Assembly: GCA_963402885.1 (NCBI GenBank)
Contig: OY727098.1
Location: 124,001 to 188,000, forward strand
Origin: Antedon bifida
Lineage: Eukaryota; Echinodermata; Crinoidea; Comatulida; Antedonidae
DNA length: 64,000 bases
Direction of reading: 5' to 3'
In this document: piece by piece, positions 1 to 64,000 of the stretch
How the letters are laid out: every line of letters begins with the position of its first letter
How positions within the stretch are numbered: position 1 is the stretch's first letter
Program-made: the position numbers and the translations under genes
The notes under the pieces: generated by a model
The model's database searches: none
What the model was told of the DNA's origin: nothing
Seen by the model: the letters and a program-made list of their open reading frames with translations, nothing else

Positions 1-1547
1 TTCGCATTATGTTGAATCTGTATAATTATGTATAATCACCACCATAATAGTGGTACAGAGTATAGAGTACAAATCCTAGTATTGTTCTGAATTTTCAATC
101 ATTTGAGAAATAACTTATTTGTTTGAATAAAAGCCCCGCTTTGACTAATTGGGGTTTAACTCCCCACTAAAAAAACCCGAACAATAAACGCCACGGGACG
201 TTTTATTCTAATGAATGTGGTATTCAGCTTTATAGTCCTAGGTATCAACATAGGATTTGAGGTAGAATATAGCTTTAATTCTTTTTTCACATACAAAATC
301 TTCTCTATAAAAATTCAAAACCTTTGTTTTTTGGCAAGTAAAACTTAAAAATAAAGAAATTGTATTTAAAACTCATAAATCACAGCCATATAGATGTTGA
401 GAGAGTTTATTCTAAAGTTCAGTGTATGTCAAAGTTCAGTATATGTCATAAAATTATTATGAATAATAATAATGTTGTACAATTTTAAAACAGTAACATT
501 TTTTTAGATTATTTACTTTCTATTAAAAGTATATTTGTACAAATTGTAATGGGCACAAAATTGTTTTACTGTAATTTTTATTTTAAATTATTTAATTTTG
601 TTTTTCTTTAAGCAAATTATATTATTACATACAAAAATGTAGTTAGTATTTTTTAGTTCCAATCAAGCCTTTGTACAATAGAAGTATGTAAAGTGAAACA
701 TTAGAGGCTGACAATTTTACAATGCATTGTATTATACAAATTCCAAGATAAATAACAATTTATACAGCATTTTATTATATTGATGTAAACATATATTTTT
801 GATTATATTAATATGTATAATATTGTAACAAGCCACCAATAAATTCAGATGGCGCTATACTATATAATGACTTGATTTATATCATACCAGTTGTATTAAA
901 ATCTGAATATAAATACAATAATGTAGAGTGCAATATGATGTTATTCTTACACTACAAAAGATCAGAGCATAGAAAAAGAAATAACTAAGCAATTAAACCA
1001 ATCAAAATATAAATTTTATTCAGCCATAAATGACAAATCACACACACATTCTGTTATTTTTAAATATAAAACACTATATGAAGAGTACAATATGTATTTT
1101 AAATTTTAATGGAAGGCCAAATTTTGGGCAAAAAAAAATCATAGAAACCAAATACAGTGAGTAAGCAGATGGTAAAAGACAGATTACACTTCCTTTATTT
1201 ACACTTTCTTTCAATTACATCACAACATAGCTGTTATGTCACTGATCATTAGATATGTTGTTACGCTTTTTATAGACCACATATTTAATTAATATAACAT
1301 TTAATTAGGACAATATTTGTTCATTTTCCATTTCATTAATTTATTCATCATTAAAAAGAATAGAATAAAATACGTTATTATAATAGTACATATTTTGATA
1401 CTGAAATTCACCCAGACTACACAATAATTAAATTCAAATAATATGCTACTGTAATAAATAATAAAAATACCTCAGTAAAACATGAGTATAGTATATACAC
1501 TTAAAAACACATTTAAATCTTTCTTTAAAATATAAAACAAGAATACA

Positions 1548-1653
1548 ATAAAACCCCTAATCAGTGGACACTATCATGACCCAACGAAGTATCTCTTGAA
1601 TAGAGGTTGACCCCAGTGGGTGTCCCCTTAATAGGGGTTCTCTTGTATTTTCA
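1548..1653. mobile_element. Short copy of the 'GGGGACAC' inverted-repeat element
   Basis: The left edge reads ACCCCTAATCAGTGGACAC and the right edge reads GTGTCCCCTTAATAGGGGT, which are imperfect inverted repeats. The same edges bound larger copies in TTLL7 introns at 17402-18416 and 26865-27285. No transposase is present, so it is non-autonomous. Confidence 0.45.
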
Positions 1654-1770
1654 ATATTTAAACTAAACACTATTCAACAAATATTGAAAGCTACAATATT
1701 ACTGTATTTCAGTAGAGTATTATATATGCACACAATTCAAACAAAAACAAGCCATCCTATAACGCCCTAT

Positions 1771-1886
1771 TGTTTGTGACAAAAATGTGATGTGATGGAC
1801 ATGATGATGTCATATCACCATATTTGGGCATGTCACTACCATATTTGGGCACATCACACTTGTTTGACAGTGTAGACAGAACTTTA
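1771..1886. mobile_element. MITE, 'AGCTCTGTCTACACTATCAAA' family
   Basis: Contains the family interior (GTGACAAAAATGTGATG, GATGATGTCATATCAC, and tandem CATATTTGGGCA boxes) and the right terminal repeat ending CAGTGTAGACAGAACTTTA. The left terminus is degraded. Confidence 0.6.
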
Positions 1887-2488
1887 TTCTTCCAAATCAA
1901 TGTCCCAAACAGTCACTCGATTAAATAGGGATCATTTGGTGGATATGTGCGTTTTATAAATGTTACTATAAAAAATGTTAAAATGAACATTAAATGAGTA
2001 GAATGTAAACCTTTGCAGATGGCACAGTTTTGTACACCAATATTCCTGAGATTAAACATCTTCAATACAACTATTAACCTGGAATTTACTAAAATATTTT
2101 CCAGGCGTAGAAATTTATGGAAAATTTGACTTTCTTGACAAGTCATGGAAGTCACAGAAAGAAAAATACAAGATGAACATTTGTTTATAGACATCATTTA
2201 TACAATTAATTGCATTATATCATGTAACAATGAAAGGAATTTTGGCTAGAAATATAAAGAGTCAATTTCATGGAAAGATAACAATTGTGTATGGACCCTG
2301 TTAAAAGTTGGTTTTAATTTGACTAAAACTGCATATCTTGGCAAATAATACATCAAATGCAATATTAATACACACAAGCACAATAATAACATTGTTGTAT
2401 ACAACAGTTTTCTAAATTATATTACATGCATAAACACTATAAATACCATAGTTCAGTACTATAATATATATTTAATAAAAATCAATTC

Positions 2489-5400
2489 TCAAGCTTTCAA
2501 ATTCCAGTATGTTCGTCGATAAATCTTACTTAGGGTATCGTCAAATAACTGACGGTTGCTTCTGCCAGTTAGATAAGGACCATTTTGACTCCAGTAACTT
2601 CCATCGTCCACATGGAACGAAACACTACAAAGATAAAAAATGTTCACAAATTCATGTTAAGCTCTGTCTACACTATCAAACTTTATGACAAAAAAATGTG
2701 ATTGCCCATATATGATGGACATGATGATGTCATATCACTATCATATTTGGGAATATCACTACCATATTTGGGCACATCACACTAGTTTGATAGTGAAGAC
2801 AATGCTTTACAATGAATTTAATATGTACTACCAAATCTGGACACCCAAAATGTCTGGTTTTATGGAAATCTAAATAAGAAATAATTTAAGAATCTATGGA
2901 ACAATTCTGAATTTTGAGGAATTTCTGGTTTTCATATAATATTAAGTGAGGCAAGTCATTATGATTCTATATTTCAAAGTTTATTTTCAAGTTTCAAAAC
3001 ATTTATATACAGACTCTGAGAGTAAAAGATAATAAAATACAATAAAATAATGATATAAGGTCAGAGTTTGTCTTCAGTAATTCAAATTTCAGAATAGACT
3101 AATTATACAAAATAAGTGAAATATTCTGTAAATAAACTAAATACAACAATGAACTGGTAATTAAATAAAAACAATATAGTTTAATGTTCCAAATAGTTGT
3201 TAGTGACAGTTACAATGTCTCTAGGAAAGAGTACAGTAGTTAAAAGAAACAAACAATGAAATATTAACATAAATAACAAGTAAAACAAATATTAGAGAAA
3301 TAAAAACTAAAAGAAATTAAATGCAACAGAAAAAACAAACCTGAAAGATTAACAACTGTGTATTTTACCTCCTGTTGAACGACCTATCAAGAACACTTCG
3401 TTGTAATGGGGATACTGATGACCTAAGAGCAACAAGGGCTTCATCTGATGCTATTGAAGATATATCGTCAACATCTACCGACTGAAGACAGAAAATACAA
3501 AAATACAATACATGCTTTAATTCCTGAATGGTAATGACTGGATAGTGAGGACATGTGGCGCAGTGTGTTAGATATTGGATTACTGATCATGAGATCGTTG
3601 TTCGAATCCAACTCTCGCCGCATAACTTGTATCCTTAGGCAAGACACTTTACTTACATTTGCCTCTCTCCACCCAGGTGTATAAAATGGGTACCGGCTAG
3701 ATCAAGACACAACTTTGCACTGATTACTAGCTGCATTATTATGAGAGTACGTTTCCATACGTGTTTGATCCAAAAAATGACCGGGGTAATAATGTGCAGT
3801 GCTAATTATTATTAATAATAATGTTTGCCTCAAGCTGAACTTCAAAGACAAATAAATTTACCTCAAAATTTTTTTCCAAAGCTCTACTAATTTTATTCCT
3901 AATGTTGTGTGAAGTGTTCAATGAATAGTCTCCTAATCTCTGACGTAGAGTAGGTTTCATTAACGTAGGACTTAGTGACCTTGTCCGAGCTCGTCTAGGA
4001 GAGCGAGGAGAGTAAGGCAGTCGACCATACTCAACATCTACACCAGATGATGTCCTCACTATACTACTGAGTCTCAACTGGTTCATATCTTCAAGAATTT
4101 CTGTAATAAAACACTATTTGTTTAAGTTTCTGTAAAGCTTGGTTCCCACTAGAAAGAAGTGTTGCTCATATGCAAAGTAGAAAAAGGTGTGGGTTCAAAC
4201 TTGTGACTTACAAGGGTTATGTTTGCACAACACTTTGCGTCAATATGTTGCCTGTACATCCTTGCATTGCATCCTAGTGGGGAACAAGCATAAGGGGCCC
4301 CATCAGGATATAAATCCTCTTTTGGGAATGTAGAGGGCTATGTTATAGATTGAATAGAAAATTTCATTAGTAAGTTATTTTACAAGATTTCTTATTTTTA
4401 TATCTATTACTCCTCACCCTGAGTGTCATCACTGATGGTTGATAAGCTAACAAGGTCCAGAGCCTTCCTTCTATTTTCTTCAAACTGTAAACAAAATTAC
4501 AAAAGTCACATACAATATGGTCGTCTATGAACTAATGGGGTTCTGAGGGAGTAATTGCTTAGTTTGCCTGGCTTTGCAGGTGTAATACATTTTCTACATC
4601 ATGGTCTATATCAATAAGCTAAAGTTTACAGAAGGTTTAATATTATAGTTGTGTGAATTTCTGTAAACTTATTGAATAAAGACGTTTGTACATTCTCACC
4701 GTATCATATCGGATTCCATTATTTGGATGGTAGTTGTACCGATGTCCCCAGTAACGGTGACCATAGTAACGCTTATATACTCTACAAATTGTGCAATCCT
4801 TTTCAGATACATATCCTAAAGAAAAAAGTATTTGCATGATTGATCATATAAAGAGTACATCATGGAGGACAAAATTGAAAGCATTTACAGTCACCTCAGA
4901 ACTACTAAAAATAACAAGGAAATATAAGGAAATTGTGGCCTTAAGCTCTGTCTACACTAAACCTAGTTTGACAAAATAAGTTTGATGTGTCTACATATGG
5001 TAGTGATGTGTCTACATATGGTAGTGATGTGTCTACATATGGTAGTGATATGTCAAAATATGGTAGTGATAAGACATCACAGTGTTCATAATATGGGAAC
5101 ACCACATTTTTTGTCACATAAAGTTTGATGGTATAGATAGAGCTTTACAGACCTTGTAAAAGTTTTCCAGGTTAACAAAATCACTTATATCAGACACTAT
5201 AGATAGACTGATGTTCACACACTGATTTTAAAATAACATATAAGCATTGCAAAAGCACTTTTCATTTAAAATTTAATTGGATTGTGAAAAACAAGACAGT
5301 TATCAACAGACATACGTGTAATTGTGCCATTTGATTTCCGAAGACTTTTAGAAGGAGCAGTGGCTGGTCGCCGTGGAGACAAGGACCTTGCTCTGGATGG

Positions 5401-8280
5401 AGATACTGCTCTGTTTTTTGTGTCTACCTGCAAAAACAAAATACAGTATGAATAACTAATAAATTACATTATTACATGAAGTGACAAATTGATTGAAGAA
5501 ATCAGGATAAACTTACTCTTTTATAAAAGAATGGAGGTCTACCATCTTGTGGCGGAGTACTGTTGATTGTCTTTGGTTTTCGTTTACTGTTGCTTGAATG
5601 TTTTTGCGGTGATCGCATACGGGAAGATGATGTTGCTAATTCATAACTTTTGGTTCTTAAAAACAATATAACGTTTTTATTAGACAAACAAGCTTTACAA
5701 TTCGTTAACACAAAATGTCATTAGACTAGAAAATTTGACAAAATTGAAAGAAGTTCTTTAACAGATAAATTTCTGTTGAATATCAAATCAATTATTTTTA
5801 CATATACCAGTATTCAGGTGTGCTTTAATTTGTAGTGGCACCTTTTGGTGCTTTTCCAAATTCAATGAACATACTGATAGTCAATCTTTTTTTTTTCAAA
5901 GAATCAATACAGTAGTTCTTTGATCTATAAGTGGCAATTAAATTTGCTTTTAAATGTGTGTAAAAACTAACCTCTTTTTGGTCCTTCCTCTTGCTTTGGC
6001 AGGTGATACAATTCTCTCTACAGGGTTTTGAACTGATAATGATTTAAACTCATGGTATGTTGCAGAGGTACAGTCACGCACTGTTGTCACACAGGAGAAC
6101 TCAAGCTTGGGTGAAATCCCCTGTACATAAAATAGATACTGGATTGATTATACAGTATGTGTGTGCATTCCATTTATGTATACAATGGATGTAAGTTTTA
6201 TACAATAAACTTACAAACAAAATTTCTTTTAACAATAGATACCATAAAAAAAATATCTATCTAAATCTCACAACAGGATGCCGAGTTCCGGAGATCAAAG
6301 GGATTATCTGTGGCATCTTAACAGACACTGCGCCGCAGAGAATATGTACATAGTACAGTAATGTGGTATTTGTCGCAGCCAAACATAAGATCAAAGGACT
6401 GTTACGAGTTCCTATTGTGGCAAGACAAGCTCAGTGTTCTGTTGTTAGATTGCCTTGAGCCTACTTACATTGAACCAAACTGTTTTCTTCAATAAGATTT
6501 CACGATCAGCATCAGCATACGCAGGAGTCAATGTGTTCTCAGGATAGAGAAAATCCCTGGCAGATGTACGATAGTAGGCTAGAAGCTGACCTTCTGAATA
6601 GTAGTCAGGTGGAAGTTGGATTAATTCAATTATCACAGTTTCTGCCTCTAAGACATAGGTCATGTGTGCTGGATCCATACAGTTTGTGAACGTCTGAAAT
6701 TTTAAAATGCATGCTACACTTACGACATATTTAAATGAGTAGGCCTCAGAGCCTTAATATTAGTACAACAAATAACCATGAAGAGCAATTGTTTTATGTG
6801 TGTTCATCTTCAATCATATTATTTTTTAACTTGACAACATAATGAATGGCATTCAGGTACACATCCACTCACTGTAACAATTTTAAAATTGCTTGAGCAC
6901 TGATATTCAATGTCCATTGCCACTTGAAAAAATGAAATATACACACTCTACAAAATGGGCTTTGGTCCATCTTGACTGGGTGGCAGCCACCTTACATGCC
7001 TTAGTCCTTTATCTGTGCCACCACACAGATTTTGGAATATGCCAACATTTTATGTACCGTAATTGACAGCAGAATGTACAGCAAGAGCAGGGAAGAATGT
7101 AATTTCACTCTTCCCTTGTAAGAGTATAGCATGGAGTTATAAGTATAGAGAGGACAACAGATGTTCCAAACCTCCCGTTTCATCCAATCTTCCAAATATT
7201 ATCAAAATCTTTCAAAATTTTGGTTTTTGATAAAAAAAAAATGTTCAAAACCATGTTTACTCAGTTCTCAACTTAAGTTAATTTCTGTATTTAATAGATA
7301 ATTACATCAGATCAGTTGCTAGAATGTGCAATGCACCTCTAACTGAAAAACCAATTGCACAAGGTGGTTTGTGATAAGTTTAAAACATGTCAAATATGTT
7401 GGAGGTTGGAACATCTGGGAAAACAAAACATACTGTACCCTGTCAAATGACAAAACTTGGTGAAAAAGAAATGGGAAAACAGGAGGAAGACACAAAGTGC
7501 GCCTCTGCTGGCCAAGCATGGTAACTTGAAGGTATACATCTTCACGACTTGACAATACAGAACCAGGGCATGTGACCTGTTGAGGAAAAAATAATAATCA
7601 ACAGTTTCAGCTCTCTCTCCCAAAGGAGTACAGAATTGGTTTATCAGAACATGTCTATACGAGAGGGCAGCCGACCATCCTGTAAATCCTATTTTAGACA
7701 ATGCCTGTAGGCTGTAGCTAGTTCGTCGAATAGATGCATACCAGCTTAGATAAGGCCAGGCTGAAACAAAAATAACATAGGCCTACCCATCAGATTAGGA
7801 ATAAATAAATAATACTTATAATAATAATACTTTTTTACCATCAGAGTCATACATCACTGGAATTCTCTGCCTGAATATGTAATACAAGCCTCTTCAGTGA
7901 ACATCTTTAAGTCTAGACTTGACAACTATTTTCGGCTAGAAATGGAATCTAATAGGCACTAGCCTAAACTATTTCCATCAAACATTAAGTGTAAGTGTAA
8001 GTGTATAATAATAGTTCGGTAGGCCAGATTGAGATAGATAGATAATAGGCCTACTCATCTTTATTAAGTACTTTATCCTAGGCCTAGGTCTATATGAAAG
8101 TGTATTATCATTGTTGACGTTTAAATCATTCCATACTACATAGATAGAGGCCTAGCATTATTGATAGAGCAAAAACCAATTTTTAAAAATTTAATAATTT
8201 TATTTCAATATAATAATTAATAATAATCTTACAGCATGAACATTTAAATCAACACTCAGACGTAAAGCTTTTCTTGGCAT
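2489..8280 (-). CDS. SPATA6: Spermatogenesis-associated protein 6 (SPATA6), complete
   Basis: Eleven coding exons on the minus strand: 8280-8233, 7576-7439, 6693-6469, 6120-5972, 5655-5517, 5427-5316, 4815-4700, 4484-4418, 4100-3862, 3481-3369, 2624-2489. All junctions are GT-AG, the phases close, and the product is 493 aa; human SPATA6 is of similar length. The start MPRKALRLSVDLNVHA and the following VTCPG, LSSREDVYLQV and FPFLFHQVLSFDR match the conserved N-terminal domain (residues about 1-137), which continues with VIIELIQLPP and the ARDFLYPEN block. The middle is basic and rich in Ser, Pro and Arg, as expected of a flexible linker. The C-terminus RQLFDDTLSKIYRRTYWN is the other family hallmark. 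From family knowledge, SPATA6 is needed for the sperm head-tail connecting piece and associates with axonemal or cytoskeletal proteins. Length favours SPATA6 over the shorter SPATA6L, but an invertebrate copy may be ancestral to both. Introns carry two MITEs, a SINE and a LINE remnant. Confidence 0.93.
2658..2809. mobile_element. MITE, 'AGCTCTGTCTACACTATCAAA' family
   Basis: Nearly full copy in the last SPATA6 intron. It starts TAAGCTCTGTCTACACTATC and ends with the inverted form TAGTGAAGACAATGCTTTA. The interior has GATGATGTCATATCAC and repeated CATATTTGGG boxes. Confidence 0.75.
3545..3812 (+). mobile_element. tRNA-derived SINE
   Basis: An A-box-like TGGCGCAGTGTG and a B-box GTTCGAATCC are spaced as in a Pol III promoter. 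They are followed by a SINE body (AGGCAAGACACTTTACTTAC, CTCCACCCAGGTGTATAAA, CCGGGGTAATAATG) and an ATT-rich tail. The body resembles conserved cores of deuterostome SINEs; I cannot name the subfamily without a repeat library. It lies in an intron of SPATA6. Confidence 0.75.
4942..5147. mobile_element. MITE with expanded interior repeats
   Basis: Bounded by TAAGCTCTGTCTACACTA and ATAGATAGAGCTTTA. Unlike other copies, the interior box ACATATGGTAGTGATGTGTCT is tandemly repeated about four times, showing a young minisatellite arising inside the element. It lies in an intron of SPATA6. Confidence 0.7.
7843..7995 (+). mobile_element. 3' end of a non-LTR retrotransposon (5'-truncated)
   Basis: The plus strand encodes HHWNSLPEYVIQASSVNIF followed by KSRLDNYF and a stop near 7965. 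This is the usual C-terminus of CR1/Jockey-type reverse transcriptases (pattern WNSLP-x-V-x-A-x-S-x-N-x-FK-x-x-LD). The short tail TGTAAGTGTAAGTGTATAAT resembles a LINE 3' microsatellite. It lies in SPATA6 intron 1. Confidence 0.7.
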
Positions 8281-8560
8281 TTCTGTAAATGCATCTGACT
8301 AAGTTGAGGCTAAACTCTAAAATATGCTAGGCCACACTGTAGGCCAACTGTCGTTCATTCCAGAATTTGGATCGGGTAAATAAGCCACTTCCTAGGCGTC
8401 TTGTTTGCACTCTCGCCGCTGCAAAAAACACAACCACTTTATCGAAAATCAACAAGCGTCTCGATGGACGCCAAATTCCATTTAACCAATCAACAACTTA
8501 TTGCACGCATGATTGGACAGAAAGCATGTTTTTTTTATGGTAGTTCAACAACTTTTTTCT
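8281..8560 (-). promoter_or_regulatory. Probable SPATA6 promoter and 5' UTR
   Basis: Immediately upstream of the SPATA6 start on the minus strand, base composition becomes GC-richer. Two oppositely oriented CCAAT/ATTGG boxes occur at about 8486-8490 and 8512-8516, with CTCGCCGCTGC nearby. No TATA box is evident. The promoter call is inferred from position and composition. Confidence 0.35.
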
Positions 8561-8867
8561 TTTTTAATACATTTTGAAGTTTTGAATATTGTATAAAAAA
8601 AACAAAAATAATTATTTCACATATAGGCCAAAAAAGACAAAATAAACGGTCATAGCTTAAATCGGACAACCGGTTTCATGGTCCGACCGGTTCACTATTC
8701 CTTTTTTCCCCATTGTGGGGCCTACATGTTTTTGCAAAAAGTTGCTGTTTTGATTAAATGTTTTGATAAAAAAACATTTTCATCTTTAATTAGCCTTTGA
8801 TATTCACAATACATGGTATACAAGACAGGCTGGAAACCTAAGCACAGGCAAATGAAAGCAAGCATTA

Positions 8868-9113
8868 GCATTATTTTATACGCACGGTTTGCTTATCAGC
8901 TGTTGTACAATATTTTGGGGTCGTTTCCAGCACATCACCAGATGCATTGATGTTGTCGCCTCATGATTTGTGGTGGAAATGGGGACGTTATAATTATGTG
9001 AACCCCAAACAGCTCGCATAGCTTTTAACTCTATTCCACCAACCAGCGTGGGAATCGAACCCACGACATTTGTGTATTAACACGACGCTCAGTCGCCTGA
9101 GCTAACCGGTCAT
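8868..9113 (-). mobile_element. tRNA-derived SINE, minus strand
   Basis: The head, read on the minus strand from about 9113, is tRNA-like: GACCGGTTAGCTCAGGCGAC carries an A box, and GTGGGTTCGATTCCCAC is a perfect T arm with a B box. The acceptor halves GACCGGT and GCTGGTT pair with wobbles. The anticodon stem does not close properly, so this is not a working tRNA gene. A body of about 160 bp follows. Confidence 0.65.
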
Positions 9114-9206
9114 CTTGTTGAACAAGGTTAATTTATGTATATTTATGACGTAATGATGAATTACGTAATACACGTATAAATAGACAATTATCAGCTGTTC
9201 TGTCAT

Positions 9207-9285
9207 GTACTTTGTGGCGTAACGGGTAATGCTCAGGTGTGAGTGCTCTCAGCTCTAGAGGAGTGGGTTCGAACCTCTACGGATA
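9207..9285 (+). mobile_element. tRNA-like SINE head
   Basis: TGGCGTAACGGGTAATG resembles an A box and GGTTCGAACCTC a B box, at tRNA spacing. The T stem has mismatches, so a functional tRNA is unlikely. It may be the promoter head of a short SINE ending in the T-rich stretch after 9290. Confidence 0.45.
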
Positions 9286-9539
9286 TTTGTTTTTAAATGG
9301 AAAATTAATATTTTTTAATAAGTTTTTCTTTTATTTTTTGAAAGAGAGATATTTAAAGGGTTGAAAATGTCAGACCTAGGCCTTAACAAGTGGACCTTTT
9401 TAAAAAAAAAAAAAAATCAGAAACAAAGTTGTATGGAATTCATTTCGGCTTATTACGTCTCTCTGTTTTTTTACCAAAAATGTGTGATCTAGCGCCACCT
9501 ATTTTTACGGTAACTAAGGGAGACACACATTGATTGTTA

Positions 9540-9945
9540 TCACGTGTTCAAGCGTAAGGACGGACGCGACGACTTAATTATTTACAAACAAGATTTAAGT
9601 AGAGAGAGATGGGGACGGGGTAATTGCGATTTCGAGGTCAGCCTGTTGTTAAACTATTATAATCGATACATATCGATCAATTTATTAAGTGGAATGTAAC
9701 TTGTGTTTATACGTCTTATAGTGCCTCATTAACACCTCATATTGCAGGGATTACATCCAGCCTGCAGGTTAAATACAACACTAATCTGCATCATCAGTGC
9801 CAGTGAGTGGGTGAGTCCATCGCGGTCAGAGTTCGACTGCTGCTGTTGTCACACTATATACGGCTACGCTACCTAGGCCTAGGCCTAACATTTCAGCCTA
9901 GTCATCCCATATAGCTAGATAGATGTTGTCAGTGTTCGAGGCGAG
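9540..9945 (+). promoter_or_regulatory. CpG-richer stretch, possible TTLL7 first (non-coding) exon
   Basis: This is the GC-richest part of the interval between the SPATA6 and TTLL7 starts, with CGTAAGGACGGACGCGACGA near 9553. It ends with a good splice donor, GAG/GTACGT at 9945/9946. The exon with the TTLL7 start is preceded by an acceptor (TTTGCAG ending at 15140), so an upstream untranslated exon is expected. This is a candidate only. Confidence 0.3.
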
Positions 9946-9992
9946 GTACGTTGTTGATGGGAATTATTTCATTGTATGTGTTTTGAACGATT

Positions 9993-10198
9993 TGCGCAAT
10001 TTGAAATTGCGCAAAAAAATCCTTGCGCAATTTGAAATTGCGCAAAGAATTCTTGCGCAATTTGAAATTGCGCAAAGATTTTCTTGCGCAATATTAAATT
10101 GCGCAATCAACTTGCGCAATTTCAAATTGCGCAAGAAAATCTTTGCGCAATTTCAAATTGCGCTGCACAATTTGTAAAATTTTCAAATTGCGCAGCAG
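9993..10198. repeat. Cluster of TTGCGCAA palindromes
   Basis: Eleven exact copies of the palindrome TTGCGCAA plus two partial ones, mostly paired as TTGCGCAATTT-G-AAATTGCGCAA. About 10064-10170 is also a larger inverted repeat: arms of about 52 bp, nearly complementary, flank a loop of about 5 nt around TCAAC. The core equals the consensus C/EBP/bZIP site. The second cluster is at 12597-12728. Confidence 0.85.
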
Positions 10199-10332
10199 AA
10201 TTCTACAAGAATGCGTGCCAACGTCGACGATCGGTTAACAATAATAATTTATTGGAAACTAATAAAATGAAACATAATAAATGCGAAGATAACATGTGTA
10301 TAATACACAGCATAAATGGTATACACAATTAA

Positions 10333-12357
10333 ATAATAATAATAATAACTTTATTGAACATACGCCTTTAAATCGGCGGCACACGTTCTTCTGGACGGTG
10401 CGTTCTTACATACATTACATAAAATATAAAGAGAAAATAAAAGAAAAAACATTTAAATGAAAGGAAACGAATTGTACAAAAAGAAACTAAAAACTAAAAA
10501 GCAAAAAGTACAATACTTAACTTTGATGGAGTGTTATTATTTATTATTAGTATTATTATCAATGTTATTAATATGTTAATTTTAAAGAAAATATTATTAG
10601 ACCTATTATTAAAAATGTCATTTAATTTAAATATTATATTGTTTAAATATTATTTAATTATTTATGTTCTTGTTAATACTGTATATCATTTAATTATGTT
10701 ATGAGTTATGATCTTTATTTGTTATTTAGTTACAGTGGTATTATTTTTATTATTATTTCGATTTTCCTAATTTTAATATTTAATCTTATTTTTAGTGTTT
10801 TATTAACTATTTTACCTCAAATTATAATCCTGATTTAATTGTGTTTTTAAAGTTTTGTAAATATAAATTTAAAGTCTCCATGCAGCAGTTAAGTGTTGTT
10901 TACAATGATGATACAAAATACAGATATAAATAAAAGGCCTAAAAAAAATTACATTTGCAAAATTAAAAAATTACATTATAGGCCTAAAGTTAAACATAAG
11001 ACAACAACAGAAATTTACACTATGCAAGTCTTACTCTGCAATACAGAACGGAAATCGGGTACAATCTCTAGATCTATTAATTGATAATTGCGGAGCGCTT
11101 TTTCCATGCTCTTTTGGCATATATTTTGCAAAATTTATCAAGTATTAGATGGGTTTCTTTACTGAACACATGATAGTCACTTCCAAGTGTTAGGTGTATT
11201 TTAACATCAGTATTAGAATTTATGAATAAGTGCCAAATATGATTAAGGTTAGAAGATTGCAATTGTAGTTTTAATCTCATGGTTTCTTCTTTTCTAATGT
11301 CGTCGTAAGCAGGACATTCAAATAGGAAGTGTGTTACGTTTTCTATACGTTTCATATTGCATAGACTACATAAACCATCACTTTCAGGTAGCCAATTGCA
11401 TTTTCTACCTTCTAATGGCAGAGTATTTGTGCGCAGCTTAAATTTGATGCTTGCCCCTTCAAAATCTGTTTTGTCCAGAAGGTAAGTTTCAAGACAAGGG
11501 GTTTTTTTTAAAGATTTGTATTCGTTGAGTGATGATTTTGTATTTAACTCTTGGCTCCAATTAGTAATTGATAAATCAAAGAGAGATTGTTTAAGAGGGC
11601 ACACCCAATGTGAATTAACAATTTCTTTGTTATTACAAATATATTCAAATATATCATTTGCATTACCTTTAGTAAATAGGTTTTCTAAGTGATTGACAAT
11701 CTTATAACTTAATAGATTAAAATTACAGTTTAAGTCAAGCAAAGAAGTAAGTAATAGTTTTGGCCATCGATTGTGATCCATCAATAAAATACGATTGAAA
11801 AAATTTATCCTATAATTATCCTGTATAACAGAAATAGGCGACCAGCCAAGTTCGCCGTATAACGCTGTCCGTGGTGTATTACGTGGTGCTTTTAAAATAC
11901 ACCGTGCCATTTGAAGCTGCAATTTTTCAAGTTTATCAACGTCAGAATAACTACCACACCACGTTGAGCAAGCATAATTAATTGACGGTAAAGCGATTAC
12001 CTTCCATAAAATATCACCGTAGTATATGCGGTTGAAGTTATTACAATTGTCAATAATTGACTTGATATAAGCAATTAGGCGATTTCCCTTTTTAATTACA
12101 TTTTCAAAATGAACATGATCATTTAGATTACGTGATATAAAAACACCTAAATACTTATAAGTATCGACTTCTGAAATGCCATAATCTCCTAACTTCCATA
12201 TCTTATTTTTATCACTCATTGTAACTTGAAATAAATCATAATAAATGTAAAAATAACAAAAATTAATGTAGTGAGTAATACACAACAGAGCCATATATAT
12301 ATATGGCTCTGATACACAACATAGTCTAACGCCACCAACGTTTAGACTTGCTATCAA
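10333..12357 (-). mobile_element. 5'-truncated non-LTR retrotransposon
   Basis: The minus-strand frame 12357-11077 (426 codons) encodes the region after the catalytic core of a reverse transcriptase. KYLGVFISRNLNDH, ALPSINYACSTWCG and LQLQMARCILKAPRNTPRTA are typical of LINE ORF2 C-terminal halves. A C-terminal zinc-knuckle-like CxxC-H-C (LCSLCNM, HFLFECPAYDDIR) follows. A 3' UTR of about 700 bp ends at CAATAAAG followed by a TTA microsatellite at 10333-10354. The catalytic YxDD region and endonuclease are missing, so the copy is dead. Homology probably begins near MSDKNKIW (about 12220). The first 40 or so residues look like read-through of flanking DNA, including the 24-bp palindrome AGAGCC(AT)6GGCTCT at 12287-12310. 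Confidence 0.8.
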
Positions 12358-12596
12358 ACATAGCCAGTAGGCTCAAAGGTCTATCTTTGGTAGGCTAGAG
12401 TAGTATTAGCCGCCCGCCGTGCCCGCCGGGAACACCACCGCTTTGTTTTCATTCGTCGGGTCTTCGACGGTATGCTAACAATAACAATATTTTCACTACT
12501 AAAATAAGGAAATGCGATATTATCTTTAATTTTGAATCATTCTTAGAAATTACTATAAAAATATGAGTGTGCATGATTTCACAATCTGTCGAAAAA

Positions 12597-12728
12597 CCTT
12601 GCGCAATTTGCAGATTACTTGCGCAATTTAATACGTTGCTTGCGCAATTTGAAACACATGTTTCAATTCAAATTGCGCAAGGAATTGTTTGCGCAATTTT
12701 AAATTGCGCAAATCGTTCAAATCGCGCA
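12597..12728. repeat. Second cluster of TTGCGCAA palindromes
   Basis: Six exact TTGCGCAA motifs, with linkers such as TTTGAAACACATGTTTCAA that are themselves partly palindromic. With the first cluster it flanks the LINE, so the LINE probably entered a longer array or composite repeat. Confidence 0.75.
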
Positions 12729-14570
12729 TAACATATGTACTGTATGTTGGTTGTTGGTGTGGGCATAGAAGTTGATTAAAAATTAATTTATTTAATCCAC
12801 GTTGACTACTAGCTAGTACTACAAAAAAATGAATTACTTTTGTTTTGTCAATGTTGGGTAAGTAGAGCTAGGCCTACTATACAATAAATAATTATTAATT
12901 CAGTGCAAGTTTTACAATCACAATAATTGCTTAATAATTATGTATACTTTTTGGGGCTATAACCGGTATGCGTATCCGATTAAGAATGTACACTTATGAC
13001 GTTTGGCTGCATGCATTGTATTTAAACAAGTCTAAATAGTGTTCTCAGAGTTGTTATGAATTAGTTAGCGTATCTACACCGAGTAGTAAAGTACCGACTA
13101 GTCTGTTTTTATTTAATATTTCATCTGTGATTCTGTTTTATTTGCTGAGACTTTCATGTGAATGAAGCATTTCTTTACAATACAAAAAGCCAAGAAAACT
13201 CATTTGTTGTCACGAGTCACATTCTCCCACAATACCAGTGGAAAAAAATGTCTGATTTTCAGACTTAATAAAGCAGAATTTGGAATGTTTGTCTTTTAAT
13301 ATTAATTTATTTTTAGACTTTTAGGTAGTATTTGAGAAGAGCAATATCTTATTCTTATTCAAGTAGATGAATATTTTGATAATCAAAAATTGTGGCAATA
13401 AAAATAAATAGGTGCCCATGTATCCTGAAAATGCTAAATAAATGAGTTTTTCAAATGAATCAAAAGAGGATGAATGTTTGACAAAAGATGGGCGTTTGTT
13501 CTAAAGAGAAGATACAACAAAGGGAAATAATAACATTCTTGTTTTGTGGATTACAAAAAGAAGGCTAATCAATACAGTACCTCAAAGACCATGAGATTTA
13601 ACCTTCATCATTTAAAAATGTAGTTAATAAAAAAATGACTGTATGCTCAAGCCTATAATTACTCAATACTTAAACCTGAGAAAAGAGCACTTTATTGTGC
13701 TTTGCAATGTCAAATACAAGGGGCTTTTGTTATGATACACAACCCCCTGGGGGTCTATTGTGTCACTGGATGACAGTCAGTAATTCAGCATCATAGTGTT
13801 TATTTGTATCACCTATTGTGATAAAGTTGGAGTGTATTTACTTCACATTAGGAACAACACAATTAAACCATTCTGTTTTGTAGAATTGTTTTATTTAAAT
13901 CATGCACAGAGGCATACTTTTTTACCCGAATCTATTTTTTAATTTAATAACAACATGTTAATTAGTATTGAAAAATTTAATTAAAGTTTAAACATTTTAT
14001 AAAGTATATTCTTATTTTTAAGAATACTTTTTATCTATATTATCACTTCATTTTTTGGTATTTTGATGTTTTAATGTATTTTCAATTTAAATGTATAATT
14101 GCCAAAAAAAGTAAAATGTTCAGTTTATGGATCAATAAATAATCTTGAATCGTAATACTGTGGTGCTAGCTGGTATCAGGTTTTGGTATAAAACACAGCA
14201 TAACTTTGTTACTCCAGTTCTGATCGACTTTTAAATTTGGTTTCATTTGGTTGCAAGTTGCATTTCATTAAACGGGGAACATTGTCAAAAACAATCAGAA
14301 TTTGGAGTTAGTAGGAAACATTAGTGTGTTACTGTTTTTTCTATACTGTACCTCACTAGCGAAAATATAGATTCCCTGCATCAGACCATTTTTTTTATAG
14401 TTTCTTCATGGCTGCCATGCTAATACTGATATCTACAGTATCTAGTCAGTTCATGATGTCTCCATAGTGATTGTGTTAATTCAACATGTCCTTAATCATT
14501 TTAAGCATCACAAACACAATGTGCTTCTTGCAAGTATTATTGTTTCTCTTTCCAATAAAACGGTTTCCAA
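12729..14570. other. Intergenic, no gene recognised
   Basis: AT-rich sequence upstream of TTLL7. Short open frames show no family resemblance, and no further repeat structure is evident. Confidence 0.4.
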
Positions 14571-14573
14571 GTT

Positions 14574-14596
14574 TGTTTATCTGTTTCCAAGGCAAC
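14574..14596 (+). promoter_or_regulatory. Candidate forkhead plus RFX X-box site upstream of TTLL7
   Basis: GTTTCCAAGGCAAC at 14583-14596 is a symmetric 6-2-6 match to the RFX X-box pattern (GTTNCC-NN-GGNAAC). TGTTTAT at 14574-14580 is a forkhead-type motif two bases away. RFX and FOXJ1 activate ciliary genes, and this lies about 550 bp before the exon with the TTLL7 start. The function is inferred. Confidence 0.4.
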
Positions 14597-14659
14597 TATT
14601 TTGATTGCTCATCACTTTATTCATGAACACTTATTATTTTTTCAATGACACATGTTTCT

Positions 14660-14799
14660 TAAGCTCTTTATATCAAACTTTATGTGACAAAAAAAAGTGA
14701 TGTGCCCATATATAGACATGATGATGTCATATCCCTACCATATTTGGGCATATCATTATCATATTTGGGTATATCACACTTTTTTTGTCAAATAGCTTA
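14660..14799. mobile_element. MITE, 'AGCTCTGTCTACACTATCAAA' family
   Basis: Complete but diverged copy with TAAGCTC and AGCTTA edges, GATGATGTCATATC, and two CATATTTGGG boxes. It lies between the X-box candidate and the TTLL7 start exon. Confidence 0.65.
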
Positions 14800-15228
14800 A
14801 TGAATACTGAAAGATTGCACTTTTGACATCTTTGTATTGAACCTTATTAACAAAATGCAAATTTTAATATACAATAGATCTAATATTTCATAAATTTTGA
14901 TTGACAACATATCTTATTGAGTAATGTGTAACTATACACCATCAGTTACAGTACTACAATACATCACAACCAGAAAGTGGTAAAACAAACAATTTTCCTT
15001 TTAAATGACAGATACTGTGGATACATTACACTTTTACTATGTGCAATGTTTTTTTAATTTGAAATAGTTCACTAGAGAAAAATGTTTCATTTCATTAATA
15101 TTTGTCATATTTCTAAATAAAAAATATTTTTGATTTGCAGTGCATTATTGGTTATCAAATGGTTAACACAAGTGACCTTTGAAGATGAACATTAGTGCAA
15201 CATTAAGTGTTGTATAACAAAGTTAGAG

Positions 15229-18200
15229 ATGCCTTCAACATCAGGAGGTATTGAAGGGGGAAGTGTGAATCACAGTGGAGATGATGTCAGCATTCAAAAC
15301 AAAAGTAAATACAACAGTATACTTACTTCGTTAATTAGTACCCTGTATCATAACAGAAGATAAGTCTATGTTCTAGATGGAGTTTTGACTTAATATTAGT
15401 AAAAAGATACATATTTTGGCACATATGGCATTTCATACGTACTGTATACTGCTTGTAAACATAAAAAAAAAGCCGACTGGTGGACTAACATAAAAAAAGT
15501 TTAATCAGAACAGTAAAAGCTTTGAAAGCTCTGTTGATTGTTGTAGTCTTCTTGCTAAGTAGAGTATATAAAATTTGTCCTATATCATACTGTAAACAAT
15601 CTTAGAAAACATATTGTGTGTGTACAGTATAACAAGTTACTGTGTATCGTACATTAAGTACTGTAGAACAAAATGTCACATGTGATGTAACACAGTATTA
15701 ATCCTAACTTAACATGGTATAGGAATCACATGTGTTACTGTAACATACAATACAAATACATATTATAGATACAGTACCAAAAAGTGGTTATTGTTGATTG
15801 ACCTGCAATATATAGGATTATTTAGAGCATAATTATTATAATACAATATTCACCATTAATTGTGTGTTAAGAATATATAATGTAATAAACATTTAACAAG
15901 TAATATTTACTGTGTTTTAATATTAACATGCATGAATATATATTGACATTAATGTTTTTACTTTAATCAGTCTTACATCATTTATTCCTTAGATGAATTG
16001 TCAGATAGGAAAATGGAAGCGAGGAGAGATGACATGCTTGAAAATAGAAGTCAATTTGCGACTAAAAGTCGACACCATACAACAAGAAAGAAAACCAAGA
16101 GGCGGAAATTGTTAATATCTTTAAATGTCTCGGCTACAAAATATGAAATTGGTAATAATTATTGTGTTTTGTGTTTTTTAGGTTTACTGAATGTTTTACT
16201 GTAAACATGTATTGAATGATATTCATGCTTTAACTTGAGGATTTATGATCAACTTCATACCATTACATAAATAAAATAATATAATTATGATTCTTAGTAC
16301 AGTACCGGACAGAATTATTGCAGATTTTGACAAATCTGGTATTCATCTATTTTGTACCATACAATAAAAGTCATATCATGATTTGCAACAGTTGACTACT
16401 ATACTGTATTGTTTTTAAAATTCCCCATTAAACTTTTTTTCTATTTTTTTTCCAGTGCGGAAAGTTGCACATGAGTTTGGTAATTTATCAGATTTAGATG
16501 AAGACCCTTCGTGGTAAGTACTGTTTTAAAAATAATAAATTATTCAAAGCTCATATAAAGCTCAAACCTACAGCTCTTTTGCTGCTTTTGTATTTATATA
16601 TAAGTATAACTTTCAATATTTGATATTGCATGCAAATTACATGTGGTGGTTATCAATTATGTTACATGATTATTAACCAAAAAGAGTTTCATATTTTCCT
16701 CTTCATTTTTAATTGTAAGTTGTACCTAAGATATGGCAATAATTTGATAAATACAATTTCTCACTTTTGTCTTTAGTTTTTTGTTCTGGAATGACACAGC
16801 CGTTCCAAACGAGAGAGTAGCTGAATTAAAACCATATCAGGTTAGTATTTTAAACCATACCAGGTTAGTATTTTAAACCATATCAGGTTAGTATTTTATT
16901 GCATAACTCTAAAGCTCTGTCTACACTATCAAACTAGTTTGACAAAAAAAAGAAACAAATAGAAAGTAGCAAATTAGTTTCAGCACACCACTGCCAGTCT
17001 CTGCAATGCCAATAACAGATGGTACTGTATAACATTTTTTTAGCACTACAGCATTTAAAGAACATATAAATCCTGCCTCTTGTACTGAAAACAGCTTGTA
17101 TCAATGAAGATTTACAGACATGCAAATGTATCATTTGAATCATTAATTGAAAACCATTTTATTTGTCATTGTAGAGAGTTAATCATTTTCCTGCCATGGG
17201 TGAGATATGCCGCAAAGACTGTCTCGCAAGAAATTTAGCAAAGTACGTCATTTAGTGGCAATAAGATAAGATTATTTATATTTTTCCTTATTTAGTCTGG
17301 TTTTAGTTTTAGTCTAACCCTAACCCATTGTTAAAGATGTACAGTTACTGTAAGTGGTGGATAAGAAATTGGTTTAATCCAGATGAACACAAAGAAGACA
17401 ATACAGTAGAACCACTATTAAGGGGACACCTTTGGGACACAAATGAGCGCGTCCTCTAAATACTAATAGAAATGTCCCCTGGGTAAGGGTTGGCTGCTGT
17501 GTATATATTGCTGCCTGCCACTAGTTTGTTTCACAAGAAAGTGTCCCCTGGATAAGGGTTGGCTGCAATGTATATATTGCTGCCTGCCACTAGTTTGTTT
17601 CACAAGAAAGTGTCCCCTGGATAAGGGTTGGCTGCAATGTATATATTGCTGCCTGCCACTAGTTTGTTTCACAAGAAAGTGTCCCCTGAATAAGGGTTGG
17701 CTGCAGTGTATATATTGCTGCCTGCCACTAGTTTGTTTCACAAGAAAGTGTCCCCTGAATAAGGGTTGGCTGCAGTGTATATATTGCTGCCTGCCACTAG
17801 TTTGTTTCACAAGAAAGTGTCCCCTGAATAAGGGTTGGCTGCAGTGTATATATTGCTGCCTGCCACTAGTTTGTTTCACAAGAAAGTGTCCCCTGAATAA
17901 GGGTTGGCTGCAGTGTATATATTGCTGCCTGCCACTAGTTTGTTTCACAAGAAAGTGTCCCCTGGATAAGGGTTGGCTGCAGTGTATATATTGCTGCCTG
18001 CCACTAGTTTGTTTCACAAGAAAGTGTCCCCTGGATAAGGGTTGGCTGCAGTGTATATATTGCTGCCTGCCACTAGTTTGTTTCACAAGAAAGTGTCCCC
18101 TGGATAAGGGTTGGCTGCAGTGTATATATTGCTGCCTGCCACTAGTTTGTTTCACAAGAAAGTGTCCCCTGAATAAGGGTTGGCTGCAGTGTATATATTG

Positions 18201-21200
18201 CTGCCTGCCACTAGTTTGTTTCACAAGAAAGTGTCCCCTGGATAAGGGTTGGCTGCAGTGTATATATTGCTGCCTGCCACTAGTTTGTTTCACAAGAAAG
18301 TGTCCCCTGGATAAGGGTTGGCTGCAGTGTATATATTGCTGCCTGCCACTAGTTTGTTTCACAAGAAAGTGTCCCCTTATTAATAGTGGTGTCCCTAAGT
18401 AGGGGATTTACTGTATTCTTAAAAGTTTCTCACAATTTGTCTTTATTTGTAATATTATTATTATTTTTACATAGAATGATGAAGGTACATCCACATGAAT
18501 ACAATTTTTCTCCCAAAACCTGGGTCTTTCCCGCGGAATACAGTGCATTTCAATGTTACGTACGAGAACTGAAACGCAAAAATAAGAAGCAGACTTTCAT
18601 AGTGAAACCTTCCAATGGCTCAATGGGCCAAGGGTATGTATTCATCTTTGTTAAGCTCTGTCTACACTATCAAACTATAGTTTGTCAAAAAAGTGTGATG
18701 TGTCCAAATATGGTAGCGATATGCCCAAATATGGTATTGCTATGGCATCATGTTCATGTATGGGCACCTCACTTTTTTTTTCACATAAAGTTTGTTAAAG
18801 TTAGTGTTAGACAGAGCTTTACAGATCTTTTTATTTGTACCATAATAAACTACTACTAAGGATATATATATAGTATACAAGACACTTGTATACTACTATA
18901 CTTTGAGCGTTGAATAAACAGTCATTCCACTCAATGAAACAATAAACTCCTAAATAAAGTCAATACATTTTACAATGTTTAAACCACTTGTTTTATTTGC
19001 ATGTGTTATTCAAAAGTTGAAAGTCCAATTCAATCCATTTATATATCATATTCTTAGTTCAAAATGGTACATAACATAACACATAATAAACATGTACACA
19101 ATGTTAAAACATAGAATGTATTTGTTTAAATGTAGAATGATAAACAATATTATCACAAAAGTAGAAGACATTTACATATAAATATCTGATTTATTTATGA
19201 TTTATTAAATTTTTTTCCCATTCTTTTTCTTTTCTAGCATTTCCTTATTTCGAAATGGTGAGAGAATTCAACAACAAGACCATACGATTGTTCAGGAGTA
19301 TCTAGATCGGCCTTTCTTATTGGAAGGTTACAAATTTGACCTCCGTATTTATGTTTTGGTGACATCATGTGACCCTTTAAGAGTTTTCCTTTTTAATGAT
19401 GGCCTTGTTAGATTGAGTACGCAAAAGTATGCCGCCCCATCAGATGGAAATGTGGTGAGTTAGAATATTGTTGAATATTTATTAATTGTTTGAATTTCAA
19501 TAATTAATAACTCTGGTTTTGACCAATGTACACCATTATATGCATGCATTGAGGATGCATAGTAATAGTAGTAGTACAGTATGTTAGGGTTAGGTTATGC
19601 ATGCATTGAGGATGCATAGTAATAGTAGTAGTACAGTATGTTAGGGTTAGGTTATGCATGCATTGAGGATGCATAGTAATAGTAGTAGTACAGTATGTTA
19701 GGGTTAGGTTATGCATGCATTGAGGATGCATAGTAATAGTAGTAGTACAGTATGTTAGGGTTAGGTTATGCATGCATTGAGGATGCATAGTAATAGTAGT
19801 AGTACAGTATGTTAGGGTTAGGTTATGCATGCATTGAGGATGCATAGTAATAGTAGTAGTACAGTATGTTAGGGTTAGGTTATGCATGCATTGAGGATGC
19901 ATAGTAATAGTAGTAGTACAGTATGTTAGGGTTAGGTTATGCATGCATTGAGGATGCATAGTAATAGTAGTAGTACAGTATGTTAGGGTTAGGTTATGCA
20001 TGCATTGAGGATGCATAGTAATAGTAGTAGTACAGTATGTTAGGGTTAGGTTATGCATGCATTGAGGATGCATAGTAATAGTAGTAGTACAGTATGTTAG
20101 GGTTAGGTTATGCATGCATTGAGGATGCATAGTAATAGTAGTAGTACAGTATGTTAGGGTTAGGTTATGCATGCATTGAGGATGCATAGTAATAGTAGTA
20201 GTACAGTATGTTAGGGTTAGGTTATGCATGCATTGAGGATGCATAGTAATAGTAGTAGTACAGTATGTTAGGGTTAGGTTATGCATGCATTGAGGATGCA
20301 TAGTAATAGTAGTAGTACAGTATGTTCAGTATGTGTACATTTGTTGGTCATTTGGTGATACTTTGAAGAGTTCTGTATAAATAACATAAATTATGTGCTT
20401 TGTATTTTAGTGTTATAATGATGAGCAATTATATTGAAAAGTCATTGAGATTTCAGTTTTTAATTAACACCAATCATATTTTAGCTTTTGATATGAGGTT
20501 TATTTTTGGCTAGCGATGTTAAGTATTTATTAACTATTATACAATACAATTTATCTTTGCAGGAACAATTGTATATGCATCTCACAAACTACTCGATTAA
20601 CAAGAGAAGTGAGAACTTTCAACGCGATGAAGATGTTACCAAGGGCAGCAAAAGATCCATTCAGTTCTTTAATGATTACCTCCGCAAGAATGATTACGAT
20701 GTTGCCGCCATATGGAAAAGCATTGCGGTGAGTTCTCTTCATTCTTAAGCTCAGTCATTTTTTTGTCACATAAAGTTTGATAGTGCAGACCGGGCTTTTC
20801 TCTTAAAAGTCACACAAGGTTTTTGGCATACCCAAATGGAATCTGTCCCTTTTGTTAAATAAATGCCCTTGAGATTATAAGGTAATGATCACCATAAGTA
20901 ATATTGAGTATGATTCTATTACCACAAAACCAACATTGGTACTGTAAATATCTCATTTTGTGTCATTGTCTTAGACTTTAGGAAGTGTAAAACCATGACT
21001 AAAGTAAATTTTGTAACATAATAAGACTTTTAGGCTGGTATCACCAGAACAAAGTTACTTATACTTACTGAAATAAGTACTGAAATAATCAAATAATCGC
21101 AAACAGTAATAAAAAAATAAAATGATAATACTAAACTAACTTATTTTGTTTGTTATGCGTTGATACTGTATCTACATATGACTCACTTTAACAGTACTAT

Positions 21201-24200
21201 AAATTGTGTGTTTGTTTAGCCAAACACAATTAGGATATAAACAACTTTTACCTTCTTTCAGGACGTGATAAACAAAACGTTGATTGTTTCTGAGCCACAT
21301 GTGTTGCATGCCTATAGGATGTGCCGGCCAGGAACTGCTGGCAATGACAGTGTTTGTTTTGAAATACTTGGGTTTGACATATTCCTTGATAAGTCACTCA
21401 AACCTTGGTTGTTAGAGGTAAGACATCGCGCCATCTTTTTTATACAAATCCTAATTGCAGATATCAATAAAATCTCTTCTTGTAAATATATTCTGGACTC
21501 GCCTTGGAACTTGACTTTTTGGTCCAGCCAAAAATTGTACATACAGTATAACATTATAACAGTGTGTTATACAAAACATGTCTATTAGCTTCATAATGTC
21601 AATAATGAAATGATAACCTAAAAATAAAGTTTGAAATTGAAAAGAATGTCCTTTTTTGTGGCATACCTATTAAATGAGAAGTTCTGCTGTATTCTTATAG
21701 GTTTCTCAATAATTTACTCAAATAACACATTTATGTCCGTAATATGAAAAACTTTGTTGGGTCTTAAGGTGTCCTCTTAATAGCGTTCGACTAAAAAGTA
21801 AAGGTAAATAATTGTGCATTAAAAATAAAATTGTAAAAGTTCTTCAAAATGAGGTTTGGCTCTATGCTAACCAATGCTCTAGGAATTGTAGGAATGTAAC
21901 TATCATAAAAATCATGTAAAAATCATTTTATCTATAAACTAGATTTTTTTTTTCTATTCGTTTAGATTAATCGAGCTCCAAGTTTTGGAACAGATGAGAA
22001 GATTGATCTTGATATTAAAGGTGCTTTACTGCATGATGCATTTAGATTAATAAACATGAAGCCATCAGATAGACGGAAGGGAATGGCAGCCCAGAAGGCA
22101 GAGTCAAGACGGAGACTGTTCAGGCCTAGCAAACGATTAGACTTGGATTTGACAGTAAGTGAATACTACCACAGTAAACAATTGGCATCATTGTCATTAG
22201 CCAAAAGAGGGCCTGAATAAAAAAGAAAATTTTTCATGAATATAACATCATAAAATGTTTAAATTTTGTTCAAATTAAAAAAGAAAACTCTATTAAAACT
22301 GCATTTAATATGTGAATCACAATGACAGTCGCCCTAATCAATATCAAACCATAAAACGTTTATATGACAATTACACCATTTGTTTTTAGGTTTAATGGTT
22401 TTTTTTTGCATTGTCCTTGTTTTTAAACCTACAATCTTTTATATAATTCTATTCATTCTATTGCTGTAGGATATTGATCGCAGAAAAATTGTTGTTGACA
22501 GAAGGAAAGAAGAACTAAAACAAAAACTGATCAGCATTCGCCGAGATAATGCTCGGGAAGATTTTGAGAATCGTAACATGGGGCGGTACCAGCGAATATT
22601 TCCTCCTCCAGATAAAAGTTCACAAGATCGCTATCGGAAGCTCATCAGTGATGCTTTTAACATTTTTCTAGCAGGGCGTGCTGCTTCACTTCAAAAAGAA
22701 ATTGCTAAACTACTCAATGGATCACTTAGGGTAATGAAAGATTGTAACCCCCTTAGTAAAATGGACTAGTCTATGAACTTTTTGTCAATTAAATCTCCTT
22801 AATTTGTAGAATGGCTGTAAAGTTGGAGGACTGTCTTTTTGAATGGCATAGATTCTTGGCCTATCATTCGTCAATGATTTAGGATGGATAAATTGAATAA
22901 AATGATGAATGTTTTGTATTCATTGAATGGAGAGAATATTTCATTTGATGAAAGATTGACAGGTCTATTTTCAACTCATGAAATATTCACACTATCAAAC
23001 TCGTAAACATTCATTATTTGTATATTAAAGTAGTTTTTACTTACAATATTATTTTCTTTTTTACATTAATAGGAGGATGAGATAATTGATATGTTACAAG
23101 CTTGTGATATTGAAGATGATGGAAAACAAAAGTTATTTAAAGGTCCAAAGGTATGCAAATGGAAAGTATAATATACATCTCAAAATTATGAGATGGTATG
23201 CCCTATAAAAAAAGTCTTCTTGGATAGTTATGCTATGCTTATAAAAATGCTTGTGTGCGCTTTAAAGAACCTAATACATCTTTCGAGATGAGTTGGGATT
23301 ACCCCGGTGTACTAGCTCATACATCCATTGTCGTAGACGAATGAGCGCTAGAATTGGCAGCACTGACATGACCCTTAGGGAAGAAGCATGTAGTTGAAAA
23401 TTGTAGTCGTTAAGTTTACAGTGCCATAAGCAATGATCGTTGGAATGGTGGCTATATAAATAGAAAATATTAGTAAACAATATTATTTAGATAAAGAAGT
23501 ATTATTTTTGTTTAATTTCTTAGCCATTATCATCTATGCCATCTGTTGTTGATGAGATTCCAGAGTGTGATTCAAGAGCATCTTCACCTATTTCAACCTC
23601 ACCACACAACTCAGTAACAGATTTCAAGACCAGGCTAACAGCTAGTCAATCTCAGAGTCAGTTAAACAAAGCAAAGAATCCCATTCCTAAACGACCGCAA
23701 TCTGCTCAGAAATTAACAACTAGTTCAAGACCTCATTCCGCTCGTCTAACTAGTGCGTACCAAAGAACAGTGAACCGTAAAAATCAACCTTATCAACTAA
23801 GTGCATCGGATGGAAACTTGGTAGGTCAAAGGTTATATTGTTTCAATGGAAAGTTTCCACTCACTGCAATTACATATCACCCAGTACAGCTATGTGATTC
23901 TTATTGGTCCTGTTAGGTTTTTTTTTTATTTTAATATTTTAAGCTAAACCTTTTGAATGTTCCTGTATATATTTCTTGTGTAAATTGCATCCTTTTTTAT
24001 ATATAATTATCATTGGTTTTATTCTTTTATACAAATTTTAATATTGAGAAAATGTAAATATCTTTGTAATTCAGCTAAGGCTGCGATGATAGTGAAATAA
24101 ATGAAATGAAAAATGAAAAAAAATGCGTATTGTTTATTATATGCATTTAAATTAAATAACTTAAATAACCACTGTTGTTCATCACAAAAACACATGTCAT

Positions 24201-27200
24201 GCAACAACGTCAGAGCAGTAGATTTTGTTGTATATAAATTAATAGGTCAATAATTTGAGGTGTTTACATAGAAAAATCTTTTTTCTAAGTTGGAAATTTC
24301 ATGCACTGTTTTGAAACAAAATAAATTATTGATAAAAAGAATTTTTTTCAAGGTTCCAGGTATTATTTTGAAAGTTTTTATCTTCTTTGGAAGGAAATAT
24401 TAGTTTAGTCTACCTCGTCTGTTTTAATAACCTTGTATTGCTAAGTCATAGCAAACAATGGAAATTGCCTGATATATTTTAGATATAAATGTCGACTGAT
24501 ATTATCCCCTAAAAAATAATTTAACAAATTGTTGTTGGATAGGCCATTTTCATGTCCCATAATTGTTACTTTGAACAAAAATTGGAGCGAGGAATATGGC
24601 GGTGGTTAAATATAATTTTTATTTTCAATTTTTTGGATGGGCACAAAATTGAATAACTTTATTAAAACTACAAAATGGTCTATTCAAAGTTTGATTTTAT
24701 TTATGTGTCTTGTTTTGTTGGAAAATATATAATATTTATGATTTGTAAGATGTTTTGTTTAAGTTAAGAATTTATGGTTTTTTTTCTTTAACCTAATTAT
24801 TACTTTCATCGGTAAATGAATATGTTAATTACCGGTATTATAAAATAAAACTTCACTTTCTCATACATCTTTGTCCCAACAGAATGAAATTTCAACATCT
24901 GCTTTTGACAGAGAGGAAGAAATGATGCGAAAGACGTTAATGGCGCTTAACGATATGCGAATCAAGTTTCCTGGGAAAACAGATGAAGAAGCAGATATTA
25001 TTCTTAACCAAGTAATCTAAATACTAACTTACTTTCATAATAGAATAATGATTATCGTTAATTTACACTAAGTTAGTAGTTTTCGCAATCAAACCCAACA
25101 GAATACTTCTGTAATGTATTAACTGGGTGTCTTACAAATAGCCAACAGCTAAAACAAAAGCTAAAAAGAAAGATTTGTGGAAAGGTTCCATCGCATTTCA
25201 ATTAAATTATTAATGCAAAATTTGTTATCATTATGTAAAGGTAAAAAGATTGCAGAATCCCCGGAAAAAGTTTTAGGCCTAAAAATTGTGTTTTTGTGTT
25301 CACCTTTGTAGATTCGCTTTGTGATTGTTTTTGTCAGAAAGCTTAATTTTGAATGTGTTGTTTTTTCACCTTTCTATTTAATATTTGTTTGGACAAAAGT
25401 GTTTTTTGTTGTTGTTATAACGCCAATCATGTGATCAACGTTCTGGACTGTCCTAGATTAAAAACAATTCATTCTTTACCTGCATAATATTACAGCACAG
25501 GATATCCTACCCAACTAGGTACTGTACATTAGGCAGTAGGCTGTCTATAATAATGCACTGACATTCTTTACCTGCATAATATTACAGCACAGGATATCCT
25601 ACCAAACTAGATACTGTACATGTCTATAATAATGCACTGACATTTGTTGTTTTCAAATCATATAACCATATTTGTTTGTCATGCTATTGTTTTGTATAAC
25701 TTCAATTGTTGTTAATGGGACCCCACTGGAAATAAGATAAACAAATAAAGAAGATAAAAACTAAAAACCATGCAAACACAACAAGATGACAAAACAATGT
25801 GGTTAATTCTATTAAAAGGTATTACAGTACCTATGATTCTCCCAAATAATAATTTATTGACAAACTTTTCATTTCCATTTCATTACAAGAATATATTATG
25901 TTCTATAAATAAATTATAATAAATTATTTAATTTATACAGATTCAAGAACATTGGAAATACCACAAGCCTCGAATAGCGTCTTATTGGTTGGTTAAACTG
26001 GACTCTATTAAACGTCGTAAAGTGATTGACATTGTCAGGTCAAATGTGCGTTCAGTTCTTCAAAAGATGTGCCGTTGTCCCGATATTGAGTCCCTCAAAC
26101 TGTGGCGTATATTTTATCGTCTTTTTAATCGTCTACTTTGGAGTCATGGGCAAGGCCTGTGGAACTGCTTTTCATCAAACACGAGGCATGCTGCTTTTTG
26201 TTATTGTTTATATTTGTTTTAATAGGATTTATATAGAATAAATATGTTTGTATGTTACATTTGTAGCTACTGTATTATTTAAAATATGATTATTCGTTGT
26301 CAACATTGTGATTACATTGTCTTCTCTCATTAATCTCTGGTAATTTGGAAATTAGGCAACCAACATAGAGTAGAACCCATATTAAGAGGACACATTCAGG
26401 ACCCAATGTGAAAGTAATAAATAGGTGTGTCACCTGAATAAGAGTTGGCAATAGTGCCACTTGTTTCATAGGAATTGTCCCAAGTGAGGGGTTTATATTG
26501 TAATTTACATTTGTATTTTATCAAATCATAATAATATTGTTATCATTTTTGTTACAGCTGTTCTTGGGACACTATCTTTCATAAGAATAAAGATAGCATA
26601 TCAGGTGTTGAATTTATGTGTTGTGAGCGTGTCATAGAACTGTGTCGTCAATGTCTGCTCATTGTGTACCAGTTTGCAGCTGAAGCCAAGCTATCAATGC
26701 CTTCTGGGGAAACCAATTCACCAACCAAGTAAGAATCATTTTGTTTGTCTTTCCAAACTTTTAAATTATTTTTATTCATGATACAGTAAACTCTCCAAAA
26801 ACTAACAACAACCAAAAAAAAATGTTTTAAAAAGTCTGTTTTTAGCTAAAATAGTACTACAGTAAAATCTTGATTGAGGAGACACCTTTAAGACCAAAAA
26901 CTGTCATAGGTGTGTACCCAAATAGTGATTGGCCATAGTGTTGAACTTATTTATTTTATTCTACAAGAAAGTGTCATATAGGGGTGTTCCTTTCCAAAGT
27001 GTCATATAGGGGTGTTCCTTTCCAAAGTGTCATATAGGGGTGTTCCTTTCCAAAGTGTCATATAGGGGTGTTCCTTTCCAACTGTCATATAGGGGTGTTC
27101 CTTTCCAAGTGTCATATAGGGGTGTTCCTTTCCAAGTGTCATATAGGGGTGTTCCTTTCCAACTGTCATATAGGGGTGTTCCTTTCCAAGTGTCATATAG

Positions 27201-30200
27201 GGGTCTTCCTTTCCAAAGTGTCATATAGGGGTGTTCCTTTCCAAATTTCATAGAGACATTCCAAAGGAGGAGTTCTATTCTATTGTAAAAAAAACATGGG
27301 TCTTTGTAACTTGAAGAGAGTATGAGTTTTGTCAGATATTCTGTCACTCCAACATTGGCCTGGTAGTTAAGACTAGGATTGTGTCAAAAATATGTAATTT
27401 TGGGTCCAGTCGAACCAATTCATTGGCATCTGCTGAGTATGTTGTGATGGCTCCAGTTGTCATAGGTTTCAGTTTGACAACATAACACAGAGAATAGATG
27501 AAATCACAATTGGATTATACATCGGAATATATGCAAATGGCACTGGTAAAATTAAATGGTGGTTAAAGTTCAATACATTGTTTTTAATCTTTTACGTTTT
27601 ATGGTTAAAAAACATTACTTGTACATTGAAATGATGTTGCTACTTTGCTAATAAAAAAAGTAAAAATAGTATGTGAAACAAAAAACTGTAAGTGTGAATA
27701 ACCTTGTTGTATCATTGACATAAGCTGATATTAATAGCCAGATGTGAATCATATGAGATATGTTATAGGAAATGATAATGCGTTTCGTTGTCACTTAATA
27801 CTACTACGCAGACAAACATTTTTCAATTCCTAATATGACATTCACTTTTTCTAATTTCTTTGAATCGAACCGCAGTCCTATTTGTTTTTTCCTTTTCTCA
27901 ATTTAGTTGTGTAAACAGGTAAAAGAATGTAATTCCTTGACGTCAGCAATCCAAAAGTATTTTCATTCAAAATCAAATGTTCAATACAAACCGCAATCCT
28001 TTATTGTTTTTGCTCACTTTTTTCTTTTCCAATATGCTATGACATTTTTTAATTATTATTATTAAATTTCCCATAGTTATTGCAATGAAAAGGTAATTTT
28101 AAATTTAGTTTCCATTGTTTAGTTGGAATGCATTTTAAAAATAATAGATGCTGTTTAATACAGTATAACAATTTTTTTTTTAAATGATTTTAACACTGTT
28201 ACAGTAATTATTAGCTGGTTTACAATTTACAATTGCAATAAGATATGTTTGTCATTGTTTCAATACAGATTGCTTTTTTAAATGACATCCTTTATTCAGT
28301 GTATTCCTTCCTATAGAAATGGTCACAATCTTATAGGATTGTATGATCTCTCACCCATCATTATAAATGGGTACTGTGGATAATTTGTTATGTCCTAGAC
28401 ATTTGTCACTGTGACTATAATTGCAAAAAGTAAATATTTCCTAGTTCAATTAAAGGTGCACGATTTCTGATCCTTCAGGGACAGATTCATATTTCCTGTA
28501 TATTGTCAAATCGAAGCCTTGTGTAAGAGTTCATGGTTTAGCCAAAGGTTAACCACAACACAGATCAAATGTGATTTGAGGTATCACATAATTAAAATTA
28601 AAATTTCTTTTTAAACTTTTGACTTTTAAACCGAATTCATTTTGATTACAAACTGCGATTACAACTAATTTAGTTTGACTAATAATGAGCTTTTTTAAAC
28701 TAAATTGAAACTTAAACATCAAATAAAAGTATACAATACAAATGATAGACAAAGAAAGTATGAACACAGAAAGAATAAAAGTTTGTTTTTATGTGAGGTA
28801 AAGTAAAATGTACCTACAATACCCCCCCCCCCCCCCCAATACAAATAAACTTTAACAAATAGAATTTTTTATTTTTAAAAAGAAGAATAAAGAAAAAAAC
28901 AATATAAATGAAATATATAAAACTAATTTCAAAGAAAGAAACAATTGTATTAATGAATATTATTAGTTTTTATTACATTAAATGTATTTGGCTTATTTTG
29001 ATAATTAGATTGTAGTATGGGAAGGATGCTCAATTTGTTAAAACTGTGAGAATTCAAGCAAATGACAAATGTTTTGCATTGTATGTAATTTTTTTGGTCA
29101 TAATGGCTTTAAATTCTTGTAGCTCACCAATAAAAGTGTGTCACTTCAATTGCCCACCACTATAATACAGAATTTAATTTTCACCACACAGTGCGTAACT
29201 CAATTGCCCACTACCACACAGTTATATTGCCCACCACACCACAATGGTAGTTCAATTCTGTAAGTAGTTAACGGCTTAGATAACTTCCTGTATTTGACAG
29301 TTGGAATGGCTACACCTTAAAGTAGAATTGTACTGTATTTTGTAACAAGGAAGCTTAGAGATAAAAACATGATGACAGATTAAAATGCATGCGCAGGTCT
29401 TCAAATGTTGTCACATTCAGATATAGTTGACTTTTACCATGCAATTTATCTAAAAGCCTAAACTTTGGTATGAATGAATGGAAGATGTAGAGCAGAAGTT
29501 ACCTTGGCTATTGTTTTAATGAAAAAAAAGTCAATTTTGAAATAAAAATAATTTGCTCAATTCTGTTATTAAAGATATCCACGAAAAAATTTTTTTTTTT
29601 TGGATGTGCAATTTTGATGTTTCATAATAGTTATTCCTATTGACCAGAAACATATTGGATCAAAACAAATTGTTTACCTGGAAAAACTGCAAAATAATAG
29701 TCAAATTAGGTGCCAGCCAATTAACTGTTTGTTTTGTCTTTTTATAAGTGAAAGCATTTTTTTTCTGCAGAAGTGACTTTATTAAATAAAACTACAAAAT
29801 GGCTTAATCAAAATCTGATTTTAAAAATCTTAATTGTTATGTTTTGTTTCATGTTTTTCATGACCTTTATTGTCATTTGTCATGACCTCTATTGTCATTT
29901 GTCAATACCTCTATTGTCATTTGTCATGACCTCTATTGTCATTTGTCATGACCTTTATTGTCATTTGTCATGACCTATTGTCATTTGTCATGACCTCTAT
30001 ATTGTCATTTATTGTGTGACAATTTACTTCACACCAAAGGAAACGATGAAGGATATTTTGTAGATTTGTTCGCTACTTTCAATAATATGAATACAATGCA
30101 TAATTATGAAATTGTTGAATATCAAAATATTGTTTGAATAAGGATTGAAAAGCTTTTTGATTGTGTTAGCAGAAACATAAAATGAACCATTATCTGCAAT

Positions 30201-31042
30201 TGAGTTAGATTTCATTTTGATAAAAAGGATAGATATAAATTAAATACCTAAAACAATTGGTGTAACTATGCAGTCGAACACACTGATAAATTAAAAATCA
30301 TTGCAAAATCCCACACACCTGCTATGTATAGGGATAGGGATTGAGCTTTGCATGAAACGACCCTAAAACAGATTTAGGAACTCATTTGATGTATCATAAT
30401 CAGGGGCTGCACCTTAAATTTCGGAAATTGTAATGCAAAAGATAGGACAGCCCTCCCTATTTCAGATTCCTGGATCCACCATTGATAATGCTGTAAATAT
30501 TTAAAACTCATATGACAAGATATTTTTGTCCTCTTTTTATTTGTTATACACTTGTTTATTTATTTATTTATTTATATGTTAACCCATACACCTTTGAATC
30601 AGGACAGTGGCACTCACAATATGCGGTGCGGTCCAAAAAACAAAACAGAACATATTGAAAAATAAAAATACATGAATAACTAACTGTAACTAATTTAAAA
30701 ACAAAAATATCTAGAAACTACAGTTACTTGGTTGTAATGTTATCTTATTTGATTAACATAAGTTTGTATGTGCCGTGTCATATCATATTGTATTCAATTT
30801 ATAAATTTTGTTAGGAGTTTATTCTCAGAATACACACAGATCCTGTTCATAACTAAGTACTTCTGTTCAGAGAAAAAAAAAATCACATCATTTTTATTTT
30901 CAGACAACTTTCATCATCACAGTTGAGCAATTCACGGACATCACCGTGGTTACCTTCAAGCCCTCACAAGGCTATGACTCCAGTGAGCCAACGGATGTCG
31001 CGTTTGTACCTGAACAAGTCTCTAGATAATCTAGCCTCTTAA
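15229..31042 (+). CDS. TTLL7: Tubulin polyglutamylase TTLL7, complete
   Basis: Seventeen coding exons: 15229-15304, 15993-16151, 16456-16513, 16777-16840, 17175-17242, 18475-18633, 19238-19454, 20563-20727, 21262-21417, 21966-22154, 22470-22730, 23073-23150, 23524-23820, 24883-25011, 25941-26185, 26558-26728, 30904-31042. The product is 876 aa, close to human TTLL7 (887 aa). The start MPSTSGGIEGG resembles the family start and lies in the exon with acceptor at 15140. The tubulin-tyrosine-ligase domain (about residues 60-440) has the ATP-grasp motifs FIVKPSNGSMGQG, YKFDLRIYVLVTS, MHLTNYSINK, FEILGFDIFLDKSLKPWLLE and INRAPSFG. A basic helical region follows (RRKEELKQKLISIRR), then ENRNMGRYQRIFPPPDK, a Ser-rich linker, and the TTLL7-specific C-terminal block YWLVKLDSIKRRKV and NRLLWSHGQGLWNCF. 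TTLL7 adds glutamate chains to tubulin tails, with preference for beta-tubulin, in neurites and axonemes. Oddity: exon 15 ends before GC rather than GT (26186-26187), a probable GC-AG intron. Introns hold several minisatellites and MITEs. Confidence 0.95.
16829..16897 (+). repeat. Tandem triplication of a splice donor
   Basis: A 23-bp unit (ACCATATCAG/GTTAGTATTTT) occurs three times. The first copy is the 3' end of TTLL7 exon 4 plus its donor (16840/16841). Two more CAG/GTTAGT donors follow at 16863/16864 and 16886/16887. Only the first keeps the frame with exon 5; the others would add 23 or 46 nt. Confidence 0.85.
16910..16950. mobile_element. MITE terminus only
   Basis: AAAGCTCTGTCTACACTATC followed by AAACTAGTTTGACAAAAAAA: one terminal repeat of the ten-copy MITE family. 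The rest is absent. Confidence 0.6.
17402..18416. repeat. 69-bp minisatellite inside an inverted-repeat element
   Basis: About 13 near-identical 69-bp units (core GGTTGGCTGCAGTGTATATA, TTGCTGCCTGCCACTAGTTT, CACAAGAAAGTGTCCCCTG) run from about 17471 to 18375 in TTLL7 intron 5. They are flanked by ACAGTAGAACCACTATTAAG / GGGGACACC on the left and the inverted form GTGTCCCCTTATTAATAGTG ... TTTACTGTA on the right. The array is therefore an internal expansion of a MITE. The 300-codon minus-strand frame across it exists only because 69 is divisible by three. Confidence 0.9.
18652..18821. mobile_element. MITE, 'AGCTCTGTCTACACTATCAAA' family
   Basis: Full copy in inverted orientation relative to most others, just after TTLL7 exon 6. 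Termini are TAAGCTCTGTCTACACTATC and GTTAGACAGAGCTTTA, and the interior has CCAAATATGGTA boxes. Confidence 0.75.
19542..20327. repeat. 57-bp minisatellite with telomere-like motif
   Basis: About 14 almost identical 57-bp units in TTLL7 intron 7. Each contains ATGCATGCATTGAGGATGCA, TAGTAATAGTAGTAGTACAG and TATGTTAGGGTTAGGTT. The long minus-strand frame (MHPQCMHNLTLTYCTTTIT repeated) is an artefact of a period divisible by three. Confidence 0.95.
20746..20799. mobile_element. MITE, internally deleted copy
   Basis: TAAGCTCAGTC is joined almost directly to TTTTTGTCACATAAAGTTTG and ATAGTGCAGACCGGGCTTT. Both ends are kept and the interior is lost. It starts 19 bp after TTLL7 exon 8. Confidence 0.6.
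25471..25643 (+). repeat. Two-copy direct duplication
   Basis: ATTCTTTACCTGCATAATAT and ACAGCACAGGATATCCTACC ... TCTATAATAATGCACTGACA occur twice, offset by 92 bp, in TTLL7 intron 14. The first copy carries an extra TTAGGCAGTAGGC segment. Confidence 0.85.
26370..26505. mobile_element. Short copy of the 'GGGGACAC' inverted-repeat element
   Basis: TAGAACCCATATTAAGAGGA / CACATTCAGGACCC, then CACCTGAATAAGAGTTGGC and a decayed right end GTCCCAAGTGAGGGGTTTA. The middle is a single diverged copy of the 69-bp unit amplified at 17471-18375. It lies in the GC-AG intron of TTLL7. Confidence 0.65.
26865..27285. repeat. 28-bp minisatellite inside an inverted-repeat element
   Basis: About ten units of 26-28 bp (GTGTCATATAGGGGTGTTCC plus TTTCCAA) from about 26973 to 27241 in TTLL7 intron 16. 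The left flank ACAGTAAAATCTTGATTGAG / GAGACACCTTTAAGACC matches the left edge of the element at 17402. Both arrays therefore arose inside one transposon family, from its GTGTC-type right end. Confidence 0.85.
28822..28837 (+). repeat. Poly-C tract
   Basis: Sixteen consecutive C residues in an AT-rich setting, in TTLL7 intron 16. It could form an i-motif or a G-rich strand structure, and its length may be unreliable in assemblies. Confidence 0.8.
29857..30008 (+). repeat. Short minisatellite, about 24-bp unit
   Basis: About six units of CATGACCTCTATTGTCATTTGT with small differences in length, in TTLL7 intron 16. Confidence 0.8.
30555..30690 (-). mobile_element. Probable LINE 3' end
   Basis: A TTTA microsatellite is followed by a GC-richer stretch (CAGGACAGTGGCACTCACAA, TGCGGTGCGGTCC). 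This layout matches the 3' end of the minus-strand LINE at 10333, with a microsatellite and then a GGACGGTGCG-like block. No coding part remains. Confidence 0.4.
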
Positions 31043-31229
31043 GATTAGATACCATTAGACAACAATGTGTGTACAATTGTGACTTTGACAAGGTTTTGCC
31101 ATAAAACTGATAATATTGTATATCAAAAAGGAATGTCAGGGAGGGGTGTATTATAAACATCTAAATTTATATTCAATATCATTATAATAATTTTTGTTAG
31201 GCAGAATGATCTTCTCTATTAACAATTTT

Positions 31230-31235
31230 AATAAA
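31230..31235 (+). terminator. Candidate TTLL7 polyadenylation signal
   Basis: AATAAA 188 bp after the TTLL7 stop codon, followed by a T-rich stretch. A second AATAAA lies near 31834, so a longer 3' UTR is possible. Confidence 0.45.
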
Positions 31236-32099
31236 TTGATTTTTTTGTTTTTAAATTAATATTAATTACTTTTAATCTTGAAACATTGAATTGAAAGCCG
31301 CATACTTTTAATTAATTTTAATCATTGTAATAAGTGATGTGTATTTTCTCACCTTCTGAAAACTAAATTATCTGTAAAAAATATCATAACTAATATGATT
31401 GAACATCTTCATCAATAATAATTTACTTTAAGGGATGAAAAAAATAGAAATATTAAATGTTATTGTTATTAATTTTAGTAACACATACAACTAGGCCTAC
31501 ATGGCAATTTCTAAACATAAAGGCCTAAATTAAGCTCTTGGACGTAAGTGTGATTGTCATTCTGACCTCTAGAAAGTTATCCAACTTTAATACAAAAAGT
31601 AGGCATGTACTAGAAAGATTTGTAATTATTTTATATATTTGCTATCATGTGTGTTAGTGCATTTTATAAATTGCACCAGCTTTATTAAATTCTATTTTTT
31701 ACAACATTTTTAGGATATGTATCTGTATAATTTGGATGTTATATTTAAGTATAGTATTAATTTAAAGACATATTTGAACCACCTTCATAGATCAATGTTT
31801 ATTGTTCCACACAATCGTAGGGCTTTTAGAAAAATAAAGGTAACCTCATATTAACTCTGAATGTTTTACTTTCTTGGCAGACAATGATTTCCTCTAGAAT
31901 TGCATATAATAACATTGCCAACATTTTCATTATCAAAAAAATGATGTCATTTCTAGATTATGTTTTCAGTCACATTTAGTGTAATAGATAATGTGACTCA
32001 TTTAAATGTTGTTACAGACACTTCCTTTGTACGTGGTTATAATAGTAAATATTAATTTAATAATAAATATTAATAAAGGTAATATAAACAACAAAAATG

Positions 32100-32203
32100 T
32101 AAAGCTCTGTCTACACTATTAAACTTTATATGACAAAAAAATGTGATGGAAATGATGATGTAATATCACTACCATATTTGGGCACAGTATAGACAGAGCT
32201 TTA
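32100..32203. mobile_element. MITE, short copy
   Basis: TAAAGCTCTGTCTACACTAT at the left and AGTATAGACAGAGCTTTA at the right, with a single interior CATATTTGGGCAC box. The boundaries are clean. Confidence 0.75.
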
Positions 32204-33912
32204 CAACGGTTCAAGTTGACGACATGATAAATGATAATAACTATTAGGCTATAATTATAAATCATCTTCACTGAATGTTTAGGCAAATTCATTTGTGCGA
32301 ATCGAACGACACAAAAAAGTAAAAAAAACAATGAAAATTCGCTCGAATATATAGTTAGTTTATTTCACGTCTGTCATCAAACAAATATAAATAAGAGCAT
32401 ATCAATTAAAAAAATAAATAATGGAATACAAAGTTGAGTTGCGTTGTTGCGCAATCGCTCACATTTTGGGCTTTACAATATACTACATGTATTGATTATA
32501 GGCTTATGCAGCACTTGTTTTCTAACTTTACCTGTCAATGTTTGAATAAGAAACAGATGGTGTCGTAATAATCGTATGTTTTATTCAGACCAGATTCACT
32601 CTTTCTTATGTCTAAATATTTCAAAATAGTCTAGTTTCGCAATAAACAAATTATGCAACACTATTGTTTATCAGATATAACGGAATGATAAAAAGACACC
32701 GCAAACCGAAATAAATGTGAATAAAAGAAAATCAATAACCAATATCTGTTTGCCAATCTGAAATTGCAGTTTTTTCTTTAGCTTTTCTCTTTGGCTTATT
32801 TGAGATTCCACACATAAACAAAGACTTAACCAGGTTTTTTGTCTTGATATTTTTTGTTCCTTATTTTATGTGGAACAATAAAAATGAATGAAAAGAATAT
32901 AGTTTGACTCTTGTGGGCGTGGTCATTTCATTTTCACTGATATCACTTCAATTTGTGTCGTTTTTATATCATCCATCTTAAATTCCTCATCAAATTGCGT
33001 TTTTGTTTTGGTTCTTATCTGTGTCTGTTCTTCATGTATGGTATAAATAAATCAAATAATGTTTGTATTGATACATTTTACTCGCGTAAAGTATTGCTTT
33101 TCATATAGTATTATAATATTCGTGTTATTGTTAACATTCTATCCGTCCCCACTTTGCTGCAATGATCTATGCCAGACTATAATGTGATGTCATGTGATTA
33201 TTACGTCACAGAGTAATTCCTCCATGAGTACATCAAGTTGCATCATAACTTCTAGTTCCTATTTCCATTAGGTGTTGGACGTATCGCATATCACACCCTG
33301 TATAATGCCATTTACACCCTCGCTTCCTGGTCCCATGATGAAGAATCTAAATCGTTTGTAGGCCCTATTCCGAAGAAAACGCCTAATATAGTTAAAATTA
33401 GATACTCTGGTAACAGCTTAATCATAGTTTAAGGAACTAAAAATGATTGTTTAAGAATGTTCCCAGCGGCAGTTGCATTCATCATGTGTTCCAACAAAGT
33501 TATTAATAATAATAGTAAGCCTACATTAAATCCATGTATGGAGGAGGAAATCCTTGGTCAACCCCTTAATTCGCAACGCCCATCCCGATACGATACAGTA
33601 TTAAGTTGGAATAACGTGGGTGTTGTATAGTAAAGTGATATCAATATAATTGTTTTATTATTGATTTTTTTTCTTCATAAAAGTATTAATGGGTTTTTAA
33701 GTCATATTAGAGACCGTATAAATCCACTAACCCCACCCCATTCCCTTTTATATATTCTTCTTGCCTGAAAAACCCTAGGATACTTACTTATTTTGTACTA
33801 TTAGCGACCAGGTACTGTTTTTTCCTTTCTTTTTTTCTTTTTCTCATCTTTTGGGTGTTAGTTTCGATGATTGAACTATTGATTAGTTAGTTGATCGATT
33901 GTTGTTTATTGA

Positions 33913-35021
33913 GTTGATATCGATTTAGTCTGTTGTAGTCGTTCTGCATGGTAGTTGATATCGATTTAGTCTGTTGTAGTCGTTCTGCATGGTAGTTGAT
34001 ATCGATATAGTCTGTTGTAGTCGTTCTGCATGGTAGTTGATATCGATATAGTCTGTTGTAGTCGTTCTGCATGGTAGTTGATATCGATTTAGTCTGTTGT
34101 AGTCGTTCTGCATGGTAGTTGATATCGATATAGTCTGTTGTAGTCGTTCTGCATGGTAGTTGATATCGATATAGTCTGTTGTAGTCGTTCTGCATGGTAG
34201 TTGATATCGATTTAGTCTGTTGTAGTCGTTCTGCATGGTAGTTGATATCGATATAGTCTGTTGTAGTCGTTCTGCATGGTAGTTGATATCGATATAGTCT
34301 GTTGTAGTCGTTCTGCATGGTAGTTGATATCGATATAGTCTGTTGTAGTCGTTCTGCATGGTAGTTGATATCGATATAGTCTGTTGTAGTCGTTCTGCAT
34401 GGTAGTTGATATCGATTTAGTCTGTTGTAGTCGTTCTGCATGGTAGTTGATATCGATATAGTCTGTTGTAGTCGTTCTGCATGGTAGTTGATATCGATTT
34501 AGTCTGTTGTAGTCGTTCTGCATGGTAGTTGATATCGATTTAGTCTGTTGTAGTCGTTCTGCATGGTAGTTGATATCGATTTAGTCTGTTGTAGTCGTTC
34601 TGCATGGTAGTTGATATCGATATAGTCTGTTGTAGTCGTTCTGCATGGTAGTTGATATCGATATAGTCTGTTGTAGTCGTTCTGCATGGTAGTTGATATC
34701 GATATAGTCTGTTGTAGTCGTTCTGCATGGTAGTTGATATCGATTTAGTCTGTTGTAGTCGTTCTGCATGGTAGTTGATATCGATATAGTCTGTTGTAGT
34801 CGTTCTGCATGGTAGTTGATATCGATTTAGTCTGTTGTAGTCGTTCTGCATGGTAGTTGATATCGATTTAGTCTGTTGTAGTCGTTCTGCATGGTAGTTG
34901 ATATCGATATAGTCTGTTGTAGTCGTTCTGCATGGTAGTTGATATCGATAGTCTGTTGTAGTCGTTCTGCATGGTAGTTGATATCGATATAGTCTGTTGT
35001 AGTCGTTCTGCATGGTAGTTG
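33913..35021. repeat. 41-bp minisatellite, about 27 units
   Basis: Unit: TTGATATCGATTTAGTCTGT, TGTAGTCGTTCTGCATGGTA plus one base. Units differ almost only at one position (CGATTTAG versus CGATATAG), and one unit near 34948 lacks two bases. The minus strand has no stop codon in any frame across the array, so long overlapping frames appear; they are translations of the repeat, not genes. Confidence 0.97.
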
Positions 35022-35568
35022 ACAAACCATTAACAATTCAAAAGAAAACATGAAATTTGTTTATATATATCTTTTATTCATTTTCACTGAATGGTACTGC
35101 AATTATAACATGTAACATAATAGTTTTTTATGACAAATTTCAGATTGTGTCATTTTCTTTCTGTTGCCTATTTATGGATATTTAATATTTTTTTCCTCGT
35201 TGAAGGTGTATCTAAATCCTCCATTTTGGTTGAATGACATTTTGTATATTTTTCTATAACAATTAAGAGAAGCTCTGAAATGTATTAATTTCCTTAAAAG
35301 TGTTGCTACTACAGTATTAACATTTTGAAAATGAACAAATTATTTTAATTTTTTTTTTCAAATTTAATTTTCTTTACGAAGTGAACAATACATTACATTT
35401 AGTTTATTACTGCCTTAAAATATCAAAATTACAATATATACAAATTTATTCCTTATATTACAATTAAAATACTGCACACATTATATGTATACTACACCTA
35501 TTTTACAAAACTTATTTTACAAATTGTATAAAAAACATTATACTATCTTTATAAACATGTATTGTACA

Positions 35569-35786
35569 CGTCCGCCTTCAATTAAGGACCGTATTGGACT
35601 TTCGTGTCGATTTTTAGCAACTCATTTTTAGCAACTCATTTTAGCAACTCATTTTTAGCAACTCATTTTTCCAAAAATTAGTTGGGCATGCCTTATTTCA
35701 TGACGTCATATACATCGAAATTAAGATTTGTCTCTAGGCGCGATAAAAGAGACTGGTGAGGTCCTTATTTGGAGGCAGACCTGTAC
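35569..35786. mobile_element. Inverted-repeat element with a 15-bp internal array
   Basis: The left end GTACACGTCCGCCTTCAATT / AAGGACC and the right end GGTCCTTATTTGGAGGCAGA / CCTGTAC are imperfect inverted repeats of about 27 bp. The interior has four copies of TTTTTAGCAACTCAT and a CRE-like TGACGTCA at 35701. No coding sequence. Confidence 0.6.
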
Positions 35787-36165
35787 TTTAAAAAGACTAT
35801 GTTAATGCCCAAATTCTTACTTTAGATCAGTACTTTATAACTTAATAGACCATTTTTATTTTGGTCATACCTGAATTACATTACACTTAAATCTTATACT
35901 TAAGACGACCCTAATACCTACTCAAAGGGTCTAGATATACTTTTATACACCATTTAAACCAAAGATAATTAAGTACACATTGTAATTGTTCTCATTAACT
36001 ATTTGGTCTTATCTAATTTTATTCTACGATAATAGTTATTTATGGATTTGTGTCTCTACCCTAAGTAAGCACTTTATTTTTTGTAATCAGTAGTGTAAGT
36101 ATCTGATAATGTGCATATAAAAGATGTATCACCGGGGCACTAGACCCTGCTGATAGTAGATATTT

Positions 36166-38624
36166 TCAAGCGATGCGATCTAGAGATTGGGTTGAGCGAG
36201 AGAATCCCTTCTTGTTTAACGACGTCGAAGAGCCGTAACTTGGTCGTGGCGAATGACTCTCCGGTCGTAGGTAATATACTTTCTTATTATTCAGTGACGC
36301 TAATGAATTACTTTTGTAAGCTAAATTACTCTGGGAAGGAGAACCTCTCCTGTTAGATATTGTAGACTTTGGAGAATCTCGTGAAAGATTATCAATTGAG
36401 ATGCTCTTTGTATGTTTATGACTTTTAAATCCACAAGTGCGTTTTACCTTACGGTAGCAACATACACAGATACAGAGGCATAGTAAATTTAGAAAACCAA
36501 TTCCTCCACACAGTATAGCAATGTAAATTACACTTAGGCTTGTTATGCAGCATGTACTTTCATTGCAGCAAGGGTCTGTGCATTTTTCGGACGTAACTGC
36601 GCACTGTGTGTTTATCGTTGGACAGCAGTCAATTGGACAGTTGTCCACTGTTTCTCCGGTGTCCTTAACACAGAATCCATCACCGCAGAAGTTGGTTTCT
36701 TGAGGTACACTATGAGAAAAATATATACGATTTGCAAATACTATTTTACATTAACACATTGTAGGCATATGTTGCAAGTATTGTACAGTTATGTTAGTCA
36801 CGCCTTTTTCATGTGTTTGAAACAATTATTGTCAATTGTAGTTGCTTACAATTAACATGAGAATTTAACTGTGCTTTTTCAATTTATCATCTGTCCTAAA
36901 CTTATAATACTAGACAATTAACTTACTTATTGATTGCAAATAGAGTTGATTATCAAAGCATATTACACTAACTAACAATAGAAAATTACATATGATGGTA
37001 GGTCATTTATGTTATGTTATTTATGTATTGAGTTTAGAGTTTTCCTTTCCTTAAACTGCAACAAAATTATTATTTACCTTTTTGATTCATCTAGATAAGC
37101 TACTTCTTGTGCTGCGCATGCTCCCTTGAAGCATTCGGACCATATCCAACATCTCTCATTGTCGTCATTTATTCCTGTTAGTATCCAACGAGCAGTACAC
37201 CTATAGAATCCAAATATATTAACTTAAAAATACACTTCCATAAAAATGTGATTACATGTTTAATTCGCATTAACGTATAAATGGTCTCTCACAACAGAAA
37301 GGATGTCCCCTGACCACAACACACTTGTACTTGTAACCCAGTGAAAGTACACGGATAGAACAATATCCTAATAGAACAAGTATTTTAAACTAGCTGCGTC
37401 ATGTTAGGTTCCATTTGTTTATACCTTAAGTTCATGAAGTCAACAAACGGTGCAGCAAAACAAAGCTACGAATCGCAATTGTGCCCAAACCTGCCTTGAT
37501 ACGGTAAATGTACCGTGTAGGCCTGCAGGAATCATGTGAATTTTGTGTTTTGTCGAGGGTTTTTGTGCTTTGTATTTTCGTCTCACAGAAACGTATATTG
37601 TATGCATATATGGAAATGATGATTTCACTAAATTGAATTATGAGAAAGCTTGTATCAGGAAAATAATGTATGGAGTAAATGTATTTCTAGCAGTAGCCCG
37701 TGCTAATTCTATTCCATCTCAACCTCAAACATCAAGGGTTAGGGTTGGTTGGAGCATTATGTTGGTGGGGCTTGGTATAAAATATAAAAGTAAAATAATC
37801 GTCTACTTACTTGGCAGTAGCCCATTTCTTGCCGTTACATTTTCCACAATTGAATTCAGAAGTTATATTCTTTGTGTAAATTGTTTCTCCATACGGGGAA
37901 CAATCATAATGTGAAGAACCAACATTCTATACAAACAGAGATAAAAGTTAGCTTAAATTTAAATAAAGAAGGTAGATGAAAAAACGAAATGTTCCAAATT
38001 CAATTTCACTCCTAAATTAACTTAAGTGTAAAGGTAACGTCTAAACTTTGAATAAATAATAAATATCTAGACTGTAGATTATAATATGTTGATTATATTT
38101 AAATTTTAAAATGCACACAATTAAAACATTTAAATGAAGGAAAAAAATATTAATGCCTAAAGTTGTACAGTAATAAATTATAAATAAATCTATCTTGAAC
38201 ATTTGGGGATCGCACTGTAAACACTGGAGGAAAAAATCATCAGAAGAGAGAACTTGTTGACACTTTTCCTTGACTTATCAGTCCTGAGTCCCTGAAGTAC
38301 CAATTTTGTACAGATTATTTGTGGGGAAAATAAATTGTTATATGCATAATTGCACCGGGGATGTAGATGGGAAGGAGAGGTGTCTGTTACAAACGCCAAC
38401 AATTAATATTATAAAAAAGTTGTAAAGCTTACATTGGTACAGTTTGTGTCCTTCTTGCAGCAGGTGTAATATCTCTTACTCGTTGCATTTAAGTCAAAAT
38501 TGTAACATTCTTCGTTTGGAATATCTACTTGTCTTTTCACTTTTGATATATCATTAATCCCAACATACTTCGCGTCTGTATACATTAGCATAACGCATAA
38601 CAAAGCAAGATACATTTTAAACAT
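36166..38624 (-). CDS. Cysteine-rich single-pass membrane protein, paralogue A
   Basis: Family not recognised. Four coding exons (38624-38433, 37926-37811, 37200-37078, 36709-36166), all GT-AG, phases 0/2/2, 324 aa. Residues 1-18 (MYLALLCVMLMYTDA core) form a signal peptide. The ectodomain has four cysteine blocks, one per exon: ECYNF..YYTCC; YDCSP..FNCGKC..W; C-x-RW..RCWIWSECFKGAC; and FCGDGFC..NCPIDCC..CTDPCC..CC. Sequons such as NAT, NIT and NES suggest glycosylation. A helix rich in Leu and Cys (about 201-229, ending CLCICVCCYRKVKR) precedes a 95-residue basic, Ser-rich tail with phosphorylatable-looking SIDNLSRDSPKS and YYLRPESHSPRPSYGSS. The CGDGxC block resembles motifs seen in disulfide-rich ectodomains, but no known domain fits the whole. 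It is a tandem duplicate of the gene at 40648-43618. It could be an adhesion or receptor-like surface protein; that is inference. Confidence 0.85.
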
Positions 38625-38639
38625 TTTGTAATGGATACG

Positions 38640-38815
38640 AAATAAAAATTATCAAATATTTTTCACAATAAAACAATGTGTTTTCTGGAAGTGACTGATA
38701 TTGATCTAGTTTGTCCCTTTAAATACCTTGGAAAGCGTCATAAAACTCACGCTAGCCATCTTCCGGATCGGAAACAATTACTTTGCGTATATATACGGTC
38801 TTACCGGAAATCTTC
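38640..38815 (-). promoter_or_regulatory. Probable promoter of paralogue A
   Basis: Directly upstream of the start on the minus strand: two ETS-type CCGGAA cores, a YY1-like AAGATGGCTAG and TATA-like GTATATATACG / TATTTAAAG. Inferred from position and motifs. Confidence 0.35.
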
Positions 38816-40647
38816 TGTCAAACCATTTTAATAGGTCAATCGTATGTTTAAGGTGTTGTTCAGTATTTTTTTTTTAAATCAAATTATTTATTGTGTCAGT
38901 ACTGTCAAGTGTAATTTTTCTGTGTTTTTTTTGTCGGAATTATTTTTTATTTAAAATGCTTATAGGCCTACGGTATGCTAACTAAAACAATCTAGTAATC
39001 TATGGACCTTAAATATATTTCAGATGTTAAAGCACGTGAAATTGTTATTATTTGGCTGTTTTAATTTGTGTTGAAATGTAGTCCAACCGGAGCAGTGTCA
39101 TTTGTAGACCGTATATTGACCCTTTCCCTTCCTCCTTCTATCTACAAGATCTCCTGCGCGCTTAAATAGTTTGAGGATTTGTGTGAATGTACACATCTCG
39201 CAGCACTCTTTGGCAATTTGCAATCTCTAGTTATGTTTAGGTCCATTATTTCAGTCATGACTATCTATGGTTTTGCTGTCATTGTTGTCATTGTTATTAT
39301 TATTAAATTATGTCAGTTTGTAAACCACATATTTAACTTGGAATTGCATCAGAAATCCCTTATGTACATCCTATTAGAATAGTTCGTTTATATTCCAGCG
39401 GTCGATACGTGTCCTGTCAATACAAGTTCCGGATTAAACAATGTCACATTCAACAATGTCACAGTTATCTGGTGTCATTACAAATTACACCTTAATAGTA
39501 TTACTAAATAAATGTTTTCTTTACTTAAGTTATACAGACATTGCAATTAAATTGGATAAGTTACTATTATATTTACTGCGCCAATTCCAAATTTAACAGA
39601 CGAAGAGTCCCCACATAATATATTTCTCATATTGTTTGGCTTTCCTCCAATATCCCTTGAATTTACCATATGAGGTGATGTTTTTGTTTATAATACAGAT
39701 GTATCTGTATTTCCTTTTCAATTGTTTTACATATTGTTGTATAATGCAACATATACATTATAAAGCTCTCATTTTAATTTAATTTATTCTTTAAAATATA
39801 ATTTTTTTATTTTCATTTTTATCCCCACCACCATAATAACATTTTTTACAATTTTGTTAAACATTTTGTTTATTTTTCATTTTCTTTAAAGATATTGCCC
39901 CTAAAAAAAGTTATAGTTATTCACGTTGACCAAGGATCAAATAAAAAGTTATTTACCTGAAAAAATGTAATTTAAAGCAAAAAATACTTCAAAAAAATTG
40001 ACCGTTTCTTTTGTCTTTTTATAGGCCTAAGTGAAATAATTATTTTTGGGGTTTTTTTTTACAGAAGTGAATAACTTTGTTTAAACTGCAGAATGTCCTA
40101 TTTAAATCTGATTTTATTAATCTTCATTGTTCATGTTTTTGGGGGACAATACATCTTTAAAATATTGTGTCTAATCTTTGTTAGAAGTTTCAGTAAATCC
40201 ACAATGCACATAAATCAAAGGAAACTTATTTTTTGTCAACTTGTTGACCGGTACGGTATGAGTGAAATTACAATGTAGTTTCACTCATCCCTGATACAAC
40301 AACTTTATATAGGTATTGGATTATGAATGCGGATTAATCGTAATAACGATAAACTTTTAAAACATTCTCCTATAACAAGCACGTTTAAGTACAACATATA
40401 TTATTAATTAATTATTGAAATTATATTATTGAAAACAGCAAAAGGCCAACTAATCCTGTTATTTCTTCAGAATTTTGGAGATAATAAAGTTTTCCTTATA
40501 CCAGAGAAAATGAACTGCGGGAATTTCTTATCTCCTGACCATAAACTGTCCCCCTCTAACGTATTGCCAAATTATTGTTGTCACAATTATGATTCGATAT
40601 CATTTTATTTACGTTGGTATGGTAACCGTGTGTTAGTTCAAAATTAT
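38816..40647. other. Intergenic spacer between paralogues A and B
   Basis: Apart from the MITE at 39894-40162, no coding exon, RNA gene or tandem repeat is recognisable. Short frames such as 39179-39382 show no resemblance to any family. Confidence 0.45.
39894..40162. mobile_element. MITE with 'AAGATGTATTGTCCC'-type ends
   Basis: The left edge TTTAAAGATATTGCCCC and right edge GGGGACAATACATCTTTAAA are inverted repeats. The same ends bound the 1.5-kb interval at 62248-63793. Interior sequence (GAATAACTTTGTTTAAACTG, CAGAATG) resembles segments near 24650 and 29775, so the family is dispersed. Confidence 0.6.
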
Positions 40648-43618
40648 CTAATTTCTTGGGTTAGAAGGAGGAGGCTGTACATATTCAATTTGAACAGATT
40701 CTGTTTTGGCGGCGTAAGCTTTTGCCTTTCTTGATCGCTTTCTTCTTTTGATGTTGTTTTTACAATTTCCGTAAATACACCAGCAACATATACAGCACAA
40801 TAGGTTTACAAAAAGTATAGCTCCAGCTATAATAATCAAAAACCACTTCCACCAGCCTTCCCCAAAATCCCCAAGGCTGCCTGGAACCAGATCACAACAA
40901 TGTTTTTCTGAGCAACAAATATCAGGACATGTATTATTGGTAGCAGCACATTTTTTAGGGTTTTCAGCGGCACAACAATCGAGCGGACACGTTATTTTCG
41001 TTTCATTCTTAATTGGTTCGCAAAGCCCATCACCACAAAAACTTAGGTCTACCTGAACCCTATAGAACAAAACGTTTGTTAGAATTAGAAAAGTAATCAC
41101 TAATTCATTAAGATAGCCTTTATAAGTATATTAAATAATATTAATAATAGAATAATATATTATATAAACTCTTTTGGTAATATATAGTGCTAATTTGTTT
41201 TTAATTATAAAATTGAAATAGGAATGTAGCATTTTTATTATATACATAAATACAAAATTAAATCAGTAAATAAATAACTTTTTCATTTTGTGTCTGAAAA
41301 TTAACTTTATAATAAATATAAGGATGTGTAGTTTTAGCTACATGATCTTTTCCCGAGTCACCGTTCAGAATATTATACATAATATTTATAACAATGATTA
41401 TTCTTTGCGTTAGGATAAATACACGTTTTTGTAATTCTGGACCAAAATGACCGTATATAATATATAATATTAACATTTTTATAGCGCGCATTTCTATGAC
41501 ATTTATTACAATCAATTACAGTACTATCAATACTTGTTTGAAATAATGTGTTTAACTGCTTTAAACTGAATATGGTCATTCAATACCACTTAATGCTATT
41601 GTATTAAACGTATACAAAATATTGTGGTATAAAGATATACTGTTGTAAAATTAACATATTAAGATGTGGATATAATTGATTTAATACATGATGAATGCTA
41701 TCTTACTCATTTCCAATCTGTAATTGATCTTCCTGAGCCTGACACGCTCTTTTAAAGCAGTCAGACATCGCCCAGCAGTTGAAAGAACCATGTTTGCCAA
41801 GCCAAAACCAACGAGATCCACACCTGATTAAATTATGGAAGAATTTCATAATATACTTATAGTCCTCTGTAAAACAAGTATTGACTTAATTAATGATAAT
41901 ATATAGTTGGAAAAGAGACATTTTTAAGTAAATGCGAGTACAAGAAAAACAAATTGATACATGTGAGCCCGATAAACAAACACAGAAAATAGGAAATACA
42001 TCGATATTGGTTATAAAATAGATAATAGATACAATTTAATATGAATGGCAAGATGATTGCGAGGGCGCCCCGCAATCATTTTATATTTGCTGTGTCCCAC
42101 CTTGAGTTCAAAATCGTAACTATAATATCAACAGAACATTTGATTGCATTGTAAAGCTCTGTCTACACTATCAAACTTTATGTGACAAAAAAATGTGATG
42201 TGCCCATATATGGACATGATGATGTCATATCAATACCATTATTTGGACATATCACTATATTTGGGCACATTACATTTTTTTTTTCAAACTATTTTGATAG
42301 TGTAGACAGAGCTTTATAGCGTTTATAAAAGAAAATTAAATAGCAATATAGGTGGTGTTTCCACGAAAGATATAAAGGGAAATATTAACAGAACACACAC
42401 ACTGCATACGGTTCCTTTTCTGACTTTATAATAACGATATTACCAGTAATAATGATTTCTATCCTGACATAAATTTAATTTATAACTTAAACTGAAATAT
42501 ACCTTGACGTTTTGGTTCTGGCAGAAATGTGTAGATTTTAAGATATTATTTCTTCAGATCGCTTTCGCAACTCAACATTTATTTGATGTTTTATTTATTT
42601 ATTATTTTGGAGATGGCAGCTAGTATTAAATGAAACTAATTCTGGATGATCAAATACTAAATACTATTTTACTAATTTTTTTCAACCACATAATTTCAGT
42701 TAAGTTTAGCTGATATACTTACTTGTCTTTAGCCCAAGTTTGACCAGCGCAGCCAGCACAATCAAAATATTCGGTTTTATGTATTTTCATGTATGTAGAT
42801 TTTTGTGGTTTACAATCAAAAACATGGTTTTTCTCATTAAAACTCTGTAAAATATAATAAAGTAATTATGAATTTAGTAACTTGTACAGCAAAACTAAAT
42901 GACCAACTAATTGGAAAACCAAATATATCACAGCATATTCAGACAACACTTCCGAGAGATCGGACTTTCAATCGCCCACACAACTCGAGCGGATTGTAAA
43001 AATACTTAAAAGAAGTATATTCATTTTATTTTGTAAGCGCCCTCAGTTTCTTGTGTTCTTTGAATAATTCTGAAACAGGAAAACTTAACGCCTTGGCTAT
43101 ATTCCTCAGCTAATTACGTACAATTTTGACCATCTTTAGGACATATAAAAGATTTAAAATTATTTAAACAGTAAAGTTGTTTTTTTTAGATTTTAGAAAA
43201 CTTAAATATTAACCAAGACCAAATCTCTATATCATAAATATATTCACATGAACGTAAAACAGAGTGGAAAATGCTTTTTAAAAATTTGATTTAATAGTAG
43301 GTCGAAACTGCTTATGATAATAATAGAACAATAATGTGTACAAACCGTAGAACAGGCAGCTGGTTTGTTTACCGTTGCTGGTGTAGAATCAGTTTTACAA
43401 CACGAATGATAATTCCTAAATGATATTCCCATTCGAATTTCGAAATTGTAACATTCCAAGTTCGGTTCAATCGTTGTTTCGGCAATGGCTGTCGTTTCTA
43501 TAGCTTGTCGAACTTGTCTTGAACTAATTTCTTTACTAAGAGAAACGTCCAGTAATAAACACAAAGTAATACTAACAGCATTTGCTAAACATTTTCTTAA
43601 AGCAGTCATGTTGACCAA
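40648..43618 (-). CDS. Cysteine-rich single-pass membrane protein, paralogue B
   Basis: Tandem paralogue of the gene at 36166-38624; family not recognised. Four coding exons (43618-43346, 42844-42723, 41823-41707, 41059-40648), same phases 0/2/2, 307 aa. The N-terminus has a hydrophobic signal segment (AVSITLCLLLDVSLS). Cysteine blocks align with paralogue A: ECYNF..HSCC; FDCKP..FDCAGC..W; C-x-SRW..NCWAMSDCFKRAC; FCGDGLC..TCPLDCC..CPDICC..CC. The membrane helix is about 243-267 (WFLIIIAGAILFVNLLCCIC). The tail is only about 40 residues, very basic (RRKRSRKAKAYAAK), ending in EYVQPPPSNPRN. The tail is unlike that of paralogue A, so intracellular partners probably differ. Exon 1 is longer than in A by a Thr-rich insert before the first cysteine. 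Intron 2 contains an intact MITE. Confidence 0.85.
42152..42316. mobile_element. MITE, best-preserved copy of the family
   Basis: TAAAGCTCTGTCTACACTAT ... ATAGTGTAGACAGAGCTTTA: terminal repeats of about 24 bp, nearly perfect, with TA at each edge. The interior has AATGTGATGTGCCCATATAT, GATGATGTCATATCA and two ATTTGG boxes. It is a good reference for the family and sits in intron 2 of paralogue B. Confidence 0.85.
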
Positions 43619-43873
43619 TATCTTCCAGATTGTTTATAAAGCTAACCTATTCTTGATTTAAACTTTTCGGAAAGAAAGTTATCAAAGAAAGTAAAACTGA
43701 TATAAATTCCAATTAAATGGCCGCGTAGTTATAAGAAAAGTTCCTCCCTTATTTCAGTAATTTAATCATGCTATGGGCCAATGCCATCAGTACTACAGAA
43801 TACGCACTTCCCCCTTCTCTTTACGATGAGTCAACAGACTGAATCTAGTTTATTTCGATTCATCACCACATCT

Positions 43874-43960
43874 CAAGCTCTGTCTACACTATTAAAAAAA
43901 ATGTGATGTGCCCATATATGGACACGATGACATCATATCACTACCATATCTGAGCATGTT
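43874..43960. mobile_element. MITE, right end missing
   Basis: AAGCTCTGTCTACACTATTA, then GATGTGCCCATATATGGACA and CATATCACTACCATATCTGA. The right terminal repeat is lost and the 184-bp satellite begins directly after it. Confidence 0.65.
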
Positions 43961-43974
43961 TTGCCTCATCACAA

Positions 43975-45560
43975 ATCAATTTTGTTAATATTTTGGTACT
44001 ATATGATATATAGAGCAATTCTGTCGCATAACAATTGAATTTTAAAAACCTGATATTTTGACTATTTTCATCACTGTAGGCTACTATAGTACAGGGATTT
44101 TTTCAAAAATGGCCAATTTTCGACCCTTTTATTTTTCGACATAACTGGTGTCTATGGTACTATAAAATGATGATAAAGCAATATATGATCATATAGAGCA
44201 ATTTTATCGCATAATAATTGAATTGTAAAAACCTGATGTTTTGGCCATTTTTCGAAAAAATCCCTGTACTAAGGGTACTATAGTACATGGATTTTTTCGA
44301 AAATGGCCAATTTTCGACCCTTTTATTTTTCGACAAAACTGATGTCTATAGTACTATAAAATGATGATAAAGCAATACATGATCATATAGAGCAATTTTA
44401 TCGCAAAATAATTGAAATTTAAAAACCTGATATTTTGACCATTTTCGAAAAAATCACTGTACTATAGTACAGGGATTTTTTCAAAAATGGCCAATTATCG
44501 ACCCTTTTATTTTTCGACAAAACTGATGTCTATAGTACTATAAAATGATGATAAAGCAAAATATGATCATATAGAGCAATTTTATCGCATAATAATTGAA
44601 TTTTAAAAACCTGATATTTTGACCATTTTTCGAAAAAATCCCTGTACTATAGTACAGGGATTTTTTCAAAAATGGCCAATTTTCGACCCTTTTATTTTTC
44701 GACAAAACTGATGTCTATAGTACTATAAAATGATGATAAAGCAATATATGATCATATAGAGCAATTTTATCGCATAATAATTGAATTTTAAAAACCTGAT
44801 ATTTTGACTATTTTCGAAAAAATCACTGTACTATAGTACAGGGATTTTTTCAAAAATGGCCAATTTTCGACTCTTTTATTTTTCGACAAAACTGATGTCT
44901 ATAGTACTATAAAATGATGATAAAGCAATATATGATCATATAAAGCAATTTTATCGCATAATAATTGAATTGTAAAAACCTGATGTTTTGGCTATTTTTC
45001 GAAAAAATCCCTGTACTAAGGGTACTATAGTACATGGATTTTTTCGAAAATGGCCAATTTTCGACCCTTTTATTTTTCGACAAAACTGATGTCTATAGTA
45101 CTATAGAATGATGATAAAGCAATATATGATCATATAGAGCAATTTTATCGCAAAATAATTGAAATTTAAAAACCCGATATTTTGGCCATTTTTCTAAAAA
45201 ATCACTGTACTATAGTACAGGGATTTTCGAAAAAATGGCCAATTATCGTACCTTTTATTTTTCGACAAAACTGATGTCTATAGTACTATAAAATGATGAT
45301 AAAGCAAAATATGATCATATAGAGAAATTCTATCGCATAACAATTGAATTTTAAAAACCCGATATTTTGGCCATTTTTGAAAAAATCCTTGTACTAGTAC
45401 ATGGATTTTTTTCAAAAATGGCAAATTTTCGACCATTTTATTTTTCGACATAACTGGTGTCTATGGTACTATAAGATGATGATAAAGCAATATATGGTCA
45501 TATAGAGCAATTTTATCGCATAATAATTGAATTTTAAAAACCCGATATTTTGGCCAGGAA
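43975..45560. repeat. Satellite of about 184-bp units with palindromic junctions
   Basis: About eight units of 182-195 bp. Each contains TGGCCAATTTTCGACCCTTT, TATAGTACTATAAAATGATG and ATATAGAGCAATTTTATCGC. Units meet at AAAAAATCCCTGTACTA / TAGTACAGGGATTTTTT (44633-44666 is perfect over 34 bp), so each unit edge is an inverted repeat. Copies differ by a few bases, and two junctions carry an extra CTAAGGGTACTATAGTACAT form. No coding sequence. Confidence 0.95.
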
Positions 45561-48500
45561 ATGACAAGATTTCGACCAAACTTATTCACTATAAGATGAT
45601 GGTAACGCTACAGTGTTTTTAGTCTCTACAGCTCACTATGTCGGTCGGTCGGTAAACACTAACTTGAGCACGCGACTGCAGCCATGTATATGGCCTTGTT
45701 AAATGTCATACTGTGTTTAAAGCTTTATTCAGGTCCCATGTCATTCTTTTCCAGAAAAAAAAGAAATAACGATGCTTATTATTGCTTTTTTAATGAATAA
45801 AAAATTATATATTTCACAAAACGTACATAAAAAGAGCCAATTATAAACAATACCATATATGTATATGTATTGTTACAAAATGTGTATTATAAAACTAATA
45901 TTCTCCTAAACTGTGAGTGAAAATGAGATTTAAGTAAGATGAATCGGCAGCGGTGTTGTGACCTGAAGTCAATGAACCTTAAATCCAATCACAAACACTG
46001 AAAGAAATTACATTGAAATTTCATTATATTGCCAAAAAATAGAAATATAAAAACGTGGAAGACCAACATTATTTCAGAATCTATTTCTGTAGGCCTCTAC
46101 ATTAGTTAAAAATCTTGCTCGATAGATTTTTAGCTATTATTACAAATTCTGTTTTTGCCGAAGATAAAGTATGAATTTTACAACTTGGCTAACAAATTCA
46201 GCATATAAACTGCAGTGCAACAACAATACCAACATAAACACCATTGATAAATAAGTCACAATATAAATATTCACCATACAATAAGTACAACATCGACACA
46301 ATTTTTACATAAATACCACAAACAACAGTCGCTTTTTGATAAAATTGGAATGTACATTTCAATATAATACCCACAAAAATTGCATTAAATGAAATTTTGT
46401 TCAATGAAATTATCATTATTATTATGATGTGCGACACATTCTGTACTCAATACAACAACAAACATGGCGTGATTCCACATCAAAACACCAACAGTTTCTT
46501 TGATATCAAAAAAATAAGTTGGCTTTTGACATTAATAAGTTTCACATCGTCTAGCCACACTCCAGAGTTTATACACACAACACCGACCGGTGTATTAATG
46601 TGTGCACAAACTCAAGACAGTAAGATTGTACTCTTTCTCTTTATAAAGAGCTAATATAAATAGTAGTACAAACTCAAGACAGTAAGATTGTAATCTTTCT
46701 CTTTATAAAGAGTTAATATAAATAGTAGTACAAACTCAAGACAGTAAGATTGTACTCTTTCTCTTTATAAAGAGTTAATATAAATAGTAGTACAAATTTA
46801 CCATCACAAAGGAAGACAAACTTTAAGTACGGTATTCTTTTCAAAATGACAATATTTAAAAAGCCTAAATCTATTTAAAACTTTTTAAATTTTATAAATC
46901 TTCGTTTTCAATCAGTGTGTGAATTGACAGCTAACATCATTTCATGCATATACAATGCATATAATTACTATATATAGACATATAATTACTATATTTGGTC
47001 ATATAATGAGCAAATCTTGGTTATGGTATTATGGGAAAACATGAATATAAATTATGGAATATATTGACTAAATATAGGCACGAGACACATATTTGACGAA
47101 ACAATTTGCTTAAATTCTTAAAAAGCTACATTTCAAAACAAATTTGTGAAAATGATTGTATTAAACCATTTTCCCGTCAATGTCAACTATATGTTTGCTT
47201 AATTTTAAGTATTATAAATAAGCATTTGACCAAGGCTACAAATCAGCCTTGATGTGACCAAGCACAAATTGACAAATTTACTGTATTTACAGTATATAGC
47301 ATAAATGAAGTATCCAATACCTTAAATGATATTTAACTACAGATCCAAAATAATGACTTTTGTAGTATAAAATATAGACAATACAGGAATATATAAAAGA
47401 AATTTGTAAAAAATATATTGTACTTTATAAAGTATACAAAATAAAACTATAATACAAAAGGCATTTATACAAAGTAGTTTCATTGATCTTATAAAAGCAC
47501 CAAATTAACTATAAATACCTATTACAAATTATATAAAACTATAAATGATAACAAGAAACGGTAGGAACATGATATGGCAAACATTTAAACAATATATAGA
47601 AACAACTAAAATAAAATAATAATACTATTTATTATATTTATTTGTTATTATAACCAGGAATCCCAAACACTAGAAGCATATTATTTTTTCAAAATGTATA
47701 TTGTATTGTTTTATACATATTTAAGCTACTGTACATCACAACATAGGAATTGTTGTTGTTTACACCAGTTCTCCCATCCAAGCCCCAAATATGATTATTA
47801 ATGTTTTATGTTAGTAGTACAATATGATACAGTTTATTTATTAATAAATTTAATATGAACTCCTTCAATTTCTATTAATTTTAAGTAAAAAATTACAAGA
47901 ATTTTCTGTGTTTACAACAAATTTATGACTTTTCAATAAAATATATTCAAGAATTCTATGAAAATTATTTTTTTTTGTAAAAATATTTGTTGTGTGTAAA
48001 CTTTTAAAGTCATGAAAACAAAATATACTGATTTATATTGTAGAAATTATGTAAGAAATGTTTATATCAAAAGTTTTTATTTTGTAAACGGTGGTAAAAA
48101 TAATATTAAGTTGATTAAAGCGTAAAGATAATTTATAAATTATTAATTTTTTATACCACACTCAAAAGGGTGGTTTTCGTGTATAAAAGTTGGTAAATGG
48201 ATATTCAACCACCTCAGCTGTGGACTGATTAAAACAAACCAGTTTACACACTGAGGTATGCTGAGGAAGCATCATTCTAGCATGTTTATTATTAGAAATG
48301 GTTACCATAGTTTCTGAATAATGCCGACTGGGCATAAGGAAAATAATCAATAGTTATACTTTGCCATATTATTATATAATTATTAAATTCTAATGGAAAG
48401 ATACAGGCCCTAAACTATTCAGCATAATGCTGAAATAAATATATAATTAATAGATAGGGAGAATATAACCTCACCAACCGTAACACAAATTATATTTTAT

Positions 48501-48898
48501 GTTATATGCAGATACCCAACCAATAGACAACTGATTTGAAAGCACTATTGAATTAATATTGTATGACTGATGTTATAAGCATTGCTCTTCAGACAATAAG
48601 AACTCTTTCTTTTTTTGGAAAATAAAAAGTTAGGAAGTTGCACCTCACAAAATATTGAGGGCAATCTTCATTAACACATTTCACTAGATCCTGAAGATTC
48701 TACTAAGTTATAAAAGTACAAAAAAAGTTTGAAAAAGAAACCACAAATGTTTGAAAAGTTTACTGTACAAAGTCATTTTTTTTCTTTTTACTTTACACAC
48801 TCTAAATGTCTTAAAACTACCTGCATGTAAAGTGTTTACACATAATCTTGTCTTGTATTTCATAAAAACCTTCACATTTTGTGTCAGCACATCTTAAA
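45561..48898. other. Intergenic, partly 3' UTR of the phosphatase gene
   Basis: Lies between the satellite and the phosphatase stop codon at 48899. AT-rich, with no coding resemblance. The right part probably contains the minus-strand 3' UTR, but the polyadenylation site cannot be fixed by eye. Confidence 0.45.
46607..46795 (+). repeat. Three-copy 62-bp tandem repeat
   Basis: ACAAACTCAAGACAGTAAGA followed by TTGTACTCTTTCTCTTTATA and AAGAGTTAATATAAATAGTA occurs three times in a row with only a few differences. CTCTTTATAAAGAG within it is a short palindrome. Confidence 0.9.
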
Positions 48899-51800
48899 TT
48901 AAACGTTTGCGTACAGCGCTTCTTCTTGTGGAACATTGTCGTACACTTCAAAGGCAAGTAAGTGCTCAAGTATTGTTTTGTAAACAAACTCATATTGTGA
49001 CTATACAATAAAGAAACAGATAAATAATTTAGCACAAATAACAATTGTCTAAAAAACAAAGGTATGGAACTGAGGTTTAAGCCCTCTACATGCCCACTGT
49101 AGCCTCAGAGTAGGATCACGACTGGGTGTGCTTACTTGTTTTTTGTATAAGGAAAACCAAATTAAAAAACAGTTGAAAACATTTTTGGGTAAACATATTC
49201 TTGCTATCGAAGAAATGAAAATTTGATTAAAATTCTTAAACAGGTAAAAACTTGATTTCATGCAATATCATGATTATTTTTTAATGCATCAATCATGTCA
49301 ATAGCAAATAAGAAAATAGAAGAACTTACCAATGTCTGTACCATCCCTAACCTGTTGTTTCTCAACAACTTAACGCTCTGCAATATATCAACTGTCTGCT
49401 CCTCAAGTAATCTACGAAGACTGGACATAGTTGCGCAGAACACTCCAGTACGCCCCAAACCATCTCTGATTAAGTAAAATTGAATAAAAATAAGAATAAA
49501 GAACATAACAATTTTAATAAGAGTGGACTTTAATTCTTAAAATCGTATGTGTGAGCACAAAGAACTAAATCACGATCCAAGTATTCTGTCAGTAAACATC
49601 TTGGTGTGTGACTGCACATGCAACAAACATTACAGTGGTAGTAACTGCATACTCTCTGTGCCTTTAGAATTGGAAGTACCAATTAATGGTCGTTTCATTC
49701 ATTTACTCTTTAATTATAGAGGAAGTCTTTAATTAGAGGTACAGACAACGCAAAAAACTAAAAGAAAATTTTCTTTCATAGTTATCTTTCTTTTTTCTTT
49801 TTATACTCATTATTGGAGGTTGTTTAAAGAATAGTATGGTTTTAATTGGATTCCTTCATGTTCCCACACTCTTTACTTACAAGCACATAACAACCATAGT
49901 AGGGTCTTCTATTTCTGATTGCCAATTGTTAACTACAGTAACAAGCTGTAGAAAATCTGCTGTTGATTTTGGTGTGAAGCTGTTGGCTGGCCAGCCAAGA
50001 AACTCGAAGATCTTCACTTCCAAGGACTTTTTCTTTTTTGCAAACACAAAATAAAATTAGTGAAGAAAAAAAAGGTATTTTTAACATTTACTACAGGTTT
50101 AGTGTTCTAATATGAATTAAATGAATGAATACTAATAATAAACAATGTTTTGAATGAAGAAAGATGAAGAAGGTTTTCTACAATAGAACAAGCGATGTGA
50201 AAAATAAAACTAAAAGGAACGTTACATTTCTATCATACTAGAGAAATATTTTAGGTTGCCGAGAAAATAATTGTGGAGATAAAATAAAACAGCACATTTT
50301 TTTATAAAGAAAATTGTCTCATAACTTGTAAGCATTATTGCTTTTTTTTTTCATTGTTCTTTTCCATACAGTGCAAACAACAAGTTGTGCTCATCAATGT
50401 TTTTTTCTAAAATGCTCATTATAAAATACACACTGTAAGTACAGTAGTTGATGGATTGGAAAAGCATAGGCAGCTGTTTTACGCAGACAATGCTCAGTAA
50501 AAATAGTCTACTATGAGATCTAGCCTTAAAATAAAATTGTTAATAGATATTAACAAATTAGCACTCATTTTGGCTTAGCTTAAAAACACTTTTCTTGGCA
50601 ACTTTGTAAAACATTTTCTAAACATGCAGAATAAATGATAAATAAACCAACCACCAGAAATAAAGAAAGGAAACACTAAGGAGGGAAGGAATATGCAGCC
50701 ATCAAGCTAGACGCTCAGCTTAAGCCACAAGGAAACACAAAAGCTGAAACAAAAACACAAACATATCAATATAAATAATTTAAATATTAGGCCTAACATC
50801 AATTTTATTTATGCAAATTTTGAATAAAATGTTGTTTGTTAATGTAAGATTGACACACTTTCTTGTCACTCACAGTTAAAATATTGATACAAATGTTGAT
50901 AAAAATGTTAATATAAATGTTAATATAAATATGGATATAAATATTGATAAAAATGTTGATATAATATAGATAAAAATGTTGATAAAAATATTGATATAAA
51001 TATTGATATAAATATTGATATAAATATGGATATAAATATGGATATTAAAGGATATAAATGTTGATATAAATATTGCTATAAATATTGATATAAATGTTGA
51101 TATAAATGTTGATATAAATATGGATATAAATGTTGATATAAATGTTGATATAAATGTTGCTATAAATGTTGATATAAATGTTGATATCAATGTTGATATA
51201 AATGTTGATATAAATGTTGATATAAATATGGATATAAATGTTGCTATAAATGTTGATATAAATGTTGCTATGAATGTTGATATAAATGTTGCTATAAATG
51301 TTGATATAAATGTTGCTATGAATGTTGATATAAATGTTGCTATAAATGTTGATATAAATATGGATATAAATGTTGATATAAATATGGATATAAATGTTGA
51401 TATAAATGTTTTGTAGTTTTCACATTTATAAGTTTCTTCAATAAAGTTTTAATTTTAATATTTCTATGATGCAAATTTATCTGCTTTTAAATTTATTTTG
51501 AAATATTTTTAATAAAGAATTATTTCTAAATTAAATAACCTGCTTTTTGACAATGTCTGTGTTTCCGCAACCAATACAAAAATTTACGAACAATTGCAAT
51601 GCAACAATATGTCCTTCAGGTCAAAGGTTAACAATTATCAAATTTATCAACTAATCTTCCGATTTGAATGAGATAGTTATTATTTTTTTATCTGCCTGTG
51701 GAAACCTCGTTTCCACAGGCAGTTTATCAGTTAATTATCAGTACTTTTTATCGATTAATTATTGGTTAATTTTTGGCTGCGGAAATACGGCCAATGACGC

Positions 51801-54800
51801 ACTAGATAAGTTGGTATACAGGTCTGATTGAATGAATGATGGATAGTCATATCTGTATGTATGTTGGTAGATATTAATAATGTTATATGCTTCTATATTT
51901 TTCACAACCAAGATTTATACTTATACGGCAAACAATAAAGCATCACAAATGATAAAATACTAAAAATAAACATCATATAAATAAAACATCAGAAATATAG
52001 TGCTTAACAAATGCTTAATTTGAGATGGAAGAATGTTAAATGCCACATATCCCACAATTTACAAATGCCTACAGCAAAAATAAAAATACATTAAAACATA
52101 GCCATACATTTTACATTTTATTTTTAATAATATTTTTTTTTTTGCATGTAAACAACACAGTAATTGCTATAGCCTACCTTAAAATAAATAATAAAAATGA
52201 ATACAATAAATTAGAAATACAAATTTGAAGATTTGAAGATTTTGCAGAATGAACAAGATAATGAAAGCATACCTCATCGTTCTTTGTAATATCAAATGAG
52301 TGAATGTTAATATGTCTTGATAATTTTTCACTTGTTAATGAAGATACTGTCAGGTACTTGAAACTGAATTGCAGATTCAATTCTGGCCAGAACTCTGCTA
52401 CAGTCTAAAGAAATATAATAACACAAATTAGTTAGTTACAATACTTATATACAATATTATAATAACAATAAGAATACTTAAATGAATGGAGAGGATAAGG
52501 AGAGAAAGGATAAATAACCACAACATTGGGAGAGGCTTAACTACAACATAAGCCTTATGCACAGGTTAGTATAGTGATAAAATGATCTTAGATAATACAT
52601 ACACTATCTCGGTTCACCATGTCAGTGAGAACGACAATAGCCCGTGAGTTGTAGTCAACCACCATTCTCCAAAAGTCTTCAATAGTGTTTTCCATCGGAG
52701 TTTGAGTACCAATAAACATGTCCTTTTTATCAAAACTCTGAAAATAAAAAAAGACAAGATAAGATCCACCATTCTTACCTTTCAACCATGCATTCTAACA
52801 TTGTAAATATTATGATGTAGATATAGATATAGATATAATTTTAATTTGTTACAGAGGGTTCTGGATATCTGGATATATCAGCTACAGAACAGCTGGAATA
52901 TTCAGCTTGTGGATTTATAAGCTACAAAGTAGCTGGGATATCTTACCCCTGGATATTTTACTTACATCAAAGAAGGAAGCATTTATGTAATCTGATGGTC
53001 CATCTTCACCTGGAGTCATAATGAATGGTCGATTACGGTCAACTAAACAAGACAAATTATCCATAATTAAATGTCGCACATGGTAAGGCATAAATGTAGA
53101 CATATAATAACCATCCTATTTATTTCTTTCAAGGGATGTTCTTGTGATAGCTTAAACATAACAAATATCTTTAAACATGAATGTGCATCAAAAATTCTTA
53201 CGGTTAATATTTAAACATTTGGACATCATCAACTATCATTGACCCCATATACACTTATAATTTGGGCAATCACAGGACAGGGCCTGGGTCCAGGAACAGC
53301 TTTTATGCTTGGGCCGCCAGTTTATGCAGTGAACCGTGGCCAACACACTGGATTAGGCTCAATCAATTAAATTTGGACCCAGTCCTGGAGCAACCCAGTA
53401 CCCAATTGTAAGTGTAAATGGGGTCTTTAAACAGTTGCCAATTAAATGGGGCAACCCCGGTAAAATATTATGAAATAAAATTAAATGTATCCCAGGAAAC
53501 AATTGCTCAACTTCCTGACAAAAAAATTATGAAAAAAATGAAAGTAATAGACTGAACCTACAAGGCACCAAATCAGGATATCTGTTTTTGTCTCTGTTTT
53601 CAGGTCGGAATCCACCAGTAATTTTATGACCACCAAGAATTGATGATAAACCTTGAAGTGCCTGATAAACAAATCAAATAATTGGTTTAATATAAAGTTG
53701 CAATGACCATACAGGTAAAGGGTACATTCAAAAGATGTACAAGGTTTTTTTTCAATAGTGCAGATGAGTAAATTTGATACACAAAAAAATACTTCTGTAG
53801 TTGCAATCCAATGAGAAGTCAATTCTGAAATCTAAGAATTAAAGGTACATCGCATGTCAATTCTGAAACCTTATGTTATGTTGGAGGTACATCAGAATTA
53901 CATCAGAGTTAACAGAGGTATAAGGGGGGTAACTGATCACATACGTTGGTTGTAACTCAGATATGATTCAGATTAGCTTAACTCTGTTTCATGTACTCTA
54001 GTGTGTGTGAACATTTACAGTATTATGTTCTTATCAATGTGCAATATGCTCATATTCAAGTTGATTCTTTTAAATTGTTTGTCAAGACAAGGAGTTATTC
54101 TAGATGCCCTCATGGTTAAGGTTTTGGTTTTTTATATGTACCTTACATCCATAATCATTTTTAAAAATAAACTTACTTCAAACTCATCTGCAATATATGA
54201 CTTTTTAGACTTGGGGTTGATAGCCCTGAGTTTCTGGTAATGTTCTTTGAAGTCTGATGCAGCACGTGATGTGTCTCCAAAGAGAACAAACTCTAGAATA
54301 GTGTTATATACAAACAAGTACTGCAACTACAAAAAAAAACAAAAACATTTGGAACATTGTTTTTTTCAGGATACTAAAAGCTGGTTTTATCTTGTGTAAA
54401 GTAATTTTCTGATTTATCAATCATATAAATATATAGCTTAAAAGTAAATATCATCATCTTAAACGATAATCGTCATTAGACATTGCACGTCTCACTTGTG
54501 TCCGCCACTCTGTATGTTTTTAAGCAAGCATGTGTAAAGGTCCACATGTAAAATGTTCTGTTTCCTTTTTTTATGTTTGCCATACATTTTTTTTTCGGTC
54601 TTCATTTTGGTCTTTTAGTCCAAAAGTAAAACTAGTGATGAACAATATATCAAAATTAAGTTAATGTAAATCTAGTTAATATAGTAGTTACCGGTGTTTG
54701 AACCATGTTTGGTCTGCGTTCACGCATATCTTTCACAAATTCTAGAATGTTAATCTCTCCAGTTTCAGTTGCCATTTTCATCATAGCGTCAATTGCTATT

Positions 54801-57800
54801 ATCGCTCCTGTTCTACCAGCACCAGCACTATAAGAAATAATTTACATTACATTATATACATTGCATGTGATGAAGTATAACCTCATGCTTGAATGGACCC
54901 TCTTCAATCTGACTAAAAAAACTCTTGTCTTCATATCAACTTGCAATATTACATTTATAGTTTATTTATTTACATTTTATCAACCTGATCAACGTCATGC
55001 ATAATTAATATATTATATTTTTCTCTTATATTAAAAAACTTTAAAATCTATTACTTATTGTCCTATTACCTGCAATGTACTAATATTGGTCCAGCATTTG
55101 ATGGCGTTTCGTTGTGTATAACATTTAACATATTGATGACTGGTGATGATGATCGAGGTATGTTCTTATCTGGCCATACAAAGAAGTGGTATTGCTTAAC
55201 AAATCTTATTTCTGTACCCTGAAAAATAATTTATGAGGAAATTAACAACACTAGTAAAAAACTAGGTAATACCACTACCACTTTTTAACCAGTTTTCACA
55301 TGCACTCGTACAAATTGAATTGAATTTTGCTTGTAAAATTCAAATCAGCTGAGATCCAAACACAAATCAATCTGAGACTACTATTTACAGCAATGTTAGA
55401 ACTGGTAATTTATAGAGTAATTTCCATACAGTTGCATATTAAATTGGTTTTTTTTTTAAATTACACTGGTCCATATTACAGTTTTTTTTTTTACAGTAAC
55501 CTGAAATATCTTACCTTCACTACTTTAAGTTTCCTTGTAAGATAAGATGTTTTAGAAGTTTCCTTCAAGAAAGAAACATTTAACTCTCCATATTTGTTTA
55601 CGTTTTCTGGCCAGTATTGTGTGCATTTATTCTACAAATATATATAAATAACAAATAAAAAACTGACAATTATAACCACAAAAATTGAAATGTATGTCAT
55701 TTCTATATTTCAGTAAAAAAAGCATTTTACAGTATTTAAAATCACATTCTGAATGTGGTAACAAATAAAATTTTTTTTTTACTTTTTAAGATAAAGTAAT
55801 ATATCGTAAAACCTCGAAAAGAAGTCTATCTCAAAAATGTATTTGGGGTTTTTTTGTGAAGCTCACCCAAGAGTCCTTAAGAAGAAGCTCATGGGCTTCA
55901 ATTAAAGGTTTTACGGTAAACAATATTTGTTTGTAATAATCTGCTACTCAAGTGATAGAATTCATGTTCAAGTCTAAGTTGCTGGTTCTTTCTTTTAAAA
56001 CAGAGGAACTCTCTTAAAATGAGAGGTTCACAAAACAATATCAATATGCAGGAGAATGCTTCAATCTAATGACAAACAAGATTTCATTGCAATTGATGCA
56101 GTGTAATCGTACTGATCTAGAAAGAAAAAAATAATTATACTACCTTCCCATCCTCAACTAGGTTTGCTGTCATGATAATAACAGACACATTCTCCTGCCA
56201 GATCATTCTCCAGAAGTCCACAACGGTTGATTTATTTGGTCCTTGTGCCGCAATGTATTCATTTTCCTTCACAAATCCCTATAAATGATTATGCAAAACA
56301 CACATGTTTCTAACTAAATATCTATTAATTAATTTAATGTTAATTAATGGAGAATGTATAGGCAAAACTGTTGTTTATCTATTTTAGGAATGAGATTGTT
56401 GCACCTATGCTGGATTAGAGCTGTGCAGGACAGAAAAGGATAGGCTCAGTCTCTGAGGAGACGTTTCTCTTGCTGAAATGATGATGAATACACAATATAT
56501 CTATTAATCAATCAAACACCCAAAACTGTTTCAGACCATTGAATTGACATACCTTAATAAAGCAAGCATTGATGTAATCAGAATATGGATTGTCATTTAT
56601 CACATCAAGGACAACACGATGCTCATCATCTAAATAAGAAATATTTTTATTTTACATTCATAAAAATAATTATTATAATTCATGATATTTGATCATTGTT
56701 GAATTATATGTTGAATTTATTACATTTTTAGTGCAAAGGCCGTGTTTGATTTCTCAAACAACTGATAATCATTGGAATATAACTGTCTAAATATATTTAT
56801 TTTATATCTACATGTTCTGCATAAATAATATATTCATCAAGAATCCCACAGGATAAAAATACACAGGGCTAGAATATTTCCCAGAGTCGCAAATACTTAC
56901 AAGGAATAACATTGCGATAACGATTCTTGGTTGCATTATTTGATTCCAGACCAACAGACTTACGAGCATCGGTTTTAATACCTTCCGGAAGAGACTAAAA
57001 ACAAAACCAAATTTCAAAGTTCTGCTAAATTCTTACACAATATCCTATTTTATACCAAACATCCATGACTTTATATTAAACATGTCAAACACAATACAAA
57101 TCAAAATCTATATTGGCAAAAATCAAAAGAAACACTGTGCCAGTTATGAATATTTTAGCAAATGCATTTTGACTGTGACACTTACTTGACTGTGGCAGAA
57201 TATAACTTCAGTATGTAGAGTAGGGTAATGATATTGAAAATTAATATTGGTGTTTCTAAAATAAATTTAATGTAATCTGTGCACACATCATTAACAATGG
57301 CTCTCATGTGAGCATACATTATCATGCTAGTACGTTTTTTATACAAACTGTGTGACAACTACTTCAGTGATTATTAAATAAAATAAGATTTCTTTCAATA
57401 TTTTACCTCCCATTCTTGCGTAAGTTGTTCATTTGCTTTCTTCTCCTCAATATACTCTGCTAGTTTGTGTATTGGTATCGCAAGCTGTATGAAATCTTGG
57501 ATTACATATGGATCAGGATCAGGTGTATAGTTGGAATAATCCTCTGTAACAAAAACCATAACACATTCTTGATGCAATAATCTATTAGAAGTTTACATTA
57601 TCTCATTTGGCTGAAAACATGATACCATGTTACCCATTGATTTACAACATGATACCTACTTATCCATTTGCCTCACCACAACATGGTTAAATATTTATAT
57701 GTATACCGTTTACCTTGATTGTTAGTGGCTCCTAGAGCAAGTAGCTCATTATTGGTCTGCTCAGGTTCCTTGCCAGATCTTAGCCCATTTGGTGCTGACA

Positions 57801-60800
57801 TGGGGATAACTCCTGGACTCTTTATGTTTTGTCTTTTTGATCGCCTATGTACAAAAAGGTAAATGACTTTTAATTTTTTGCAGTACAATTCAATTTTTTT
57901 TAAATACATCAAAATGAAAACATTTTTCTACACAAGTACAGTTAAAACGGTGTACTAATAATACATATGATTAGCGTATTGGTGCATAGAAATAAATTAT
58001 TATGACAAGTTAATAAATTGTCGGGTTTGAAGGCCAGACATTCTTTAAAAAGACAATGTTTCTTTGCTTCCAGAAATAAATGAGGTAATGTGAGGTGCTG
58101 TGATAGACAACCTCACAATTTAACCTTACTTACATTTTCCAAACCAGTACAACAGCAACAATCAAGAGAAAAAGAACACCAACCAAAACAATCACAATTA
58201 TCATTACAGAACTACTACCGTCTGTATTTTCAGTATCATCTGAATTTCCAGGATTACTTGTAGTCTCTGTAAACAAAGAAGTCTAGCAGAATTATAACTA
58301 TGCATGTATTATATGATATATGCCTATACAAGGACAAATATAAATTTAAATAGAGAATAGTGCTAGTAGCAGAATTGCCACTACATTAAAAATATGATGC
58401 ATGTTTGATATTAAAATCAAGTTTTCATTTTTAACATCACTTGTTAAACTTATTCTGGAGTTACAGTTACAGATATCAACATTGTTACTGACTCACTGTC
58501 TAAACATTTTTAATTGCAAACCTTACCAATTATAGAAACTGTAAATTTACAACTTCCTGTATTACCAGCAGTATCCATAGCAGTACAAGTAACATCAGTT
58601 GAACCAATATCAAATGATGAACCAGAAGATGGAGTACAAGTAGCTGACAGACCAGTATCAATTTTGTCAGTGACTGAGGGGTCATTCCAGGTCACAGTTG
58701 TACTTGTACTTTCTTCGAAATTATCAGGACATGTTACTGTTGGTGTCCCAGCATCTTTAAAAAGATTTTCTTAGATTAAGATATTTAAAAGTGATTTGAG
58801 ACTATACTACAGTAAACCCACTTTGTCCCGGGATATATGATCAGTCTCCAAATCATATTTGGCTATATTTTGAATCATGCCCCTCACCCTAGTTAACATC
58901 TGTATGCTAGACTTTTTCTAAAAAATGTATTTCAAAATAAAAAAAAAGATTCTTTATAGCACATCTTTATTTTGAGCATAATAAGTTTTTTTTTGTTTTA
59001 TATATCATATTTTTATGCAACCTCACTCCAAAGCCTCATAAAGTATTGTCTATAATTGATTTGATTACAAAGGATGAAATATTATCTATTGAAAAACAGA
59101 GAATAATCTTTTATGCTACAATTACCATTCAAGCTAGAATAGGTCATGATTCCTTTCTAAAAAATAAGAGTACTTACCATTGACATTAACTGTAAAGGTA
59201 CACTCTCCTGTGTTACCGTCAGTATCCATAGCATTACAAGTAACATTAGTTGAACCAATATTAAATAATGAACCAGAAGGTGTAGTACAAGCAGCTGACA
59301 GAGTATCAACATTGTCAATGACTGAGAGGTCGTCCCAGGTCACTTCAGTTTGGCCTGTATTTGTATCCATGGTTATATCATTGGGGCAAGATACACTGGG
59401 AGTTCCATCTTATAGAAGAAATAAATACCATCAATATCAATTCGTTTTGTAATTTAAATATATATTCTTCTATCTGCTGGGGAGATTACCTAATTTTAAT
59501 AAAAAAAATCTTCCTTCTTTATTGAATGTTTCTTTACAATATATTTTATGTACAATTCCAATTTAATAGTTATTGTCAGATACTTATATTCATCTGCACA
59601 TTCAATGTCCATTTTTACAATCATCTTTGTCTTATTATAAACTCAATATTATTTTGTAGTCTTACCTGTTTCACATCTGGTTCCGGTATAGGGACTTGTA
59701 CATGTACATGTGTAAAATGAACCACCATTGTTACAAGTACCACGGTTGAAACATGGAAAACTTTGACAAGGATTGTTTTCTGAAAAAGGTTGAATTTCTA
59801 CAGTCTAAACTTATTTATTGTTCAGTGATATACAAATAATGAACGTCTATAAGTTGGATGGTGAGAATAGAGTTTTATAGACTTATTATTTGATTAGACA
59901 GTTTTTTATCTTGTATGAAAAATTTTTGCTTACGAAAAATATTTTTTACGATTACTTTAGAAATCAAACAGTGCCGCCTATTTTGCAATTCTGCCGGGAT
60001 GATAAAAGAGTGTGAATCGGAATTGCAACGGAAGTACATTTTTGAAGAAATATATGTACTAATTTAGAAAATAAAAAGCATTTCAATTAGCTTTGGATCG
60101 TTTGTATGATTTTTATTAATTAATGGGAACAACTCATTGAAAAAAAAACCAGAATTAGCCTAGATCAGTTTCAGTTGCCTGGCGAAAGTTTCGTAATGGC
60201 CTAGGCCTACAGTAGAAGATTCTTTGGTCGTCCGTAATTACCACTACAGTAGGCATGTTTATAAAATTTAAATAGATACAATATTTAATTTATTATAAAC
60301 AATCAAATATATATATAATTGTTTTGCAATGTAAATATGTTACAAATAACCAAATCAATGTTACTGTAATGTGAATCAATATAGGCCTACCTTTTATTCA
60401 ATCTAATTCAAATGATAGGAATCTATTTAGATGTTATATAAAACAAATAATGATGTTTATATTTGTGGAATGCAACAAATAATGCTATGACGTGAATGAT
60501 GAAAGGTTATATTTCAACAGTTTAAAATGTGAAAAATAAGTTGATTCTAATAGTATAAGCTGCACGCTATAAATTCAAACATGCATTGCACATGGATTAA
60601 AATTTTCGTTTTTCTTCTGTAATTCACCCACTTTTCGATTGATCGTGAAGGCCAAAACAAATGGAAGAATTGTAACTTTTCAGCGAAAATACCAATTTGT
60701 ATTTAAACGGATTCTGGCAAAAACAGAAAGACAATTAATGCAGCAACTAGACAACATCAGGCTAGACCTATAGCTAGCGTTCGATGTTGAAATATACCTT

Positions 60801-62012
60801 TTCATCATTCACCTCATGGCATTATTTGTACCATTCCACGAATATAAACATTATTTTTTGTATACTATTTAACAAGGCAGAACATTTCATCGATAAACAC
60901 GAAAGAATACAATCAGTTGTGTAATAAAAATTAATTAGATATTAAAAAACATAGCGTTTTTAATTTCTGTATGTTTCAGTATGCAACTTCAGTTAATGTG
61001 ATTTGGCTGTTTCTAATATTTATTTTGTAGACTTACCAGTTTCACATGTGGTTCCAGTATAGAGGCTTGGACATGTACATATGTAAGATATACCAGAGAT
61101 AGTACAAGTACCACCATTGACACATGGAGAACTGTTACATGGACTGTAAACTGAAAACAAATATGAATTTCAATTGTATTGTTGTAAAAAGATAAATTCA
61201 CTATATTTTTGTTTTGTAATATTAATAATCACTTAATAATCAACTATATACATATGATCACCTTGAAAAAAGTATGGTTTCAAGGTTTCAAGGTGCTCCT
61301 ACATGGCAGTATTCTAAAAAAAGCCCAGTTAACAAAACATTAACACTATAGTACTTAGTGAGCTTGGGATGGTATACAAAAGGAGACAGTAATTTAACAG
61401 TACATGATGGTTGTTGAATGGCTTGGTGGGCGTACTGTGTTAGCCATACCTGTAGGTCTTAGGCAGCCTTAAAAGAATGAATTAAAAAAACACCTAATAA
61501 AAACCTTAAAAGGAGCTTACGAGGATGTTCATTTTAAATTTTAAATTAAATAAATCTAGATCTATTCACAGTCTACACATATATAGGTTTTAGTTAATTT
61601 TTCAACAAAAATAAATTACAATCTGCATACGCTTCGTACTGGTCAGTCATTTATTGTTGGAAAGTTTAAAAATGACGTCATAAACTTTGCTCCGTCTATC
61701 AGACCAAACCGAAAGTAGACTAAAGACAGTACTGGGCTCTTCAACATGTGGAAATTAATATTTTGTATTACCACATCCTTTCGTCTAGTGTCTCCTTTTG
61801 CCTACCGTCCTAAACACTCAAGTTTACTCTGCATTGTAAACATTGGTGTATATTAACATATCACAACTATGTTGGTTTTAATATAACCTTAAACTTACCT
61901 GTTTCACACATGGTTCCAGTATAGAAACTTGTACATGTACATGAGTAAGATGTAGCTAAATTGTTACAAGTACCACCGTTGAGACATGGAGAACTTTTAC
62001 ATGGACTGTTTG
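48899..62012 (-). CDS. Receptor-type protein tyrosine phosphatase with EGF and HYR modules (5' part outside window)
   Basis: Twenty-two minus-strand exons: 62012-61899, 61150-61037, 59779-59666 (three EGF-like); 59408-59178, 58754-58527 (two HYR); 58266-58134 (membrane helix, [20 protein letters not shown]); 57844-57714, 57543-57407 (juxtamembrane); 56994-56901, 56629-56553, 56278-56144, 55631-55515, 55218-55070, 54827-54692, 54326-54177 (D1); 53661-53562, 53042-52966, 52737-52603, 52404-52273, 50032-49881, 49465-49330, 49000-48899 (D2 to stop). About 963 aa are encoded here. D1 looks active: [13 protein letters not shown] loop (FVWPDKNIP), [18 protein letters not shown]. In D2 the WPD Asp is Ala (GWPANSF) and the signature is MCLDGLGRTG: Cys and Arg stay, His is lost. 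D2 is therefore probably a regulatory pseudophosphatase. Family knowledge: D1 dephosphorylates tyrosines at the plasma membrane. The acceptor at 50033 is purine-rich and uncertain (50026 is the alternative). The signal peptide lies outside the window. Which vertebrate PTPR class it matches cannot be decided by eye. Confidence 0.92.
50880..51412 (+). repeat. 12-bp minisatellite (TTGATATAAATG)
   Basis: About 44 units of TTGATATAAATG with variants TTGCTATAAATG and TGGATATAAATA, in an intron of the phosphatase gene between D2 exons. Periodic frames on both strands ([16 protein letters not shown]) are repeat translations. Confidence 0.95.
51555..51790. mobile_element. Palindromic element with a strong central hairpin
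   Basis: CTGCCTGTGGAAAC / CTC / GTTTCCACAGGCAG at about 51692-51722 is a perfect 14-bp inverted repeat with a 3-nt loop. Outer sequences TTTCCGCAACCAA (left) and TTGGCTGCGGAAA (right) are also inverted repeats. This suggests a small foldback element. It lies in an intron of the phosphatase gene. Confidence 0.55.
61350..61835. mobile_element. Possible inverted-repeat element
   Basis: GGGATGGTATACAAAAGGAG / ACAG at about 61368 and TGTCTCCTTTTGCCTACCGT / CCT at about 61791 are imperfect inverted repeats of about 24 bp, some 400 bp apart, between two EGF exons. No coding sequence is seen between them. Confidence 0.4.
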
Positions 62013-62247
62013 CTGAAAAAATGTTGAATTGATACAGTTTAAACTTATTTATTGATGATATTATAATTAATTAAATATTGTAATATATTATATACACTAT
62101 AATATTATCATACTGAGGTATAAAACTTTGGAATAAAATGATCTTTAATACTGGTGGTTTCATTGAATTGTAAATTTTACTATTTTTTTTTATCATTATC
62201 TGTATTCATTTTATTTAGGCCCTAGACCTAATGAATGTCTGGTTTAG

Positions 62248-63793
62248 TTTAAAGATGTATTGTCCCTTGAAACACAAAAAATGAAGGTCAAAATATTCTA
62301 AATTTAAATTGGCCATATCAAAGTAATATTAAAGTTATTCACTTTAAGCCGAAAATTTGAGCCAAGAATAACAAGTTTACGTAATTAACAGGTAAATTAA
62401 TTTGATTACATTTCGTAAGTAAACAAAGATTTCAAACCACGAGTATGCATTTATGCATGATGCTAAATAGGATTGTTTACAACTCGTCACAGTTGAGAAG
62501 GTGTTTTCACACAGATCACGAGGAGGTTTTATGATTATGCATACAGAGTAGCCAAACAAGCGCGTTGCGTTGTGAGAGATATGTTTTGTTCAAAAACTTT
62601 GACTGGCAGTCAAAGTTATTTTTTGAACAAAAAAACGTCTGTAATTTCAGTTAAAGGAAAGGAGCAACCTAATATTTTACCTAACTATTATAAAAGTAAC
62701 CCTACCAACTTAATATTCAGAACAATTTATGTTTAAATCGGATTTGTAGTTTTCTAGTAAACAGGATTTTAAAGCTGTTTTCAAGACATTTGAAAATCGC
62801 CATCTTGTGCTCATGGCAGCCTGTTTGTGACGTCAGATACGGCCGACGAACATTTTAAGATTCGCGGTTGCATTCGGCGCTTCTATTGGCTAAGTGAATC
62901 CGCTAATATGATTGGCTAATAACGCGACATGCGGTCATGCAGGACGGCGATGACACAGTATGAGCATGCGCTGACTTGGTAAACAAACCTTCGATCGATC
63001 TTTTCTTCTGCAAGCCAATTCGTAAATCTTTCAGCTATTGTTAATCTATTGTTACTTTTATTGCCTAGCTGTTTCAAATGGGATTTGGTAGGGGAATTAA
63101 CTGACAAACCTTCCAAACGGAGGCTGTTTGTTGACGATGCAGTGTCTACTTTATTTTTGTTCAACACGAGTTCTAGGCCTAGTGTAAGGCATACAGTACA
63201 GATACACTGGCCGCAAGTACACCTTTCTTCGACGGCTTGTTATGCTCGAGAATGTTCTTTTTTCCTCATCAGCACGATGCAAAACTAACTCCCTTTCTAT
63301 ATATTCTGGTTCCAAATTTTCTGAATTATAAAAACTCCAAGCCATATTCCGAAAATATTAAGTATGTTAGGCTATTTAATTGATTTTATTTATGGTTATA
63401 TCCCGCACTTCCATATTGAAATACTGTACTAAGACGATGGACGCTTGGATTTGCTTGAATGCGTCTACCTAATCTGACGTCACATAATTGCTCTTAACCT
63501 GTCAAAATGGCGCTGTTCAATTTTCGATATGTTGTCGTTTAAAAGTCTATTTTATAACTAAATTGCTTACTATTGTACATTGAACCATTGTAATCATGTT
63601 TTTATTACATTTATCTATAAGCACAGTGGCACATTTAGCCCAGGGTGTTCCTTTCCTTTAAATGATTTTTTTTTCGACTAATTTTTGGTGAAAGTTAATA
63701 ACTATTATGATACTTCAAAATGACCCACTTTTTTTCGAAATCTTTTTATTTTTATTTTTTTGGAATTAGTCAAAGGGACAATACATCTTTAAA
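62248..63793. mobile_element. Long inverted-repeat-bounded insertion, 1.5 kb
   Basis: The left end TTTAAAGATGTATTGTCCCT and the right end AGGGACAATACATCTTTAAA are exact inverted complements. Further matching inverted blocks lie inside each end: AAAGGAAAGGAGCAACC near 62654 against GGGTGTTCCTTTCCTTT near 63644, and TGTGACGTCAGAT near 62827 against ATCTGACGTCACA near 63472. The centre is GC-richer and holds a broken open frame (next entry). This looks like a larger relative of the MITE at 39894-40162. Confidence 0.6.
62989..63345 (-). pseudogene. Broken open frame inside the inverted-repeat insertion
   Basis: Reading from ATG at 63345, the minus strand gives MAWSFYNSENLEPEY and a charged stretch RADEEKRTFSSITSRRRK. 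That frame then reaches a stop at 63151. One frame over, the sequence stays open from just before the crossover: CTCGQCICTVC, then DTASSTNSLRLEGLSV and RFTNWLAEEKIDRR, ending at a possible splice donor AAG/GTTTGT (62989/62988). Either a frameshift split one exon, or these are two unrelated frames. The CxCxxCxCxxC cluster recalls a zinc-binding segment. I do not recognise the family. The position inside an inverted-repeat element suggests transposon-carried sequence. Confidence 0.35.
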
Positions 63794-64000
63794 TAGTATT
63801 TAAAAGTATTTTCTACTCGGATTTCACTCCATTTGTTACGTTTTATAATATCATGGAGCGGTTGTCAACTCATTAGGTTCATATAACCTATTGATTCTGT
63901 CAGAATCTTTATTTATTTATTTATTCTTTCCTTAGCACTATTTTGTCCGTCAATTATCTTGATATCAGTTTCATCTAGCTAAGTCAATTTTTCAGAGTTT

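What the first reader, a model, noticed from the sequence alone, without database searches (positions are those of the whole stretch)
36166..43618. Tandem pair encoding an unrecognised cysteine-rich membrane protein family
Seen: two adjacent minus-strand genes with four coding exons each, identical intron phases (0/2/2), signal peptide, four aligned cysteine blocks, one membrane helix and divergent tails. Ectodomain exon boundaries separate the cysteine blocks one by one. The layout does not match any family I know (not Shisa, TNFR or EGF). Conserved ectodomains with quite different tails suggest duplicated surface receptors that diverged in signalling.
Basis: partly seen in the sequence, partly recalled or inferred. 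Interest (0 to 1): 0.8.

Follow-up and report, generated by a model that had tools for sequence, protein, structure and literature searches.

The report
Tandem cysteine-rich animal membrane proteins
Two neighbouring genes in an animal genome, probably an echinoderm, appear to encode related cysteine-rich proteins that cross the cell membrane once and match no family at the accepted score in the libraries searched, although one part resembles a small calcium-binding loop of the receptor RET and some bacterial repeats.

Summary
Two minus-strand genes, A (43609-40648) and B (38624-36166), each have four coding exons; all six introns are GT-AG, phases 0/2/2. The ectodomains align far beyond chance (0 of 1000 shuffles, also with Cys fixed), codon position 3 diverges most, each has one membrane helix, and the tails are nearly unrelated. 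Neither whole protein reaches a Pfam cut-off. Searches of the 315.6 Mb genome found only these two loci plus two weak hits that I dropped.

Exon 4 carries CGDGxC-x10-CPxDC, like the calcium site of the RET cysteine-rich domain. I tested RET membership: similarity stays within 29 columns, the rest is no better than shuffles, and introns differ. Bacterial tandem repeats match the motif better than RET does. So a small module is shared; RET membership is not shown. A RET gene lies about 97 kb away, so a RET-derived origin stays possible but unlikely.

Best reading: a small family of non-enzymatic type I surface receptors or adaptors with a disulphide-framed calcium loop and divergent tails. The role is inferred. 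Animal protein databases could not be searched.

The parts
43346..43609 (-). Gene A exon 1: start codon, hydrophobic N-terminus, Cys block 1; donor phase 0
   Evidence: (open frame, GT donor)
42723..42844 (-). Gene A exon 2: Cys block 2 (3 Cys); donor phase 2
41707..41823 (-). Gene A exon 3: Cys block 3 (4 Cys); donor phase 2
40648..41059 (-). Gene A exon 4: Cys block 4 (11 Cys), membrane helix, Cys-rich and basic juxtamembrane, short tail, stop
40975..41037 (-). Gene A CGDGLCEPIKNETKITCPLDC motif, putative disulphide-framed calcium loop
   Evidence: calcium only by analogy with RET
40777..40854 (-). Gene A predicted membrane helix (residues about 237-262)
   Evidence: hydropathy
38433..38624 (-). 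Gene B exon 1: start codon, N-terminus, Cys block 1; donor phase 0
37811..37926 (-). Gene B exon 2: Cys block 2 (3 Cys); donor phase 2
37078..37200 (-). Gene B exon 3: Cys block 3 (4 Cys); donor phase 2
36166..36709 (-). Gene B exon 4: Cys block 4 (11 Cys), membrane helix, long Ser-rich tail (22 Ser in the last 98 residues), stop
36625..36687 (-). Gene B CGDGFCVKDTGETVDNCPIDC motif, putative disulphide-framed calcium loop
   Evidence: calcium only by analogy with RET
36460..36534 (-). Gene B predicted membrane helix (residues about 203-227)
   Evidence: hydropathy; helix 58-92 of the exon-4 model

Best explanation
A and B are ancient tandem duplicates encoding non-enzymatic type I single-pass membrane proteins. 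Shown from sequence: four exons each, a conserved 22-Cys ectodomain, one membrane helix followed by Cys and basic residues, and nearly unrelated tails. Inferred: the ectodomain is a compact disulphide-rich ligand- or partner-binding unit. Its membrane-proximal block 4 contains a small EF-hand-like loop held by disulphides (CGDGxC-x10-CPxDC) that may bind one calcium ion, as the comparable loop of RET does. Such a loop would make the ectodomain stable and calcium-dependent. The proteins would act as surface receptors, co-receptors or adaptors that recruit partners through their tails: a long Ser-rich tail in B, and a short tail with an IEYVQPPP stretch in A. The duplicates would keep a similar outside partner and differ inside.
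For: Gene models and phases; chance tests and codon pattern; all 11 block-4 Cys aligned; divergent tails, 22 of 1000 shuffles; tail composition; no enzyme or known signalling domain at cut-off. One confident helix in the exon-4 model of B. Motif similarity to RET: Pfam RET_CRD E 0.01 for the block-4 piece of A and 17.9 bits, E 0.0039, for a tighter piece cut post hoc; hhalign local score 26.7, reached by 0 of 200 with non-Cys columns shuffled and 2 of 200 with segments reordered. RET Asp567, Glu574 and Asp584 surround a site tentatively assigned as calcium (PMC6760901, passages seen); a 2026 review calls it an EF-hand motif binding one calcium (PMC7619074, passages seen). Four bacterial copies share the motif with B at 12-13 of 21 positions. 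Only two loci of the family found in the genome, a lower bound.
Against: The receptor role is inference only. The first and last Asp of the RET site align with the pair, but the Glu sits two residues later than RET Glu574 when aligned without gaps, so calcium binding is not certain. The AlphaFold models are poor outside the helix (block 4 alone mean pLDDT 52.7; whole exon-4 frame 49.5), so no fold search was run. B gives no Pfam RET_CRD match. Signal peptides are judged by hydropathy only, and B is weak. No expression data.
Confidence: 0.55

Rival explanations
1. The pair is a kinase-less offshoot of RET: its ectodomain is a diverged RET cysteine-rich domain that arose by local duplication near the RET gene and now modulates GDNF/GFR-alpha-type signalling as a decoy or co-receptor.
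For: Motif similarity to RET. Several Cys intervals match human RET in order (A 6, reached by 6 of 400 shuffles; B 7, reached by 1 of 400) and B matches this genome's own RET (6 of 400). The only RET_CRD locus found over cut-off in the genome lies about 97 kb away on the same 28.2 Mb contig; a random place within 100 kb would have a chance of roughly 0.0006 (my arithmetic, post hoc).
Against: Beyond 29 columns there is no similarity: the hhalign global score is reached by 97 of 200 and 128 of 200 controls, and even the local match has a probability of only 28% (24%). Cys intervals do not stand out against zebrafish RET (59 of 400 for A, 245 of 400 for B) nor for A against own RET (231 of 400). 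With Cys fixed, B against own RET is reached by 87 of 500 shuffles. As I read the splice sites, RET has an intron after CPQDCV that the pair lacks, and lacks the pair's introns there. Bacterial copies match the motif better than RET does.
Confidence: 0.1
2. An ordinary lineage-restricted orphan surface or matrix-binding protein family whose CGDG/CPxDC stretch is convergent or an acquired module, with no signalling role; the tails serve sorting or anchoring.
For: No domain match at cut-off; the motif also occurs in tandem in two bacterial loci; only two copies found in the genome.
Against: The long Ser-rich tail of B (22 Ser in the last 98 residues) and the Tyr/Pro-containing tail of A are larger than a simple anchor needs; this is a weak argument.
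Confidence: 0.3
3. Gene-model artefact: the exons belong to different transcripts or decayed copies.
For: No RNA evidence was available; B has a weak signal peptide.
Against: Matching phases, splice sites, open frames and codon-position pattern in two copies; 0 of 1000 shuffles.
Confidence: 0.04

Closest known systems
RET receptor, cysteine-rich domain (Pfam PF22540)
   Same: Membrane-proximal position; CxDGxC-x10-CPxDC stretch with the first and last Asp of the calcium site; several Cys spacings like human RET
   Different: No kinase, no room for four cadherin-like domains, no shared introns as read; rest of the domain not alignable above chance; Glu two residues off
Bacterial tandem repeats of the type CGDGFCDSLGGEDAGNCPTDC (L038 Chloroflexi MAG, L040 Deltaproteobacteria MAG)
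   Same: In the 7 of 13 copies with x10 spacing, same Cys spacing and same place of the Glu; the four copies compared share 12-13 of 21 with B and 10-11 with A
   Different: 10 and 3 copies in one open frame in the bacteria (6 of the 13 with a shorter spacing), one copy in each of the pair; bacterial context not examined
Shisa / STMC6 single-pass Cys-rich adaptors (compared from recall)
   Same: Signal peptide, Cys-rich ectodomain ending in CC next to the membrane, Cys-rich juxtamembrane, adaptor-like tail
   Different: No Pfam match of this kind listed at E up to 10

Membership tests
RET | Tyrosine kinase domain after the membrane helix | tested here: not met
   Tails of 46 and 95 residues; no kinase match. 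The RET gene at C11 about 63-69 kb has kinase exons
RET | Cadherin-like domains before the CRD | tested here: not met
   Ectodomain as cut is 199 and 182 residues, no match. The Pfam part is weak: two candidate upstream pieces of this genome's RET matched nothing either; the size is the main argument
RET | CRD matching PF22540 over its length and cut-off | tested here: not met
   A pieces 16.5 and 17.9 bits v cut-off 26, profile 44-72 and 46-79 of 103; B no match; RET of this genome 59.2 bits
RET | Calcium ligands Asp567, Glu574, Asp584 | tested here: inconclusive
   Both Asp aligned; Glu two residues later in A and B (sequences; ligands)
RET | Intron just after CPQDC (as in this genome's RET) | tested here: not met
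   RET exon ends after CPQDCV by splice-site reading, no RNA; none in the pair
CGDG/CPxDC small module | C-x-[DN]-G-x-C ... acidic ... C-P-x-D-C with matching spacing | tested here: met
   In the 237 kb examined, found only in A, B and RET; bacterial repeats share it. Not counted genome-wide
Shisa / STMC6 | Pfam-detectable Shisa-type Cys-rich domain | tested here: not met
   No such match listed at E up to 10; HMMER filters may hide very weak ones
GFR-alpha (PF02351) | GDNF-receptor domain | tested here: not met
   No Pfam match in A or B; the one match found in the genome is on C15

The most novel reading that the evidence does not exclude
The pair are kinase-less paralogues of the RET cysteine-rich domain, born next to RET and acting as decoy or co-receptors for GDNF/GFR-alpha-type signals in an echinoderm. 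A 2026 review says RET lacks paralogues (PMC7619074, passage seen), so they would be the first of their kind to my knowledge.
Probability: 0.08. Interest if true: 0.7.

Novelty: new variant of a known kind. Interest (0 to 1): 0.35.

Why it matters
If expressed, this is a surface protein family unknown to the libraries searched, with a clean old tandem duplication: similar outside, different inside, which makes it a usable case of receptor divergence. The side result may matter more: the calcium-site stretch of the RET cysteine-rich domain, described in 2019 as a new fold without significant similarity to other PDB proteins (PMC6760901, passage seen), shares a small motif with bacterial repeats (two loci seen here; that the type is widespread is recall) and with this pair, which suggests that part of that domain may be built on an old module.

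Tried and rejected
Rejected: membership of RET (see membership test). Weak library hits, none at cut-off, judged chance or membrane-helix matches: SCIMP, NCD3G, Anti-TRAP, FLYWCH, Orthoreo_P10, DUF7496, and eight more for the helix piece of A, among them Hemotin and TMIE; PRK13315 and PRK10092; TMIE at E 0.75 and an eggshell Cys-rich protein at E 1.3 in PDB. Weak genome hits at C16 (E 4.15) and C11:25.74 Mb (E 0.40): neither locus shows the motif, and both were left out of the family count. Viral contigs: 47 and 84 pattern stretches, none confirmed. Both AlphaFold models are poor outside the helix, so no fold search was run. Prokaryote scan: 87 stretches, 4 confirmed; my expression found the motif in 2 (L038, L040) and not in the other 2 (L037, L039). 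For one search I used 4 of the 7 bacterial copies with x10 spacing and none of the 6 shorter ones.

Papers: passages were read of PMC6760901, PMC8266384, PMC3527400 and PMC7619074; all others only as listings. I make no claim that the family is absent from print: none of these searches could find it by sequence.
Full report
OBSERVATION. The two genes are as described. Exons, splice sites and phases were checked on the sequence. A and B share 71 of 210 residues in a BLASTP alignment. Ectodomain similarity is far above shuffles, even with every Cys held in place (z 14.6, 0 of 1000). Codon positions 1/2/3 agree at 0.56/0.59/0.34 over 188 codons, as expected of selected protein. Exon by exon, shared Cys are 3 of 4, 3 of 3, 4 of 4 and 11 of 11. 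Hydropathy shows one clear membrane helix in each; the N-terminal hydrophobic stretch is fair in A and weak in B. The AlphaFold model of the exon-4 frame of B has one helix, residues 58-92 of 180, with pLDDT block means up to 91, and 139 of 180 residues below 50. Membrane region plus juxtamembrane is similar between A and B (0 of 1000 shuffles), the tails hardly (22 of 1000).

FAMILY SEARCH. Neither whole protein reaches any Pfam cut-off, nor do ten exon pieces or six further constructs. NCBIfam gives two chance-level matches among eight pieces. PDB sequence searches give nothing credible. In the 315.6 Mb, 27-contig genome, block 4 plus helix of B finds only A and B; whole A and whole B find the same two loci plus one weak hit each (E 4.15 and 0.40), which I dropped. 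The tool scores only the best candidates, so this is a lower bound.

A LEAD, TESTED. The block-4 piece of A gave Pfam RET_CRD at E 0.01 (16.5 bits) and a tighter, post hoc piece E 0.0039 (17.9 bits), both under the cut-off of 26; B gave nothing. The stretch is the site in RET lined by Asp567, Glu574 and Asp584 and tentatively assigned as calcium (PMC6760901, passages). The genome search found one RET_CRD locus over cut-off, at C11:63381-63572. It belongs to a RET gene: CRD 59.2 bits; of three kinase pieces two are over the kinase cut-off and one just under; and the first kinase piece matches ten PDB sequences at E up to 1e-10, all RET. I did not locate its cadherin-like part: two candidate pieces matched nothing. 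The locus lies about 97 kb from the pair on a 28.2 Mb contig. This made a RET origin worth testing.

RESULT OF THE TEST. Smith-Waterman scores against RET CRDs with Cys fixed were reached by this many of 500 shuffles: A v zebrafish 0, A v human 9, A v own RET 22, B v zebrafish 20, B v human 43, B v own RET 87. Cys intervals stand out against human RET (A 6 of 400, B 1 of 400) and for B against own RET (6 of 400), but not against zebrafish RET (A 59, B 245 of 400) or for A against own RET (231 of 400). Profile comparison: local score 26.7 over 29 columns, probability 28%, reached by 0 of 200 with non-Cys columns shuffled and 2 of 200 with inter-Cys segments reordered; the global score is no better than controls (97 and 128 of 200) (an earlier run with two RET sequences gave 28 columns and 24%). 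By splice-site reading RET has an intron right after CPQDCV and none where the pair has its 2/3 and 3/4 introns. So only the small motif is shown to be shared.

THE MOTIF IS NOT RET-SPECIFIC. A prokaryote scan with block 4 gave 87 pattern stretches and 4 confirmed loci. Two carry tandem copies, 10 in a 484-aa frame (L038) and 3 in a 433-aa frame (L040), of the CG[DN]GxC...CxxDC type; 7 of these 13 have the x10 spacing of the pair. Over 21 columns, against four of those 7 copies, B shares 12-13 identities and A 10-11; B shares 8 with each of three RETs and A 7-9; the RETs share 8-10 with the bacterial copies; A and B share 11. These bacterial copies and the pair have the Glu at the same place, two residues later than RET. 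In the 237 kb around the window a relaxed form of the motif occurs only in RET, A and B; I could not count it genome-wide.

MECHANISM. The best-supported picture is a type I surface protein whose membrane-proximal block contains a disulphide-framed EF-hand-like loop (the RET one is called an EF-hand motif in PMC7619074, passages), perhaps binding one calcium ion, with partner binding outside and partner recruitment inside. Shown: anatomy and duplication. Inferred: calcium, topology, receptor or adaptor role.

SETTING. Minus-strand HYR, EGF and tyrosine-phosphatase exons lie beyond gene A, and a plus-strand set lies between RET and the window. On the mitochondrial contig COX1 lies on the minus strand and frames that I name ND1 and ND2 by eye lie on the plus strand. 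The ND1 frame is open under both code 5 and code 9; I prefer code 9, the echinoderm code, only because its residues look right against recalled ND1. So echinoderm is likely but not proven, and a crinoid is a guess from recall of gene order and low G+C.

Noticed in passing
outside the window, C11 about 63-69 kb (L009): A RET receptor gene (CRD and kinase exons; a membrane-helix frame by eye) in what looks like an echinoderm; a 2012 paper states that RET homologues seem not to be present in echinoderms (PMC3527400, passage seen). A GFR-alpha-domain locus is on C15 (25.1 bits v cut-off 22). The species is not confirmed.
   Followed up: partly
L038, L040: Bacterial frames with 10 and 3 tandem CGDGxC-type repeats that share the RET CRD calcium-site motif; this may say something about the origin of part of the RET CRD.
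   Followed up: partly
window 49261-59409; C11:72-112 kb and C11:173-236 kb: Clusters of HYR, EGF and tyrosine phosphatase exons on both sides, plus strand near RET and minus strand beyond gene A.
   Followed up: partly
window 18353-18856, 21241-21585 and 6448-6753: Two tubulin tyrosine ligase (TTL) exon frames on the plus strand and a SPATA6 exon frame on the minus strand.
   Followed up: no
window 17468-18377, 19539-20326, 33912-35022, 44000-45556: Long tandem arrays (periods 69, 57, 41 and 184/369; 90-100% matches); the last lies about 0.4 kb upstream of the gene A start codon.
   Followed up: no
window 11080-12372: 431-aa frame with a weak zinc-binding reverse-transcriptase match below cut-off (18.5 bits v 27.5), perhaps a retrotransposon remnant.
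   Followed up: no
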